NCBI RefSeq assembly: GCF_037044555.1
Contig: NZ_CP146275.1
Span: 1,778,501-1,842,500 of the forward strand
Source: Pelagibacterium nitratireducens
Lineage (GTDB): Bacteria > Pseudomonadota > Alphaproteobacteria > Rhizobiales > Devosiaceae
Direction of reading: 5' to 3'
DNA: 64,000 bases
Both the position numbers and the translations under genes were made by a program. The notes below the pieces were generated by a model that saw nothing but the letters and a program-made list of their open reading frames with translations, was not told the origin of the DNA and did no database searches. Shown here in pieces: positions 1 through 64,000 of this stretch; positions within the stretch are counted from its first letter, which is position 1, and each line of letters opens with the position of its first letter.

Positions 1-605
1 TCTTCGTCTGCGGCGTCCCTTCCAAGTTCCATAGCTTTGCCGGTGCTGCCCGCACCAAGGTTGGTACCGATCTCGAACTTCTCGATCTCGATAGCTATGC
101 GTTGTGCTGGATCGTCGATTTCCCGTTCTATGAGTGGGACGAAGAAGAAAAGAAGTTCGAGTTCGCGCACAACCCCTTTTCGATGCCCCAGGGCGGTCGC
201 GAGGCGCTGGATGGCGAGGATCCGCTGTCGATCAAGGCCTATCAGTACGACGCCGTCTGCAACGGCTTTGAAATCGCCTCGGGTTCGATCCGTAATCAGG
301 AGCCTGAAACCATGGTCGCCGCCTTCGAGAAGGTGGGGCTGTCGCGCCAGGACGTCGAGGATCGGTTTGGAGGACTGTACCGTGCGTTCCAGTATGGTGC
401 CCCGCCGCATGGCGGCATGGCTGCGGGCATCGACCGTATCGTCATGCTGTTGTGCGGTGTTCAAAACCTGCGTGAGATCACTCTGTTCCCGATGAACCAG
501 CAGGCGGAAGACCTGCTTATGGGCGCACCGAGCGAGGCATCGCCCAGACAGTTGCGTGAGCTTCATTTGCGGCTCAACTTGCCGGCGGACAAGAAGAACG
601 CCTGA
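1..605 (+). CDS. aspS: Aspartyl-tRNA synthetase, C-terminal part (cut by window start)
   Basis: This is the last 200 codons of a class II aspartyl-tRNA synthetase, which charges tRNA-Asp (or tRNA-Asp/Asn) with aspartate in the cytoplasm. The frame is open from base 3 to the TGA at 603-605. The segment [14 protein letters not shown], then [23 protein letters not shown] and the class II motif 3 region ([28 protein letters not shown], ending [11 protein letters not shown]) are characteristic of bacterial AspRS. The final arginine-containing motif that contacts ATP is present (GIDR). The N-terminal anticodon-binding domain and motifs 1 and 2 lie outside the window. An EAL-domain gene follows after about 40 bases on the same strand. 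Confidence 0.96.
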
Positions 606-645
606 TGTATGCGGCGTAATGCGCCCGATTTAATGCGTAGTTAAA

Positions 646-2286
646 GTGTTGCCCGGTAGGGTCGAATTTGAGGGTTCGATACTTCCGGGCATTTTTTTGC
701 GATCGCGTTTTTCACAAATTGTGCTGCTCGTCGTCGCACTGCTGGCGTTTCTGCCGGTGGTGGCGGTTGACCATGTCATCGACGGATACGTCATGGCACG
801 GGAAACAACCGCGCTTCAGACGACGGTCGATGCCATCACCCACGATTCCCAGCTCACGGTTCACGAGGGCATTCAATCGCTCAGACGTATTCTGGCGAAC
901 AGCCCGTCACTGTGCGCTGCAACGTTTGTGGACAACGTCAACACTGAACTTCAATCCAATCCGTTTTTGCGACAGGTGATCGTGCAGAATAGTGATGGCG
1001 TGCAATACTGCTCTGCGTTCGGGCATGCGGTGCAGTACCGTGTGCTGTCCGAAAATCTTACAATTCCGGGCCATACTGAAACGCTCAGCGTTGTGGCCAT
1101 CGATGGCATAGAGACGCCGCTGCTCAAGATAACCCAGGCGTTCGGACGCGAGCGTACCGTCTCGGCGCTCGTGCTGGCCTCACCGATGCTCATGAGAAAC
1201 GATGTCCCGCTTCTCGGCCAGATCAGCTATTTGCAGGTCGCTCTGACAAGCGGCAGTTCAATCCTGCTGCGGGGAGACGAGCGGATCGGGCAAGGGGCCG
1301 GTCGGGACGACTATATTTTCGCGCGTTCATTTGCTGGTGAAATACCGCTCAAGGCCGAAGCCGGGGTTTCATTTTCTCAAGTTCGTTCCGGTTATTCGCC
1401 GCTCGATATCGGATTTACGGTTGCTGCATGTTTCATGGGCGGGCTCATTTTGGTTCTGGCGATCCAATATGCACGCAAGGCCGATATCGTTGCCTTCGAC
1501 CTCGAACGCGCCATTATCGCCGGTGAGATGAAGCCCTATTACCAACCGGTCATCAATCTCAGGACCGGAAAGCTCATAGGCTGTGAGGTCCTCATCCGGT
1601 GGGTGAAGAAAAACGGTGAAGTCATTCCGCCGGGGGTCTTTATCGATTACGCGGAGATGTCGGGGCTGGCCATTCCTATGACATTGAGCCTGATGGAGCA
1701 GGTCCGCTACGACCTGGAGGACATCTGCCGTGAAGTTCCGGATTTCAAGGTGTCGATCAATCTGTTCGAGGGCCATTTTCGGGACGGATCGATTGTGGAG
1801 GACATTCAGTCGGTCTTTGAAGGCAGCGGCATCTCCTATCGTCAACTCGTCTTCGAAATTACCGAGCGCAGGCCGCTTGACGATCGCAATGCTGCAAACC
1901 GGGTCATGACGGCGATGCACAAGCTGGGGGTTCGGATCGCCATGGATGACGCGGGCACCGGGCATTCAAATCTCGCGTATCTTCAAACGCTGGGCATCGA
2001 CATCATCAAGATCGACAAGATTTTCGTCGAAATGATACGGGACGCCAACCAGCCCGTTCCGGTGGTCGATGCCCTGATATCGATGGCCAAGGACCTTGAT
2101 ATCGATATCATAGCCGAAGGCGTCGAAACCCAGGAGCAAGCACTCTATCTTCGGTCCAAGAACGTGGTTTTTGCCCAGGGCTATCTTTTCGCCCCGCCGT
2201 TGAAACTGTCATCGTTTCTCGTTCTGGCCAGTGCCCTCAGACCGAGCAGTCGGGAAAGCAATCTCGAGCCGGGGCTGGCAGCCTGA
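646..2286 (+). CDS. Membrane CSS-motif / EAL-domain cyclic-di-GMP phosphodiesterase
   Basis: Predicted inner-membrane enzyme that hydrolyses cyclic di-GMP. A hydrophobic helix (about residues 20-45, SQIVLLVVALLAFLPVV) is followed by a periplasmic domain with spaced cysteines (SLCAATF, then YCSAFG) resembling the CSS sensor domain. A second membrane helix lies near residues 260-280. The C-terminal EAL domain (about 290-530) keeps the catalytic set: EVLIRW in place of the usual EALIRW, SINLFEGHF, FEITERR, MDDAGTGHSNL, IIKIDK, AEGVETQEQ and QGYLF. No GGDEF domain is present, so this should be a dedicated phosphodiesterase. In known CSS-EAL proteins such as PdeC, cysteine redox state controls activity; that this applies here is inference. 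The start is a GTG; the membrane helix requires a start near this point. Confidence 0.88.
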   Translation: MLPGRVEFEGSILPGIFLRSRFSQIVLLVVALLAFLPVVAVDHVIDGYVMARETTALQTTVDAITHDSQLTVHEGIQSLRRILANSPSLCAATFVDNVNTELQSNPFLRQVIVQNSDGVQYCSAFGHAVQYRVLSENLTIPGHTETLSVVAIDGIETPLLKITQAFGRERTVSALVLASPMLMRNDVPLLGQISYLQVALTSGSSILLRGDERIGQGAGRDDYIFARSFAGEIPLKAEAGVSFSQVRSGYSPLDIGFTVAACFMGGLILVLAIQYARKADIVAFDLERAIIAGEMKPYYQPVINLRTGKLIGCEVLIRWVKKNGEVIPPGVFIDYAEMSGLAIPMTLSLMEQVRYDLEDICREVPDFKVSINLFEGHFRDGSIVEDIQSVFEGSGISYRQLVFEITERRPLDDRNAANRVMTAMHKLGVRIAMDDAGTGHSNLAYLQTLGIDIIKIDKIFVEMIRDANQPVPVVDALISMAKDLDIDIIAEGVETQEQALYLRSKNVVFAQGYLFAPPLKLSSFLVLASALRPSSRESNLEPGLAA

Positions 2287-2409
2287 TTTGCCGATGTATT
2301 GTTTCGGCCTTTAAGCGGAATTTTCCGTTCGCAGAAAAGATAGGTCTGCAAGCCTTCCATTTTGGTGCGATTGGTGGCAGTTATCTCGCCGCTAATCCGA
2401 GGAGACGGC

Positions 2410-4692
2410 ATGACGGACGAACCGCGCGATCCGCAGAAGGCACTTAAAGACGCTGCCCTGCATTTCCACCAGCATCCCAAGCCCGGCAAGATCGAGATTG
2501 TCCCGACCAAGCCGCTGGCAAACCAGCGCGATCTGGCGCTTGCCTATTCGCCCGGGGTCGCGGCACCGTGCGAGGAAATTGCTGCAGATCCGGAAACGGC
2601 GGCGCTCTACACTTCGCTTGGCAATCTTGTGGCGGTCATTTCCAATGGTACCGCAGTTCTCGGCCTGGGGAATATCGGAGCACTGGCATCCAAGCCGGTG
2701 ATGGAAGGCAAGGCGGTTCTGTTCAAGAAATTTGCCGGTATCGATTCCATCGACATCGAGATTGACGAGCAGGATCCAAAGAAATTCATTGAAACCGTAG
2801 CGCCGATGTGGCCCTCGTTCGGCGGCATCAATCTTGAAGACATCAAGGCGCCCGATTGTTTCGAAATTGAGGAAGCCTTGCGGGAGCGTATGTCGATCCC
2901 GGTCTTTCATGACGATCAGCACGGAACGGCGATCATCGTTGCCGCCGCTGTCCTTAATGGGCTCAAGATTGCCGGTAAGGACATTTCGGACGCCAAGATC
3001 TGCACTTCGGGAGCCGGTGCGGCGGCGATTGCCTGCCTGAACATGCTGATTGCAGTTGGCGCAAAGCGGGAAAACATATGGGTTGCCGACCGCGAAGGTC
3101 TGGTGACGACGCGGCGTGACAATTCGGTCGACCGCTGGCGTGGCGCTTTCGCGCAAGACAGCGACAAGACCGCGCTGGCCGAGGTGATGCAGGGCGCTGA
3201 CATTTTCCTTGGGCTTTCCGCGGCCGGCGCGCTCAAGCGGGAGATGCTCAAGGACATGGCGGAAAACCCGCTGATCCTCGCGCTGTCCAACCCCGTTCCG
3301 GAAATCATGCCCGAAATCGCTCAGGAAGAGCGTCCCGACGCGATGATCTGCACCGGGCGGTCCGATTATCCCAACCAGGTCAACAACGTCCTGTGTTTCC
3401 CGTTCATCTTTCGCGGCGCGCTCGATGTCGGCGCCACCACGATCAACGAGGAGATGAAGGCCGCGGCCGCTCACGCCATCGCAAAGCTCGCCCATGAGCC
3501 TGTCCTCGAGTCGGTGCCGGGCGCCCCGTCGACCTTCGGGCGGGATTACCTTATTCCCAATCCGTTCGATCAGCGCCTCATTTTGCGTATCGCGCCCGCT
3601 GTGGCCAAGGCCGCCATGGACTCAGGCGTTGCGCGTCGTCCAGTCGCCGATTTTGATGCCTACAAGGACAGTCTCAACCGCTTCGTTTTCCGCTCGGGCA
3701 TGGTGATGAAGCCTATGATCGAACGCGCCAAGGGCGCCGGTCAGCGGGTCGCATTTGCCGATGGCGAAGACGAGCGCGTATTGCGGGCCACGCAAGTGGT
3801 GCTCGAAGAAGGAATCGCGCAGCCCATACTCATCGGGCGGCCGTTCGTTATCGAGCAGCGTATCGAACGCTTCGGGCTGCAGCTGACGCCGGGCAAGGAT
3901 TTCGAGATCATCAATCCCGAAGACGATCCGCGCTATAAGGAATATGTCTCCGAGTTCCATTCGCTCGTCGGTCGTTCGGGCGTCACACCCGACACGGCGC
4001 GGACCATCGTGCGCACCAACACCACGGTTATCGGCGCTCTTGCCGTCAAGCGCGGCGATGCCGATGGTCTTATCTGCGGTCTTCAGGGCCGCTACATCAA
4101 GCATGTTCGCGATATCAAATCGGTCGTCGGCCTTTCGGACGGCGTTTCGGACGTCTCGGCTCTCTCGATGCTTATCATGCCGCGCGGGGCATTTTTCCTT
4201 GCGGACACTTACGTGAACATGGATCCGAGCGCCGACGAGATCGTTTCGATCACCTTGCAGGCGCGCGATCATCTCAAGCGCTTCAATATCGAGGCCAGGG
4301 CGGCCCTGCTGAGCTACTCGAACTTCGGATCGCGTGAAGGCACCACATCACACAAGATGAAAGAGGCCTACGACAAGCTCAAACGCGTGGCCCCCGACCT
4401 CATCGTTGAGGGCGAAATGCAAGGCGACTTGGCGCTTAACCAGGGGTTGCGTGAACGCTACATTCCCGACTCGGTCCTCAAGGGCGAAGCCAACCTTCTG
4501 GTGTTCCCGAACCTTGAAAGCGCGAATCTTTCCATGACCTTGCTGAAAGAACTCAACAACGCACTTCCGGTCGGGCCGATCCTGATGGGCACGCGGAACC
4601 CGGCGCATATTCTGGCGCCGTCGGTAACCAGCCGTGGGATCGTGAACATGACCGCGATCACTGCCAATGAGAGTCTGGCGCTCAAACGCTGA
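2410..4692 (+). CDS. maeB: NADP-dependent malic enzyme with C-terminal phosphotransacetylase-like domain
   Basis: Decarboxylates malate to pyruvate with reduction of NADP+, linking the TCA cycle to gluconeogenesis and NADPH supply. The 760-residue protein has an N-terminal malic enzyme part (about 1-430). It contains [13 protein letters not shown], the catalytic and metal region [16 protein letters not shown] with [10 protein letters not shown], and a Rossmann segment near [13 protein letters not shown] second domain (about 430-760) resembles phosphate acetyltransferase; in known MaeB enzymes this domain is regulatory (acetyl-CoA sensing) rather than catalytic. The ATG at 2410 is chosen because GAGGAG stands just upstream and the protein begins [12 protein letters not shown] as in relatives; the open frame extends 16 codons further upstream. 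A strong hairpin terminator follows. Confidence 0.95.
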
Positions 4693-4718
4693 GGCAGGAT
4701 TTTCCGGGCTTATGAGGA

Positions 4719-4744
4719 GGGCGCCAGAGGCGCCCTTTCTTATT
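4719..4744 (+). terminator. Rho-independent terminator between maeB and amn
   Basis: A perfect 7-bp stem (GGGCGCC at 4719-4725, GGCGCCC at 4729-4735) with a 3-base loop is followed by TTTCTTATT. It lies between the convergent malic enzyme and AMP nucleosidase genes and ends inside the stop region of the latter. The T-run favours plus-strand termination. Confidence 0.85.
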
Positions 4745-6218
4745 GGAATGCCGTTTCGGCAAAGGATCGCAGCTTGCGCGAGTGCAGTCTTTCGACCGGC
4801 TGATTGCGCAGGATCTCCATGGCCTTGAGGCCAATCAGCAGGTGCCGGTTGACCTGGGTGCGATAGAAGTCCGAGGCCATGCCCGGGAGCTTGAGTTCGC
4901 CATGCAGGGGTTTGTCGGATACGCAGAGCAGGGTTCCGTAGGGAACGCGAAAGCGAAATCCATTGGCAGCGATAGTGGCGCTCTCCATGTCCAGCGCGAT
5001 GGCGCGCGATTGTGACAAACGGCGAGTGATCTCGCTCTGGTCGCGCAACTCCCAGTTGCGGTTGTCGATGGTAAACACCGTTCCCGTCCGCATGATGGTC
5101 TTGGTTTCGAGCCCTTCAAGGTGGGTGACCTCGGCCACGGCCTCCTGCAGTGCGAGCTGGATTTCGGCCAGTGCAGGAATAGGGACCGTCACAGGCAAAT
5201 CGTCGTCGAGAACGTGATCTTCGCGCACGTAAGCGTGGGCCAGAACGTAGTCGCCCAAGGACTGAGAGTTGCGCAGGCCGGCACAGTGGCCGAGCATCAG
5301 CCAGGCATGTGGACGCAGAACGGCGATGTGGTCTGTCGCCGTTTTGGCGTTGGAGGGGCCGACGCCGATATTGATCATCGTGATGCCACGTCCGTTCGGC
5401 GCGGTCAGGTGATAAGCGGGCATCTGGGGCTGGCGGGCCGGGAGCGTGCCTTCAGTGCCGCCGCCGAGCCGGGAGTTGGTGGTTATCACATTGCCCGGTT
5501 CGACAAAGCTTTCATAGAATTCGTGGCCTTCGCTCATCCACTGATGGGCGAGGCGGGTGAATTCCTCAATATAGAACTGGTAGTTGGTAAAGATCACGAA
5601 ATTCTGGAAGTGATCGGGGACCGTGCCGGTGTAGTGGTTGAGTCGGTGCAGCGAATAATCGACGCGCGGTCCGGTGAAAGCGGCAAGCGGGTAGGGGCCG
5701 CCCGAGGGCGGAATGAAGGTGCCATTGGCGATCTCGTCATCCATATGCGCCAGATCGGGGACATCAAACAGATCGCGCAGCGGCACGCCGATATCGAGGA
5801 GCGTGTCGCCTTCGACCCGTTCCTTGGGATCGACGGCGAAATGAAGCGGAATGGGGGTTTCAGACTCCCCGACCTCTATTTTGCCGCCGTGGTTCTTGAG
5901 GATCAGCGAGAAGTTCTCGATCAGGTATTTGTGAAAAAGCGCCGGCTGGGTCAGCGTCGTCTGGTAGAGGCCGGGGCTGTGCAGGAAACCATAGGCGAGA
6001 CGCGAACTGGCCTGCTGCTGGAAACTGGTGGAAAGGACCTGCACCTTGGGGTAGTGGGCCCGGATTTTGCCCGGTGGCACCTGGCCCTTGGTGAGGTTGA
6101 GCAGATGGTCGCGGATGAAGCCCGTGTTGCGATCATAGATTTCGCAGACATACTCCCAGGCCTTGACCGGATCGGAGAAGGATTTCAGCGGTATGGCGGG
6201 CGGAGTGATGAGTTTCAT
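4740..6218 (-). CDS. amn: AMP nucleosidase
   Basis: Hydrolyses AMP to adenine and ribose 5-phosphate, controlling the intracellular AMP level. The 492-residue length matches full-length bacterial AMP nucleosidases. An N-terminal regulatory domain (about 1-190; YPKVQV, SRLAYGFLHSPGLYQTTLTQP) precedes a nucleoside-phosphorylase-like catalytic domain (about 250-490; INIGVGPSNAKTATDHIAVLRPHAWLMLGHCAGLR, then ALDMESATIAANG with the purine- and ribose-binding MES motif). The gene is single, convergent with maeB, with 278 bases upstream before the next gene. A large plus-strand frame over the same bases (5121-6512) is a shadow. Confidence 0.95.
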   Translation of the reverse strand: MKLITPPAIPLKSFSDPVKAWEYVCEIYDRNTGFIRDHLLNLTKGQVPPGKIRAHYPKVQVLSTSFQQQASSRLAYGFLHSPGLYQTTLTQPALFHKYLIENFSLILKNHGGKIEVGESETPIPLHFAVDPKERVEGDTLLDIGVPLRDLFDVPDLAHMDDEIANGTFIPPSGGPYPLAAFTGPRVDYSLHRLNHYTGTVPDHFQNFVIFTNYQFYIEEFTRLAHQWMSEGHEFYESFVEPGNVITTNSRLGGGTEGTLPARQPQMPAYHLTAPNGRGITMINIGVGPSNAKTATDHIAVLRPHAWLMLGHCAGLRNSQSLGDYVLAHAYVREDHVLDDDLPVTVPIPALAEIQLALQEAVAEVTHLEGLETKTIMRTGTVFTIDNRNWELRDQSEITRRLSQSRAIALDMESATIAANGFRFRVPYGTLLCVSDKPLHGELKLPGMASDFYRTQVNRHLLIGLKAMEILRNQPVERLHSRKLRSFAETAFQ

Positions 6219-6496
6219 GCGCTAGTCCTGTTCTTGTTTTTGGTTTTAACCCCAAGGCATGCCAGTTTCGGCTTCGCCGTGCAATGCTCTGCGATCCAAT
6301 CAGCATTTTATCACAGTTCGGTGATTGGGCCTTTTGTCGCCGCAATGGCACCCGATATTGAAGGTGTCTGCTGGACTGGCAAACGAGCCCATGCACTAGC
6401 GGACACAAGCTTCCGCTGTAGTCCCCCAAGCCCTCAACAGCGCGGCGGAAGCGTTTATGGAGACCGCAGTCGTCCGCCCGGCGCTGCGGTCTCTTC
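6219..6496. other. Intergenic region upstream of amn
   Basis: 278 bases without a credible gene. It should hold the amn promoter (minus strand). The only clear structure is the hairpin at 6460-6493. Confidence 0.6.
6460..6493 (-). terminator. Hairpin after the DUF1801 gene
   Basis: A perfect 10-bp stem (GAGACCGCAG at 6460-6469, CTGCGGTCTC at 6484-6493) with a 14-base loop begins 4 bases beyond the stop codon of the minus-strand DUF1801 gene. There is no T-run on the minus strand, so it could be a transcript-stabilising 3' hairpin or a Rho-associated end rather than a classical terminator. Confidence 0.5.
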
Positions 6497-6919
6497 TTAT
6501 CTGGTGGGGTAGGCCGCCTTCATGTCGTGGACCGACCGCCGAATGATCTCTTCGAGAACATCAAAGTCGATATCGGCCAACTTCTTGATATAGAGACAGG
6601 ATTTTCCCATGGAGTGCTTGCCCAGCCTGGCCATGAGGGATTCATAGTTCGAGAATCCAGGCATCACGTAGAGCGTGAGATTTGCCTTGCGGGGCGAAAA
6701 TCCGGTGATGGGCCAATCGGCGGGTTTTTTGGTCGTATTGACGTAGGTGTAGGTGCCGAAGCCAACGATCGAGGAACCCCACAGGACGGGTTCGGCACCG
6801 GTTACCGTGCGCATCATTTCGACGATGGTCCAGCAGTCCTGCCGCTTCTGATCGGTTTCGACAGCGTCGATGAATTGGGAAACTTTCCGGTCGGTTGGGC
6901 GGGTCTTGAGTTCTGACAT
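6497..6919 (-). CDS. DUF1801 domain protein
   Basis: A 140-residue soluble protein matching the DUF1801 (YdhG-like) fold: FIDAVETDQKRQDCWTIVEMMR, GSSIVGFGTYTYV, then FSPRKANLTLYVMPGF and GKSCLYIKKLADID. The family has an iron-chaperone/frataxin-like fold and no firmly known function. It lies 12 bases after a secreted-protein gene on the same strand, so the two are probably co-transcribed. Confidence 0.85.
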   Translation of the reverse strand: MSELKTRPTDRKVSQFIDAVETDQKRQDCWTIVEMMRTVTGAEPVLWGSSIVGFGTYTYVNTTKKPADWPITGFSPRKANLTLYVMPGFSNYESLMARLGKHSMGKSCLYIKKLADIDFDVLEEIIRRSVHDMKAAYPTR

Positions 6920-6931
6920 GGCACGCGGTTC

Positions 6932-7537
6932 CTATTTGAAACGCACGAGGGTTTCGGGATTGGCCTCGCCATCATACTGCGCATCGACCTCGTAGCGGAT
7001 AAGTACGAACTGACCCTCATCGAAGGTCCAGGTTCCCGCTGAGAAAGCGTCGCCAAGGCCGCGCCAAAGGGCGTGAGAGGTGATGGTCATGCTGTCGGGG
7101 TCAAATTCGGAATTGGTAAGCAACAGCTGGGTGCCGTAGCCTGTCATCGGCATATCGAGGACCGCGCCCTCGAAATCATCATTTTCATACACGACGTCGA
7201 ACTGGGGCGTGGCAAAGGCCACCGGCACCAAGCCCTCATACTCGGTTTCGAGATAGTACATGTGGTTGACGTTGTAAGCGCCAGAACCGCAGAAGAATTT
7301 GTAGAGTGTGGCGGTCTGTGGGGTGTCCGAATATTCGGGCTCCCAGCTCAGATCCCAACTCTCGTTCGCGTAATATTCCGCGGCGGCGGAGTCTTCGAGC
7401 CCATAGCACAGTTCGGGAAAGCTCTGTGAAAAACGCGCAAAGGCGTCTTTTTCGCTTCCGGCTTCCTGCTGCGCGAAGCCGATCGCCGGTAAGGCGCTTA
7501 TAAGGATGGCTGCTATTGCAAATCGGGTGTTTCGCAC
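6932..7537 (-). CDS. Secreted protein of unknown function
   Basis: A 201-residue protein starting at a GTG preceded by AGGAAAG. It begins with a typical Sec signal peptide (VRNTRFAIAAILISALPAIGFAQQ, probable cleavage after GFA) and continues as an acidic, aromatic-rich domain with two cysteines (ELCYGLED, KFFCGSGAYN) that could form a disulfide. I do not recognise a named family with confidence; it may belong to the DUF1176-like periplasmic proteins. The frame stays open far upstream to 9037, antisense to the thiamine operon. That extension is rejected because the signal peptide and ribosome-binding site fix the start here. Confidence 0.75.
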   Translation of the reverse strand: MRNTRFAIAAILISALPAIGFAQQEAGSEKDAFARFSQSFPELCYGLEDSAAAEYYANESWDLSWEPEYSDTPQTATLYKFFCGSGAYNVNHMYYLETEYEGLVPVAFATPQFDVVYENDDFEGAVLDMPMTGYGTQLLLTNSEFDPDSMTITSHALWRGLGDAFSAGTWTFDEGQFVLIRYEVDAQYDGEANPETLVRFK

Positions 7538-7653
7538 GGTTGGGCCTTTCCTGAAACAGGTGCATAGAGTGCCGGAAAACGGTGTTCTCTCAAAGCGGGA
7601 AGTTCCCGTTGCGACACGATCCAAAGTTGTGCTACCCATCGAGTCGTTCGACA

Positions 7654-7742
7654 GGGGTGCTCCGTATGGCCGGGGCTGAGAGGACGGCGCAAAGCCATCT
7701 AACCCTAAAGCTGATCTGGATAATACCAGCGGAGCGAGGCGA
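7654..7742 (+). promoter_or_regulatory. TPP riboswitch (THI element)
   Basis: Conserved pieces occur in the right order: GGGGTGC at 7654, GGCTGAGA at 7674-7681, an ACCC at 7702-7705, and CTGATCTGGATAATACCAGC at 7711-7730, followed by GGAGCGAGG. This is the thiamine pyrophosphate aptamer. The 3' P1 strand (GGAGCGAGG) is also the Shine-Dalgarno sequence of the ATG at 7745. TPP binding therefore probably blocks translation initiation directly, as in many proteobacterial TPP switches; no separate terminator hairpin is visible. Confidence 0.95.
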
Positions 7743-7744
7743 AG

Positions 7745-8362
7745 ATGAAGTGCGGCGCACAACTCTCCCTTTATGTCATGGCGGACGATTTCGTTCGCGT
7801 AATTCTGTCCTCTCTCGACGCAATTGCGCCCTATAGGGACCGCTTGCGCATAGAGACCGACGATATCTCGACGCTTGTCGTCGGTCCGCCAGAGTTGATT
7901 TTTCCAACCATGCGCGAATTGTTCGTTGCGGCAGCGCGGAGCGGGCATCATGTGGCGATGCATGCCACCATCTCGCGCGGGTGTCCGGGAGAACCGGACA
8001 TGGACATCTGCTCGCCCGAGCAGCCGTCGGCTTTCGATGAAGACCTTGAAAGGCGCAAGACGCACGCGGCGCAGGCCGTGACCGATGCGCCCTCGACTGG
8101 CCAGCGGGTTACCGTGCAGTTTTCGCTCTATCCACTGGGCCCGGCCGATTACATGGACGAAATCTACGGCTGCATCGATTTCCTGAAAGCCTCGCCGGTG
8201 TTCGACAGGGCGAAGAACTATTGCACAAGGTTGGCCGGCGACGCCGGGCCCGTTTTTGAGGCCCTTTCGCAGGCATGGCTCAGTTTCGGCGACCCGAGTG
8301 CACATGTCGCGATCGATCTGACCGCTTCGGCCAACAGCCCGTCCAAGGACGCCGCTGCGTAA
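7745..8362 (+). CDS. ykoF: YkoF-like thiamine/HMP-binding protein
   Basis: A 205-residue cytoplasmic protein made of two similar alpha/beta halves (LSLYVMADDFVRVIL in the first; VQFSLYPLGPADYMDEIYGCIDFL in the second). This is the tandem ferredoxin-like layout of YkoF, which binds thiamine and its hydroxymethylpyrimidine moiety. Its start codon lies directly behind the TPP riboswitch, whose P1 strand doubles as its ribosome-binding site. It heads a four-gene operon with the YkoE, YkoD and YkoC transporter parts, so a role in thiamine or precursor uptake is well supported by context. Confidence 0.88.
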   Translation: MKCGAQLSLYVMADDFVRVILSSLDAIAPYRDRLRIETDDISTLVVGPPELIFPTMRELFVAAARSGHHVAMHATISRGCPGEPDMDICSPEQPSAFDEDLERRKTHAAQAVTDAPSTGQRVTVQFSLYPLGPADYMDEIYGCIDFLKASPVFDRAKNYCTRLAGDAGPVFEALSQAWLSFGDPSAHVAIDLTASANSPSKDAAA

Positions 8363-8425
8363 CTTGTCCGTGGGGCGCGGCCCCGCGGCGCTTTTTCCGA
8401 CATCGTTATCAAAGGAGGACAGCAA

Positions 8426-9040
8426 ATGTCCGATTTCGCTTCGCATTCGTGGCGCTGGACGCTGCGCGAAACCCTTGTCGTTGCCGTTTTCGGCGCCGCG
8501 TTCGCCGTGTTGTATCTGGCCTGGGTTCAGGTCTGGCTGGTCAGTCAGGCAGCGTTCGGGCCGGTGACCATGGATGTCTTCATGGGGTTCTGGTTCTCTG
8601 CCTCCATCGTTGCCGCCGCCATCGTCCGCAAACCCGGGGTGGCGCTGATGGCCGAGGTGCTCGCGGCCGGGGTCGAGATACTGCTGGGCAGTCCGGCGGG
8701 CATCGGTCTGCTGATCGCCGCAGTTGTGCAGGGGCTGGGGGCGGAACTGGTTTTTGCGGCGCTGGGCTGGAAGCACTACCGGCTGCCGGTGCTGATCGCT
8801 GCGGGGATGGGCGCTTCGGTGACGAGCTTTGTCTATAACTGGTTCCTGTTCGACTACGGCGCGCTTGAGCCCTGGCTGGTTGGGGCCATGTTTGTCATCC
8901 GGCTTGTCAGCGGGGCCGTGTTGGCTGGGGTTGTGGGTCACCTGATTGTCGAGGCTCTCTATCGTACGGGCGTGCTCAGAGGGCTGCGCATCGATATCGA
9001 GCGTCGCGGCGCTGGATTTGCGGCGCAGGCAGCCCAATGA
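8426..9040 (+). CDS. ykoE: YkoE-like substrate-binding subunit of a thiamine/HMP ECF transporter
   Basis: A 204-residue integral membrane protein with about five or six hydrophobic helices (VVAVFGAAFAVLYLAWVQVWL, FSASIVAAAIV, VEILLGSPAGIGLLIAAVVQGLGAELVFA, VIRLVSGAVLAGVVGHLI). It fits the S component of an energy-coupling-factor ABC transporter. AAAGGAGG stands 7-8 bases before the ATG. The stop overlaps the start of the ATPase gene (ATGA), indicating translational coupling. Specificity for thiamine or hydroxymethylpyrimidine is inferred from the riboswitch and the YkoF neighbour. Confidence 0.88.
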   Translation: MSDFASHSWRWTLRETLVVAVFGAAFAVLYLAWVQVWLVSQAAFGPVTMDVFMGFWFSASIVAAAIVRKPGVALMAEVLAAGVEILLGSPAGIGLLIAAVVQGLGAELVFAALGWKHYRLPVLIAAGMGASVTSFVYNWFLFDYGALEPWLVGAMFVIRLVSGAVLAGVVGHLIVEALYRTGVLRGLRIDIERRGAGFAAQAAQ

Positions 9041-10686
9041 CCATGGCGCAATGGGAGGGGGTATCGATCCGATATCCCTTCGCCACCGACGATGCGGTGG
9101 GGCCGGTCGATATCGATGTCGAGCAGGGAGAGCGCGTTCTTGTGCTCGGACCGTCGGGCTCGGGGAAATCTTCGCTCATGCTTGCGCTGACGGGGCTGAT
9201 TCCGAATGCCGTTCCGGCGATCGTTGCGGGGTGGATCAAACTGAATGGCGCCGACGTTGCCAGTCGCAGTGCGGCCCAATGGGCCGATACGGTGGCGCAA
9301 TATTTCCAGAACGCAGACGAAACACTGTGCGGCATGCGTGTGGGTGAGGAGATTGCCTTTGCGCTGGAGAACCAGGGAATGGATCCGGCAACGATCACCG
9401 CGCGAACTGCTGACGTTCTCGATCGGCTCGGTTTGCCGCAGGCGTGGCAGGGCCGGCGCAGTTCTACGCTGTCCGGCGGCGAGCGCCAGCTCGTCGCACT
9501 GGCTTCGGTGCTGGCGCAGGAGACACCGGTTCTGATCGCCGACGAGCCAACCTCGCATCTGAGCCCGGCGGCGACCGCCAAGGTGCATGGTCTGCTGTCG
9601 GAGCGGGAGACGTTTGACGCTGTGGTGGTCATCGACCATCGGCTCGACGGGTTGATCGACGCTATCGACCGCGTTGTGGTGCTTGGCGAGGACGGCGCAG
9701 TGCTGGCGGATATGCCGCCGGGGCCGCTGTTTCGGGAGCGCGGGCAGGACCTTGTGCAAGCCGGTATCTGGCGGCCCGGCTTTTCGGCGCTCGATGACAT
9801 GCTCGGCGCGATCGGGCTTGCCGCCGAGCAGGCCCCGCTGTCCTTTGCGGATGTGCTGGCACCATTCGATCCAGGTGTCGGCGATGATGCGGCCGTAGCG
9901 GCGGCCGGTGTCGTTGCGCAGCGATACATAGAGCAGCGCATCAGCGTTCCCTCGGCGGGCGGCAAGGTTGTTGCGTCCCTCAGGCAGGCCGATTGCGCCC
10001 CGCCAATGGGGCGCGCTGTTCTCAAGGACATAGATCTCGACATCCGAGAGGGGGAGATTGTGGGGCTGATCGGACCCAATGGGGCGGGCAAGACGACACT
10101 GGCGGCGAGCCTGGCCGGCGTGCTGCGGTTGCGCGCGGGGCATCGGGAGGGGCCAATGGCAGGCATCGCCTTCCAGAACCCGGAGGCCCAGCTTGTGGCG
10201 GCGAGCGTGCGGGAGGAAATTCTGGGGGCGATGGACGGGGGCGGGGATTGCCAGGCTGTGCTTGAGCAATGGGGGCTTGCCGGGTTTGCAGAGCGGCATC
10301 CGTTCGAGCTCTCGTTCGGACAGAAGCGCCGGCTGGCGCTGGCGAGCCTGGATGCAGGTGGGCGTTGGCCGTTCGTGGTCTTCGATGAACCGTTTTCGGG
10401 ACTGGACGCTGCGGGGGCGGCGATGGTTGCAGAGCATCTTCTTGCGCTGAAGGAAAAGGGGAAGGGCGTGGTGCTCGTCACGCACGACATGGACATGGCG
10501 GTGAAGCTGTGTGACCGGATCGCGGTGATCGCCGATGGCGGGATACTGGCCGAAGGCAAGCCCCTGGACATTCTGGGCGATGCCGCCGTGACGGAGGCGG
10601 CGGGGCTTGCGCGGCCGACTTTTGCGCCGGTGCTCGACTGGCTGGAGCGGGTGGGATTGGCGGCGCGGATGCGGGCGGCGGGGTGA
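9037..10686 (+). CDS. ykoD: ECF transporter ATPase with two fused nucleotide-binding domains (YkoD-like)
   Basis: A 549-residue ABC ATPase that energises the ECF transporter. Two complete nucleotide-binding domains are fused. The first has Walker A GPSGSGKSS (about residue 41), signature LSGGERQ and Walker B VLIADEP. The second has Walker A GPNGAGKTT (about 345), signature LSFGQKRR and Walker B FVVFDEPFSGLD. This replaces the separate EcfA/EcfA' pair of other systems. It overlaps ykoE by four bases, and ykoC follows six bases after its stop. Confidence 0.92.
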   Translation: MTMAQWEGVSIRYPFATDDAVGPVDIDVEQGERVLVLGPSGSGKSSLMLALTGLIPNAVPAIVAGWIKLNGADVASRSAAQWADTVAQYFQNADETLCGMRVGEEIAFALENQGMDPATITARTADVLDRLGLPQAWQGRRSSTLSGGERQLVALASVLAQETPVLIADEPTSHLSPAATAKVHGLLSERETFDAVVVIDHRLDGLIDAIDRVVVLGEDGAVLADMPPGPLFRERGQDLVQAGIWRPGFSALDDMLGAIGLAAEQAPLSFADVLAPFDPGVGDDAAVAAAGVVAQRYIEQRISVPSAGGKVVASLRQADCAPPMGRAVLKDIDLDIREGEIVGLIGPNGAGKTTLAASLAGVLRLRAGHREGPMAGIAFQNPEAQLVAASVREEILGAMDGGGDCQAVLEQWGLAGFAERHPFELSFGQKRRLALASLDAGGRWPFVVFDEPFSGLDAAGAAMVAEHLLALKEKGKGVVLVTHDMDMAVKLCDRIAVIADGGILAEGKPLDILGDAAVTEAAGLARPTFAPVLDWLERVGLAARMRAAG

Positions 10687-10692
10687 GGCGGG

Positions 10693-11460
10693 ATGGCTGT
10701 GCTGAATGAGAGGTTTTCGGGCGCACCGCTCGGACGGCTCAATCCGCTGACGGTGTTCGCCGTCTGCCTGGTGTTTTTCGTCGGGGTGGCGTCGTCGTTC
10801 GATCCGCTGTTCCAGGTGTCAGTGATTGGCGTTGTCGTGTTGGTGCTTGTCGGTATTCAGCGGGTACCCGTCCTGCTTCTTTTGGCGTTGATGGTGCCGT
10901 TCATTCTGTTCGGCATGGGATTTGTCACGACCAATCTGCTGTTTCGCCAGGATAGTGATTTTGCCATGCATATCGTGGGCGGGGATAATGGCGGTGCGGC
11001 CCTCTCGGCAGGGCTGACCTTGAGCCTGCGGGCATTGGCGATCGGGACGATTTCGATCCTGTTTGCGCTCAGCGTCGATCCGGGGGCGTTCGTGCGGGCG
11101 CTGATCGCGTATCTGAAATTTCCTGTGCGGCTTGGTTATGCGCTGTTCGTGGCGATGCAACTGGTTCCCGATCTTTTGGCCGAGGCGGCTCAGATGCGTA
11201 TGGCGCGGGCAATGCGGGCCGGTAGGCCCATACGGCGTATTTCTGGGCCATGCGAGATGGCGGCGCTGGCCGTGCCGTTGCTGGCCTTCGCGGTGCGGCG
11301 GGCCGGACGGTCGGCGATTGCCATGGAGGCGCGGGGGTTCGGGGGGACGCGGGCACGCACTATGGTGGGCGTGCCGGGGTTTTCTTGGGCCGACCCGGCG
11401 TTCCTGATCGCCGGATCGGGTGTTCTTGTGGCGTTGCGGCTCGTTCAGCCCTCGGCTTGA
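10693..11460 (+). CDS. ykoC: ECF transporter transmembrane subunit EcfT (YkoC-like)
   Basis: A 255-residue membrane coupling protein with clustered N-terminal helices (LTVFAVCLVFFVGVASSF, VIGVVVLVLVGIQ, VLLLLALMVPFILFGMGFV). It carries the coupling helices of EcfT near ARAMRAGRP and AMEARGFGGTRARTM; these ARG/EARGF motifs contact the ATPases. Last gene of the TPP-riboswitch operon. Its 3' end overlaps the 3' end of the convergent Spy-like gene by 16 bases, with no visible terminator between them. Confidence 0.9.
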   Translation: MAVLNERFSGAPLGRLNPLTVFAVCLVFFVGVASSFDPLFQVSVIGVVVLVLVGIQRVPVLLLLALMVPFILFGMGFVTTNLLFRQDSDFAMHIVGGDNGGAALSAGLTLSLRALAIGTISILFALSVDPGAFVRALIAYLKFPVRLGYALFVAMQLVPDLLAEAAQMRMARAMRAGRPIRRISGPCEMAALAVPLLAFAVRRAGRSAIAMEARGFGGTRARTMVGVPGFSWADPAFLIAGSGVLVALRLVQPSA

Positions 11461-12053
11461 GGGGTTTCGGGAGCCGCATCGGTTGCAGGAGCAGAGGGCG
11501 TGACCCGCGGATCGCCCCGACGCTGCGGCGTCAGTTTTTCGAGCTGGGTCTGGTCAAGGCTTCCGACAAAGGTCTCGAAGGTCGGTTGGAGCGTTTCGAG
11601 GGCTTCGGCGCGGGCGGTGGTCATGGCAACCATGCCGGCGAAACGGGCGACCAGATCGGGCTGGGCGGCGTCGTCTTCGGCGACTGGAGCGATTTCGTCG
11701 CGGGCGGCCTGAACGTCGTCATAGGCGCCAAGGGCTGCGGCACGGAGATCTTCGAGCAGTGCCTTCTGGTCATCTGTCAAATCGAGCAGATGGGTGAGCC
11801 GGACGACGGCGATATCGATCGCTTCGGCGCCACGGTCAGACAGGAACATTTCTCCAAGACCGCCGCCCTGACGGAAATGGCCCATCGGGTTGTCGCCGCC
11901 AGGGCGGAAGCTGCGTGCACCATCACCGTGAATTTGATGAACGCCGGTGTCGCGGGCGCCGCCGAAGGGTTGAGCGATGGCCGGAGCAAGCGTTGCGGCT
12001 CCGATCGAGGCGGCAGCGATGGTTATGATCGCGGTCCGTTTCAGATTTTTCAT
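11445..12053 (-). CDS. Spy/CpxP-like periplasmic LTXXQ-type protein
   Basis: A 202-residue exported protein. The start is taken at the ATG at 12053 (MKNLKRTAIITIAAASIGAATLAPAIAQ), which has GGAGACGACAC in front and gives a clean signal peptide. A longer frame adds nine unlikely residues. The mature part has helical segments with LLDLTDDQKALLEDL and SLDQTQLEKLTPQ, matching the LTxxQ pattern of Spy/CpxP-like envelope-stress chaperones, and ends in a Pro/Ala-rich tail. Function as a periplasmic chaperone or metal-responsive protein is inferred from the family. Confidence 0.8.
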   Translation of the reverse strand: MKNLKRTAIITIAAASIGAATLAPAIAQPFGGARDTGVHQIHGDGARSFRPGGDNPMGHFRQGGGLGEMFLSDRGAEAIDIAVVRLTHLLDLTDDQKALLEDLRAAALGAYDDVQAARDEIAPVAEDDAAQPDLVARFAGMVAMTTARAEALETLQPTFETFVGSLDQTQLEKLTPQRRGDPRVTPSAPATDAAPETPQAEG

Positions 12054-12167
12054 GTGTCGTCTCCTTTGCATGGGCGGCACAGCTTTTGCGCCGGTGGGAG
12101 GAGACTAGGGGATGCAAACTCACGGCAGGCTGTCCGGCAGATGAAATGTTGGACAGGATGGTAAGGC

Positions 12168-12197
12168 AAAAAAAGGGCCGGGGATTACCCAGCCCTT
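12168..12197 (-). terminator. Rho-independent terminator of the M29 aminopeptidase gene
   Basis: Read on the minus strand: GGGCTGGG, a short loop, CCCGGCCC, then a run of seven T. It begins about 25 bases after the aminopeptidase stop codon. Confidence 0.88.
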
Positions 12198-12221
12198 CTC
12201 CATCTTTTTTCGCGCTTTGGA

Positions 12222-13475
12222 TCAGTTTGCCCATTCGCCCTTGCGGAAGACGGGGACGCGTTCGCCGTCCTGAGTGATGCCGTCAATGTCCATTTCGCCC
12301 GATCCGATCATCCAGTCGATGTGGATAAGGCTCGAGTTGCCGCCCTTTTCGGCGACTTCATCTTCGCTCAGCTTGTCGCCATCGACAAAGCACTCGGTGT
12401 AGCACTGGCCCATGGCAATGTGGCAGGCGGCGTTTTCGTCAAACAGCGTGTTGTAGAACAGAACGCCGGACTGGCTGATCGGAGAGGAGTGGGGCACCAG
12501 GGCCACTTCGCCCAGGCGGCGGCCGCCCTCGTCGGTATCGAGAACCTTGTTCCAGACGTTTTCGCCCTTGGTGGCCCGCACCTCGACGGCAACGCCATCC
12601 TTGAAGACCATTTCGATGTCTTCGATCACCGAACCGTTGTGCGAGAGCGGCTTGGTGGAGCGCACCACACCATCGACACGGCGGGCGTGGGGGGTGGTGA
12701 AGACCTCTTCGGTCGGAATGTTGGGATTGCAGGTGATGCCGTTCTTGGCGAGCGAGGCGCCGCCGGCCCATTCGTGATCGTCAGCGAGGCCGACGACGAG
12801 ATCGGTGCCGGGGGCCGTAAAGTGCAGATCGCGGAACTTCATTTTATTGAGCCAGTCGCGGCGGGCGTGGATTTCTGCATTGTGCTGTTTCCAGGCTTCG
12901 ACGGGATCGGCCTGATCGACGCGGGAGGCAGCGAAAATGGCATCGGCCAGCTTTGCGACAGCCTCGTCCTCACCAAGATCGGGGAAGACGAGCTTGGCCC
13001 ATTGCGGGTTTGGGTATGAAACAATGTTCCAGTTGATCTCAAAGCCCGTGATCTTCTTGATGGCGGGCTTGTAAGCCTTGGAATTGGCGCGGTTGGCGCG
13101 GGAGACCTTTTCGGGATCCTGTTCGGCCAGCATCATGGGGTTGTCGCCGGAAATGGCAAGGCGGGCCGTGTTGGAGCCAAAGGCCTTGGCCATGCCTTCA
13201 TAGAGCCAGCCGGCGGCGTGGTCGAAAGCGTCGTCATTGGCGTGCCTGTAGCGGGCCAGGGTGGCTTCCTCGTCCGAATAGAGCGTGGTCACGAGACCGG
13301 CGCCGGCCTTGTAGGCGTGCTCGGTGATCTTGCGAACGAGCGGCAGGGCCGAAAGCGGGGCGGTGATGAGCAGATCCTGACCGGCTTCGAGCCCGAGGCC
13401 GGTGTGAACGGCGACCTGGGCGAGCTTGTCGAGCTTTTCCTCGTTGACGGGAGCGTTTGAACGCGAGTCGGACAT
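12222..13475 (-). CDS. M29-family aminopeptidase
   Basis: A 417-residue cytoplasmic metallo-aminopeptidase of the AmpS/PepS (M29) family, which removes N-terminal residues from peptides using two metal ions. Length and sequence are typical: LDKLAQVAVHTGLGLEAGQDLLITAPLSALPLVR at the N-terminus, a central region with FTTPHARRVDGVVRSTKPL, then CHIAMGQCYTE and LIHIDWMIGSGEMDIDG near the C-terminus supplying metal ligands. Single gene, followed by its own terminator. Confidence 0.92.
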   Translation of the reverse strand: MSDSRSNAPVNEEKLDKLAQVAVHTGLGLEAGQDLLITAPLSALPLVRKITEHAYKAGAGLVTTLYSDEEATLARYRHANDDAFDHAAGWLYEGMAKAFGSNTARLAISGDNPMMLAEQDPEKVSRANRANSKAYKPAIKKITGFEINWNIVSYPNPQWAKLVFPDLGEDEAVAKLADAIFAASRVDQADPVEAWKQHNAEIHARRDWLNKMKFRDLHFTAPGTDLVVGLADDHEWAGGASLAKNGITCNPNIPTEEVFTTPHARRVDGVVRSTKPLSHNGSVIEDIEMVFKDGVAVEVRATKGENVWNKVLDTDEGGRRLGEVALVPHSSPISQSGVLFYNTLFDENAACHIAMGQCYTECFVDGDKLSEDEVAEKGGNSSLIHIDWMIGSGEMDIDGITQDGERVPVFRKGEWAN

Positions 13476-13565
13476 GATGGGTCTTCTTTGTTTTGGAAAT
13501 GACTCAGGTTGAACGCCAAAACTAGCGGTTTGACAGCGGTGGCGAAAGGGTGTTCTGGGCTGGCC

Positions 13566-14756
13566 ATGGACAAGCGTATTGCAATCATCGGGGGTGGACC
13601 CGCCGGACTGATGGCGGCCGAGGTGGTTTCGGGCGCCGGATATTTCGTGACCGTTTACGAGGGGATGCCGACCGTCGGGCGCAAACTGTTGATGGCGGGC
13701 AAGTCCGGGCTGAATCTAACCCATGCCGAGGCGATGGGGGATTTCTTTTCCCGGTTCGGGGCGGCGCGGGCGTTTTTGGAGCCTATCCTTGCAGCATTTG
13801 ACAACGCGGCGGTGCGCGAATGGGCGGCCGGGCTGGGCAGCGAGACGTTTGTGGGGTCGTCGGGGCGGGTGTTTCCCAGGGCGATGAAGGCTTCGCCGCT
13901 GCTGCGGGCGTGGCTCGAGCGGCTGGCAGAGCAGGGCGTTGCCATTCGGACGCGACATCGCTGGGCGGGGTTCGAGGGCGACACGCTGGTGTTTGAAACG
14001 CCTGAGGGCGAGGTGCGCGAGCCATTCGATGCCGTGGTGCTGGCGCTGGGCGGGGCGAGCTGGCCCCGGCTGGGGTCCGACGCAGCGTGGGTGCCCTGGC
14101 TGAAGGCGCGGGGCGTGGCGGTAGATCCCTTCCGTCCGGCCAATTGCGGGTTCGATGTCGACTGGAGCGAACACTTCGTCGAACGGTTCGCAGGCGCGCC
14201 GGTCAAGGCCGTGGCGGCGGGGCCGACCCGTGGGGAGTTCGTTATCTCCCGGACCGGTGTCGAGGGGTCGCTGGTCTATGGGCAATCGGCGGCGCTGCGC
14301 GATGGGCTGGAGGTGGGGCCGACGGCGTTGGTGCTCGATCTGGTGCCGGACCGGACCGCCGAGCGGCTCGAGCGCGATCTGGCGCGGCAGCCGGCCAAGG
14401 CGAGCTTTTCGAGCCGATTGCGCAAGGGGGCAGGGCTCGATGGGGTCAAGGCCGGGTTGGTGAGAGAGCTGACCGGCGAAGCGGTGCGCGGGGACAATGG
14501 TGCGCTGGCCGGGGCGATCAAGGCCCTGGCGGTGCCACTGGTGCGGCCGCGTCCGATCGCCGAGGCAATTTCGGTTGCCGGTGGTGTGGATTTGAACGCT
14601 GTCGATGAGGGGCTGATGCTGAAAAAGCTGCCGGGGGTGTTCGTGGCCGGGGAAATGCTCGACTGGGAAGCGCCGACCGGGGGATATCTGCTGACTGCGT
14701 GCCTGGCGACGGGCCGGGCGGCAGGGCAGGGCGTGCTCGATCATCTCAAAGCATAG
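13566..14756 (+). CDS. HI0933-family flavoprotein (TIGR03862-type NAD(P)/FAD oxidoreductase)
   Basis: A 396-residue FAD-binding protein. The N-terminus has the dinucleotide-binding motif IIGGGPAGLMAAEV, followed by the family signature VGRKLLMAGKSGLNLTHAE. The C-terminus closes the Rossmann domain with FVAGEMLDWEAPTGGYLLTACLATGRAAG. These match the HI0933/BaiN-like family and in particular the shorter TIGR03862 branch. The substrate is unknown. The ATG at 13566 is chosen because it places the GxGxxG motif at the usual distance from the N-terminus. The frame is open 19 codons further upstream. Confidence 0.88.
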   Translation: MDKRIAIIGGGPAGLMAAEVVSGAGYFVTVYEGMPTVGRKLLMAGKSGLNLTHAEAMGDFFSRFGAARAFLEPILAAFDNAAVREWAAGLGSETFVGSSGRVFPRAMKASPLLRAWLERLAEQGVAIRTRHRWAGFEGDTLVFETPEGEVREPFDAVVLALGGASWPRLGSDAAWVPWLKARGVAVDPFRPANCGFDVDWSEHFVERFAGAPVKAVAAGPTRGEFVISRTGVEGSLVYGQSAALRDGLEVGPTALVLDLVPDRTAERLERDLARQPAKASFSSRLRKGAGLDGVKAGLVRELTGEAVRGDNGALAGAIKALAVPLVRPRPIAEAISVAGGVDLNAVDEGLMLKKLPGVFVAGEMLDWEAPTGGYLLTACLATGRAAGQGVLDHLKA

Positions 14757-14771
14757 GACGTGCAAAACCAT

Positions 14772-15231
14772 CCGACGGCCATAAGCCTCGGTTTATATAA
14801 GCGGTGCCCGAAGGGGCGGTGAACGGCGAAGCAAGCTTCATTCGTAGTGTAGTTTGTGTGCGAAGCCAGCTTCGTCGTTCACACCCGGGGTTTTTGGCTT
14901 ATAGCGGCTCTCGGGCTGGGGTTTGTCGGGACGCCATCCTTGCAGATGGTTTCCACGGTGCCCCTCTCCCTTTCGGGAGTATGACGTGGATTTTACTCCT
15001 CGTCCGGCCATCCGTCCGCTTTGGGCCTCCGCTGGGGCGACCCCCATCGGACCCGGATCGACCTGTCGGATGGGATCGAAGTGCCCGGAGGCCGATGTGG
15101 TCCTAAGGCTCGGACCCATGCTCCCCCTTCTCCAATCCCGCCCTCACCGGAAGCTCGTTTGCAACCTCGCCCTGGTGCGGTCGTGAAGGGAGATTGCCAT
15201 GAGGGGCTGGGGGCGGGGATAAGATTTTTGG
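14772..15231 (+). repeat. 460-bp dispersed repeat, copy 1
   Basis: Aligns without gaps to 30797-31256 with about eleven mismatches counted by eye (about 97-98% identity). Near its start it carries an inverted repeat: GTGAACGGCGAAGC at 14819-14832 and GCTTCGTCGTTCAC at 14869-14882. Its single departure from perfect complementarity leaves a G-U pair in RNA. An outer ATAAGCC/GGCTTAT pair surrounds it. A 100-codon frame (14804-15106) exists in both copies, but its composition and lack of a ribosome-binding site argue against a gene. It fills most of the gap between the flavoprotein and VOC genes. Confidence 0.9.
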
Positions 15232-15334
15232 AGGCGAGACCGGGATGGCGTGTCACAATTGTGATCGGCCCGGGCTTGTGCCCTGCGTGATGGGTGGGAA
15301 CAATCCGGTCTATCTGATTGCAGGAGGGAAACAG

Positions 15335-15706
15335 ATGCAGTTGGGAGCATTTTCCATAAGTCTGGCGGTCAAGGACATAACCGCCTCGCGCGCGTTTTAC
15401 GAAAAGCTCGGGTTTGAGGTCTTTCACGGCGATGCCGAGCAGGGTTGGCTCATCATGAAGTCGCCAACTGCGGTGATCGGGCTGTTTCAGGGCATGTTCG
15501 AGAACAATATCCTGACATTCAATCCCGGATGGGACAGCGATGCGCAGCCGATCGGCGACTTTACCGACATACGGGACATCCAAAAGAAGCTGAAGGGCGC
15601 CGGTCTGCGCTTCGAGCAGGAGGTGGACGAGGCCGGCAGCGGGCCGGGCAGTTGCACATTGATGGATCCGGACGGCAACGCCATCCTGCTCGATCAGCAC
15701 GTATAA
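15335..15706 (+). CDS. VOC-family (glyoxalase/bleomycin-resistance fold) protein
   Basis: A 123-residue protein starting at an ATG preceded by AGGAGGGAAAC. It has one beta-alpha-beta-beta-beta unit pair typical of the vicinal oxygen chelate fold: FSISLAVKDITASRAFYEKLGFEVFHG at the N-terminus and SGPGSCTLMDPDGNAILLDQHV at the C-terminus. Members bind metal and act as dioxygenases, glyoxalases or antibiotic-binding proteins; the substrate cannot be read from the sequence. It sits immediately after copy 1 of the 460-bp repeat. Confidence 0.85.
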   Translation: MQLGAFSISLAVKDITASRAFYEKLGFEVFHGDAEQGWLIMKSPTAVIGLFQGMFENNILTFNPGWDSDAQPIGDFTDIRDIQKKLKGAGLRFEQEVDEAGSGPGSCTLMDPDGNAILLDQHV

Positions 15707-15786
15707 ACGATATTGGCATGGAACGGTTGAACTGGCGGGCAGGGCGCCTAAGTGCCGTGTTTTGGTATTGCGTGATGGAGGCAGCC

Positions 15787-16020
15787 ATGGCCCGTAAGCC
15801 CCAGCCGATCAATGGAAAGAACGCCGAGGAGGCCGAAGCGCGGCTGCGCGATCTCAAGCGGCGGTTCGGCCGCGTTTCCGGCCGCTACGGGCAGCGTGGC
15901 GGTCCCACTTCGGATAGCAGCGGGTCTCGGGGTGGATTTTCGCTCACCCCGGCCGAATGGGCGATAGCGGCAGGGCTGGTTGTGTTTCTGGCAATAGCGG
16001 GTGCCATGGCCTTTGGGTAA
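15787..16020 (+). CDS. Small membrane protein of unknown function
   Basis: A 77-residue protein starting at the ATG at 15787, with GGAGG just before it (the ATG at 15775 overlaps that ribosome-binding site). The N-terminal half is basic and charged (NAEEAEARLRDLKRRFGRVSGRYGQRGG). The C-terminus is a single hydrophobic helix (AEWAIAAGLVVFLAIAGAMAFG), suggesting a tail-anchored inner-membrane protein. I do not recognise a family. Confidence 0.6.
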   Translation: MARKPQPINGKNAEEAEARLRDLKRRFGRVSGRYGQRGGPTSDSSGSRGGFSLTPAEWAIAAGLVVFLAIAGAMAFG

Positions 16021-16172
16021 GCGATACAGGTCGGGGCCGGGTCCCCGAAAATCCTGCCTTGCGGCGACGGCTGCCCAGGCGCGAAAGTTGCCTGTGTTTT
16101 GACAATAATCATGACGTCGGGAAAAAATCGCATGCTAATTTAGGCAATGCCAAGGGGGCGAGGGGCGAAACA

Positions 16173-16853
16173 ATGATAGATGACGAAAAGGTCAGCATCG
16201 CTTTCGTTGACGATCATCCGATCTTGCTTGAAGGCATGAAGGCGCTTTTTCAGAACAAGGGGCAATTCAACGTCGTTGCGTCGGGTTCGTCAGCAAACGA
16301 TGCCCGAAATATTGTAGAGATGCATCACCCTCAAATCCTTTTCATGGATCTGAGCATGCCCGGCGACGTCTTTTCGGCCATGACGGAAATCGTCCGAAAA
16401 TCGGACTTCACAAAGATCGTTGTCTTCACAGCGTTTTCAAGCGTCGACTCGGCCATGCGGGCGCTCGAGGCCGGCGCGACCGGCTTTGTCCTGAAGGGCG
16501 CTACATTCGGCGAATTGTTCGAGGCCGTGAGTTCGGTGCTGCGGGGCGAGATGTATATCACCAAGCTTTATGCCAGCCAGGTTCTCAGCGGCCTGCGCAA
16601 CCGGACGCGGCAGGAAAGCGTGGATCGCGGGGTCGATCTGAGCGTGCGCGAGCGCCAGATCGTGGCCTATCTGCTCCAGGCGCGCACCAATCGGGAGATC
16701 GCCCGCAGTCTTTCCATCAGCGAAAAGACGGTCAAACGATACATGACCAATCTCATGCAGAAGCTCCACGCGCGCAACCGGGTCGAGGTGGCCATGCAGG
16801 CGCAAAAGCTCGCCCAGTTCAAGCCGGGACAGCAGGCGTATGCGCTGAGCTAG
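16173..16853 (+). CDS. NarL/LuxR-type response regulator
   Basis: A 226-residue two-component regulator. The receiver domain has the acidic pair in FVDDHPILLEGMKALF, phospho-acceptor Asp in LFMDLSMPG (about residue 58), conserved Thr/Ser in VVFTAFSS and Lys in FVLKGA. The C-terminal helix-turn-helix (about 155-215: LSVRERQIVAYLLQARTNREIARSLSISEKTVKRYMTNLMQKL) is of the GerE/LuxR class. The start with GAGGGG in front is preferred over the longer open frame from 15957. It converges with a NarX-type kinase, its likely partner. The pair lies just upstream of the RTX secretion locus, which it may control (inference). Confidence 0.92.
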   Translation: MIDDEKVSIAFVDDHPILLEGMKALFQNKGQFNVVASGSSANDARNIVEMHHPQILFMDLSMPGDVFSAMTEIVRKSDFTKIVVFTAFSSVDSAMRALEAGATGFVLKGATFGELFEAVSSVLRGEMYITKLYASQVLSGLRNRTRQESVDRGVDLSVRERQIVAYLLQARTNREIARSLSISEKTVKRYMTNLMQKLHARNRVEVAMQAQKLAQFKPGQQAYALS

Positions 16854-16867
16854 ATCGTTGTTTTGTC

Positions 16868-16912
16868 GCGCTTCCGAACCGGAAAAGTGGTTTCCACTTA
16901 TCCTGGAAGCGC
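16868..16912. terminator. Nested palindrome between convergent regulator and kinase genes
   Basis: Outer arms GCGCTTCC (16868-16875) and GGAAGCGC (16905-16912) enclose a second hairpin GGAAAAGTGG / CCACTTATCC. Similar palindromes are common as dispersed intergenic repeats in Hyphomicrobiales. Here it sits exactly between two convergent genes and probably serves as a bidirectional terminator. Confidence 0.6.
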
Positions 16913-16913
16913 T

Positions 16914-18308
16914 CTAGGGATTGATCGGCAGCAGCACGTTGACGCTGGTGCCGCCGCCCTTGAGCTGGTCGATGAAGAATTCGCCCCTGAGGGCATTGAC
17001 CCGATTTCGGATGCCGGCGAGCCCCAGCTGCTCACGCCCACCCACCGCATTTTCCTCGACGCGCATTCCTGGTCCTGAATCGGAGACCGTGAGATGGAGA
17101 TGACCGTCTGAAACGGTGGCGCTCACCTCGGTGCGCGCATTGCGGGCGTGCTTATGGGCGTTGTTGAGCGCCTCCTGCACGACGCGGTAGGCGCAGGTCC
17201 TGAGCGGCAGAGGCGAGGTCTGGGGGAGACCGGAAAATTGCACGACTACCTTTGTCCCGGTGAGACCTTCGTGGCGAAGGACTGCGAGTTGCAGGGCATC
17301 GCGCAGATCGATCTCTGCGATTTCGGGAAGCACCAGCCCGGCCGAGATGGTGCGCAGGTCCGTTAGAACATTTTGTGCGATCAGGGCGTTCTCCCTGTCT
17401 GCCTCGAGCGTGCTTTCGTCCCCCTCCTCTTCGGCGGAGAGGCGCAGGGTCAGCAGGCTGAGCATCTGGATCGGGCCGTCATGGAGATCGGCACCTATGC
17501 GGCCGAGAAGCTGCTCGTTGGCCTCGCTGGCGTCGAGACGGGCCTTGTCGGCGATGGCCCGCAGGCCCTCGTTCTGCGCGGCCATAAGGTCGGCCTCTGC
17601 TATGCGCTGGTCCAACTGCTGGCGCTGGCTGGCGATTATCGCGCTGCTGCGCATGACGAGCAGGTACAAAATCCCGATCATGGCTGCGGTGGTGGCGCCG
17701 ACGACGGCCCAGGTGAAGAGCCGGGTTCGCTCCAGATCCTCGGCAAGCCACGCTGCGTGTTCATAATATTCGCCGATCGCGACGATCTCTCCGCTCTGCG
17801 CGCTGTGCAGGGGGGCATAGATTTCAATCAGCGGCAGCCCGGTTTCACGCTCGCCCGCCCCTTCGTGATTGTCGAGCGCGTCGAAGGAGGCGACAACTTC
17901 TCCGCTGGCGGCCCGGTCGACGTCGGCGGTGTCGAACCGGCGACCGATCAGGTCCTTGTCGGTGCTGTAGATGATGGTTCCGTCGGTGCGCCAGACCTTG
18001 ACCGAGATCAGGCGTTCGCGGAGCGGGGTATCGGCCAGCAGAGTGTCGAGTTGCGCCATCTGCCCGGGCGCCATCGTGCCGTCCGGCGCCATGTCCTGGA
18101 CGGCGGGTTCAAGGAAGGTCTCGACAAACACCGAGCTCGATCTTGCGGCGCTGTTGAGGGTGCTTGCGGAAATGCCGGTGGTGATCCAGCTGCCGAGTAT
18201 GGCCATGCTGACACATAGCGCCCCGCTCCCAACGATCAGAAACCGTGCAGAAAGGCTCAATCGGGCAAACCATCGGGGCAGGGCGTTCAGGTGAGACCAA
18301 GGTCCCAT
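16914..18308 (-). CDS. NarX/DegS-type sensor histidine kinase
   Basis: A 464-residue membrane kinase. A first membrane helix (FLIVGSGALCVSMAILGSWITT) and a second (FTWAVVGATTAAMIGILYLLVM, about 215-240) enclose a periplasmic sensor domain. A coiled coil leads to a HisKA_3 dimerisation domain with the phospho-accepting His in IGADLHDGPIQMLSLL. The HATPase domain follows: CAYRVVQEALNNAHKHARN (N box) and SDSGPGM with LGLAGIRNRV (G boxes). The ATG at 18308 is chosen for its AAGGGA; a GTG 15 codons upstream (18353) is the alternative. Convergent with the LuxR-type regulator, the usual partner for HisKA_3 kinases. Confidence 0.9.
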   Translation of the reverse strand: MGPWSHLNALPRWFARLSLSARFLIVGSGALCVSMAILGSWITTGISASTLNSAARSSSVFVETFLEPAVQDMAPDGTMAPGQMAQLDTLLADTPLRERLISVKVWRTDGTIIYSTDKDLIGRRFDTADVDRAASGEVVASFDALDNHEGAGERETGLPLIEIYAPLHSAQSGEIVAIGEYYEHAAWLAEDLERTRLFTWAVVGATTAAMIGILYLLVMRSSAIIASQRQQLDQRIAEADLMAAQNEGLRAIADKARLDASEANEQLLGRIGADLHDGPIQMLSLLTLRLSAEEEGDESTLEADRENALIAQNVLTDLRTISAGLVLPEIAEIDLRDALQLAVLRHEGLTGTKVVVQFSGLPQTSPLPLRTCAYRVVQEALNNAHKHARNARTEVSATVSDGHLHLTVSDSGPGMRVEENAVGGREQLGLAGIRNRVNALRGEFFIDQLKGGGTSVNVLLPINP

Positions 18309-18493
18309 AGAAATTGTCCCTTTGGTCGCATCGTTTGTGGGGCCTGACGTCACATCACTTCGCTCGACTATCGTAGCTTACGCCGCTTGCAATCCGACGC
18401 GACACTAACAGCCTCGAATTATCGTGTCACCTGCGCCATGCCGGCCCGGGGGCACCCAGCGAATGGCTGTTCGGCCGACAACGGAGAGCGACT

Positions 18494-21400
18494 ATGGTTA
18501 CCTACATCAAGAGCGATCTGGAGTTCATTCTCAAGCAGATCAAGATATCCGAAGCGCACGCCCTGTATCTGGAATCGGACGGGGTGGACGGGGCACCGCT
18601 GTTCGGCGAGAGCCTGAACGCCAATCCGGCCTCCATCCCGGCGTACAATATCGCGTGGGGCCTGCGCACTGTCGATGGCACCTACAACCATCTGCTTCCG
18701 GGTCAGGAAACCTGGGGCTCGGCCGACCAGGAATTTCCCGAGTTGCTGGAGCCGCAGTATCGCACCGTTACGGCCATGGTCGATTTCGATGGCGACGGGC
18801 CAATGCCCGCCGTTCCCTTCGAGATGACCTATACGCCGGGGGTCGATGCCGACGGGCCGGGGCCGAATGCCACGCCGGGCGATGTCATCGATCCCTCGGT
18901 TCGCATCATCTCCAATCTGATCGTCGACCAGACGCTCGGCAACCCTGCCGCCATTCTGACGGCACTGGAGGCCGCTGGCGTTGACGATCCCGGGCTTGTC
19001 ATCACCGGCCAGATTTCGACGGCATATGCGCCGTTGCGACCGTTGTTCATCGATGTTGCGGAGGCAGCGCGGGTCGAGGCTTCAGCTGCCGCCGCGGCGG
19101 CAGCCAGTCCCGGCAACCTTCTGCTGCAGCAGGCTGCCGACGATGCGGCCCTGGAACTGGCCAATGCACAAGCGGCGCTTGACGCGGCAGCCAGCGTTCC
19201 AGGCGGGCTCAACGAATTGCTCGATGCCAATGGCATTACGCTTGATGGTGCAAACCTCCATATCCCCAACGTCGCGCCCGACGAGGGACTGTCGGCGCCG
19301 TTCAACTCGTGGTTCACGCTGTTTGGCCAGTTCTTCGATCACGGGCTCGATCTGGTCAACAAGGGCGGCAGTGGCACAGTCATGATTCCGCTTCAGCCCG
19401 ATGATCCGCTTTATGTCGAGGGCAGCGACACGAACTTCATGGTGCTGACCCGGGCAACGCGTGACGCCGGCCCAGACGGCATCATGGTCGATGATCCTTT
19501 GACCGCGGTCGATGAATCCGCGGACAATATCGGTCCCATCAACACCACAACTCCGTTTGTCGACCAGAACCAGACCTATACCTCCCACCCCTCCCATCAG
19601 GTGTTCCTGCGCGAGTACGAAGCGGGTCCCAATGGCCCGGTCGCGACCGGCAGGTTGATCGAGGGAGCCAATGGGGGAATGGCGACCTGGGGCGAGGTCA
19701 AGGCGCAGGCGGCCAATCTTCTCGGCATCGAGTTGACCGATCTGGACGTGGGCAGCGTGCCGCTGTTGCGGACCGATCCTTATGGCAATTTTATTCCTGG
19801 CCTCAACGGTCTGCCGCAACTGGTGGTTGGGCTCGGACCGGACGGCATACCCAATACCAATGATGATGAAGTCATGGAAGGCGTAATAGGCACGCCGGTG
19901 GATCCCACCGCGGTCGGTGCCGTTCGTACCAACCACGCCTTTCTTGCCGATATCGCCCATACCGCAGTGCCTGACGGGCTTGAGGATGGGGATACCGAAA
20001 TTGGCGGCAATATTGCCGAAGACGGGGTTTACGATGACGAACTGCTCGACGCGCACTTCATTGCCGGTGACGGCCGCGCCAATGAGAATGTGGGCCTGAC
20101 CGCCGTTCACCACGTCTTTCACGCCGAGCACAACCGGCTGGTCGAACACACCAAGGAGATGGTGATCGCAACTGGCGATCTCGACTTCATCAACGAGTGG
20201 CTGACCGAGCCGGTCGGCGCGGTTCCGGCCTCGCCGGACGGGCTCGAATGGAACGGTGAGCGCGTGTTCCAGGCGGCCAAATTCGGCACCGAAATGCAGT
20301 ACCAGCACCTCGTGTTCGAGGAGTTTGCCCGCAAGGTCCAGCCGACGATCAATGCGTTCCTGGTGCCCGACGGGTTCGATATCACCCTCGATCCCTCGAT
20401 CGTGGCCGAGTTTGCGCATGTGGTCTATCGGTTCGGCCATTCGATGCTGACGGAATCGATCGATCAATACAGCGCCGAATTCGTGCCCAACCATATCAGC
20501 CTGATTCAGGGGTTCCTCAATCCGACTGCATTCACCGGACCGGGATCGACGATACCTGATGAGGTTGCGGCGGGCGCGATCATTCGCGGCATGACCCGGC
20601 AGGTCGGCAACGAGATCGACGAATTTGTGACCGGCGCACTGCGCAACAACCTTCTGGGTCTTCCGCTCGATCTGGCGACGATCAACCTCGCCCGGGGCCG
20701 TGATACCGGCGTCCCCTCACTCAATGAGGCCCGGCGCAGCTTTTACGAAGCGACCAACCAGGACGTGCGTCTCAAGCCGTATGAAAGCTGGGTCGATTAT
20801 GCGGGGCACCTCAAGCATGAAGCCTCGATCATCAACTTCATTGCGGCATATGGCACCCACGACCTGATAACGGGCGAAGCGACTGTCGAAGGCAAGCGCG
20901 CGGCGTCCATGGCGATCATCTTTGGCACCGAACAGGGGGTCGACGATGACGGCGATGGCATTGTCGATCGCATGATCGCACCACCGGCGGACGCATTGGA
21001 CTTCCTGAACGGCCTTGGCGTGTATGCCGATGATCTCGGCGGCCTCGAAAATGTCGATCTCTGGATTGGCGGTCTGGCTGAGGAGATCATGCCGTTCGGC
21101 GGTATGCTCGGCGCCACGTTCAACTTCGTGTTCGAAGTGCAGATGGAAAACCTGCAGAGCGGCGATCGGTTCTATTACCTGCAGCGCCTCGACGGCCTGC
21201 ATCTGTTCGGCGAGATGGAGAATAACTCCTTTGCCGGCATGATCATGCGCAACACGGACGCCGCCCACCTGCCTTCTGATGTCTTTTCAACTCCGGGCTT
21301 TATCCTGGAGGTCGATCAGACCCGGCAGTTCAATCTCGACACCGGCGTGTACCTGCCCGGTGACGACGGCGTGCTGGGCGACGATCCGGCAACTGTCGGC

Positions 21401-24400
21401 GTCGACGAGAGTCTCGACGATGTTGTCGATACCAGCGCGGATCCGGCGGGTGGCGGTATCCTGACGCCCCTGGTCGTTCGCGACGATCCTTCAACGCCGG
21501 GCGTTGATACCAACTATCTGCGCTACACGGGCGGTGATCACGTGGTTCTCGGCGGCACCGATCCTGGCAACGCGTCAAACCCGAGTGGAGACGATATCAT
21601 CATTGGCGGTATCGGCGACGACACGCTCTATGGGGACGGTGGGGACGACGTGCTTGAAGGCGGGTTTGGCAACGACATCATAAATGGCGGCGACGGCGAC
21701 GACATCATCACCGACAGCGGTGGTGACGACAACATCAAGGGCGGTGCCGGCAACGACGTTATCCACGCCGGACCGGGACTTGATCTGGTGCTTGCCGGGG
21801 CCGGTCACGACTTTGTCTTCCTGGGCACCGACGAGGGCTCGGAGGTGTTTGCCGGTGAAGGCAACGACTTTGTCTACGGCAACAAGAATGCCGAACGTAT
21901 CCTCGGCAATGAGGGCAACGACTGGATCGAAACCGGTACCTTCGACGGTGCCCCTGGCGACAATTTCGACGAGATTTTCGCCCATGACGGCATCGACGGA
22001 CACGATGTGTTCCTCGGCGACGGCGGTTTCGATGAATTCATCGGTGAAGGCGGTGACGATATCTTCGTGGGAAGCCCCGGTCGCGGCAAGATGGCCGGCA
22101 TGTCCGGTTGGGACTGGGCGACATACAAGGACAGCGCCTTTGCTGTCGACGCCGATCTCTCGCTGCCGATCGTATTTGACGAAGCGCCCACGATCCCAAG
22201 CAATGCGGCGCTCGATGAATATCAGTCGGTCGAGGGGCTTTCGGGCTCGGTGCATGACGACGTATTGACGGGCACCAATATCCTCGCTGAAGACAGGCTG
22301 CCATTCGATCCCGTTACCAACCCATTGGGAGGCGCGGAAGGCTACCTTGGCAGTGCTATCGACGCTGAGTCCCTTGAGCTGATTTCGGGACTTGAGGACG
22401 TACTGGGGGCAGGGGTCACAGAGTTCAGCGCTGGTGACATCATTCTCGGTGGCGACGGTAGTGATATTATGACCGGCCAGATGGGCGACGATATCATCGA
22501 CGGCGACAAATGGCTCGACGTGCAGATCGGCGTGTTTGCGCCCGGTGATACCGATCACACGGGAGAACCGCTGGAGTTGCACAACTCCATGACGACACTC
22601 GCCCAACGGATGTTCTCGGGCGAACTCAACCCTGGTCAGCTCTCCATTGTCCGGACCATCAGGCAAGCCGATGGGACAAATGACCTTGACGTGGCCGTCT
22701 TTGGCGACGTGATGGAGAACTACGACATCACCTTCAATCCTGACGGATCCATAACGGTTGAGCATGACGACGTCTCCGACGATCTAGAGTCCGACGGCAC
22801 CGATACGCTCAGAAATGTCGAGATCCTGCGCTTTGCCGATCAGGACTTTTCACTCAGCGTGGCGGCGACGGGTGCTCCGGTGATCAGCGACACGACGCCG
22901 ACGCAGACCCAGAATCTCACGTCGGACACGTCTGGAATAGCCGATCTCAATGGGTTGGGTGCTTTCTCGTTCCAATGGCAGTCATCGTTCGACGGGACGA
23001 CATGGAGCGACATTGGAGGTGCCACCACCGACTCCTTTACGCCCACGGCCGGTGAGATCAACATGCAGTTGCGTTTGGTCGTAACCTTCACCGATGGTCT
23101 TGGAACGCTTGAGACGGTTATTTCCGAGCCGACAAGCGTGGTTGGGGCGACCTTCAATGGTAATGGCGCCGCCAATATTTTCAGCGGCACGGCCGGTGAG
23201 GATCACGTAACCGGTGCCGGTGGTGCGGATACGCTTTCAGGTGAAGGGGGAAATGACAGCATTAATGGTGGCGCGGGAGAGGACGTCATCTCTGGCGGTC
23301 TCGGCGACGACACCCTCAATGGCGGGGGTAGTGGGGACGTCATGGATGGTGGCGATGGCAATGATGCCATGATCGGTGGCGGCGGCAACGACGTCATGGA
23401 AGGTGGCGACGGCAATGACACCATGAATGGCAGTGGCGGCGGAGACCAGATGTCTGGTGGCGCCGGCGAAGACGTCATGACAGGAGGAGTCGGTCCAGAC
23501 ACCATCGACGGCGGCGCCGGCAACGATACCCTGAGTGGCGGCGTCAGCAATGATACGCTGATCGGCGGCGAAGGTGACGATACGATCGATGGCGGCGATG
23601 GTACTGATGCTGCCGTATTTTCAGGATCACTCGCTGACTACGACATCGCCTTGAACGGAACTGGCGGTATCGTTGTAACTGACAACGTCGGGGCTGATGG
23701 TGTCGACACGCTGGTCGATGTTGAACGCCTGACTTTTGACGGGCAACTCTTCACTGTCGTCAATGGCACTAACAACGCGGACGATCCAATCTCGAGCGGA
23801 GCTGGAGCACAGGTTCTGCTCGGCTTTGACGGCGACGACACCATCGATGGTGGCGGCGGCAATGACGCCATACACGGCGGTGCCGGGGATGACACCATCA
23901 TCTGGTCGGCCGGCAGCGGCAGCGACGTTGTCAATGGCGGGACAGAAGGGGCCGGAGGCGATGTTTTCCAGATCAACGGGGGCGGCGCGACTGAGACGTT
24001 CAACATTTACACCCGGAATGCCGCCATCGCCAATATCGGCTACACCGGAAATGCCGAGATCGTCATTACCAGGGCGGTCGGAGCCGGGGCGGCGGTTATC
24101 ATCGCCCAGTTGACCCAAATCGAGGAACTGGTGGTCAATACGCTGACGGTCTCTTCGCCAGGTGGCTCCGGCGGCGGTGTGGATGGCGGCGATACGATCG
24201 CGGTGTTCGGTGATTTTACCGAAACCAGCCTGAACATGAATACCATCACCATCGATGGCACCGCGGGCAACGACACGATCGACATTTCGTCCCTCGGATC
24301 GGCGCACCGGATCGTCTTCAAGTCCAATGGCGGGCAGGACACCATCATCGGGGCTCTGCGTGACCAGGATGTCATCGAATTCCCGGAAGGAGCAGTGCTC

Positions 24401-25465
24401 GAAGACTACGTGACGACGCAGGACGAAAACGGGGTCGTCACCATGAGCAACGGCACGCATTCGGTCAGCTATACTCCGGCTCCGGGCCAGTCGCCCCAAA
24501 TCGGCGGTGTTGCGGACGAAACGGTCGATGACCCTGTCGAGGACGTGCCCGCAGAGGTTCCCGCAACTGTCCAAATCGGCGCGGACGGCAACGACGTCCT
24601 GACCGGCACGGCAGCTGCCGACCATCTGATCGGCTTCAGCGGCGACGACGTGATCGTCGGACTTGCCGGGGCCGACGTGCTGCTTGGCGGCGATGGTGCC
24701 GACTTCGTTGCGGCCTGGGCCGGAGAAGACATGGCCTTTGGCGGAGCCGGTAACGACACGATTCTGGGCGGCGACGATGCGGACCTCTTGTACGGCGACG
24801 ACGGCGACGACCGTCTCTTTGGCGATGCCGGGGACGATATGGTCAACGGCGGGGCCGGCAATGACACCGTTGTTGCCGGAGCGGGCGATGACCGCATCGT
24901 GGCCGAGGCAGGGGACGGCGACGACTCCTATTTCGGCGACGAGATCAATGGCGGCTCCGGAATTGACACGCTCGACATGTCCTCGATCCTGGCGAACGTC
25001 TCGGTCAATCTGGGGACCGGTCTTGGTGGCTATGGCAGCGCCATGAGTACGCAGACCGGCTCGGACACGCTTTGGGGCATTGAGAACGTCGTCACTGGAG
25101 CTGGCAACGACACCATCGCCGCCAGCACCGCCGTCAACGTCATCGATGGTGGTACCGGTCAAGACACCTTCGTCTTCGGCTCTGCCGCTGCAGCACAGGG
25201 CGATATGATCGTCGGTTTCGAAGCGGGCGATAAACTCGATGTCAGTGCGATCGACGCCGATGCCGGAACGGCCGGGAATCAGTCCTTCACACTGGTCAAC
25301 GGCGGACAGAGCGCTGGTGTCGGTCAACTGCTGGTGAGCCACGAAACCCGTGCCGATGGCGATTACACAGTGGTTGAAGGCAATTTGGGTAACGGAAACG
25401 AGGCGGACTTCAAGATCAGCCTCAAGGGAACCCATGACCTCGTGAGCACCGATTTCTCGCTCTAG
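18494..25465 (+). CDS. Giant RTX heme peroxidase (MopA-like), type I secretion substrate
   Basis: A 2323-residue protein. Residues about 260-950 form an animal-type heme peroxidase domain. FGQFFDHGLDL (about 277) carries the distal His; HHVFHAEHNRL (about 538), VYRFGHSML with the proximal His (about 643) and INLARGRDTGVPSLNEAR (about 733) complete it. Four clusters of GGxGxDxxx calcium-binding nonapeptides follow (about 1030-1190, 1565-1710, 1780, 2030-2140). An Ig-like segment lies near 1460-1550 (FSFQWQSSFDGTTWSDI). The C-terminal 180 residues are the likely secretion signal region. There is no Sec signal peptide. Known RTX heme peroxidases include the Mn(II)-oxidising MopA of Aurantimonas and Roseobacter, so extracellular Mn oxidation or halide/organic oxidation is plausible but unproven. 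The secretion ATPase gene follows after a hairpin. Confidence 0.9.
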   Translation: MVTYIKSDLEFILKQIKISEAHALYLESDGVDGAPLFGESLNANPASIPAYNIAWGLRTVDGTYNHLLPGQETWGSADQEFPELLEPQYRTVTAMVDFDGDGPMPAVPFEMTYTPGVDADGPGPNATPGDVIDPSVRIISNLIVDQTLGNPAAILTALEAAGVDDPGLVITGQISTAYAPLRPLFIDVAEAARVEASAAAAAAASPGNLLLQQAADDAALELANAQAALDAAASVPGGLNELLDANGITLDGANLHIPNVAPDEGLSAPFNSWFTLFGQFFDHGLDLVNKGGSGTVMIPLQPDDPLYVEGSDTNFMVLTRATRDAGPDGIMVDDPLTAVDESADNIGPINTTTPFVDQNQTYTSHPSHQVFLREYEAGPNGPVATGRLIEGANGGMATWGEVKAQAANLLGIELTDLDVGSVPLLRTDPYGNFIPGLNGLPQLVVGLGPDGIPNTNDDEVMEGVIGTPVDPTAVGAVRTNHAFLADIAHTAVPDGLEDGDTEIGGNIAEDGVYDDELLDAHFIAGDGRANENVGLTAVHHVFHAEHNRLVEHTKEMVIATGDLDFINEWLTEPVGAVPASPDGLEWNGERVFQAAKFGTEMQYQHLVFEEFARKVQPTINAFLVPDGFDITLDPSIVAEFAHVVYRFGHSMLTESIDQYSAEFVPNHISLIQGFLNPTAFTGPGSTIPDEVAAGAIIRGMTRQVGNEIDEFVTGALRNNLLGLPLDLATINLARGRDTGVPSLNEARRSFYEATNQDVRLKPYESWVDYAGHLKHEASIINFIAAYGTHDLITGEATVEGKRAASMAIIFGTEQGVDDDGDGIVDRMIAPPADALDFLNGLGVYADDLGGLENVDLWIGGLAEEIMPFGGMLGATFNFVFEVQMENLQSGDRFYYLQRLDGLHLFGEMENNSFAGMIMRNTDAAHLPSDVFSTPGFILEVDQTRQFNLDTGVYLPGDDGVLGDDPATVGVDESLDDVVDTSADPAGGGILTPLVVRDDPSTPGVDTNYLRYTGGDHVVLGGTDPGNASNPSGDDIIIGGIGDDTLYGDGGDDVLEGGFGNDIINGGDGDDIITDSGGDDNIKGGAGNDVIHAGPGLDLVLAGAGHDFVFLGTDEGSEVFAGEGNDFVYGNKNAERILGNEGNDWIETGTFDGAPGDNFDEIFAHDGIDGHDVFLGDGGFDEFIGEGGDDIFVGSPGRGKMAGMSGWDWATYKDSAFAVDADLSLPIVFDEAPTIPSNAALDEYQSVEGLSGSVHDDVLTGTNILAEDRLPFDPVTNPLGGAEGYLGSAIDAESLELISGLEDVLGAGVTEFSAGDIILGGDGSDIMTGQMGDDIIDGDKWLDVQIGVFAPGDTDHTGEPLELHNSMTTLAQRMFSGELNPGQLSIVRTIRQADGTNDLDVAVFGDVMENYDITFNPDGSITVEHDDVSDDLESDGTDTLRNVEILRFADQDFSLSVAATGAPVISDTTPTQTQNLTSDTSGIADLNGLGAFSFQWQSSFDGTTWSDIGGATTDSFTPTAGEINMQLRLVVTFTDGLGTLETVISEPTSVVGATFNGNGAANIFSGTAGEDHVTGAGGADTLSGEGGNDSINGGAGEDVISGGLGDDTLNGGGSGDVMDGGDGNDAMIGGGGNDVMEGGDGNDTMNGSGGGDQMSGGAGEDVMTGGVGPDTIDGGAGNDTLSGGVSNDTLIGGEGDDTIDGGDGTDAAVFSGSLADYDIALNGTGGIVVTDNVGADGVDTLVDVERLTFDGQLFTVVNGTNNADDPISSGAGAQVLLGFDGDDTIDGGGGNDAIHGGAGDDTIIWSAGSGSDVVNGGTEGAGGDVFQINGGGATETFNIYTRNAAIANIGYTGNAEIVITRAVGAGAAVIIAQLTQIEELVVNTLTVSSPGGSGGGVDGGDTIAVFGDFTETSLNMNTITIDGTAGNDTIDISSLGSAHRIVFKSNGGQDTIIGALRDQDVIEFPEGAVLEDYVTTQDENGVVTMSNGTHSVSYTPAPGQSPQIGGVADETVDDPVEDVPAEVPATVQIGADGNDVLTGTAAADHLIGFSGDDVIVGLAGADVLLGGDGADFVAAWAGEDMAFGGAGNDTILGGDDADLLYGDDGDDRLFGDAGDDMVNGGAGNDTVVAGAGDDRIVAEAGDGDDSYFGDEINGGSGIDTLDMSSILANVSVNLGTGLGGYGSAMSTQTGSDTLWGIENVVTGAGNDTIAASTAVNVIDGGTGQDTFVFGSAAAAQGDMIVGFEAGDKLDVSAIDADAGTAGNQSFTLVNGGQSAGVGQLLVSHETRADGDYTVVEGNLGNGNEADFKISLKGTHDLVSTDFSL

Positions 25466-25472
25466 ATCCATT

Positions 25473-25510
25473 GCGGCAGCCCCCAAAGGGCTGCCGCATC
25501 TTTCTGTTTT
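25473..25510 (+). terminator. Terminator hairpin between the RTX peroxidase and its secretion genes
   Basis: A perfect 10-bp stem (GCGGCAGCCC at 25473-25482, GGGCTGCCGC at 25488-25497) with a 5-base loop is followed by the T-rich ATCTTTCTGTTTT. Placed 8 bases after the peroxidase stop and before the transporter genes, it probably ends most transcripts and lowers transporter expression relative to cargo. Confidence 0.8.
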
Positions 25511-25537
25511 CCCCTTTGGGTCTAAGGATTTCGGAAA

Positions 25538-27274
25538 ATGCGTACATCCAATGTCAGGGCACTAGCAGAGCGTCGCGTGGACGATGCACTGAAACAAGAA
25601 TTTCGCGGCATCACCGCCTACCTCTTCACCGTCTCGGGTCTCATCAACATACTGGCGCTCACCGGCGCCTTCTACATGCTCCAGATCTATGATCGGGCGC
25701 TTACCAGCGGCAGCGTGCCGACCTTGCTGGCGCTTTCAGCGCTGGCGGTCGGCCTTTACCTTTTCCAGGGGCTGTTCGACATCGTGCGCTCGCAGGTGCT
25801 TGTGAGGGTGGGGGCGAGGCTCGATCGAAAATTCGCGCCGCTCGCCCATCAGGTTGCCATCGACATGCCGCGATTTGGCTTCTCCACATCGGAGTCGCTC
25901 GAGCGCGGCCGCGATGTCGACAACCTGCGCGCTTTTCTCGGCAGCCAGGGGCCCATGGCGCTGTTCGACATGCCGTGGATGCCGATTTATGTCCTCTTTG
26001 TATACCTGCTCCATCCGCTGCTGGGTGCCCTGACATTGGGCGGCGCGGTGATCCTGGTGTTTCTTGCCATCCTGGGCGAACTGCTGTCGCGCCGGCTGGC
26101 CAATGACACCCAGCAGGCAATGATCAAGCGCAATGCGATTGCCGATTCCAACGCGCGCAATGCCGAGATTCTCAAGGCCATGGGCTTTGCGTCGCGGGCC
26201 ATCGACAATTTCCGGACCGCCAATGGCGAACACCTCAAGCTTCAGACCAAAGCCAATGATGTGGTTGGAACGCTTGGCGCGATCTCGCGTGTGCTGCGCA
26301 TGCTGCTGCAATCGGCCATCCTCGGGCTGGGCGCCTATCTGACCATTCAGGGCGATCTTTCGGCCGGCGCCATCATCGCCTCGTCGGTTGCCGCGACAAG
26401 AGCACTGGCGCCGGTCGATCTCGCCATCGGCAACTGGAAGAACGTCGTGTCGGCGCGCAATGCCTTCAAGCGGCTGCGCGACACCATGATCGCCATCGGA
26501 GAGGCAAAGCCGCCGATGACATTGCCGCCCCCCGCCTCCTCGCTGCGCGTCGAGATGCTGACCGTTGCCGCGCCTGGGTCGGGCCGGATTCTTCTGACCG
26601 ACGTGGCCTTTGAACTCAAGGCAGGGCAGGCTCTCGGCATTATCGGGCCGAGCGCCGGCGGCAAGACAACGCTCGTGCGGGCGCTTGCCGGCATCTGGCC
26701 GCCCCTGCGCGGAGCGGTACGGCTCGATGACGCCGATCTGAGCCAATGGCCGGATGAAAAGCTGGGCGGCTATGTCGGTTATCTTCCCCAGGAAGTGGCG
26801 CTTCTCAATGCCACGATCGAGCAGAATATCTCGAGGTTCAACCCTCAGCCCGACAGCGCCGGGATTGTCCGGGCGGCCAAGGCGGCGGGTGTTCATGAGA
26901 TGATCGTGCGTCTCGATAACGGGTACGACACCCTGCTCGGTCCCAATGGAGACGCTCTCTCTGCCGGCCAGCGCCAGCGCATCGGCCTTGCCCGGGCGCT
27001 TTACGGCGATCCGTTCCTGGTCATCATGGACGAGCCGAACTCGAACCTGGACGGCGAAGGCGAGGCGGCGTTGACGGAAGCGATCAAGGGTATCCGCGCA
27101 CGCGGTGGCATCGCCATCGTCGTCGCCCACCGGCCGAGTGCGCTGGCGGCGGTCGATCTGGTGGCGGTTATCCAGAACGGGCGCATGACCACTTTCGGTC
27201 CCAAGGAGGAAATCCTCGCACCGCATCGCGTGACGTCGATGACCGAGCGTCCGTCAAGGGAGGTGACGGCATGA
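25538..27274 (+). CDS. Type I secretion ABC transporter permease/ATPase (PrtD-like)
   Basis: A 578-residue inner-membrane exporter that drives type I secretion of the RTX proteins. The N-terminal part holds the six-helix exporter domain (YLFTVSGLINILALTGAFYMLQIYDRAL is the typical PrtD opening). The ATPase has Walker A GPSAGGKTT (about residue 370), signature LSAGQRQR (about 473) and Walker B FLVIMDEPNSNLD (about 493). No N-terminal C39 peptidase or C39-like domain is present, so cargo is not processed by this protein. The stop overlaps the start of the next RTX gene. Confidence 0.94.
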   Translation: MRTSNVRALAERRVDDALKQEFRGITAYLFTVSGLINILALTGAFYMLQIYDRALTSGSVPTLLALSALAVGLYLFQGLFDIVRSQVLVRVGARLDRKFAPLAHQVAIDMPRFGFSTSESLERGRDVDNLRAFLGSQGPMALFDMPWMPIYVLFVYLLHPLLGALTLGGAVILVFLAILGELLSRRLANDTQQAMIKRNAIADSNARNAEILKAMGFASRAIDNFRTANGEHLKLQTKANDVVGTLGAISRVLRMLLQSAILGLGAYLTIQGDLSAGAIIASSVAATRALAPVDLAIGNWKNVVSARNAFKRLRDTMIAIGEAKPPMTLPPPASSLRVEMLTVAAPGSGRILLTDVAFELKAGQALGIIGPSAGGKTTLVRALAGIWPPLRGAVRLDDADLSQWPDEKLGGYVGYLPQEVALLNATIEQNISRFNPQPDSAGIVRAAKAAGVHEMIVRLDNGYDTLLGPNGDALSAGQRQRIGLARALYGDPFLVIMDEPNSNLDGEGEAALTEAIKGIRARGGIAIVVAHRPSALAAVDLVAVIQNGRMTTFGPKEEILAPHRVTSMTERPSREVTA

Positions 27275-29415
27275 TTGAGGTCAAAGGCACACGGCAGGTT
27301 GAAGGCGAAGGGCCGAACCCGGGCGATCGCTATGGGTTCGCCGATGCACAGCGGCTGAACCGCATACCGATGCTGTTCGGGTTGCTGATCACCGGTATTG
27401 TCGCCTATCTCAAGCTTGCGCTGACACCGGCCCAGGCGGCACAGCCACCCGATACGCCAACTCCTGAGCCCGAGCAGGACCTGGTCATCCAGGCCGCGGC
27501 GTCGAGCGCGCCGGAAAAACTGGACGACTATCGCAAAAAGGCAGGTATTGCGGACCCGGCGCACCACCTTGCGCCGCCTCTGCCCATGGAGCCGGGTCAA
27601 CAGATCAATAACGTCGTCGGTTTTCCCGGGCCGCGCTTTGCGTTGGCTGACTCATCGGTGATCGATTTTTCTGGTCCTCGGCCGGCCACAGTGAAGGGCG
27701 GCGACGGGCAGAATGGTGGGCCGCCGGCCCCGGTGGCGGTCCGTCAGGTCGCTAGAGAAGAGTCGCCGCCCGATGAGACGGGCCCGGCACGGCCGCCCAC
27801 ACAGGACCGAGGCAACAGGGCGCCTGAAACCGGCGCGCCCGTGCGGCTCAACAACATCGTGGCCGGCGCCGCCGTGCTGATCGGGCTCGACGAACTGCTG
27901 GCCAATGTCGTCGATGCCGATGGTGACGTGCTCAAGGTCGCCAATGTGCGCGCGTCCACAGGGTCTATCGGCAGAACCGAGGATGGGTGGGTCTATTCGA
28001 GCCATGCGCAAACGCCCGCTTCGGACGTTGTCATCACGTTTCAGGTCAGCGATGGGGTCGCTGCAGTAACGCACAGCGCCTTTTTCCGGCTGGAGCGGGG
28101 CGGGGATATGGTGGGCACGGACGCGCTCGACCACCTTGTCGGGGTGAACCTTGCCGACACTATCGATGCGCGGGGCGGTAACGATCTGATCGATGCGCGC
28201 GGCGGAGACGACGTGGTTTTCGGCGGGGCCGGGGACGATCTGATCGTTGCCGGTGCCGGCCACGATCTCGTCTATGGCGGGCTCGGCAATGACAGGATTT
28301 TTGGCGGATCGGGCAATGATATCCTGAGCGGTGGCGAGGGGGACGATCAGCTGTTCGGCGAAGACGGCGATGACACGCTTCTCGGCGAAGATGGTGCCGA
28401 TCGATTGTTTGGTGGTGCAGGCGACGATTTTCTCTCCGGCGGTGCCGGGGACGACATGCTCAGTGACGGCGGGGGCGCCGACAAGCTGTTTGGCGATGCG
28501 GGCGACGATACCCTTGTGGCGTCCGCCGACGCTGCCGCCGATGTGTTTGACGGCGGCGCGGGGACCGACACGCTCGATCTTTCTGCCGCAAAGCTGGCTG
28601 TCGCTGTCGATCTGGACGGGCAGAGCGCCGTGGGCGAAGAGATCGGCGAGGATACTGTCACCAACATCGAAACGGTTATCGGCGGCTCGGGTGACGATAC
28701 CATTGCCGGCGGTGGCGGGGACGAGACATTGCATGGGGGCGCCGGGGACGATGTGATCGACGGGTGCGGCGGCGATGATGAGATCCATGACGGCTCCGGC
28801 ACCGACACGGTGACGGGTGGTGAGGGCGACGACCGGGTTGTGGTCGCGCTCGATGGCGACGACGATTCGTTTGACGGCGGGGACGGGGCGGACACGCTCG
28901 ACCTCTCCGACACCAAGGTGGGCGTCTCCGTCGATCTTGCGACCGGGCAGGTATCGAGTGCCGAGATCGGAGATGATACCGCGACCGGGTTTGAAGAGGT
29001 GGTGGGCGGCGCGGGCGACGACATGTTCCATGTCGGGGACGAGGCGGTCGTGCTGACCGGCGGCGGGGGTGCTGACACCTTCTCGTTCGGTCTTCCTCTT
29101 ACTGACGCGACAGACCGGCCGCAGGTCATTCACGACATCCTCGATTTCCTGGTCGGCGATCGCATTCTGGTGGCCGAATACGAGTTCTCCAAGACCGGCC
29201 GCGACGGCGAGGAAAACCGGTTCGACTATTATTTCCAGGGCGAGGATGCCGAGGACGACCAGAGCGGTCTGCGGCTGAGGATTCGCTATGAACTGGAGGG
29301 CGATGAGGAGCGGACGCTGCTGGAATTCGACTACGACGGCAATCAGAACTACGACGTTGTGGTCGCCATCCACGGCCAGCATCAGCCTTACCTTTACGAA
29401 CACGCGATCATCTAA
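27271..29415 (+). CDS. Membrane-anchored RTX protein with cadherin-like domain
   Basis: A 714-residue protein whose start overlaps the transporter stop by four bases (ATGA). Residues about 33-52 form a hydrophobic helix (IPMLFGLLITGIVAYLKLAL) without a clear cleavage site. A Pro-rich disordered stretch to about residue 185 and a cadherin-like domain follow (about 190-280: VRLNNIVAGAAVLIGLDELLANVVDADGDVLKV). The rest is RTX repeats (about 285-600) and a C-terminal domain ending LEFDYDGNQNYDVVVAIHGQHQPY. A non-cleaved N-terminal membrane helix is odd for a type I cargo. It may stay tethered in the inner membrane or act as an accessory to secretion of the giant peroxidase (inference). Confidence 0.82.
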   Translation: MIEVKGTRQVEGEGPNPGDRYGFADAQRLNRIPMLFGLLITGIVAYLKLALTPAQAAQPPDTPTPEPEQDLVIQAAASSAPEKLDDYRKKAGIADPAHHLAPPLPMEPGQQINNVVGFPGPRFALADSSVIDFSGPRPATVKGGDGQNGGPPAPVAVRQVAREESPPDETGPARPPTQDRGNRAPETGAPVRLNNIVAGAAVLIGLDELLANVVDADGDVLKVANVRASTGSIGRTEDGWVYSSHAQTPASDVVITFQVSDGVAAVTHSAFFRLERGGDMVGTDALDHLVGVNLADTIDARGGNDLIDARGGDDVVFGGAGDDLIVAGAGHDLVYGGLGNDRIFGGSGNDILSGGEGDDQLFGEDGDDTLLGEDGADRLFGGAGDDFLSGGAGDDMLSDGGGADKLFGDAGDDTLVASADAAADVFDGGAGTDTLDLSAAKLAVAVDLDGQSAVGEEIGEDTVTNIETVIGGSGDDTIAGGGGDETLHGGAGDDVIDGCGGDDEIHDGSGTDTVTGGEGDDRVVVALDGDDDSFDGGDGADTLDLSDTKVGVSVDLATGQVSSAEIGDDTATGFEEVVGGAGDDMFHVGDEAVVLTGGGGADTFSFGLPLTDATDRPQVIHDILDFLVGDRILVAEYEFSKTGRDGEENRFDYYFQGEDAEDDQSGLRLRIRYELEGDEERTLLEFDYDGNQNYDVVVAIHGQHQPYLYEHAII

Positions 29416-29441
29416 TTTGAAGGGCTCGGGGAGCACCGATC

Positions 29442-30782
29442 ATGACAAGTATTGACGCTGGACCATTGAGCGCAGGGCGACGCCGCCGGGGGCGGGCCGA
29501 AGAGTCCACCTACAGTCTGGGGCTTCGGATCGCCGTCAGCGCGTTTTTCGGGTTCCTGCTGGTGGGGGTCGTCGGCGGCTGGGCCGCCACGGCCACGCTG
29601 ACCGGGGCGGTGATCGCGCCCGGCACGGTTGCGGTCGGCCAGCACGTCAAGGAGGTGCAGCATCGCGATGGCGGCATCGTCGGCGAGATTGCAGTGCAGG
29701 AGGGCGATTTCGTCGAAGCCGGCGAAGTGCTGTTGCGGCTGAGCGATGTGGAGACGCGCGCCGAGCGGTCCATCGTGCTCAGCCAGCTCTATGAGCTGCA
29801 GGGGCGGGCGGCCCGGCTGCTGTCGGAGCGGGACGGGCTGACCGAAATCGATTTTTCCACGGTGCTTGCCGCCGAAGGCCCGGCGCGTTCGGCCATCATC
29901 GGCGGGGAAACCACACTGTTTGTCGGCAATCTCCTGGCGCGGGCGCGCCAGAAAGAGCAGCTCGAGCTCCAGCTTGGCCAATTGAGCCAGGAGATCGTGG
30001 GGCTCGAGTCGCAATTGGGAGCGCTCAACGAGGAGATCGAACTGGTCAGCACCGAGCATGCCAGGCTCGAAGAACTGGCCACCGCCGGGCTGATCGAGGG
30101 CGCGCGGGTCTATGCCATCAACCGCGAAATCGCGCGGCTGACCGGCGAACGCGGCGAGGCACTGGCCAATATGGCGCGGGCCGAGGGCCGCATGAGCGAA
30201 GTGCGGCTGCAGATCATCGCCACAGATGAAACCGCCCGCAACGAGGCGCAGCGCGAGCTGCGGGTCGTTCAGGCGCAGATCACCGAGCTGTCCGAGCGCC
30301 TGCTTTCGGCCGAGGACCGGCTGGACCGGGTCGATATCCGCTCGCCCATCGCCGGCATCGTCAACGAGATGAACGTCACCACCGTTGGCGGGGTGATCAC
30401 CCCGGCGCAGACGCTCGTTACGATCGTGCCCGACGATGCCGATCTGAAGATCGAAATGCGGCTGAGCATTGTCGATGTCGATCAGGTCTCGGTCGGCCAG
30501 CCGGTCAAGCTGCGCTTTTCGGCCTTCAACCAGCGCACCACCCCCGAGCTGGAGGGCGAGATCGTCCATGTTTCGGCTGCCGCGCAGCGCGACAGCGCCA
30601 CGGGCGAGTTGTTCTATCTGGGCGAAGTCGAGATCACCGACGATATCGGCAAGCTGGGGAACGTGACGCTGATCCCCGGAATGCCCGTCGAGGTGTTCGC
30701 CCAGACCGCCGAAATGACCGCGTTGAGCTATCTGGTCAAACCGTTTCTCGACCAGGCGGCCCGCGCCTTCCGCGAGGAGTAG
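29442..30782 (+). CDS. Type I secretion membrane fusion protein (HlyD family)
   Basis: A 446-residue periplasmic adaptor linking the ABC exporter to an outer-membrane TolC-type channel. One N-terminal membrane helix (IAVSAFFGFLLVGVVGGWAATATL) is followed by a lipoyl-like half (APGTVAVGQHVKEVQHRDGGIVGEIAVQEGDFVEAGEVLL), a long alpha-helical hairpin (about 110-280) and the second lipoyl/beta-barrel half (RVDIRSPIAGIVNEMNV, then LIPGMPVEVFAQT). It lies 26 bases after the anchored RTX gene. No tolC gene is present in the locus, so the outer-membrane partner must be encoded elsewhere. Confidence 0.94.
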   Translation: MTSIDAGPLSAGRRRRGRAEESTYSLGLRIAVSAFFGFLLVGVVGGWAATATLTGAVIAPGTVAVGQHVKEVQHRDGGIVGEIAVQEGDFVEAGEVLLRLSDVETRAERSIVLSQLYELQGRAARLLSERDGLTEIDFSTVLAAEGPARSAIIGGETTLFVGNLLARARQKEQLELQLGQLSQEIVGLESQLGALNEEIELVSTEHARLEELATAGLIEGARVYAINREIARLTGERGEALANMARAEGRMSEVRLQIIATDETARNEAQRELRVVQAQITELSERLLSAEDRLDRVDIRSPIAGIVNEMNVTTVGGVITPAQTLVTIVPDDADLKIEMRLSIVDVDQVSVGQPVKLRFSAFNQRTTPELEGEIVHVSAAAQRDSATGELFYLGEVEITDDIGKLGNVTLIPGMPVEVFAQTAEMTALSYLVKPFLDQAARAFREE

Positions 30783-30796
30783 GCGCGCGAAAGTGA

Positions 30797-31256
30797 CCGA
30801 TGGCCATAAGCCCCGGTTTATATAAGCGGTGCCCGAAGGGGCGGTGAACGGCGAAGCAAGCTTCATCCGTAGTGTAGTTTATGTGCGAAGCCAGCTTCGC
30901 CGTTCACACCCGGGGTTTTTGGCTTATAGCGGCTCTCGGGCTGGGGTTTGTCGGGACGCCATCCTTGCAGATGGTTTCCACGGTGCCCCTCTCCCTTTCG
31001 GGAGTACGACGTGGATTTTACTCCTCGTCCGGCCATCCGTCCGCTTTGGGCCTCCGCTGGGGCGACCCCCATCGGACCCGGACCGACCTGTCGGATGGGA
31101 CCGGAGTGCCCGGAGGCCGATGTGGTCCTAAGGCTCGGACCCATGCTCCCCCTTCTCCAATCCCGCCCTCACCGGAAGCTCGTTTGCAACCTCGCCCTGG
31201 TGCGGTCGTGAGGGGAGATTGCCATGAGGGACTGGGGGCGGGGATAAGATTTTTGG
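30797..31256 (+). repeat. 460-bp dispersed repeat, copy 2
   Basis: Same length and orientation as 14772-15231, offset by exactly 16025 bases. Its inverted repeat (GTGAACGGCGAAGC at 30844-30857, GCTTCGCCGTTCAC at 30894-30907) is perfect, whereas copy 1 has one G-U wobble. It begins 14 bases after the HlyD-type gene. With copy 1 it brackets the VOC, two-component and RTX secretion genes. Confidence 0.9.
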
Positions 31257-31344
31257 GAGGGCTTTCGCCGACGTCGTTCCTGCCGCGACTCGGGTGCGTG
31301 GCGGTCGGGGAGAGAGGTGGGGTCGTTTTCGGCGTTCGGGCCTG

Positions 31345-31404
31345 AACGTCTGAGGTGCTGCGCAGCAGCGGTGCGGATCCCCGGGTCAAGCCCGAGGATG
31401 ACGG
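31345..31404 (+). repeat. 60-bp REP-like repeat, copy A
   Basis: Runs from AACGTCTGAGGTGCTGCG to AAGCCCGAGGATGACGG and includes GGATCCCCGGGTC. It is nearly identical to copy B (31993-32052). The core is shared in inverted orientation with copy C (31583-31620). Such GTCATCCTCGGGCTTGACCC palindromic units are widespread intergenic repeats in alphaproteobacteria. Confidence 0.85.
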
Positions 31405-31582
31405 TGGTGGGGTGGGGAGGTTGGAGATCCCATTGAGCTTTCAGTTTTGGGCCGGCGTCGTTATGACGACATCTTGTCGTCTTTGGCGGTATTGGGTCTC
31501 TGGAACATCATGCGGCGCAAAGGTGACTGCAGCGCCATCAGCCCGGTTATGGCCCGTTTTGGCCGTGATCTTTCCCCACTCA

Positions 31583-31620
31583 CCGCGTCATCCTCGGGCT
31601 TGACCCGGGGATCCGCTGCC
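31583..31620 (-). repeat. REP-like repeat, copy C (inverted core)
   Basis: CGTCATCCTCGGGCTTGACC followed by CGGGGATCCGCTGCC is the reverse complement of the core of copies A and B. Copies A and C together form a large inverted pair upstream of the GIY-YIG gene. Confidence 0.8.
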
Positions 31621-31685
31621 TTTCGAGGTCCACCGAAGATGGTTCGATCTTGACGCTTGCCACGGCCTCGTTCTCATAATCGGAA

Positions 31686-31979
31686 ATGGGCGGGTTCGTT
31701 TACATCATGGCGCATCGGCGGCGCGGGGCGACCTATATCGGGGTAACGAACAACCTCGTGCGCCGCATTTACGAGCATCGCAACAGCAAGGGTGGTGGGC
31801 ATACGCGGAGTTACGGCATTCACCGGCTGGTGTGGTTCGAGGAGCACGCGGACATTCGCGACGCCATCCACATGGAAAAGCGGCTCAAGAAGTGGGAGCA
31901 GGCGTGGAAATTCGAACTGATCGAGAACGCCAATCCGCACTGGGATGATTTGTGGGAGGAGGTGGCGGGGTCGTTTTAG
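31686..31979 (+). CDS. GIY-YIG nuclease-family small protein
   Basis: A 97-residue single-domain protein of the UPF0213/YhbQ-like GIY-YIG group. FVYIMAHRRRGATYIGVTNNLVRRIYEHRNSKGGGHTRSYGIHRLVWFEE carries the YI...YIG core, the catalytic Arg in VRRIYEHR and the following His. EKRLKKWEQAWK continues, with the conserved C-terminal Asn in LIENANPHW. These proteins are often linked to dispersed intergenic repeats in alphaproteobacteria. Here the gene sits between REP-like copies A/C and B, as expected if it has a role in repeat mobility or repair (inference). Confidence 0.88.
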   Translation: MGGFVYIMAHRRRGATYIGVTNNLVRRIYEHRNSKGGGHTRSYGIHRLVWFEEHADIRDAIHMEKRLKKWEQAWKFELIENANPHWDDLWEEVAGSF

Positions 31980-31992
31980 GCGGCCGGGCTCA

Positions 31993-32052
31993 AACGTCTG
32001 AGGTGCTGCGTAGAAGCGGTGCGGATCCCCGGGTCAAGCCCGAGGATGACGG
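31993..32052 (+). repeat. 60-bp REP-like repeat, copy B
   Basis: Same orientation and length as copy A at 31345-31404, with only a few differences. It lies between the GIY-YIG gene and the stop codon of the ImmA/IrrE-like gene, which starts ten bases further on. Confidence 0.85.
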
Positions 32053-32061
32053 GAGCTAAGT

Positions 32062-32721
32062 TTAGTCTCCATTCCATCGCCGGGCGTTTCGAGCCATTTC
32101 TTTGGCCGCTGCGTTATAATCGCCAGTGTCGAATTTTTCTGCGACCGCCAAAACAATGCTTCCGTCAGGTGCCAGCTTAACCGGCGGCAAGGGCTTTCTC
32201 TGAATGCCATGCCGAATCCGATAACGTTCTTGCAGGGTCTTAAGGCGGTAATTCGCCATTGAAAGGGAAACGCCAAACCTGTTTGCCAGTGTTCTGGCGC
32301 TGGTCAACATGTCTACGTCTGCAAGTTTCTCGGGCACCAGTATCGCTGCGGCAATCTTGTCCGCTTCGCGCTCATTCTTTTTCACCTCGCTGCCAAACTG
32401 CTGCCCATGATCCACGCGTCTGTGTCTCGTGAATTTATGACCGGCGAGAAGATGCGCAATTTCATGAGCGACGGTAAAGCGATGCTGTGGCATCTGTTTG
32501 CGCGCGCAAGTATGGCTTAAGTGCATGGTGCGAGTATCTGGTGCGTAGTACGCCTCTGACATTCCAAACTGACCGTCAGGGAAAAATTGAACATCAAGTA
32601 TCATGTCTTGACGTTTCATTTTATCGAGAACTTCAAGCATATTGGGAATGAAGTCGTGCTCGATGGCGACGTCGATACGAAACTGTTCTGCCAACGATTC
32701 GATTTGGTCGTCAGTAAGCAT
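32062..32721 (-). CDS. ImmA/IrrE-family metallopeptidase
   Basis: A 219-residue protein with the zinc-binding HEIAH motif (FTVAHEIAHLLAGH, about residue 86) and the downstream glutamate in KKNEREADKIAAAILVP, as in the M78/ImmA-IrrE family. Members cleave XRE-type repressors to derepress mobile elements or stress genes. A C-terminal helical part (TLANRFGVSLSMANYRLKTLQERY) resembles the helix-turn-helix-like tail seen in many family members. No XRE partner gene is adjacent. It lies just beyond the terminator of the Tn7-like operon on the same strand and may be cargo of that element (inference). Confidence 0.88.
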   Translation of the reverse strand: MLTDDQIESLAEQFRIDVAIEHDFIPNMLEVLDKMKRQDMILDVQFFPDGQFGMSEAYYAPDTRTMHLSHTCARKQMPQHRFTVAHEIAHLLAGHKFTRHRRVDHGQQFGSEVKKNEREADKIAAAILVPEKLADVDMLTSARTLANRFGVSLSMANYRLKTLQERYRIRHGIQRKPLPPVKLAPDGSIVLAVAEKFDTGDYNAAAKEMARNARRWNGD

Positions 32722-33011
32722 CTTGATCTCCTAGATCATAACTACTCGCCCATAATCTATCTACGCAAAGGATGCCCGACGAAGGATCGCCGGGCAACTA
32801 TAGGAGTCCGCTCACTCGTTGCCTTTGATGGTGTGGGAAAGTCATAAAAATCAAAGGGTTGAGATTCCAGTGTTTCGCAAAGTTGCCATTACGTCCGCTG
32901 ATTGATTGCCTTTTTGTCCAGTCAGAATTGCCTCTCGCGCGGGACGTCATGCGGCACGGCAAAAAAAAGAGCCCATGGGAGGGCTCTGAAAATTGCTCGG
33001 TTGAAGATGAC
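32722..33011. other. Intergenic region between the ImmA-like gene and the tniQ remnant
   Basis: 290 bases with no credible gene. It holds the operon terminator at 32961-32987 and a small GC hairpin near 32775-32797. Four TTGCC-containing words (near 32820, 32883, 32905, 32928) are spaced irregularly and could be part of a transposon end, but I could not match them to the other end. Confidence 0.5.
32961..32987 (-). terminator. Terminator of the tnsABC-tniQ operon
   Basis: On the minus strand AGAGCCC, a 6-base loop and GGGCTCT are followed by a run of seven T. It stands 25 bases beyond the stop codon of the tniQ 3' fragment. Confidence 0.88.
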
Positions 33012-33557
33012 TTAGTTTCGGGCGAAGAAATACGCCCGTGGCGGGAATCCAGGTGAGGGCTCGACACCGCGCTCCTTGAGGAGGCGTTGCATCCGGCGAG
33101 GCGCTATGTTGGCCTCGGATGCAAGATCGCGCAGACTAACATACTTCGACCGAAAGCTTTGGTATGATGCGCGATCGACAACCCGCTGCATACACCGTCG
33201 GGTGGGATGCCTGATCTCGCGCGTCTCCAAGTGATTTTCGACCAGCTCTTTTAGAGCAGAATGCGGGAATCCGAGGTCAAGGGGCAGCGAGCTCATCAAG
33301 ATGCCGTCCAGTTTCCTCCCTTGAACGAAAGGTCTTATTTCTTTGGGGTCGACCAGAACAGCGGCATAGCCTTCGACTGATGCCAGACGAGATACTCTAT
33401 GCAGCTTTGCGTCCAGGATTAGTCCCAACACCTCCATTTGGCTGCACTGAAGCGTCAAACGACACTTAGCAATGGAAACCATGCCAGAAGGCGCAATTTC
33501 GCATGGTGTCGCCAGCGAATGCAACCAATCAACAAAGCCATCAAGCTCCACTCGATC
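33012..33557 (-). pseudogene. tniQ: tniQ 3' fragment (split by IS66 element)
   Basis: C-terminal 181 residues of the TniQ-family target-site protein. The frame runs DRVELDGFVDWLHSLATPCE and on to a helix-turn-helix-like end (RDLASEANIAPRRMQRLLKERGVEPSPGFPP). The insertion element starts at 33558. Joining 36100 to 33549, which removes the element and one copy of the 8-bp duplication, gives a single open frame across the junction (NPIFDRVELDGF) and a restored protein of about 626 residues if the 5' frame is taken from 37442. The longer open frame from 33596 borrows its first codons from the IS end. Confidence 0.88.
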
Positions 33558-33677
33558 GTAAGCGAGAAGCCCACCCCGTCTGGTGACGGCCGACATCCGG
33601 CGGTATTGGCACCCGAGAATTTGTGATGGGTGTTATGTTCTATGTCTACGACTATGCCTGGAGATGGAAGTTTTCAT

Positions 33678-34028
33678 ATGATCGAGGCGGTGCCTGATCG
33701 TATGGAGGGCGCGCCTGTCGCTCGGCGGCGCCGGTGGTCGGATGCGTTCAAGGCCGAGATGGTGGCGCGCTGTCTTGAGCCTGGGGCCAACGTGTCGGCG
33801 CTGGCGCGCGAGATCGGGATTTCTCCTTCGCAGTTGTTCGGTTGGCGCACCGAGGCATTCAAGCGCGGCGAGGTCGCAAAACGCGATGACGATGCAGGAG
33901 TGGTAGCCGCCGCAAGGTCTGAGCGCGGTATGATCGAGATCGTGGTCAGTGACACGGTGGTCCGGGTTGGCTCCGATGTCGGAGACGCCCATCTGCGGCG
34001 GGTAATCCGCGCTGTGCGGTCGGCATGA
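33678..34028 (+). CDS. tnpA: IS66 accessory protein TnpA
   Basis: The helix-turn-helix protein of IS66 elements (RRRWSDAFKAEMVARCLEPGANVSALAREIGISPSQLFGWRTEAFKRG). The ATG at 33678 (MIEAVPDRMEGAP) is preferred; the frame is open 16 codons further upstream. The stop overlaps the start of tnpB. Confidence 0.9.
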   Translation: MIEAVPDRMEGAPVARRRRWSDAFKAEMVARCLEPGANVSALAREIGISPSQLFGWRTEAFKRGEVAKRDDDAGVVAAARSERGMIEIVVSDTVVRVGSDVGDAHLRRVIRAVRSA

Positions 34029-34369
34029 TCCCTACGGGTGTAAAGGTTTATCTGGCCAGCCAGCCCGTGGACTTTCGCAAGGGGCCAGACGGTCTTGTTG
34101 GTCTGGTGCGCGATGCTGGAGCGGACCCCTTCAATGGCGCGCTCTATGTCTTTCGCGCCAAGCGGGCCGACCGGATCAAGATCGTGTGGTGGGATGGCAC
34201 CGGACTTTGCCTTTACGCCAAGCGGTTGGAGAAGGCGGCGTTCTGCTGGCCGCGGATTGGTAATACTCGGGTGCAGATGAGCTACGCACAGCTGCTGGCA
34301 CTGATCGAGGGGATGGACTGGAAGCGGGTGCGAACAGTGCCGGTGAACCGGCCGCAATCTGCTGGGTAA
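34025..34369 (+). CDS. tnpB: IS66 accessory protein TnpB
   Basis: A 114-residue protein of the IS66 Orf2 family (MIPTGVKVYLASQPVDFRKGPDGL, RADRIKIVWWDGTGLCLYAKRLEKAAFCWP). It starts within the tnpA stop (ATGA overlap), so the two are translationally coupled. Required for efficient transposition in studied IS66 elements. Confidence 0.95.
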   Translation: MIPTGVKVYLASQPVDFRKGPDGLVGLVRDAGADPFNGALYVFRAKRADRIKIVWWDGTGLCLYAKRLEKAAFCWPRIGNTRVQMSYAQLLALIEGMDWKRVRTVPVNRPQSAG

Positions 34370-34442
34370 ACGTCTGCGGCAGACTGACTCAGGGAGCGCA
34401 AAAAGCCAGGCAATCGGGGGTGTTTTGTGCCATGATCGCGGC

Positions 34443-36077
34443 ATGAACCCGGCCGATTTGCATGCGCTCCCCGATGACGTCCACGCCCTCAAGGCGATGA
34501 TCGTGGCGGCCCAGGACAGGGTGGCGTCGGCCGAGCAGCGGCGCCGGGCTCTGGAAGCTGAAATCGCCGCGCATGAGGCCGAGATTGCCGCCATGAAGGC
34601 GGACAAGGCTGCCGACGCGGAAAAGATCGGCCGGCTGGAATCCATCATCGCCCTGCTGCAGCGGGCCCAATACGGCACTCGCTCGGAAAAGCTGCGGATC
34701 GCCCCCCTTGATGACGAGCAGATGGCTTTCGCCTTTGATGAGTTGCGGACCGGTCTTGGCGAGATCGAGGCCAAACGCGAAAAGCAATCCGGACAAGCCG
34801 CGCTCCGTCCTCCGCGTCCCCGGAAAGGGTTTGCACCGCACCTGGAGCGGATCGAGGAGGTGATCGAGCCCGAGGTGCCGGCCGAGTGCGAAGGCCTTGA
34901 TGCCGTGCGGATCGGTGAGGACGTCACCGAGCGCCTCGATGTGACGCCGGCCAGGTTCCGCGTCATCGTCACCCGTCGCCCCAAATACGCCTATCGCCTG
35001 GCGGACGGCCAGGATCGCATCGCGCAGGCTCCGGCGCCCAACCATCTCATTGCCGGCGGCATTCCCACCGAGGCGGTGCTGGCCCAGGTGGCGGTCAGCA
35101 AATACGCCGATGGCCTACCGCTCTATCGCCAGGAAGAGATTTACTCTCGTGATGGGGTGGAGCTGGATCGGTCTCTGATGGCGCAATGGATGGGGCGGCT
35201 GAGCTTCGAGCTCGAGCCACTCGCCCACCATGTTCTCAAAACCATCAAGCTCGGTGAGCGGGTTTTTGCCGACGAGACCCGGCTTCCGACCCTGGCGCCT
35301 GGCACTGGCAAGGTGAAAACAGCTTGGCTTTGGGCTTATGCCCGGGACGACCGGACCTTTGGAGGATCAAGTCCACCGATGGTGGCCTATTGCTTCGAAG
35401 ACAGCAGATCAGGCGAATGCGTCGCCCGGCATCTGGACGGCTATCGCGGGATCCTGCAGATCGACGGCTATGCTGCCTATAACCGACTGGGCAAAGCGAG
35501 TGGCGCCAACGACGCCATGACGCTCGCCGGGTGCTGGGCGCACGCACGGCGCAAGTTCTTCGATCTCCAGGCCAGTGACGGTTCGCCCTTTGCCGGTGCC
35601 GTGGTGACGGCGATGGCACCGCTGTGGGCCATCGAAGACGACATTCGTGGTCACGACCCCGATCTGCGCGCCGCCATCAGAGCCGAGAAGTCCGCGCCGA
35701 TCGTGAGCGACCTGCTCGCCGTTCTGGACCGGGAACTGCCCCGCATCTCGGGGAAATCGAAACTGGCCGAGGCGATCCGCTACACGCTCGCCCGGCGTGC
35801 CGTGCTCGAACGCTTCCTCTCGGATGGCCGCATCGAGCTCGACTCCAATATCGTCGAGCGCGCCATCAGACCCCAGACCATTACGCGCAAGAACAGCCTT
35901 TTTGCCGGCAGTGACGGGGGCGGCCGCTCCTGGGCAACCATCGCAACGTTGCTCATCACGGCCAAGATGAACGATGTCGACCCACATGTTTGGCTCACCC
36001 AGACCCTCGAGCGTATCGCCAATGGCTGGCCCAACAGCGACATCGACGCCCTCATGCCCTGGAACTACGCCGGCTGA
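34443..36077 (+). CDS. tnpC: IS66 transposase TnpC
   Basis: A 544-residue DDE transposase. An N-terminal leucine-rich coiled coil (ALKAMIVAAQDRVASAEQRRRALEAEIAAHEAEIAA) is followed by the IS66 linker (RAQYGTRSEKLR). The catalytic domain follows (VFADETRLPTLAPGTGKVKTAWLWAYARDDR, LQIDGYAAYNRL, CWAHARRKFFDL), ending with the IS66 C-terminal motif SNIVERAIRPQTITRKNSLFAGSDGGG. The ATG at 34443 is preferred to one six codons upstream. The gene appears intact. Confidence 0.95.
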   Translation: MNPADLHALPDDVHALKAMIVAAQDRVASAEQRRRALEAEIAAHEAEIAAMKADKAADAEKIGRLESIIALLQRAQYGTRSEKLRIAPLDDEQMAFAFDELRTGLGEIEAKREKQSGQAALRPPRPRKGFAPHLERIEEVIEPEVPAECEGLDAVRIGEDVTERLDVTPARFRVIVTRRPKYAYRLADGQDRIAQAPAPNHLIAGGIPTEAVLAQVAVSKYADGLPLYRQEEIYSRDGVELDRSLMAQWMGRLSFELEPLAHHVLKTIKLGERVFADETRLPTLAPGTGKVKTAWLWAYARDDRTFGGSSPPMVAYCFEDSRSGECVARHLDGYRGILQIDGYAAYNRLGKASGANDAMTLAGCWAHARRKFFDLQASDGSPFAGAVVTAMAPLWAIEDDIRGHDPDLRAAIRAEKSAPIVSDLLAVLDRELPRISGKSKLAEAIRYTLARRAVLERFLSDGRIELDSNIVERAIRPQTITRKNSLFAGSDGGGRSWATIATLLITAKMNDVDPHVWLTQTLERIANGWPNSDIDALMPWNYAG

Positions 36078-36099
36078 ACGGTCCTGCCTTCTCGCTTAC

Positions 36100-37442
36100 A
36101 CTCGATCGAAGATCGGATTGATAGATGCTCCTTGGACGATTGGACGAACGTGCCCCTCCTTCATCAGCAATGGGAACACGGTCCGTTCGCAGTTAATATA
36201 TGTCCGCGCGCTCTTTAGTGACATCGCGCGGCTCAGCTGATCCAGCAACTTTGCGTTTGGCTCCAGCGGGAACAGCACGTGGTTGTGGAATGGCGACGGG
36301 TCGGCTGGGACGACCCCGGCCGTCGCCAGGTATGACCGCAGGGTCTGCGGGTGCAGTCCAACGTCCTTGGAGGCGGTCCAAATGGAATGTATTATCCGCT
36401 TCTCAACGGGTCTACCGAGGATAGTGTCTCCGGGGCCGACTGGCGTCGAGTCAATTAGATGCTGGCGGACGATGTCCTTTATCGGCTCGATGTCCGGATC
36501 GCGTGTTTCCGTCAACCAGAGGTAGAAATTGCCGAAATCGGATCTGGCGCCGTCACGGGAATCCCGGCCTTCCTGGGTTTGCAGATCCGACAGGAATGCC
36601 TGCAGCGCGTCGGGACCATGCCGGACAATTTGGTAGCCAGCATCACCTGCAGTCCGCCATTGATTCCGCGTATGCTCAATATGGGTTGCCCAGCGCCCAA
36701 AGCTTGCGACAGACCCCAGTATTTCGCACAGGCGAATGGCCATAGTGAAACCGATAGTGTCGATCCATTGGTCGCCGCGTTTAGTCATGCGGGCGTAGAT
36801 GTAATGCTCGAAATCGGTGGCAGGACGATGCACAGATCCTTCCGTCAGTTTCTGCAGGTTCGGCAAATGAGGGAGGATTTGACGATGGAAGTCGTGACCT
36901 CGATCGCTTCTCGGCACCGTAGTCTGATGGAGAGGCAGCGAATGGCGATGACAAGTCATGTAAGGGCGTGCCGACCAAACATAGCGGAAGTAGGGTGCCA
37001 AGTGGACACGCCGGTCGTAAGCAGCCATGTCTTCTTGCAGACACGAGGGGCAGAACTGCATCACGCCATGCAAACGGGCGAGCGGGGACAAATCGTTGCC
37101 GCGAAACCGCAGCGTGCGTCGGTCCTGACGAACGAATAGGTTGGCCAGCAAAGGTTGCGGATCCGTTCGCGTCAACCGTGCGAGTGTCAGAACAGAAGAG
37201 CGTTCACCATTGACGAGGGCCTTGAACGGAAATCCCATATCGTCACAAAAGTTGACGGCCGAGGGTTGAAAATTGCATGCGCCTGTTCGGCTCCCGAACG
37301 AAGGCACCGTCTCGTCTTGGGCATGCTCCACCGTAAGTCGAAGATGATTTAGTATGGCCCTTCCTCCCGTTTCTGGCGCCGCTTCTTTGCTGCTGCTTCC
37401 GGCTCCGTGCGCATATAGCTGAGTGTGTCGATTGACAACCAA
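36100..37442 (-). pseudogene. tniQ: tniQ 5' fragment (split by IS66 element)
   Basis: N-terminal part of a TniQ-family protein, which directs Tn7-like transposition to its target and contacts TnsC. It shows the TniQ zinc-finger pattern (FCPSCLQEDMAAYDRRVHLAPYFRYVWSARPYMTCHRHSLPLH) and a helical target-binding part. The frame runs into the insertion element and stops within its end. The true start is uncertain: the open frame begins at 37442 but overlaps the end of tnsC by 94 bases, and homology-like sequence begins near RLTVEHAQDETVPSF, so translation may start around 37345-37370. Confidence 0.85.
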
Positions 37443-38437
37443 TCCGACACCACGAATGGATTGGCATCGGGCTCACAGCGGGTGCGTAGGTGATAGGCCT
37501 GCTCGAAGTGCTGCAATGTGAGCTTGGAGTCTCGGTCGAGAAGCGCCACTTCGATGGCTTCAAGAACCAGGTCCATCGTGATGCCGAACTGTCGTGTGCT
37601 GGCGTGTATCAAACGCTCGATCAAACCGCTGAGTGAATTGTCCAACTGCAATTCGCTCAGTCGCACATACTTTGCGACAATTCGTTTGACGTTGGCCGCG
37701 TCCTTTACTGCGTCCAGCTGGGGACAATGAACGGGAAGGAACCTGCGCCTCATCTCGTACTCGTCGACGATCGCCTGTACACGCGGAATACCCGACAATA
37801 TGAGAATGGGACGATGGCTGTGGGCCATCCAGCGCTTGAAAGTGGACCGGAGGACCTTCAATGTATTGGGCCCACCGTTCGTGAGGTCGTGCGCCTCGTC
37901 GATACAGAGTCCCCACACGCCAAGCTCCTCCGCCATATCGCGGAAAGTCGCCCAGATGTCGGCGTTGTTGTCTTTGTCATCGGTCGTGGGAACAACCGGG
38001 TCATTACGTTTTTGTGGATATAGACACCGCAAGGCTTCCAAACCCAGGCTCTTGTTGGACACCGGGCTCGGCACATCCATCGAAATTAGTGGACATTCGG
38101 CATCTTGCTCACCGTAGCCCGGCAGCATGGTGTGATTGCTGAAAAAGTTGCGCAGCATACGTGACTTTCCGGCCCCGGAATCGCCTATGACCAGCAGCCC
38201 TGCATGCTTGCGCTCTGGCGCTGGAGCGGCCCGCAGATCTAGCAAGCGCTGAAAATTGCTTGCGAGGATGTGATCGCGCTGAGTGTTGACATACAGCTCC
38301 TGCAGTTCAGCAATCTTGGACGTGACGGTCGCGACATGCGCCTCGTCGTCCGACCTCGTGGACGCTCTACGCCCCACAGGGGGGTCCCACTGATCCAGTG
38401 CGATGACCCCCCTGTTCCCATCTTTAAGTGCCGTCAT
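37349..38437 (-). CDS. tnsC: TnsC/TniB-type AAA+ transposition regulator
   Basis: A 362-residue AAA+ ATPase that couples target selection to the transposase. Walker A GDSGAGKSR (about residue 87), Walker B WGLCIDEAHDL (about 175) and a sensor segment ILILSGIPRVQAIVDEYEMRRRF are all present, in the TniB arrangement. Its ATG overlaps the TGA of tnsB (ATGA), indicating coupled translation. The extended N-terminus (LQELYVNTQRDHILASNFQRLLDL) is typical of TniB and probably contacts the transposase tail. Confidence 0.92.
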   Translation of the reverse strand: MTALKDGNRGVIALDQWDPPVGRRASTRSDDEAHVATVTSKIAELQELYVNTQRDHILASNFQRLLDLRAAPAPERKHAGLLVIGDSGAGKSRMLRNFFSNHTMLPGYGEQDAECPLISMDVPSPVSNKSLGLEALRCLYPQKRNDPVVPTTDDKDNNADIWATFRDMAEELGVWGLCIDEAHDLTNGGPNTLKVLRSTFKRWMAHSHRPILILSGIPRVQAIVDEYEMRRRFLPVHCPQLDAVKDAANVKRIVAKYVRLSELQLDNSLSGLIERLIHASTRQFGITMDLVLEAIEVALLDRDSKLTLQHFEQAYHLRTRCEPDANPFVVSDWLSIDTLSYMRTEPEAAAKKRRQKREEGPY

Positions 38438-40590
38438 TTGTCTGTAAAATCCCAGTCATCCTGCTGAGGGGAGGAAGGTTGTGTGGCGTTCTGGTCCTCT
38501 TCACTGATCGTCTCGACCGCCTCTCCAAGCTGACCGTCCACGACAGGCATATCGTCATGCGCCATCGCGTATTTGCCAAAAATTCGTTTTTCGGCGCGGT
38601 CGATTTGTTCAGCGGAGACCTCACTGTAGAGAATGGTTGCCCGTGAGCGGGCGTTGTCCTGGATACCCCGAATAGCCTGCTTGGCAGCGTGCCGGGCCAT
38701 AACGCGTCTTTCCTTATCCTCGTCCTTGATGTGCCGCTCTGCCGCGCAGACCGCCTGCCAATCCTTGATTGAAACCCCTTTCATGTCTGGATCTAGACAG
38801 GGGGCAGCTGTCCACGTGTCGGTGCGGACCGAAATGTATCCCAGGTCGTCTGGGTCATAGGCGATCTCAAGTTCACCGCCCCCATGAAGGTAGTGCTTAT
38901 CGATCTCATCATTGGTGTAGTGCAGACCTTGATGAGTGATCCCATAGCGGGTCGCGCGCTTGCGCTTTCGAAAGCCAAACGCTACGCGTGTATGGTTTGC
39001 GTCTGGGCGACCCGTGACGCCGTAACGATCCGTTTGTTTCTCCCAGGCCTCATAGGGTGTTTTGCCGTTCAGTTCCTTGTGCGGCATATTGTGATAGTAC
39101 CCAACCACACCGGCGACCATCACTCGAGCCAACTCGTCATCGGTAAGCGATGCAAATGCCTTACTTGGATAGTCGCCGCGTTCGCGGACGTTGGAAAACG
39201 TCCGACCATCCACGCGGGGATAGACGTATGTGCCAACGGTTCTGAAAATCCGTTCACCTACGCCTCGTTGTGCAGGATCGCCGGCCGGAGCATAGAGAAC
39301 CTTGACACCCAAGTCCGAAAGGGCAGTGCGGGTTCGGTCGCTGATATTCCCCGATCCCTGATCCATAACGACCTGCGAAAAGCCGCCGCATTGATGCCAA
39401 CTGAGATTTTCGCCTTCCAACCCGCCCAACAAATGGGACTTGTCCTCCAAGATCATTTTGAACGTCGGGATAGCTGCTTCGGTCGAGCCCTTGTTTGCAA
39501 TGTGCATTCCGACAACGCAGCGCGTGGCCACGTCAATTGCCACACCCAGCCAGCGCCGCTTGCGCTTGATTTTCGCGCGCTGTTCTTCTGACAGCACGGT
39601 CCAAACGCCAGACAATGTTGCCAGGGTCAGGAGGTCGACCGGGCTTTCATCGAACTCGATGCGTTGGAGTGGAACCAGCGTCTCAGTGCTGCCGCGGACG
39701 GCGGGCATTCTTTTGACGGCGTAGTCTATGCCATGCCGCCCACACATTACTGTAAACTTGTCGAGCCGATTGATGGCTGCCAGTATGGTTTTTCGGTCCG
39801 GAACCCGAAGAAGCTCAGGTGGTTCACACTCCTCGCCCTTGGAGACCTGTTCCAGATGGGAATGGCGTCTCGCGACGTTGATAAGGACAACGCGATCCTG
39901 CGTGTCTATTACGATCTGAGACTTGTGGGGCTTTGCCAGAGTCGCGTATTTGGCCACTTCTTCCGAAATAATCGCAGCCACTTCGGGTTGTAGCAAACTG
40001 CCCCCGCAAAGCGGTTTCCGATCGCCGAGATGCAGGATATCTCCGACGTTTTTGAGATAGTCCCGCCGCCATTGAAGAACCCGACGTGCCCCGGGCCGCT
40101 TACGAAGCCGATAGCTTGTGCCGCCACCCGGCTTGTCGGCGCGAAGCTGTCGTTCCTTTTGTATCTCATCAACCTTGTCGCCCAATGAGCCAGCGATGGC
40201 TATCGCCACCGATTTGTGGGTGAGAGATACTTCGCCTTGTTCGTGCATTGCGATCAGAGTCAGCACATAGTCTTCACGCCAACGCATCATAGAAGTTGAC
40301 TGATCCGACAGGTCGCCCATCAGCATGGCGCCAAGCGCGCTATGAGCCTTTACGACGTCGGGGTGCAACCCTTCGGGGATACGACTGAAATTTGCGGTCT
40401 GTCTGATTTCGTCATACTGGGCGTGAGTGAACGCCGCACTCACGTCGGGGCGGTCGATCTCACGCAGTACTTGACCGTCCTTCGTGCTGGATTGCACGGA
40501 ATACTTCACGGCGTTGATCGTGATCATGTCATGGAGACCAAGCCGTTCCCACGGCTTGGTCAAACCAGTTGCATCGCGCTGTTCAGACAT
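38434..40590 (-). CDS. tnsB: TnsB/TniA-type DDE transposase
   Basis: A 718-residue transposase with an rve-type integrase core. An N-terminal DNA-binding region with tandem helical domains (about 60-300) precedes the catalytic residues: Asp in RIEFDESPVDLL (about 316), Asp in VVMDQGSGN (about 410) and Glu in RGVGERIFRTV (about 447). A beta-barrel (Mu-C-like) domain follows (HKELNGKTPYEAWEK, then ISVRTDTWTAAPC). A charged C-terminal tail (to EEDQNATQPSSPQQDDWDF) resembles the TnsC-contacting tail of TnsB. It overlaps tnsA by eight bases at its start. Confidence 0.92.
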   Translation of the reverse strand: MSEQRDATGLTKPWERLGLHDMITINAVKYSVQSSTKDGQVLREIDRPDVSAAFTHAQYDEIRQTANFSRIPEGLHPDVVKAHSALGAMLMGDLSDQSTSMMRWREDYVLTLIAMHEQGEVSLTHKSVAIAIAGSLGDKVDEIQKERQLRADKPGGGTSYRLRKRPGARRVLQWRRDYLKNVGDILHLGDRKPLCGGSLLQPEVAAIISEEVAKYATLAKPHKSQIVIDTQDRVVLINVARRHSHLEQVSKGEECEPPELLRVPDRKTILAAINRLDKFTVMCGRHGIDYAVKRMPAVRGSTETLVPLQRIEFDESPVDLLTLATLSGVWTVLSEEQRAKIKRKRRWLGVAIDVATRCVVGMHIANKGSTEAAIPTFKMILEDKSHLLGGLEGENLSWHQCGGFSQVVMDQGSGNISDRTRTALSDLGVKVLYAPAGDPAQRGVGERIFRTVGTYVYPRVDGRTFSNVRERGDYPSKAFASLTDDELARVMVAGVVGYYHNMPHKELNGKTPYEAWEKQTDRYGVTGRPDANHTRVAFGFRKRKRATRYGITHQGLHYTNDEIDKHYLHGGGELEIAYDPDDLGYISVRTDTWTAAPCLDPDMKGVSIKDWQAVCAAERHIKDEDKERRVMARHAAKQAIRGIQDNARSRATILYSEVSAEQIDRAEKRIFGKYAMAHDDMPVVDGQLGEAVETISEEDQNATQPSSPQQDDWDFTDK

Positions 40591-41287
40591 CGCGATCCCT
40601 CACGGTCTCAATTTTGGAATCGGGATCGAGACGCGTGACGGAGCGTTTCGCAAGTTTGCCGGCGGCAATCAGACGAACAACCGAACCGAAGAAGCGTGGA
40701 CCGACTCCACTGATTTTGCGAAGCGTCTTGAGCGGATATATGCCGTTCAAAGTGTGTGCAGCTTCCAAAACAGCGGCGTCAGCCTCGTTGTCGGGCCGGC
40801 GAAGATAGTGGAATGTCAGCTCGGCATCGCGGTCCTGCACGCGACTGAAGCTTTTTTCCGTGACGATGCGGACCTCGTGACCACACGCGCGCCGCACGCG
40901 GGCCATCTGGTCCACAAACGGGCGAAAGCCATTCTCCTCGACACGGTATGCACGATCGTGCGGTTTGACGGCGTAACCAATCTGTTTTCCGCAAGCATAG
41001 GTTACAAGAAAATCGAAGGTGTGCGTGTGGCTCTCGCCAAGCTCGTCAAAGTAAGTGACCGGGGGCGCCTGATCCCAGATATCGACGACGTGACGATCAG
41101 TCAGCAAGACGTGCAAGGTCGTGCACTCAAGCAGAGATTCATATGTAAAGATCCGTTCCGACCCGCGGAACTTCCAGACCAGAGCGCCACGAAAGCTGAA
41201 CCGACCTCGCAAGCTGATCTTGCGGGTTGCACGGGAGGGTTCGACGGGGTGAAAGGGCATTCCCCCGTCATGATGGTGAGTAGACAT
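40583..41287 (-). CDS. tnsA: TnsA-type transposition endonuclease
   Basis: A 234-residue endonuclease that would cut the 5' strands at the transposon ends, allowing cut-and-paste movement. The N-terminal catalytic domain has RKISLRGRFSFRGALVWKF leading to FTYESLLE (Glu 50 or 54), HTFDFLV (Asp 92) and GYAVKP (Lys 108), matching the E-D-K restriction-enzyme-like active site of TnsA. The C-terminal half (ADAAVLEAAHTLNGIYPLKTLRKISGVGPRFFGSVVRLIAAGKLAKRSVTRLDPDSKI) is a winged-helix TnsA-C-like domain. First gene of the tns operon. Confidence 0.85.
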   Translation of the reverse strand: MSTHHHDGGMPFHPVEPSRATRKISLRGRFSFRGALVWKFRGSERIFTYESLLECTTLHVLLTDRHVVDIWDQAPPVTYFDELGESHTHTFDFLVTYACGKQIGYAVKPHDRAYRVEENGFRPFVDQMARVRRACGHEVRIVTEKSFSRVQDRDAELTFHYLRRPDNEADAAVLEAAHTLNGIYPLKTLRKISGVGPRFFGSVVRLIAAGKLAKRSVTRLDPDSKIETVRDRDV

Positions 41288-41437
41288 AGCATTTCCACAT
41301 AATCAGGCACCGCCCGCACAGAGCACGGGACGTTTGATGCCTTGCTGAGATTGTGTCGAAAGCCCTTGCAAACACTCGCGTAGGTACGCTACGGCTGAGT
41401 TTCTTCTGGTTGCAGTGGACTTTGGACGCTGAAACCG

Positions 41438-41473
41438 AGCGCATGTCTCGCGTCAACGGGACATGCGCTTTTT
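41438..41473 (+). terminator. Strong hairpin terminator with no assigned upstream gene
   Basis: A perfect 10-bp stem (AGCGCATGTC at 41438-41447, GACATGCGCT at 41460-41469) with a 12-base loop is followed by TTTT on the plus strand. No protein gene on the plus strand ends here, so it may end a small RNA made from 41288-41437 or belong to the flank at the transposon end. Confidence 0.6.
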
Positions 41474-41824
41474 GATTCTCGGACTACTCGTTCATGGCGC
41501 GCTCTCCTCAGGTTGGGCTCGGGACCGAATGGCATTTTGCCTTCGATGGCAGGGGCCCTACACCAGGTTGTACTTCGTCTGCAACACCTTTTTCAGAACC
41601 CATTTCTGAGAATATCTCACTTTTATCAAAGGATTAAACCGTATTCCTTGTGTGAGAATTTAACCTTCACGGATCGCTTCAATGCGGTACGTCACCGGCA
41701 AATGGCTCCCTATGTCGAGGCGCCTGGACAAGGATTTCCTGCAGTGCTGACATCGGTCATCTTGGAGGATTGGAAGTCTGCTCAGGAGGCTAATTTTTTT
41801 CGATAAAAGGACGTTTTTTTTTCC

Positions 41825-41929
41825 TCAGTCGCACTTTTTGTGCCCGGTTTGGCCTATCGGCGTGAGAGACGAGATGCCTTTTGCAATGACGGGTTGCTTG
41901 ACCAAAGCGGCGACTTCGGCGCCGGAAAC
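41825..41929 (-). pseudogene. Detached C-terminal coding tail of the AAA/M41 protease gene
   Basis: Read on the minus strand after removing the IS3 element and one AAC duplication, the protease frame continues past its Val-611. It adds 33 residues (beginning SGAEVAALVKQPVIAKG) to a TGA at 41825-41827. A Glu-Val-containing helix in this position is typical of FtsH-type C-termini. The segment is now separated from its gene by 1.27 kb. Confidence 0.85.
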
Positions 41930-42007
41930 TGAGCTACTCCCCGAAAATGGGACGCTGACGTAAGCTAGGAATTGTTGTCTGCTGGTCTTCGACGATGGAG
42001 ATCAGAG

Positions 42008-42301
42008 ATGTCGAAACGCAAGCAGCATTCGCCCGAGTTCAAGGCGAAGGTCGCCCTGGAAGCATTGAAGGGCGAAGAGACGGTATCGGAATTGGCGAGC
42101 CGGTTCGGAATTCACCCCACGATGATCCACCAATGGAAACGGGCGTTGCTCGAAGGGGCATCGGGTGTGTTCGAGCGCGGCGGGCGCAAAAGGCCTGAGA
42201 TTGACGATGAACAGGTCAAGGATCTGCATGCCAAGATCGGAGAGCTGGCCGTCGCCAACGATTTTTTGTCCAGAAAGCTCAAGCCTTGGGGCGGGAAGTG
42301 A
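42008..42301 (+). CDS. IS3-family OrfA
   Basis: A 97-residue helix-turn-helix protein (MSKRKQHSPEFKAKVALEALKGEETVSELASRFGIHPTMIHQWKRALLEGA) with a C-terminal leucine-zipper-like stretch. The end overlaps orfB in another frame, so a fused OrfAB made by programmed frameshifting is expected for the family. The TTTTTTG and AGAAAGC runs near 42262-42276 are candidate slippage areas. Confidence 0.93.
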   Translation: MSKRKQHSPEFKAKVALEALKGEETVSELASRFGIHPTMIHQWKRALLEGASGVFERGGRKRPEIDDEQVKDLHAKIGELAVANDFLSRKLKPWGGK

Positions 42302-43161
42302 GGCGAGGGATGATAGAACCTGATCACCCCGTGCTCTCAATTGGCAAACAGTGCACGCTGCTGTCGATCGCGCGCTCTTCGTTCTACTACACGCCGAAAG
42401 GCGAGACCGAGATCAACCTTGCCCTGATGCGCAGGATCGATGGGCAATTCCTGGAGACGCCCTTCTTCGGAGTCCGGCAGATGACCTGGCACCTGCGCAA
42501 TGAAGGTCACGTGATAAACGAGAAGCGCGTGCGTCGGCTGATGCGGCTCATGGGCCTGATGCCGATTTATCAGAAGCCCAATACCTCGAGACCAGCCAAG
42601 GGGCACAAGATCTGGCCCTATCTTCTGAAGGGGTTGAGGGTGGAGCGCCCGAACCAGGCCTGGGCTGCGGATATCACGTATTTACCGATGCGCCGGGGCT
42701 TTCTCTACCTGGTGGCCATCATGGACTGGCACACCCGCAAGGTCTTGGCATGGCGCATCTCGAACACGCTGGAGGCAGACTTCTGCATCGAGGCGTTGAA
42801 CGAGGCGGTCCACAAGTTCGGTCCGCCCGAGATCATGAACACCGATCAGGGGAGCCAGTTCACGTCCTTTGCCTGGACCGATCGGTTGCGACGAATGGGG
42901 GTGCGCATCTCCATGGATGGCAAGGGCCGGTTCCTCGACAACATCTTTGTCGAGCGGCTCTGGAGAACCCTCAAATACGAATGCGTCTACCTGCACGCCT
43001 GGGAGACCGGGTCACAGGCCCGCGCCGGCGTCCGCGAATGGGTGGACTTCTATAATAACCGACGCCCTCATTCCGCCCTTGGCGGAAAACCGCCTGCCGT
43101 GATCTATTGGCAGCGCATTGACCAAAACCAACCCGACCAGCAGGTGCAACGAGTAGCTTAA
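42286..43161 (+). CDS. IS3-family transposase OrfB
   Basis: A 291-residue integrase-type transposase. An N-terminal HTH_21-like segment (YGVRQMTWHLRNEGH-type, here FFGVRQMTWHLRNEGHVINEKRVRRLMRLMGL) precedes the rve core. The catalytic acids are Asp in WAADITYLP, Asp in MNTDQGSQFTS and Glu in NIFVERLWRTLKYE, followed by the family motif YNNRRPHSALGGKPPAVIY. It appears intact. Confidence 0.95.
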   Translation: MGREVRRGMIEPDHPVLSIGKQCTLLSIARSSFYYTPKGETEINLALMRRIDGQFLETPFFGVRQMTWHLRNEGHVINEKRVRRLMRLMGLMPIYQKPNTSRPAKGHKIWPYLLKGLRVERPNQAWAADITYLPMRRGFLYLVAIMDWHTRKVLAWRISNTLEADFCIEALNEAVHKFGPPEIMNTDQGSQFTSFAWTDRLRRMGVRISMDGKGRFLDNIFVERLWRTLKYECVYLHAWETGSQARAGVREWVDFYNNRRPHSALGGKPPAVIYWQRIDQNQPDQQVQRVA

Positions 43162-43197
43162 TTTACGCCAAAAGCTGTCCAACGATTGGGGAGTAGC

Positions 43198-45033
43198 TCA
43201 AACCTCCCTTTGGGACTTGAGCTCGCGAGCGACTGCAAGAAGCTTGTCTCGGTGGTCCGAGAGTAGGGATCGCGTTTCTGTATAGAGCCTATTCAGGTGG
43301 CCGTTGACGCCCTCCCGGAAATCAGAATCTATTGTCATGAGCGATCCCCACACGTTTGAGCCGCCGCGGTAGGCCAGCGTTGGTCCGAACCCGAAGCTTG
43401 CGTGGAGCGATGCAATGCTTTCCGTAGCGACCGAAATGTCGGAATCTTCGCGTCCGCCCCAACCGAGGCAAGCTTCTCCCAAGAGGAGCTCTTCGCTAAT
43501 CCGGCCGGCCAGCAACACTCTTGATTTTTTTTCAAACTCTGCCGCGGTTTCGATACTGCTGTTGGAAAGGTTTAAGGTTGCCCCACCGAATTCGCCTGCC
43601 GACCCTACCACCGATACCGACGTCAAACTGATGTCTAGCAATACGGCGGCTACGGCATGTCCTGCTTCATGCACGCAAACTCGCCAATCCTGCTCCGATG
43701 AGAGCTTGGGTCGGCGGGGAATCTGCTCCGCAAGGTCCTCCAAGACCATATCCCGTTTGTGACGCCTGGCAGTGCGTCGCGCAGCCCGCACCCATTCCAT
43801 GACATTCGCCCCGGTTGCCTGCGACGCGGCACCTCTTTCCGCGACCTCGCGCAAATCAAAGTCGCTGAGTGTATCCCGCAGATGATGCCGAAAAATCCGT
43901 TCGATCCCCCTCGCAGTCGGCGGTCCGATTTCGATGGCTCGTTCCAGCCGCCCGGGCCGCAACAAAGCGGGATTGATATCCTCGATCCTGTTCGTCGCCC
44001 CGATCACGATGACACCGTCGCGATCAGCCATCGCTGAATCCAGCAAATTGTAGAAATCGAGGATCACAGGCGACCACCAATCTTTACCTCTGCCTTCGAG
44101 GTGGGTGATGTCGGGTAGGGCATTGATCTCATCGAGAAACAGTATCGAAGGCGCCAATTGTCGAGCTCGGTCAAACGCCGCTCTTTGAGCTTTAATGACC
44201 GAGTCCAGATGGCCCTCCGTGCTGGCGAAGAATTCGCCCATGGAGGTGGCGACCGTGGAGACATCGCAGAGCGGGCCGAGGGCCTGGGCAAAGAGGGATT
44301 TCCCAGTCCCCGGAGGACCAAATAAAACACATCCGCGATCGACCTCAGCCCATGTGATTTCGCCGCGTCGTAGCGCATCGAGATCATCGCGCAGGGTCAG
44401 GGCCCATTCGCGTGCCTGCCCGTATTCGACAGCGTCCCGCAAATCGGGCAGGTCCTGACGCGTCACCATTGATGTTTTCTGGCTGGCAACGTTGCCCAAC
44501 AGATTGACGATCTCGGAAGCACGCCTGCCTGGCGTCAAGACTGCCGCCAACTCATCGAAATCTAGGACATCAAGGCGCACCTTGTCGAAGCCGGGTGGAA
44601 TTCGGCCTCTTGCGATCGTCTTTATAACCTTGCGAACCATTGAGTGATCGGGCTTAGCGACCGTCACGCGCGCCTCCGCAACAGTTTTCAACAGGTCAGG
44701 GAGGTAGCGCTCAGGATCCTGCGAAACGCCGACCACTACCTGTGCGCGATCAAACCGGCTTAGAAAGCTTGCTGTCTGCCGCGACGGCTTTACTGTTCCT
44801 GTCGCCAACTCTACGTGCATACGAGATTGGGTTTCGAACGATGCGATGACTGAATTCTGTATTGGCTCAGCCCAGGCAACACTTGGCACCTCGATGATCA
44901 AGGTGAGGGGTCTGCCCTCTTTGATCTTGCGGCGTAAGGCGACCGGCAACGCCTTATGGAGGACGAGGTCAGAGAGGAACTCTGCTGCATCGTTGTCTTG
45001 GATGTCGGCGGATGAAATTCTGGAAAATGCCAT
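43198..45033 (-). CDS. Soluble FtsH-like AAA+ zinc metalloprotease, C-terminus truncated by IS3
   Basis: A 611-residue ATP-dependent protease. After a 190-residue N-terminal domain of unknown type come a AAA+ module and a peptidase M41 domain. The AAA+ module has Walker A GPPGTGKS (about 240), Walker B SILFLDEI (about 300), sensor GATNR and arginine finger LRPGRLER. The M41 domain has HEAGH (about 456) and a downstream Asp in GREDSDISVA as third zinc ligand. Unlike FtsH it has no membrane helices, so it is probably cytosolic. The present stop is inside the IS3 end; the restored protein would have 644 residues. It lies 26 bases after a small gene on the same strand, forming a three-gene module. 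The substrate is unknown. Confidence 0.87.
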   Translation of the reverse strand: MAFSRISSADIQDNDAAEFLSDLVLHKALPVALRRKIKEGRPLTLIIEVPSVAWAEPIQNSVIASFETQSRMHVELATGTVKPSRQTASFLSRFDRAQVVVGVSQDPERYLPDLLKTVAEARVTVAKPDHSMVRKVIKTIARGRIPPGFDKVRLDVLDFDELAAVLTPGRRASEIVNLLGNVASQKTSMVTRQDLPDLRDAVEYGQAREWALTLRDDLDALRRGEITWAEVDRGCVLFGPPGTGKSLFAQALGPLCDVSTVATSMGEFFASTEGHLDSVIKAQRAAFDRARQLAPSILFLDEINALPDITHLEGRGKDWWSPVILDFYNLLDSAMADRDGVIVIGATNRIEDINPALLRPGRLERAIEIGPPTARGIERIFRHHLRDTLSDFDLREVAERGAASQATGANVMEWVRAARRTARRHKRDMVLEDLAEQIPRRPKLSSEQDWRVCVHEAGHAVAAVLLDISLTSVSVVGSAGEFGGATLNLSNSSIETAAEFEKKSRVLLAGRISEELLLGEACLGWGGREDSDISVATESIASLHASFGFGPTLAYRGGSNVWGSLMTIDSDFREGVNGHLNRLYTETRSLLSDHRDKLLAVARELKSQREV

Positions 45034-45059
45034 TGGTAGCCTCTTGGGGGTTGTGTCGA

Positions 45060-45680
45060 TCAGGCGCTGGGCACCGCGAGGCTGATGATGGAGTCAGGCA
45101 GCAAAATTCGTGACAGATCGATTGTCAGAACACCCTCCGAGATAAGTTGGAAAATCGCTGCCACTGGATCAGGATGGGTCAGGTCATTGGCGCAGTCATT
45201 GATCGAGGCGCTCCCACCGCTTGCGATGATGTGTGCAAGAATCTGCATGCGGGCGGTTGGTGGTATGTGCGTGCCGACAGCATCGGCGATCGCCAGCGCT
45301 GTATTCAGCCGGGGCTGACGCTGGACGGCAGATTCCGGGATCAGGACGACCCTTTGACCCCCATCTGCAGCTGCACGTTTGAGTGCCATGAGCTGCGGTC
45401 CATCCCGATGCCACGTCAGATATGGAGCGCAGACCAAAGTTACGGCGCGGCAGCCAATGCGAAGCGCTTCCACCGCCACGTCGAATGGCCGGAACCCAAA
45501 CTGACGAAGCAAAACTTCCAATCGAGGAGTATTCTCGATGAGGTGGACGTCGGGACAGAGCGCTATCAGGGCACGGAGATTTCGTGACAGCCGATCGTGT
45601 CGGCGCTTTCTGGATGCAATACTCGAAGTTGAGAGAGGCGCGTGATCGCTCGACGACGGGATGGCCGTGATCATGGACAT
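45060..45680 (-). CDS. Protein of unknown function, possible TnsA-like fold (module partner 2)
   Basis: A 206-residue soluble protein directly upstream of the AAA/M41 protease. Its middle (ENTPRLEVLLRQFGFRPFDVAVEAL, then PYLTWHRDGPQLMALKRAAADGGQRVVLIPESAVQRQP) resembles the product of the next gene upstream. Its C-terminal half (RMQILAHIIASGGSASINDCANDL, DPVAAIFQLISEGVLTIDLSRILLPDSII) resembles the C-terminal half of the nearby TnsA in residue pattern (a Glu near ITE/IPE, then a winged-helix-like segment ending in PDS-I). The TnsA catalytic Lys is not evident. I read it as a possible inactive TnsA relative; this is inference from pattern by eye. Confidence 0.6.
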   Translation of the reverse strand: MSMITAIPSSSDHAPLSTSSIASRKRRHDRLSRNLRALIALCPDVHLIENTPRLEVLLRQFGFRPFDVAVEALRIGCRAVTLVCAPYLTWHRDGPQLMALKRAAADGGQRVVLIPESAVQRQPRLNTALAIADAVGTHIPPTARMQILAHIIASGGSASINDCANDLTHPDPVAAIFQLISEGVLTIDLSRILLPDSIISLAVPSA

Positions 45681-45758
45681 GACAGATCCTTTCCCCGACC
45701 AGCAACGGCGGGTAGCGAAAGTTCAAAATGGTGAGTGAAGGGGGGGCTCTAGAGGAGC

Positions 45759-46223
45759 TCAGGGAGAAGGAAAGTGTCCGGGGGGAAGGACGGCGCCGAA
45801 CTCATTCGGTGTATGGGGAGAGAGCGGCCCCGTAATTGTCGCCGGACGCAGCAGCAGATCTAGTGTGAATTCTCTCTGACGAGTGAGCTTGAAATGGATA
45901 CCCACTTCGTCCGCGAGTCCAGTGAGCTTTTTCAGCTTCGCCCTGGCTGTATTGTGATGCCAAATCCGGTCGGGCAACATTGCCAGGATGTGCGGTGCTC
46001 CATCGGCCGTCAGTCGTGCGGTCACGAAATCGTAACTGGCGAAACCAGCCTTTTTCGCCAGACCTCTGAGAACGCGATGTTGGCCGTGCCATGTGACATT
46101 GGGCGTATTGGCAACTACGGTCCGCAGAGTGCCGAGGAAGTATCGATGTTCTCTAATGTGTCTGGCACGCCGCTGATCGTAATGGGATAAGTCGGAGCGT
46201 CGCGGGTATGCGTCTTTGACCAT
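45759..46223 (-). CDS. Protein of unknown function, paralogous to its downstream neighbour (module partner 1)
   Basis: A 154-residue soluble basic protein, first gene of the AAA/M41 module. It aligns by pattern with residues about 25-125 of the next protein: RR..RH/RL, then NTP, FASYDFVTARL against FRPFDVAVEAL, and RIWHHNTARAKLKKLTGLADEVGIHFKLTRQ against LTWHRDGPQLMALKRAAADGGQRVVLIPE. The C-terminal winged-helix-like half is missing and is replaced by a Pro-rich tail. No family recognised. An XRE regulator is divergent from it across 188 bases. Confidence 0.6.
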   Translation of the reverse strand: MVKDAYPRRSDLSHYDQRRARHIREHRYFLGTLRTVVANTPNVTWHGQHRVLRGLAKKAGFASYDFVTARLTADGAPHILAMLPDRIWHHNTARAKLKKLTGLADEVGIHFKLTRQREFTLDLLLRPATITGPLSPHTPNEFGAVLPPGHFPSP

Positions 46224-46411
46224 TTCAATCCCCCTAGCTGGGTGTGAAACGAAACGTCACGACGCTGAGATGCGATGTGCGGGAGCCTTCCCGCAAGGCG
46301 GGTGTTCTGTCGCTTTCCCTAAACTAAGCAGCGATGAAAGTCAACAGAAAATGCACATTATGAGCAATTTAGCTTTGTGCGGATTTTGATAAAAAGCTGT
46401 ATTCTTCCGCG
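46224..46411. promoter_or_regulatory. Divergent promoter region between the protease module and the XRE regulator
   Basis: 188 bases between divergent starts. It contains GCGGGAGCCTTCCCGC near 46281-46296 and an A+T-rich zone with an imperfect dyad (AAATGCACATT ... TTTGTGCGGATTT, about 46348-46388). The zone is a reasonable operator for the XRE protein, though I have no direct evidence of binding. Confidence 0.4.
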
Positions 46412-46675
46412 ATGAAGCCACCAAACGATTCGATCCATACCATTGATATCACCGCCGAGCAGGTTCGAGCAGCGCGCGCGTTGGTGGGATGGAGCCAAGA
46501 CGAACTGGCGAACAGGGCCGGAGTGACCCGGCGCACGATTGCCGCTTTTGAGAGCGGTGAAAAGGTTCCCCACCGAAGCACAATGTGCCGTATCCTTAGC
46601 GTCTTTGAGGATAGCAGGGTTAGCTTCATAAATTCCGGCGAGGTGATTGGCGTGGTTAGGAAGGCTCAGGCCTAG
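46412..46675 (+). CDS. Small XRE-family transcriptional regulator
   Basis: An 87-residue protein with one helix-turn-helix of the Cro/C1 type (ITAEQVRAARALVGWSQDELANRAGVTRRTIAAFESGEKVPHRSTMCRILSVFED), followed by a short C-terminal strand region (VSFINSGEVIGVV) seen in many small alphaproteobacterial XRE proteins. Its position, divergent from the AAA/M41 module, suggests it controls that module and itself. Confidence 0.85.
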   Translation: MKPPNDSIHTIDITAEQVRAARALVGWSQDELANRAGVTRRTIAAFESGEKVPHRSTMCRILSVFEDSRVSFINSGEVIGVVRKAQA

Positions 46676-46781
46676 AGAGTTAAGGCTGTTCTTGAAGCTA
46701 CCCATCTGAACTGCCCCACAATCAGCATCCGAGTTCGATACGATCGCTGAAATGGGAAAAGGCGCAACATTCCTCTGTTGC

Positions 46782-46796
46782 GAACAAAACAGGAAT
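46782..46796 (+). promoter_or_regulatory. Possible degenerate SOS box at the helicase start
   Basis: GAAC-N7-GAAT, one base off the alphaproteobacterial LexA consensus GAAC-N7-GAAC, and very similar in its spacer to the perfect box at 50139-50153. It overlaps the first ATG of the helicase gene, so if functional the real start would be downstream (ATG at 46813). Confidence 0.4.
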
Positions 46797-48897
46797 GCGT
46801 TTCCATCGGCTCATGCTTGCCGACGATCGATTCGCCGCCACCGACACGACCTATCTCGACGCGCTCAACGCCAATCAGCGTCGGGCGGTGGAGCATGGAA
46901 TAGCGGCTTCCACGACAGGTCCGCTGCTGGTGATCGCCGGCGCGGGTTCGGGCAAGACCAACACCTTGGCCCATCGTGTCGCCCATCTAATGGTCAATGG
47001 TGCCGATCCGCGACGCATGTTGCTTTTGACCTTTTCGCGCCGTGCCGCCACCGAAATGAGCCGGCGGGTGGAGCGTATTGCGGCGCGCGTGCTGGGCGTG
47101 GGTTCGGGCGCCGTGACCGATGCACTGACCTGGGCGGGCACGTTCCATGGCATCGGCGCGCGGCTCTTGCGCGAACATGCCCACCAGATCGGGCTCGATC
47201 CAGCGTTCACCATCCATGATCGCGAAGATGCTGCCGACCTCATGAACCTTGTGCGTCACGAACTCAAGTTGAGCGAAACCGCCTCGCGGTTTCCCACCAA
47301 GGGCACGTGCCTTTCGATCTATTCACGGGTCGTCAATGCTCAGGCCGATCTCGATGAGGTGCTTGAAAAGACATTTCCCTGGTGCGCCATGTGGTCGGCG
47401 GAACTCAGGACCTTGTTCGGTGCCTATGTCGCGGCCAAGCAGGCCCAGAACGTTCTCGATTACGATGACTTGCTGCTCTATTGGGCCGCGATGATGGACG
47501 AGCCGGCCATCGCCCAGGCGGTGTCCGATATGTTCGATCATATCCTTGTCGACGAATATCAGGATACCAACAAGCTCCAGTCCGCGATCCTTTTGGCCAT
47601 GCGTCCGAGCGGGCAGGGGCTGACGGTGGTGGGTGACGACGCCCAATCGATCTATTCGTTTCGGGCGGCCACGGTTCGCAACATTCTGGATTTTCCCGCT
47701 GCGTTCACACCCAGCGCCGAGATCGTTACCCTTGATCGCAACTATCGCTCGACCCAGCCCATCCTCGCCGCAGCCAACGCTGTCATCGAGCAGGCGACCG
47801 AACGCTTCACCAAGAACCTTTGGTCTGAACGGCAATCGGAAGCCAAGCCCCAACTTGTGACGGTCAAGGACGGTGCCGATCAGGTGGGTTACATCGCCAC
47901 CTCGATCCTGGAGGCGCGCGAGGCCGGAACACCGCTCAAGGAGCAGGCTGTGTTGTTCCGCACATCGAGCCATTCCGGTCCGCTCGAGATCGAGCTGACC
48001 CGCCGCAACATTCCTTTCGTCAAATTCGGTGGGCTGAAGTTTCTGGACGCCGCACACATCAAGGACATGCTGTCCGTGTTGCGCTGGGTGGAAAATCCGC
48101 GGGATCGTGTTGCCGGGTTTCGGGTGCTGCAGCTGATGCCCGGCATCGGCCCGGGCACGGCAGGTCGGGTTCTTGATGCCCTCGACACAAGTTCGGACCC
48201 GGTCTGGGCTCTCTCCGAGGTGCCGGCGCCAGCAAAAGCCGGTCAGAACTGGACCTATCTCGTCACGCTGTTTGGTCGGTTGTCGGGACGGGACATCTCA
48301 TGGCCGGTTGAACTCTCCTATGTCCGCCAGTGGTATGAGCCCTTGCTGGAAGCCGGGTATGAAGATGCACACATGCGCACGGCCGACATCATTCAGCTCG
48401 AACAGATCGCAAGCGGATATCCGAGCCGGGATCGCTTCCTGACCGAACTCACCCTCGATCCGCCCGATGCCACGAGTGACCAGCCGGGCGTCCCGCTTCG
48501 CGATGAGGATTACCTCATCTTGTCGACCATTCACTCGGCCAAGGGTCAGGAATGGAAGTCGGTGCATGTCCTCAACGTGGTCGATGGGTGCATTCCCTCA
48601 GACCTCGGCGTGGGAACGACCGAGGAGCTCGAAGAAGAGCGCCGGCTGCTGTATGTCGCCATGACCCGGGCCAAGGACGAGCTGCACCTGCTGGTGCCGC
48701 AGAAATTCTACGTGACCCAGCAATCGCGCTATGGCGATAGGCACCTCTATGCTCAACGCACCCGCTTCATCCCGCGCGCCATGACCCATCTGTTCGATGA
48801 CGTCTTGTGGCCCCCGGTAACGCCGGTTCGAGCCGACCTGGGACCGTCACAGCCCACACGTGTGGATGTGGCGGCAAAGATGCGCAGCATGTGGTGA
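46795..48897 (+). CDS. UvrD/PcrA-type ATP-dependent DNA helicase
   Basis: A 700-residue superfamily 1A helicase. Motif I GAGSGKTNTLAHRVAHL (about residue 45), motif Ia LLLTFSRRAATEM, motif II LVDEYQDTN, motif III VVGDDAQSIYSFRAA, motif IV LDRNYRSTQPIL, motif V STIHSAKGQEW and motif VI RLLYVAMTRAKDEL are all present. It is slightly shorter than UvrD (about 720). It sits in front of a SOS mutagenesis block and converges with dinB. The start is uncertain between 46795 and 46813; neither has a strong ribosome-binding site. Confidence 0.93.
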   Translation: MRFHRLMLADDRFAATDTTYLDALNANQRRAVEHGIAASTTGPLLVIAGAGSGKTNTLAHRVAHLMVNGADPRRMLLLTFSRRAATEMSRRVERIAARVLGVGSGAVTDALTWAGTFHGIGARLLREHAHQIGLDPAFTIHDREDAADLMNLVRHELKLSETASRFPTKGTCLSIYSRVVNAQADLDEVLEKTFPWCAMWSAELRTLFGAYVAAKQAQNVLDYDDLLLYWAAMMDEPAIAQAVSDMFDHILVDEYQDTNKLQSAILLAMRPSGQGLTVVGDDAQSIYSFRAATVRNILDFPAAFTPSAEIVTLDRNYRSTQPILAAANAVIEQATERFTKNLWSERQSEAKPQLVTVKDGADQVGYIATSILEAREAGTPLKEQAVLFRTSSHSGPLEIELTRRNIPFVKFGGLKFLDAAHIKDMLSVLRWVENPRDRVAGFRVLQLMPGIGPGTAGRVLDALDTSSDPVWALSEVPAPAKAGQNWTYLVTLFGRLSGRDISWPVELSYVRQWYEPLLEAGYEDAHMRTADIIQLEQIASGYPSRDRFLTELTLDPPDATSDQPGVPLRDEDYLILSTIHSAKGQEWKSVHVLNVVDGCIPSDLGVGTTEELEEERRLLYVAMTRAKDELHLLVPQKFYVTQQSRYGDRHLYAQRTRFIPRAMTHLFDDVLWPPVTPVRADLGPSQPTRVDVAAKMRSMW

Positions 48898-48924
48898 GCA
48901 CGCGCGCAGCACCTTTCGGCTGAC

Positions 48925-50040
48925 TTACAACGCCAAGCTCAGCTGCTCGGCATCATCGGCACGATCCGACCTGTCGGCAAAGCCCGACAGGCTCACCCCC
49001 AGCAGCCTTATGCCTTTTTTGACCGGAAACACCGGCTCGAGAAGAGTGTGGGCGACGGCCTCGACGTCAACGCGTGTTCGCAACGGGTGCGACGTTGTCC
49101 GACTGCGGGTGATGATCGCGAAGTCGGAATATTTGACCTTGAGCGTCAACGTGCGGCCATAGAGCGCCTTGGCCTCGGCATGGCGCCAGACCTTGTCGAT
49201 GATGGGCGCCAGTTTTTCCTTGGCCTCGGACAGATCGTGCACATCGTCAAAAAAGGTGTTCTCGCCCCCCACCGACTTTCGGATGCGATCGGTTTTGACC
49301 CGGCGATGATCAACACCGCGGGCAATCCAGTAGTAATAGCTCCCCGATGATCGGAATTTCTCCTGAAGGAAGGGTAGGGGCTTTGCCTTGAGATCGGCTC
49401 CAGTCTCGATGCCTAGCGCTTTCATGCGGGCTGCCGTGGCTGGACCAATTCCGTGGAATTTCTCGATTGGCAGAGTCTCGACAAACGCCGGGCCCTTCGC
49501 CGGCGTGATGACGAACTGGCCGTTGGGCTTGTTGTATCCGGACGCCATCTTGGCCAGGAACTTATTGTAGGAAATCCCGGCAGAGGCAGTCAGCCCTGTC
49601 ACCTCGAATATCCTGGCCCGGATTGCTTCGGCGATTTCGCTGGCGATCGCCATGCCCTTAAAATTCTCGGTGACGTCGAGATAGGCCTCATCGAGCGAGA
49701 GGGGTTCAATAAGGTCGGTGTATTGGCCAAAGATTTCATGGATTTGCGCCGATACTTTCTTGTAGATTTCGAACCGTGGTTTAACGAAGATCAGATCCGG
49801 GCATTTGCGTGCGGCGGTCACAGACGGCATGGCCGAGCGCACACCGAACTGGCGGGCCTCATAGCTGGCGGCAGCAACCACACCGCGCTTTTTTGCGCCG
49901 CCCACGGCGACCGGCTTGCCACGCAGATCGGGATCGTCGCGCTGTTCGACCGAGGCAAAGAATGCATCCATATCGACATGGATGATCTTGCGGATGTCTC
50001 CGTTATCGCGATCTGATGTCGGCTTATCCCCAGGCTGCAC
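48925..50040 (-). CDS. dinB: DNA polymerase IV (Y-family)
   Basis: A 371-residue translesion polymerase. The catalytic motifs are IIHVDMDAFFASVEQRDDP (first Asp pair), SAMPSVTAARKCPDLIFV, and LSLDEAYLDVTEN (SLDEAYLD with the second catalytic Asp/Glu). The palm-thumb region GISYNKFLAKMASGYNKPNGQFVI and the helix-hairpin-helix GIGPATAARMKALGI follow. The C-terminus carries the little-finger domain but ends without an obvious beta-clamp motif beyond DAEQLSLAL (QLSLAL), which does fit the clamp-binding consensus QLxLF loosely. Divergent from imuA across the SOS box. Confidence 0.95.
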   Translation of the reverse strand: MQPGDKPTSDRDNGDIRKIIHVDMDAFFASVEQRDDPDLRGKPVAVGGAKKRGVVAAASYEARQFGVRSAMPSVTAARKCPDLIFVKPRFEIYKKVSAQIHEIFGQYTDLIEPLSLDEAYLDVTENFKGMAIASEIAEAIRARIFEVTGLTASAGISYNKFLAKMASGYNKPNGQFVITPAKGPAFVETLPIEKFHGIGPATAARMKALGIETGADLKAKPLPFLQEKFRSSGSYYYWIARGVDHRRVKTDRIRKSVGGENTFFDDVHDLSEAKEKLAPIIDKVWRHAEAKALYGRTLTLKVKYSDFAIITRSRTTSHPLRTRVDVEAVAHTLLEPVFPVKKGIRLLGVSLSGFADRSDRADDAEQLSLAL

Positions 50041-50138
50041 GCCGATAAATCCTTGTAAGTGCTGATCAAGCTGCGCGCGTTATATCCGCTCGCACAAGAG
50101 TTGATCGGAGACCAATTGACTCTTGCCTTGCGTTGCGC

Positions 50139-50153
50139 GAACAAAAGAGGAAC
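50139..50153 (+). promoter_or_regulatory. SOS (LexA) box upstream of imuA
   Basis: GAACAAAAGAGGAAC is an exact GAAC-N7-GAAC, the LexA operator of alphaproteobacteria. It lies 48 bases before the imuA start and about 100 bases before the divergent dinB start, so it could control both directions. Confidence 0.88.
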
Positions 50154-50200
50154 ATACCTCCTGTTCTCGCAATTGGAAAGACACGCCGAACGGCGAAATC

Positions 50201-50962
50201 ATGGCCTCACCCTCGAAAAGCAATGCCATTGCCGAGCTGCGAGATCGTATCGCCGATCTCGAGGGCCAAAATACGCTCGTGCGCAAAGCACTGGCCTTCG
50301 GGATTGCTGCAATCGACAGCCGTCTGCCCAATGGCGGCTTGTCTCTGGGTGGTCTGCACGAGATCGCCGGCGGCGGCAATGGCGCCATTGATGGAGCGGC
50401 GGCTGCCCATTTTGCGGCGGGGATCGCTGCACGAACGCGCGGCAAGGTGCTCTGGTGCGTGACACGCCAGGACCTGTTCGCACCGGCGCTCGAACAGGCG
50501 GGCCTTGCTGCCGATCGGGTTGTCTATGTCGAGGCCGGAGATGACAAGACACTTCTCGCCTGCATGGAAGAAGGCTTAAGGCATGGCGGGCTTGGTGCGG
50601 TTGTGGGCGAGATTGCTCGATTGTCGATGACGGCGTCGCGGCGGCTGCAGCTGGCCGCCGAAGGCACGGGAACGATCGGGATCGCACTGCGGCGCTGGCG
50701 ACGGCAGGCCGAAGCCATGGATTTTGGGCAACCAACGGCAGCTTTGACCCGCTGGCGCATCTCGGCCCTACCGTCTCGACCATTGCCGGTCCCAGGTGTC
50801 GGCCGGGCACGCTGGCTGGTGGAACTGATCCGAGCAAGGGCAGGGGAAAGTCTCGATATTGAAGTGGAGGCGTGCGATGGCTCGGGTCATCTCGGTCTTC
50901 CTGCCGAACTGGCCGATCGATCGGCTGCGGCGGGGGGCTGGCGACACAGCGCCGCCAGTTGA
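50201..50962 (+). CDS. imuA: ImuA, SOS mutagenesis RecA-like protein
   Basis: A 253-residue protein, first of the imuA-imuB-dnaE2 mutasome cassette. It has a RecA/SulA-like fold: FGIAAIDSRLPNGGLSLGGLHEIAG, then GKVLWCVTRQDLFAPALEQAGL and LGAVVGEIARLSMTASRRLQLAAEGTGTIGIAL. The canonical Walker A of RecA is not conserved, as usual for ImuA. The ATG at 50201 (MASPSKSNAIAEL) is chosen; the frame is open 26 codons further upstream but that would overlap the SOS box. The 3' end overlaps imuB by 86 bases. Confidence 0.92.
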   Translation: MASPSKSNAIAELRDRIADLEGQNTLVRKALAFGIAAIDSRLPNGGLSLGGLHEIAGGGNGAIDGAAAAHFAAGIAARTRGKVLWCVTRQDLFAPALEQAGLAADRVVYVEAGDDKTLLACMEEGLRHGGLGAVVGEIARLSMTASRRLQLAAEGTGTIGIALRRWRRQAEAMDFGQPTAALTRWRISALPSRPLPVPGVGRARWLVELIRARAGESLDIEVEACDGSGHLGLPAELADRSAAAGGWRHSAAS

Positions 50963-52400
50963 CGTGCCCCTGGTGGTGGCCGCCAGGGAGAAAAACAGAC
51001 TTGTGGCGGTGGCAGCGGATGCAGTAGCACAGGCGGCCGGTGCGCGCGTGGGAATGGTGCTGACCAAGGCTCAAGTCCTGGTGCCAAATCTGGTTGTCGT
51101 TGATCACGACCCCAGAGCCGATGCTGACAGCCTTGAGCGGCTGGGCCTCTGGATGCTGCAACGCGTCAGCCCCATCGTGGCCCTCGATCCGCCCGACGGG
51201 CTCATAATCGATTCCACCGGCGCCGATCATCTCCATGGCGGCGAAACCGCGTTGCTTGAGACCTTATTGGGACGGCTGACGATGTCGGGTGTAACGGCAA
51301 GGGCGGCAATTGCAGACACCTGGGGTGCTGCCCACGCCTTGGCGCGTTTTGTCGCCAGCCCAAGCTTTGTCGCGCCTTTTGGGCAAGGCGAGGCCATATT
51401 GGCGCCTCTACCGCTGGAAGCGCTGCGTTTGCCGGCCCAGATGGCGCTCGATCTGCGCAAGCTCGGGTTCCTCAGCGTGGGCGACGTCCTGGCCCAACCC
51501 CGCGCACCTCTTGCCCTGCGGTTCGGACCGGAGCTGGGGCGTCGCATCAATCAGGCCTTGGGCGAAATCGGTGAACCGATCGACCCGATGCGAGCCGAGG
51601 ACTTGATCGAAGTCCGGCGTCCTTTTGCCGAACCGATCGGCGCCCCTGAAACGATAGCCCGGTATGTCGGCAAGCTGGTTGTGGCGCTGTGTTCCGAGCT
51701 TGAACTGCGTGGCTTGGGCGCCCGGCGCCTCGATCTCTTGTGCCACCGGGTCGACAACACGATCGAGGCGGTCCGTGTCGGCATGGCAACGCCGGTCCGG
51801 GACATCAAACGGTTAACCCGTCTCTTGTGCGACAAGATCGAAACCATCGCACCAGGGTTCGGTATCGAGATCATGTGTCTCAGGGCGACCATCGTCGAAC
51901 CCTTTGACCAACACCGATCGGCCAACAGTCTGCTTGAGGATACCGATCCCGACATCTCTGATCTGATCGATACGCTTTCAAACCGGGTCGGCAGTCGAGC
52001 CATCTATCGGTTTTCGCCCGTCGCCAGCGATGTACCTGAACGCTCGGTGGCCCGTATTGCGGCCCTGGCTCCCGAGCTCGGAGAAGGCTGGCCCAGTCAC
52101 TGGCCGCGGCCAACACGGCTTTTGCTCCGACCCGAACCGATCGAAACCATCGCTTTGCTGCCCGACAACCCGCCGGTCTCGATCACATGGCGTGGGATCC
52201 GGCGCCGGGTCAAACGCGCTGATGGCCCCGAGCGCGTGTTCGGCGAATGGTGGAAGGCTGATATCGAACTCTCGGCCGTCCGCGATTATTTCCGGATCGA
52301 GGACGACACCGGTGAGCGCTACTGGGTCTTTCGGACCGGAGATGGTGAAAACGCCGAGACCGGTTCGCACAAATGGTTCTTGCATGGAATTTTCGGATGA
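50877..52400 (+). CDS. imuB: ImuB, catalytically inactive Y-family polymerase-like protein
   Basis: A 507-residue Y-family-like protein acting as the hub of the damage mutagenesis complex. It keeps the overall layout ([61 protein letters not shown]). The catalytic acids of active Y-family enzymes are not in place at the N-terminus (FLPNWP instead of DMDAFFA), as is known for ImuB. The C-terminal ImuB tail ends [28 protein letters not shown]. The ATG at 50877 has GTGGAGG in front. Its stop overlaps the dnaE2 start (ATGA). Confidence 0.93.
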
Positions 52401-55400
52401 TCGCCCGCTACGCCGAACTTCAGGTCACATCTCATTTCTCCTTTCTGCGTGGCGCGTCCTCGGCTCAGGAACTTTTTGCCACGGCGGCGGCAATGGGGAT
52501 CGACGCGATCGGGATCGTTGATCGCAATTCTTTGGCCGGCGTGGTCAGAGCCTATGAAGCCGCCAAGGTAACGGGCGTGCGTCTTGTTGTGGGATGCCGC
52601 CTCGATCTGGTCTGCGGGACCTCAATACTGGTCTATCCCACCGATCGACCCGCCTATTCGCGCCTATGCCGACTGCTGACCCTTGGAAAGCATAGGGCCG
52701 GCAAGGGCAAGTGTGATCTCCATTGGGATGATCTGGTTGCCTATGGTGAAGGCCTGATCGCCATTCTCGTGCCCGATCTGGCCGATGAGACATGCGGAAT
52801 GCGGCTGCGCCGCTTGCGCGAAGCTTTTGGGGATCGGGCCTATCTCGCCCTGACGCTGCAGCGCCGGCCCAATGACCAGATGCGGCTCTATGAACTCTCG
52901 GTTCTGGCGACGGGAATGAGGGTTCCCACAGTCGTTACCAATGACGTGCTGTTCCATGAGCCGGGCCGCCGCATGCTGCAAGATGTCGTGACGGCCATCC
53001 GGCACAACACCACGATCGATGCGCTTGGCCTGAGGCGGGAACGCCATGCCGACCGCTATCTCAAACCGCCCGAAGAAATGCATCGCCTGTTCGAACGCTA
53101 TCCCGATGCCTTGGCCCGCACGCTCGAGATCACCAGGCGCTGCACCTTTGATCTCAGCGAACTGGCCTATCAATATCCCGAGGAACGCGACGATCCAGAG
53201 CTGACACCGCAAGAGACGCTGGAAAAGCTGACATGGGCGTGTGCCGGTGAGCGTTACCCCGAAGGGGTTCCCGATGAGGTCGTTGCTACCCTGCGGCACG
53301 AACTGACGTTGATCGGCAAGCTCAACTACGCGCCCTATTTTTTGACGGTCAACAACATCGTTCGCTACGCCCGGTCCCAGAACATCTTGTGCCAGGGTCG
53401 CGGTTCGGCAGCCAATTCGGCGGTGTGTTTTGTTTTGGGGATCACTGCGATCGACCCGGGTCGTAATGATCTGCTGTTCGAACGGTTCGTGTCCGAAGAA
53501 CGCCACGAGCCCCCCGACATCGATGTCGATTTCGAGCACGAACGGCGCGAGATGGTCATCCAGTGGGTTTATGAAACCTATGGGCGGGATCGGGCGGCGC
53601 TGTGCTCGACCGTGATCCGATATCGCACCAAGGGTGCCCTGCGAGATGTGGGCAAAGCGCTGGGGCTGACCGAAGATCTGATCAAGACGATTTCGGGCCA
53701 GATCTGGACGTGGTCGGAAGAGGGGGTGCAAGATGCACACATCAAGGACCTCAACCTCAAACTTGCCGATCGCCGACTACGGCTCACGCTCGATCTGGCG
53801 CGCCAACTCTCCGGCGCGCCCCGCCACCTCTCCCAGCATCCGGGCGGGTTCGTCCTTACCCATGACAGGCTCGATGACCTCGTGCCGATCGAACCGGCAT
53901 CAATGGACGATCGTCAGATCATCGAATGGGACAAGGACGACATCGATACGCTGAAGTTCATGAAGGTCGACGTGCTGGCACTGGGCATGCTGACCTGCAT
54001 GAAGCGCGGCCTTGACCTTTTGGCCACCTACAAGGGCGCCACTTACGATCTCTCAACGATCCCTGCCGAAGATCCCCGAACCTATGCCATGATCCGCAGG
54101 GCAGACACGCTCGGCACCTTCCAGATCGAATCCCGGGCGCAGATGAGCATGCTGCCGCGTCTCAAGCCGCGGACCTATTACGACCTTGTCGTCCAGGTCG
54201 CCATTGTGCGGCCCGGACCAATCCAGGGCGACATGGTCCATCCCTATCTGCGGCGCAGGGAAGGGCTCGAGGCAGTGGAATATCCACGGCCCGAACTCGA
54301 AAAGGTTCTCGGAAAAACACTCGGTGTCCCGCTTTTTCAGGAGCAGGCAATGCGGGTGGCGATCGAATGCGCGGGGTTTACGCCTGGCGAAGCCGACATG
54401 CTGCGCAAATCCATGGCGACGTTCAAGTTCACCGGCGGGGTATCGAAATTCCGCGATAAACTGATCGATGGCATGGTGTCCAATGGCTACGAAAAAGCCT
54501 TCGCCGAACAGACCTTCAAACAGCTCGAAGGGTTTGGCTCATACGGATTTCCCGAGAGCCATGCGGCATCGTTCGCTCTGATCGCTTACGCAAGCGCCTG
54601 GCTCAAATGCTGGCACCCCGATGTCTTTTGTGCAGCACTACTCAACAGTCAGCCCATGGGGTTTTATGCGCCGGCCCAGATCGTGCGCGATGCCCAGGAG
54701 CACGGCATTGACGTCCGACCGGTGTGTATCAACACATCGCGCTGGGACTGCACTTTGGAGCCATCCAGCAATCCCGATAGCGACACATTTGCGGTCCGGC
54801 TCGGCCTGCGCATGGTCAAGGGGCTGTCGAACGCCAACGCGGCATCGATCGCGGCGGCCCGTGCGGACAATGATTACGCCAGCATTGATGATCTCTGGCG
54901 CCGGGCAGGGGTGCCGGTTGCCGCCCTTACCCAGATTGCCGAGGCCGATGGATACCGCACGAGCTTTGGCCTGTCTCGCCGCGATGCGTTATGGGCGATC
55001 AAGGGCTTGCGCGATGTCGAATTGCCTTTGTTCGCCGCGGCTTCAAGACGTGAGGGTACGACCGTTCCCGAGGTGAGCGAACCCCCGATCGCTTTGCGTG
55101 CCATGAGCGATGGCAGCGAGGTGGTCGAAGATTATCGCCATGTCGGCCTTTCGCTGCGCACCCATCCGGTATCTTTCCTGCGCCCGGACCTGACAAAGCG
55201 GCGCATCGTCACTTGTGCAGATGCGATAAAGGCGCGCGATGGGCGCTGGCTTGAAACCGCGGGCATCGTTCTGGTGCGCCAGCGCCCGGGCAGCGCCAAG
55301 GGCGTCATGTTCATCACCCTCGAAGACGAGACCGGTATTGCCAATCTGGTTGTGTGGAAAAAAGTGTTCGAACAGCACCGGCGTATCATCTTGTCGGCTG

Positions 55401-55672
55401 GCATGATCTCGGTGCGGGGCAAGATCCAGCGAGAAGGTGAAGTGGTCCATCTCGTTGCCCATCACATCCACGATCTTTCTGCTGATCTGGCCAGCGTCGG
55501 GGAGCGCGACGCGCCGTTTGCAATGCAGCACGGACGGGGCGATGAGTTTCATCATGGATCGGCAACGCCCGATCCGCGCAGTCATCCACCCAAGGGCTTT
55601 CGCACCCGAGATATCTATATTCCGGACCTGCATATTGACACCATCAAGGTGAAAACGCGCGACTTCCGGTAG
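52397..55672 (+). CDS. dnaE2: Error-prone DNA polymerase DnaE2
   Basis: A 1091-residue C-family polymerase for translesion synthesis. An N-terminal PHP domain ([42 protein letters not shown]) is followed by the catalytic core. That core contains [20 protein letters not shown], the two-Asp motif [31 protein letters not shown] and the third Asp near [20 protein letters not shown] helix-hairpin-helix and OB-fold follow ([32 protein letters not shown]). The ATG overlaps the imuB stop. The C-terminal SRDFR-type end (KTRDFR) is typical of DnaE2. Confidence 0.96.
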
Positions 55673-55858
55673 ATCGTGTGCGGCACGGGTGTCTTGAAAG
55701 GGGCTCAAGTACGCCTGACGGCATCCGAAAACCTTCACCACAGCGGACTGACCGGTTTCGGCGAGAAACTAGGGAAAGCTGACGTTCCGCAGTCGACCAA
55801 ATATCCGCCTTTTAGCGCGCATCTGAGCTTCCTCAGAAGTTGCCTTTCAGGCCCTGGA

Positions 55859-57676
55859 CTAAACGGAGTTTGTATCAACACCCAGAAACTCAAGCGCTTC
55901 TCTCAACACCGGTTCGAAATTGATCAGTATCGCCCGGCCTTCAGCATCACCCAAACGAGACAACCGTTCTGCTGTCGGTATTTTATATTCGGACTTGAAG
56001 TCGTCAGTTACAAGGTATGCCCACTCCTCATTAAGCCCGTCTTCGAGACGAGCTTGACCTAGAATGATCCTCTCTAAGCGATGCTTCGGCCATACTTTCA
56101 TGGCGTCTCGACGGCTAAGCTGGTCTTGCCGCTTGGCTTCCGTCCAAACGTCTCGTGGATATAGTGTTTCCAGTGTTGCATGTACCTGAAAATGGGCGGC
56201 GCGAGCCGCCTGTATTGATGGCGTCAGCGGATAAACTAGGCACTTGGCAGACTTCACGTTGTCGGGTTGCTTGTTGAATGCCTTTTTTGCGTCAGCCGCA
56301 TCACCGTCTACTATCCCGACAGCCTTGGGGCGCTCTGGGTGATGTTTGTGCTGTGAACGCCATCCGAGAAGCATATCAATAACGTAGGAATGACCTGCTC
56401 CGTCGCGCTTGGTTGCAAATCGGACTTTGTCCACCGCCGCTGGGAAGAGAAGCTGAAGCGCCCTCTCGAGCACTAATCGGTCGCTTTCACCCTCAACGAA
56501 AATTCGCGGACAGTTTTCTTCCGCCAAACGCGCGGCTTCAGAGTTTGCCGCCTCCTGCTGCCGAACTTGGGCAATCATCTCGGAAATGCGAGGAGCAAGC
56601 ATTGCCAGTGTGCCGAGACTTTCGTCAATGCCTTCCGAGCCAGACTTGGTCACTGTGCCGTCAGTGTCTGACGTGCGCGTCACGAAATTCAGAGCCACCT
56701 CTCCCTCACGTTGGCCAAGATCGTAGAATGCTGGGGAATGCGTCGTTAGAATTAACTGCGCAATTGCCTGTTTGCTTAGGGCGTGGAGTTCGTCCGCGAG
56801 TTGAACCGCGCTGCCGATCTCAAGGTTGTTCTCGGGTTCTTCGTACGCCCAAATGCTGCTTATTGGCGGTCCCCCGCGACGCTGGAGTGCGGCTTTCTTT
56901 TCAGCCATGAAGCGCAAGATCAGCGGGATATGGCGGGCTTTGATACCATCACCTCGATTATTGAGAGAGATCGCCTTTTCGCCGCTCAGAAAATCGAGCC
57001 GCTCAAAAATGTGATACAAGTCGCGAGGCAACGCCAGCCTTGTGTCGAACCCGAGCGAAGCAGTGATGTTGGTGGTCAACTCGTTCAGGTGTTCGCCTAT
57101 CGATTGCTCAAATGCCGTGCTGGACTGGTGAAAAGAACGAGCGGCCACCTCTGAAATGATGCCATAAATGCGACCGCGAAGATCGTTGAAGTAGTCTGCG
57201 TCCTTGATCGCTGGCACATACTCAAACTCTATCTTCCGCAGCAATGAGTGCACATTCGACTTGTCGGATATAACCACGTCTTCACGAACTTCCTGTCCTC
57301 GCCGACCTCGCTTGATTCGTTGTCCATAGTAATCGTAATCCTCACTCCAGAGGCCGTCCTCACGCCAGCGCTTCGTCCAGATAATAACGTCGCCATTAGT
57401 AGCGCGGTATGACGTAGGTAACGAAATCTCTAGTGTAACCACGATTTCTTTAGCCTTACGCGCGCGGACTGGCGCAAAGAAGTTGTAATCCTCTCCGAAA
57501 GAGAAACCAGTGTTCGGATTGGTCTGATCGTTGAAGAATAGGTTGAGTGCCCTCAGAATGTTGGACTTTCCGCAATCATTCCTGCCTACAAAAATAGCTA
57601 GCTGTGAAAGCTTGGCGTCGATCGATCTAATCGATCGAAAATTCTCTATCCGTATTGAACTGATTATCGCCGCCAT
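55859..57676 (-). CDS. OLD-family ATP-dependent nuclease (AAA + TOPRIM)
   Basis: A 605-residue protein with an SMC/ABC-like ATPase followed by a TOPRIM nuclease domain. ATPase: ISSIRIENFRSIRS, Walker A GRNDCGKSNILRAL (about 32-40), signature-like segment near SLNNRGDGIKARHIPLIL and Walker B region SSIWAYEEPENNLE (about 284), then a His switch in LILTTHSPAFYDL. TOPRIM: RIFVEGESDRLVLERAL (about 390) and VGIVDGDAADAKKAF (about 455). This is the architecture of OLD and GajA. No GajB-type helicase is adjacent, so this is not a standard Gabija pair. AGGAGG lies before the ATG. It is divergent from the giant HATPase gene. Confidence 0.88.
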   Translation of the reverse strand: MAAIISSIRIENFRSIRSIDAKLSQLAIFVGRNDCGKSNILRALNLFFNDQTNPNTGFSFGEDYNFFAPVRARKAKEIVVTLEISLPTSYRATNGDVIIWTKRWREDGLWSEDYDYYGQRIKRGRRGQEVREDVVISDKSNVHSLLRKIEFEYVPAIKDADYFNDLRGRIYGIISEVAARSFHQSSTAFEQSIGEHLNELTTNITASLGFDTRLALPRDLYHIFERLDFLSGEKAISLNNRGDGIKARHIPLILRFMAEKKAALQRRGGPPISSIWAYEEPENNLEIGSAVQLADELHALSKQAIAQLILTTHSPAFYDLGQREGEVALNFVTRTSDTDGTVTKSGSEGIDESLGTLAMLAPRISEMIAQVRQQEAANSEAARLAEENCPRIFVEGESDRLVLERALQLLFPAAVDKVRFATKRDGAGHSYVIDMLLGWRSQHKHHPERPKAVGIVDGDAADAKKAFNKQPDNVKSAKCLVYPLTPSIQAARAAHFQVHATLETLYPRDVWTEAKRQDQLSRRDAMKVWPKHRLERIILGQARLEDGLNEEWAYLVTDDFKSEYKIPTAERLSRLGDAEGRAILINFEPVLREALEFLGVDTNSV

Positions 57677-58134
57677 TGTGACCCCCGCCTCCTAATAGAA
57701 TCGGTGCAGACCGATCTAGAGGACTTTGCACATTGGCTCCCGCCTTTCTAGGTCCCGCCTTTGGACTGGCCTCGGGCTGGCAGTGGTGTGTAGAAGCGAC
57801 TAGAGCGGACCGGCAGATTTTGGGGCGCGCTCTGAGACAAGCTGTCGTTTGCAACGACGTTCGCTAACCAGCATCCAATACTCCGATCGCGCGATGAGTT
57901 CACTATCGTAATCATTGAGTGGCCACTAAAGCCGATTTCCCAAAACGCATCTCGGTGTACAATTAGCTTCACCGAGAGCGACTGTCAGTGTTCAGTTTTC
58001 AGGATCTCCGCAAACTCGTCAGTCGCTAATACGTGGAATTCATTGCATTGCCAGCCGCGTTTAATGGGTTAACCTGCGCGGTCTTTACATTAGGTTGGGC
58101 AAGAGACCCTTCCAGGGAGCGAAGAGGAGAACTC
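57677..58134. other. Divergent intergenic region of the defence island
   Basis: About 460 bases between the OLD gene start and the TTG start proposed for the HATPase gene. It should hold both promoters. A perfect small hairpin GTCGTT-TGC-AACGAC lies at 57844-57858. I see no gene in it. The frame of the HATPase gene is open from a GTG at 58033, but that start has no ribosome-binding site. Confidence 0.5.
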
Positions 58135-61100
58135 TTGGAAGCCAACGCAAATCGCCTCGCGTCGGATCTAGGCGGCTCTACCGAACTCGGCCAGCCGGCC
58201 GCAGCATTGCGTCGAAAGCTTCATGATCAACTTGAGAACGCCGTCGACGCGGTGACCAAGGGCCTGGGAACTTATGAGAGCCTCCGGAACCTCAGTGAGG
58301 TAATCGGTGGGGAGTACGGCGACCGGGTCGTCTTCGAGTTGATTCAGAACGCTCACGACGCGCACCGGGGGGGGCATGACGGGCGCATCCTCCTACGGCT
58401 CGTGGTCAGAGGCAAAGCCGAAGGGGATTTATATGTAGCTAACGGTGGCACGGGCTTCGACTGGGACAACGTGAAGGCGATCCGGAATGTTGGCGTATCG
58501 AGCAAGACGGTCGGCGAGGGGATCGGCAATAAGGGCCTCGGCTTCCGCAGCGTGGAGACACTTACGAACGACCCTCGGATCTATTCGCAGACTCGCGCTC
58601 GGCCCAACGAAGTTTTCGACGGCTTCTGCTTCCGCTTCGCCGGTCCGGACGAAGTCTTAGCGGAGGTTTCCGGTCTCGCCCGTGCTGACGTGGCTCTGGA
58701 AGTCGCCCAAACACTGCCCCGCTATCTCGCCTCCGTTCCCATCCTTGACCAGCCGGTCGATGTCACCGCCTTCGCTCAAGAAGGCTTTGCCACCGTTGTC
58801 CATGTTCCGATATCTACAGAGGTGGCGCTTGCAACCGCGCGAAAGCAGGTCTCGGGACTTCTCGGCGCCGAAGCTCCGTTGCTTCTTTTCCTCGATCGCC
58901 TCAGCGAGGTGAAAGTTGAGATTGTGGAGGGGGGCACAGTTCAGCGCAAGATATTGACTCGCGAGGTCAAGGAGCGGCTTCAGCCGAACGGGGGAGGCGG
59001 TAGCGAATATGAGATCGTTGAGATCCTGCCGGCAGGTGAGCGCTACCTTGTCGCCAGAAGGTCTGTTGATCGGGAGAGGCTGCTCGCCGCCGTAGAGCTC
59101 AGCATCCCACAGGAGCCGCAACTGGCGCGGTGGCGGGACTGGCGCGGCGAGCCAAAGGTCGCAGTCGCGGTCGCCCTCGATAGGCTGGAAGCCTGTCCTG
59201 GGCGCGTATACAACTTCCTGCCCATGGCCGCAGAGATGCCCTCCCCGATCGCCGGCCACGTAGACGCCCCGTTCTATGCCAGTATCGATCGGAGGCGTGC
59301 GAATTTCGAGTTGCCACTCAATGCGTTCTTGCTCGACGTGCTTGCCGAGACGGCAGTTATCGCGGCGTCGGAACTCAAGCCGTTTTCGGCATATCTCGGA
59401 CGTGGACCTGTATTTGATCTTGCCGCGTGGGATCCAGCGGACGCAAAGCGGTTAGCGTCGGCATGGAGGACCTTGGACGTGCACTGGTCCAAGAGTGCAT
59501 GCATCCCGGCGGCAGGCGGTGAGGCTTGGACTTCGCTGGCCGCCGCATGGCTATGGAACGAGACCGGTTATCGTCTTTTCCGCGCGAGGCGACTCGTCAA
59601 GGCGGGGGTGGACCACCTGGCCGATCCTAATCTGGGTCCATTCCGCCTCCATCGGCTGGCGGAACTTATTCGCGCGACGGGAAGGTCGGCCGAGCCAAGC
59701 GGAGACACTTTGGCCGAATGGGCGCAATTGGTTGCGGCTGCTCTGCTCCAGGAAAAGGCATCCTCCAAGACGTGGGGTACGTTCTATGAGGAAATCCGCC
59801 GCGCGCTCAACGGCGTGCACGTTTTGCGGATCCTCAAGGGAAAGTTCGTCTTGAAGGGCAGAGACGGCAAGCTGCATGCGCCGCCCACTGCTGGCAGCGG
59901 CGATCGTGCGATCTACATCCGCCAGGACGGAGTTTCGCGCCGGCGGGATAGGGAGCGCGCTCCGTTACCGCCCAATAGCCTCGCGCGGAAACTAGCAATT
60001 TTCGATGAGAACGTCTTGCTCAAGCCGGAAGTCGTATCTGATTTCGTCAAGGCGGGGCTGGTTCGACGGTATGACGCGCTCGAATTGCTCGAGGGTCTTC
60101 CACAACTCTTCGGCGATTACCCGGCCCCCGGTCGCCGTGCCGACGCCCTGCAGTGGGCATTCAATGTGTGGCGTGCAGAGGGAGACAAGGCCGAGAAGGC
60201 TCTGAAGCGCATCGACCTCCATGTCGAAACGCGGGGCGGTTGGCGTCCGGCAATCTGGTCCTTCTTCTCCGCTGCATGGACTTCCGACGGACGCAAACTG
60301 GCCACATACCTCGCCGAAGCAGCCTCCTGGTCGGCGGACTGCCGCCGAGCGGCCGACGCATTGCTGGTCGACGAACCCGCTTGGGCGCCGCGGTACGATG
60401 CGGGACGTCGAGAGTGGATAGCCTTCCTGAAGGTTGTAGGAGTTCGGGACGGCCTTCCCCTCATCGCCGACGATATTGCGCCGCAAGCAGGAACTCCTGG
60501 CAACCTGTGGTCCGGGTTCCTCCACAATGTCGCACCACAAGTCGGGCGCGACGCAAGTTGGGTGAAACTGCACAATACCTTTCGTCTGAAGAACCCAATG
60601 ACCATTTATCAGCGAAGAGGCGAGCTTTGGCGCCTACCCGGCCAATTGGAGCACGAGCAACTGCCCTCCGAGGCTCGCGAACGCCTGGCCGACCTGATCC
60701 TTGTCATGCTGAAGCAGGAGAACCAAGACTGGCTTCGCTGGCGGCTGGGCCGGTACGATCGCTGGGAGGGCGAATGGAACGAAGTTCGGCCGCACACCCC
60801 TGCCGGCTCATTCGTGCTCACCGCTGCATGGGTGCAGACGGACAGCAGTGACGAAGAATTCGAGGTACTAAATAAGCTTTGGGCGACGAGCAACTCCATC
60901 GTCCGTGTCCCGAGGTATGTCCGGCGGCCGCGCGAGAGGATCGCCGACGTAATTCAGGGTGATCAGCGACTGACCAAATTACTAATAGGCGGCGACACCG
61001 GCCTCCGCGACTGGGCATTGGACGCGGAGGCGGGCCAGCGGCTCGCCGAGCTAGCAGAAGGCTCGCGCAAGCTTGAGTCCCGCGACCGTGCTTCGTTCCG

Positions 61101-63432
61101 CAAGACCTATGAAAGGGCGTGGTCGCTTGCGGTGGAGGCGAAGGTCGAACTCCCTCCGAGCTTGCCACTCACTGTCTGGCAGGGCGCCGGCATGGAAGTT
61201 GTGGTCGGTAATCGGGCGACGCCGCCCCGTCTTTTCGTCGCTGCAGAGGCGCAGCGCCCAGAGGCTCGCGCGGTGATTGCGGCAGGCCTTCCCTTACTGG
61301 AGCTTGGGAGGGAGGAAGACGTCGATCCTGCGCTCGCGATGCTTAACGCCTCTGGTGGCTTCGACGCAGTTCGAGTCGAAGGTGGCGAGGTTGTCGTTTA
61401 CGTAGATGGCGAGCCGTTCGTTCCGAATCTTGGCGACCCTCTATTGGCGGCAGATGGACTGGAGTGGCTGTCGGAGGCTGCGCTGTTGGCGAACGAAGTG
61501 CTCGGCAGAGAGTTGGAGCGCGCCATCTCGATGGCCGCCGTCGACGACCGGCTCCGGCGCATTCGCCTCAAGCTTTGCGGGACTCTTTCCTTGAGGGTCG
61601 GGGATGCGGACGGTTACGAGCCGCTTCGGTTCTACGCTTATCCCGACGAACGGATGCCGACCCTGGTAATTGCCGACACGGTGGAATTGGACTGGAGTTC
61701 GTTGGCAGAGGCGGCGCCGCATCTTGCTTCCCTCCTGGATAGGCGCATGCGTTCGCTTCAGCGACTCCTGCCTCTGCTCGCCGTCCGCTCCGGTGGCGGC
61801 CATCCTCGCATCCGACCGGCGGACGGGGCCTTCGCGCGCGCACTCGACTGTAGGCCGGAACTCGTCCGCGAACTGCTAGAGTCGAAAGGTGCTGACTACG
61901 AACTGCTCCTTCGACGGCTGCCGCCGATCGTCGCCTGCTTAACCGACGAGGCGATCGGCCGAGAGCTTGAGAGAGTTCTCGGCGATGCCGTCACGCGGCC
62001 CCGTGCAGTTGCCGAACTTGAGAACATAAGCAGTCATCTGCCGATGTCTGGGAGCCAACTGGTGGATATGGTCATCAGTATACGCGACCTCGCCGAACTA
62101 CGCCGCCGGTTGGGCTTGGAGTTCGGTCGATTCAATCACATCCTGCTCTCGTTCAATCAGCAGCCGTTGAGCAACGAGCCCGAACTTAGGCGTTTGTTTG
62201 AAACGTGGAAGGACGATCTGCGCCCCACTATCGTCGACCGGATCCGCCGCCACTTTTTCGAGGACTACAAGAAGGGACATCCGCTCGATAGGTACGCCTC
62301 GCTCCGCTCGCTCGACTTCGCAGAATTCCCCACCGAATGGATCCTAGAAAGGGAGGAAGTCACTCGAGACGAGGTAGCGCAACTCCTTGATAAGTGGCTC
62401 AATCGGACTGTCGGCACCGACCTCGACATGGCGTTGGAGCCACTCGCAATGGTCCGCTCTAAGAACGGGAAGATGCTCCGCATTTTTTTGGACGAAGCCG
62501 CTCCAATCGTTACCGCGTGGCTGATTAGGAATGGCGCGGTCGACGAAGTCTGGGGTGGCGGCGTCCAAGCGGTCATCAAGGTGCTCGAGCAGAAAGGCGT
62601 GCTCGATTTCGAACCGATCGAAGCCAACGGCGAACTCCCGCTCTTGGCCGCAGCGGGCCTTTGGCCCCGAGCCATGCCGGCCTCGCTTGATCTCGGCCGA
62701 CTTGGGCTTACGTCCGACGATCTGGCATCAGAAAAGAGGAAGAAGGAGGAACAGAAGGAAGCGGCTGCCAGGCAGCGTCGGTCCTTCACCTTCGCTGGCG
62801 CGGATCTGGACACCGCAACTATCGATTTCGCGGATCAGCTAGTCCAGATCGCGGAGGCGGCGATGGAGGATGAGGAGTGGCTCCGCAGGTCGAGACGACG
62901 GTTCAAGCTTGCTGAGATGCCTCCTGGCTCCAGTTCGTCGGGACCATCCGGAGCGGGTGGTGGGCAGCGGAAGCGCACGGAACGCATGTCGGACGACATC
63001 AAGGCAGCCATGGGTTTCGCCGGAGAGATTGTCGCAGCTCGCTTCCTTGCCGCCAAGCATGGGGTTCGCTTCGACGACGCGTGCTGGGTATCGCGCAATA
63101 GGGAACTCGTCCTTCGGGATGGAGAATTCGGCGACGACGGCCTCGGTTTTGACTTCCGCGTCCGGACCAAGGAGGTGGAGTGGCGATACGAAGTTAAGTC
63201 GAGCCTCGACGAGTCATTCGAGTTCGAATTTACACAGAACGAGATGCGGGTCGCAGCCGAGTGCGCGGCCGACGGCTCTCGTCGCTACAGGATACTTTAC
63301 GTGCCCTATGTCAACGATCCCACCCGCTGGCGAGTGATGGAACTCTCGAACCCGATGTCCGAGGCCGGACGCGTGCTTTTCCGTACGGTCGGCGCGGGCG
63401 CCACCAGGATGCGTTTCGATCCGACCGGCTGA
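58135..63432 (+). CDS. Giant sacsin-like HATPase protein with C-terminal DUF3883-type domain
   Basis: About 1765 residues. The N-terminal region carries a GHKL/HATPase fold of the sacsin/Hsp90 type: VVFELIQNAHDAHRGG (N box, Asn/Asp), VANGGTGFDWDNVKAIRNVGVSSK (G1) and GNKGLGFRSVETLT (G2). A long middle part has no domain I recognise. The last 140 residues (GFAGEIVAARFLAAKHGVRFDDACWVSRNR, GFDFRVRTKEVEWRYEVKSS) match the DUF3883 type with a PD-(D/E)xK-like D...ExK arrangement (DFR...YEVKSS). The start TTG at 58135 is chosen because GAGGAGA stands five bases before it. The nearby OLD nuclease and C5 methyltransferase suggest an anti-phage or restriction role (inference). Confidence 0.85.
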   Translation: MEANANRLASDLGGSTELGQPAAALRRKLHDQLENAVDAVTKGLGTYESLRNLSEVIGGEYGDRVVFELIQNAHDAHRGGHDGRILLRLVVRGKAEGDLYVANGGTGFDWDNVKAIRNVGVSSKTVGEGIGNKGLGFRSVETLTNDPRIYSQTRARPNEVFDGFCFRFAGPDEVLAEVSGLARADVALEVAQTLPRYLASVPILDQPVDVTAFAQEGFATVVHVPISTEVALATARKQVSGLLGAEAPLLLFLDRLSEVKVEIVEGGTVQRKILTREVKERLQPNGGGGSEYEIVEILPAGERYLVARRSVDRERLLAAVELSIPQEPQLARWRDWRGEPKVAVAVALDRLEACPGRVYNFLPMAAEMPSPIAGHVDAPFYASIDRRRANFELPLNAFLLDVLAETAVIAASELKPFSAYLGRGPVFDLAAWDPADAKRLASAWRTLDVHWSKSACIPAAGGEAWTSLAAAWLWNETGYRLFRARRLVKAGVDHLADPNLGPFRLHRLAELIRATGRSAEPSGDTLAEWAQLVAAALLQEKASSKTWGTFYEEIRRALNGVHVLRILKGKFVLKGRDGKLHAPPTAGSGDRAIYIRQDGVSRRRDRERAPLPPNSLARKLAIFDENVLLKPEVVSDFVKAGLVRRYDALELLEGLPQLFGDYPAPGRRADALQWAFNVWRAEGDKAEKALKRIDLHVETRGGWRPAIWSFFSAAWTSDGRKLATYLAEAASWSADCRRAADALLVDEPAWAPRYDAGRREWIAFLKVVGVRDGLPLIADDIAPQAGTPGNLWSGFLHNVAPQVGRDASWVKLHNTFRLKNPMTIYQRRGELWRLPGQLEHEQLPSEARERLADLILVMLKQENQDWLRWRLGRYDRWEGEWNEVRPHTPAGSFVLTAAWVQTDSSDEEFEVLNKLWATSNSIVRVPRYVRRPRERIADVIQGDQRLTKLLIGGDTGLRDWALDAEAGQRLAELAEGSRKLESRDRASFRKTYERAWSLAVEAKVELPPSLPLTVWQGAGMEVVVGNRATPPRLFVAAEAQRPEARAVIAAGLPLLELGREEDVDPALAMLNASGGFDAVRVEGGEVVVYVDGEPFVPNLGDPLLAADGLEWLSEAALLANEVLGRELERAISMAAVDDRLRRIRLKLCGTLSLRVGDADGYEPLRFYAYPDERMPTLVIADTVELDWSSLAEAAPHLASLLDRRMRSLQRLLPLLAVRSGGGHPRIRPADGAFARALDCRPELVRELLESKGADYELLLRRLPPIVACLTDEAIGRELERVLGDAVTRPRAVAELENISSHLPMSGSQLVDMVISIRDLAELRRRLGLEFGRFNHILLSFNQQPLSNEPELRRLFETWKDDLRPTIVDRIRRHFFEDYKKGHPLDRYASLRSLDFAEFPTEWILEREEVTRDEVAQLLDKWLNRTVGTDLDMALEPLAMVRSKNGKMLRIFLDEAAPIVTAWLIRNGAVDEVWGGGVQAVIKVLEQKGVLDFEPIEANGELPLLAAAGLWPRAMPASLDLGRLGLTSDDLASEKRKKEEQKEAAARQRRSFTFAGADLDTATIDFADQLVQIAEAAMEDEEWLRRSRRRFKLAEMPPGSSSSGPSGAGGGQRKRTERMSDDIKAAMGFAGEIVAARFLAAKHGVRFDDACWVSRNRELVLRDGEFGDDGLGFDFRVRTKEVEWRYEVKSSLDESFEFEFTQNEMRVAAECAADGSRRYRILYVPYVNDPTRWRVMELSNPMSEAGRVLFRTVGAGATRMRFDPTG

Positions 63433-63905
63433 TCGGAGTGATGCGTCACGCCGAACGACGCCTTTGACCAGGTCGGAAACGTGGCCGCCGCCGACTTCCT
63501 TACCGCAGCAGATGTCTGGCACTGCCCCACAACAGTTCGCGACCTCCGTTTGTGCATCGCAGGAAATATTTCCAGTCGGATCCGTCACCGATAGCAGATA
63601 GGGAAATTTTTGGCGATGACGGTATCGAAAGCCGCCCTTGAGTTGACACGACACCCGCTGCGAGCCTCCCCTTACATCTCTTCCAGCTTTTCGGCTGCTA
63701 TGAACTATGCAAGCAAAGGCCCCTGAAATGTATTGCTTTCCAGATTCCAAGAATTTTGCGACCCTACGAATCACTGTAACGTGGTGCGCCGATCTTTGGA
63801 CGAGTGGCCGAGGACTGCAGTTTTTGCGTAATTTCATTGGCCGCTGTTAAAATATTGTTTAATTGTGGCCTGTATACAATATAATTGAAAATACAGTGGG
63901 CGCGG
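63433..63905. other. Intergenic region before the methyltransferase gene
   Basis: About 470 bases without a credible gene. The last 100 bases are A+T-rich and probably hold the methyltransferase promoter. GGACGAGTGGCCGAG at 63798-63812 looks like the 5' end of a tRNA-Ser but the rest of a tRNA does not follow. A 207-codon minus-strand frame across the HATPase 3' end (63214-63837) is a shadow. Confidence 0.5.
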
Positions 63906-64000
63906 ATGAAGTTTATCGATCTATTTGCCGGACTTGGTGGCTTTCATCAAGCATTGTCGCAGCGCGGAGCAGAGTGTGTATTCGCCTCGGAGTTGGATGA
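63906..64000 (+). CDS. DNA C5-cytosine methyltransferase, N-terminus (cut by window end)
   Basis: The first 31 codons ([17 protein letters not shown] and on to CVFASELDE) are motif I ([10 protein letters not shown]-adenosylmethionine binding) and the start of motif II (SELD) of C5-cytosine DNA methyltransferases. The rest is outside the window. It lies on the same strand 473 bases after the giant HATPase gene. C5 methyltransferases are known partners of GHKL-ATPase-containing restriction-type systems. Confidence 0.9.

Follow-up and report, generated by a model that had tools for sequence, protein, structure and literature searches.

ClpX is a host-encoded AAA+ unfoldase that itself lacks a peptidase domain and acts with the transposition systems of Mu and CASTs. 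In IetAS an AAA ATPase is paired with a protease that belongs to another family and is a separate protein, and ImmA/ImmR-type switches of ICEs combine an XRE regulator with a metalloprotease, the small ImmA, to which no AAA motor is attached. The locus described here likewise pairs an AAA ATPase with a protease and has an XRE regulator next to a metalloprotease, but in contrast to ClpX its protease is element-borne and includes a peptidase domain, and in contrast to ImmA it contains an AAA module. For PseCAST, passages of one report describe an approximately 4-fold increase of integration by ClpX in human cells, with disassembly of the post-transposition complex as its proposed action (PMC12326709). 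Titles and abstract openings of the open-licence papers listed for Tn7 together with proteases describe no module of the kind reported below, and the portions consulted of two surveys of Tn7 (PMC10293859, PMC8649781) do not mention one; in the main text of the latter the words protease, peptidase and FtsH never occur.

We analysed a window of 64,000 nucleotides from Pelagibacterium nitratireducens. A sequence-only reading of this DNA had proposed a module of two paralogous small proteins and a soluble AAA+/M41 protease, encoded beside a Tn7-like element by three consecutive genes on one strand with short gaps and a divergent XRE regulator. The open reading frames bear out this arrangement (Table 1), and the neighbouring genes are indeed those of a Tn7-like element, with TnsA, TnsB, TnsC and TniQ encoded in order (41287-36096) on the minus strand like the module itself. 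A single TniQ of 679 aa in a relative (locus L038) matches both tniQ pieces of the window. Because an IS66 element splits tniQ and an IS3 element is inserted between tnsA and the protease gene, the element of the window is probably immobile on its own.

Table 1. Genes of the module and of the adjoining Tn7-like element in the window
Feature	Coordinates	Strand	Length, spacing and matches
S154	46223-45759	-	154 aa
S206 (pseudo-TnsA)	45680-45060	-	206 aa; 78 bp after S154
M41 protease gene	45033-43198	-	611 aa; 26 bp after S206
XRE/HTH_3 regulator	46412-46675	+	87 aa; Pfam HTH_3 1.9e-10; divergent, 188 bp away
tnsA	40583-41287	-	Pfam Tn7_TnsA-like_N 4.2e-6; E54, Q73, D92, K108 present
tnsB (transposase)	38434-40590	-	Pfam Mu-transpos_C 7.9e-7, rve 4.4e-5; PADLOC TnsB 8.9e-16
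tnsC (TniB-type AAA ATPase)	37349-38437	-	TniB 1.9e-13
tniQ/tnsD, first part	36096-37442	-	Pfam TniQ 1.1e-13
tniQ/tnsD, C-terminal part	33012-33596	-	matched by TniQ of L038
IS66 element genes inside tniQ	33630-36077	+	IS66 transposase 1.6e-118 (34425-36077)
IS3 element genes between tnsA and M41 gene	41972-43161	+	IS3 transposase 2.1e-81 (42286-43161)

At E<=1, neither Pfam nor PADLOC gave a match for the two small proteins, whose NCBIfam matches were insignificant (0.11 and 0.028). Comparison of the predicted fold with TnsA had been named beforehand as a check, and with an AlphaFold2 model of S206 (pLDDT 87.6) the top four Foldseek matches were TnsA, extending across both domains; TnsA was also the sole PDB match with E<1e-3, at 8-13% identity in the structure alignments. 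The S206 family matched genuine TnsA over its length with E 1.2e-5 in a profile-profile comparison (hhalign), for which the TnsA alignment was made without two proteins very close to S (those of loci L039 and L043). Inclusion of these two gave E 3e-11, a value which we do not treat as main evidence, and a control profile for which kinship was not expected, that of the N-terminal domain of the M41 protease, reached E 0.015 with a probability of 3%. The IPE/VTE and PDS-I stretches, whose likeness to TnsA had been noticed by eye, are paired in the same type of alignment. Chance resemblance of S206 to TnsA was considered and is ruled out by fold, profile and whole-genome matches.

All 11 rows of the TnsA alignment carry the residues E54, Q73, D92 and K108 (numbering as in TnsA of the window). 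Pairing them by hand with positions 32, 51, 67 and 83 of S206 (14% identity in hhalign), we found glutamate at position 32, glutamine at 51 and lysine at 83 in none of 16 and none of 20 rows of two overlapping sets, and aspartate or glutamate at position 67 in 15/16 and 20/20 rows. As judged from sequence and model, S206 is a catalytically degenerate protein of the TnsA fold, a pseudo-TnsA, whose nuclease is probably inactive: the two-domain fold is present by prediction, and the catalytic glutamate and lysine of the TnsA endonuclease are absent from the aligned positions. It thus shares its predicted fold with TnsA of Tn7 (PDB 1t0f, 1f1z, 9bw1), but has no E, Q or K at the positions aligned to those of the window TnsA and is encoded beside an intact TnsA.

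The proposed paralogy of the two small proteins is confirmed by a profile of S206 and five database relatives, which finds S154 with E 9e-6 among 2615 ORFs, and by the S family profile, which does so with E 3e-10 when run against the genome in six frames (8e-9 in another profile search). S154 is a shorter paralogue matching the N-terminal part of S206; the winged-helix half was not recognised in it, and its single-sequence AlphaFold2 model (pLDDT 47.6) is uninformative on the fold. The earlier suggestion of degenerate TnsA-fold proteins therefore stands for S206, whereas for S154 it is reduced to kinship with S206.

The 611-aa protein encoded by the third gene matches AAA (2e-23) and Peptidase_M41 (1.4e-9) in Pfam. 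K245, D301/E302, H455/E456/H459 and D532 are invariant in 13 out of 13 aligned M41 sequences including that of the window; we take them to be the Walker A lysine, the Walker B DE pair and the HExxH motif, and the aspartate should be the third zinc ligand. The AAA module and the M41 peptidase with its catalytic residues are common to this protein and FtsH. In contrast, the N-terminus of FtsH is replaced, as the match to the FtsH family model spans residues 229-605 only, with 138 bits compared to an equivalog cut-off of 600, and the N-terminal approximately 200 residues form a separate domain of their own in the alignment. Its sequence identifies the protein as an FtsH-type zinc metalloprotease, probably soluble, with both sites intact, much as the sequence-only reading had described it. 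The score of the IetA-type ATPase family is not reached either (IteA model, 40 bits versus a cut-off of 510). By eye, the N-terminal domain bears a likeness to a worn AAA half.

With S206 as query, matches were obtained in 21 of 151 related genomes, and with the S alignment in 21 of 397 genomes of the window's order. The N-terminal domain of the M41 protease was matched in 5/385 genomes of the class and in 14/398 of a sample of the phylum, the window's order accounting for 13 of the 17 distinct genomes. Named M41 loci belong to Devosia, Bradyrhizobium, Rhodoblastus, Methylobacterium, Bosea, Roseomonas and two Rhizobiales/Hyphomicrobiales records, and S protein records to Methylopila, Chenggangzhangella and an uncultured Devosia. 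A tnsB gene was present in 14 of 20 named loci reached via M41 (12/18 without the two query-building loci) and in 8 of 25 places examined among the 27 found with the N-terminal domain, the weak G1130 and G091 being left out (4/19 without the six profile-building places); these counts are not bias-free, since most of the proteins from which the M41 queries were made are tns-linked. A search with TnsA yielded 23 places, of which 20 were examined: M41 was present in 16, absent in 3, and one lay at a contig start; without the latter and the seven profile-building places, M41 was found in 9 out of 12.

A fragment and four duplicates, of which three were identical and one 99.9%, were removed to give a pool of 74 M41 loci; it includes loci reached with S or TnsA as query, and the near-copies L030/L031 and L221/L222 were counted apart. 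Forty-two of these loci contain tnsB, which follows M41 on its own strand in 39 and lies on the opposite strand in 3, and where tnsA was recognised (37 loci) it is separated from the M41 gene by 0.2-3.1 kb (median 0.8 kb). S lies in front of M41 in 26 of the 42 tns-linked loci, with two copies in 7; in the other 16 no TnsA-like protein was recognised in this position. A DUF6634-type gene, named after the Pfam match of one member (6.9e-11), is present in 14/42; the open-licence literature searched contained nothing on DUF6634. The stretch read lacked tnsB at 32 of the 74 loci, among which S was found in 12, a DUF6634-type gene in 17 and a different partner protein in 7. The protease thus recurs beside tns genes, whereas the composition of the trio varies.

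The different partner protein has 404-511 aa and an N-terminal part resembling the winged helix of S. Of three members scanned, two had a DUF4357 match that stayed under the Pfam cut-off (25 and 22 of 38 bits) and the third had none; a GIY-YIG-like stretch is visible by eye only and was not reported by Pfam.

The location of the module relative to transposon ends could be read in relatives. DNA of gyrB, as named by NCBIfam, was matched in all 18 genomes of one relative family; the gene also gives matches to parE models, though below their cut-off. A gyrB target is close to parE, which is a known target (PMC11406308). Three of the 13 gyrB junctions readable in these relatives are occupied (G123, G164, G447), and in all three the element starts within 1-6 bases of the gyrB stop codon with TGTC and TGAGTCTA-type repeats. 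G164 contains a complete element of 58,025 bp (G164:C16:329683-387707) with GTGAT on both outer sides, a 5-bp duplication, and inverted ends of the form TGTCGAATT(T/C)CAAAATAA with repeated TnsB-type sites; S and M41 sit 8-10 kb inside it. Its second end was located by motif, because the sequence that continues an empty gyrB site is found at another place in all three occupied genomes, and second ends were not found in G123 and G447. End-type sites with up to four mismatches occur in G164 in the two end regions and once in mid-element at 54 kb. A module outside the transposon, with an element end between M41 and tnsA, is ruled out for G164, as this gap contains no end-type sites. Locus L278 has three perfect 18-base sites behind tniQ and no further copy within its 19.9 kb. 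For the window, neither a two-side comparison nor a TGTGGG candidate nor a reading from the tniQ side gave a pair of ends or a duplication, and the upstream flanks of a uvrD-like gene in 11 relatives (L115-L125) matched nothing in it.

We tentatively regard the trio, at somewhat less than an even chance, as an accessory module, portable and belonging to a Tn7-like transposon lineage, that most likely controls transposition. Sequence and structure prediction provide the gene content, the homology and fold of S206 and its lack of the active site, the intact protease site, the recurrent position upstream of tnsA, with tnsB following on the same strand and M41 found also when starting from TnsA, the frequent presence of S before M41, and the enclosure in the element of one relative; it is because of these features that control of transposition is favoured. 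The module would comprise a soluble AAA+/M41 unfoldase-protease and one or two proteins of the TnsA fold without a nuclease site. Having kept the body of TnsA, and in the case of S206 the winged-helix half at the C-terminus as well, pseudo-TnsA could be a recognition subunit or a decoy, which would direct the protease ring to transposition proteins or to one of their regulators, and the ring would pull these apart or degrade them. Pseudo-TnsA may replace TnsA on TnsB, TnsC or the transposon ends, or pass such proteins to the protease, and the XRE protein might act as repressor of the module. Binding between S and the protease, the substrate, the action of the XRE protein and the effect on transposition are what we infer.

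TnsA-like proteins without the nuclease site in front of an AAA+ protease, with a normal TnsA kept, point to a built-in proteolytic control of transposition and suggest that some alphaproteobacterial Tn7-like transposons come equipped with machinery by which transposition proteins are controlled or cleared. ClpX offers a possible working model. It is conceivable, if rather doubtful, that the element-borne unfoldase-protease is a counterpart of ClpX whose pseudo-TnsA adaptors dock on TnsB/TnsC-type complexes of its own or of rival elements and pull them apart, amounting to policing between transposons. The disassembly of Tn7-type complexes after insertion is a practical question, with ClpX helping CAST tools in human cells, and one that can be put to the test with a natural protease carried by the element.

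The separate histories of protease and transposase, the 32 loci without tnsB, seven of them with another partner, and the 16 tns-linked loci without S count against control of transposition. Pairwise distances of TnsB and TnsC are correlated (r = 0.65, P 0.001) in 37 loci, that is the 42 tns-linked ones minus five with missing or broken genes, whereas those of M41 and TnsB are not (r = -0.03, P 0.67; 37 loci); for S the values are r = 0.09 with TnsB (P 0.10) and r = 0.11 with M41 (P 0.16), both in 25 loci. The best matches of TnsB and TnsC fall on the same locus in 22/37 cases, those of TnsB and M41 in 6/37. Three Bradyrhizobium loci have M41 proteins that reach 85-89% identity in the best pairs, and their DNA homology ends in the final 20-80 bases of M41, near the boundary with tnsA; the TnsB proteins of these loci are each matched best at some other locus, with 31-35%. 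The reverse is seen in L209 and L276, with 80% identity in TnsB and 46% in M41. By sequence comparison, the M41 block is thus swapped between elements with very different transposases while its position is kept, which speaks against a role tailored to a single partner or TnsABC set. Exchange of the block between unrelated transposases represents modularity on the tnsA side of the elements; the modularity of target selectors is already known, as the title of one survey shows (PMC10293859).

The exchange data leave room for a role in defence or competition, a possible though rather unlikely explanation, in which the protease and its partners recognise phages or rival transposons and degrade them or abort, as cargo kept beside tnsA, with pseudo-TnsA as a decoy for foreign TnsB or TnsC. 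The swapping of the block between unrelated tns cassettes would agree with this, as would its occurrence without tns, including the different partner protein at seven tns-free loci and the location of four tns-free loci near a related serine recombinase-type gene (one confirmed, Resolvase 1.7e-26). The AAA part also weakly matches the IetA defence ATPase (PADLOC 1.2e-10), although this may reflect the shared AAA domain only. However, S154 and S206 are without a PADLOC match at the threshold used, and one position and strand in 39/42 loci is not expected of ordinary cargo.

Among the 26 tns-linked loci with S, 18 have an XRE gene no more than 5 kb upstream of M41, in all cases divergent, versus 1 of the 16 without S. 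XRE thus goes with S in tns-linked loci, and this pairing suggests that the two are controlled together. ImmA acts on ImmR in ICEs, and a protease which removes the XRE repressor once S has sensed a signal, so that the module or the downstream tns genes are turned on, would agree with the pairing and with the shared strand of M41 and tns genes in 39/42 loci; yet the spacing between M41 and tnsA is long for one operon and M41 is kept in loci without S and XRE. Such derepression is improbable. Least probable of all is a hitch-hiking cargo for host-directed protein quality control in which transposition is not involved, for which there is a precedent in the accessory FtsH genes riding on genomic islands of Pseudomonas aeruginosa clone C (PMC6629908, in whose consulted passages Tn7 is a laboratory tool only), but which fits neither the recurrent position of the module nor the fact that its partner proteins are homologous to TnsA.

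At loci L039 and L043, the tnsA position before tnsB is occupied by the proteins noted above as very close to S, which resemble both S and TnsA and in which, by eye, the residues lost from S206 are missing too.

The Tn7-like element of the window looks decayed, because its tniQ gene is interrupted by an IS66 element (Table); in the relative L038, tniQ is unbroken. Proteins resembling the small pseudo-TnsA proteins (S) encoded in front of the soluble FtsH-type AAA+/M41 protease gene occupy the tnsA position at two loci, L039 and L043, and as judged by eye the TnsA catalytic residues are missing from them. These two elements may thus transpose without TnsA cutting. A second S subfamily, also recognized by eye, comprises the L034 protein and P0008, P0010, P0012, P0013 and P0015-P0019; in L034, the one locus read, its gene adjoins a KfrA_N gene and is accompanied by neither M41 nor tns genes.

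Table. Coordinates of the features discussed
Feature	Location	Remark
ImmA/IrrE-type metalloprotease ORF	window 32062-32721	adjoins tniQ end; Pfam Peptidase_M78, 6.1e-15
IS66 element	window 33630-36077	within tniQ
Upstream motif	window 46760-46800	precedes uvrD-like gene
DNA polymerase IV and ImuA-like genes	window 48925-50962	follow motif
S-resembling protein	L039:9497-10261	tnsA position
S-resembling protein	L043:8943-9617	tnsA position
Second-subfamily S protein	L034:9300-9920	
M41 copy, L024	G000:C1:1249163	same genome
M41 copy, L225	G000:C1:299179	same genome

The motif upstream of the uvrD-like gene is conserved in two relatives and resembles an alphaproteobacterial SOS box.

Two additional M41 copies are present in the same genome, one (L024) with S, a DUF6634-type gene and an XRE gene and with tns genes absent nearby, the other (L225) with a different partner of DUF4357 type. 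L091 contains two divergent partner-M41 pairs back to back. In L219 and L220 the AAA and peptidase portions of the M41 protein seem to be encoded separately; in L219 a DUF6634-type ORF lies between them.
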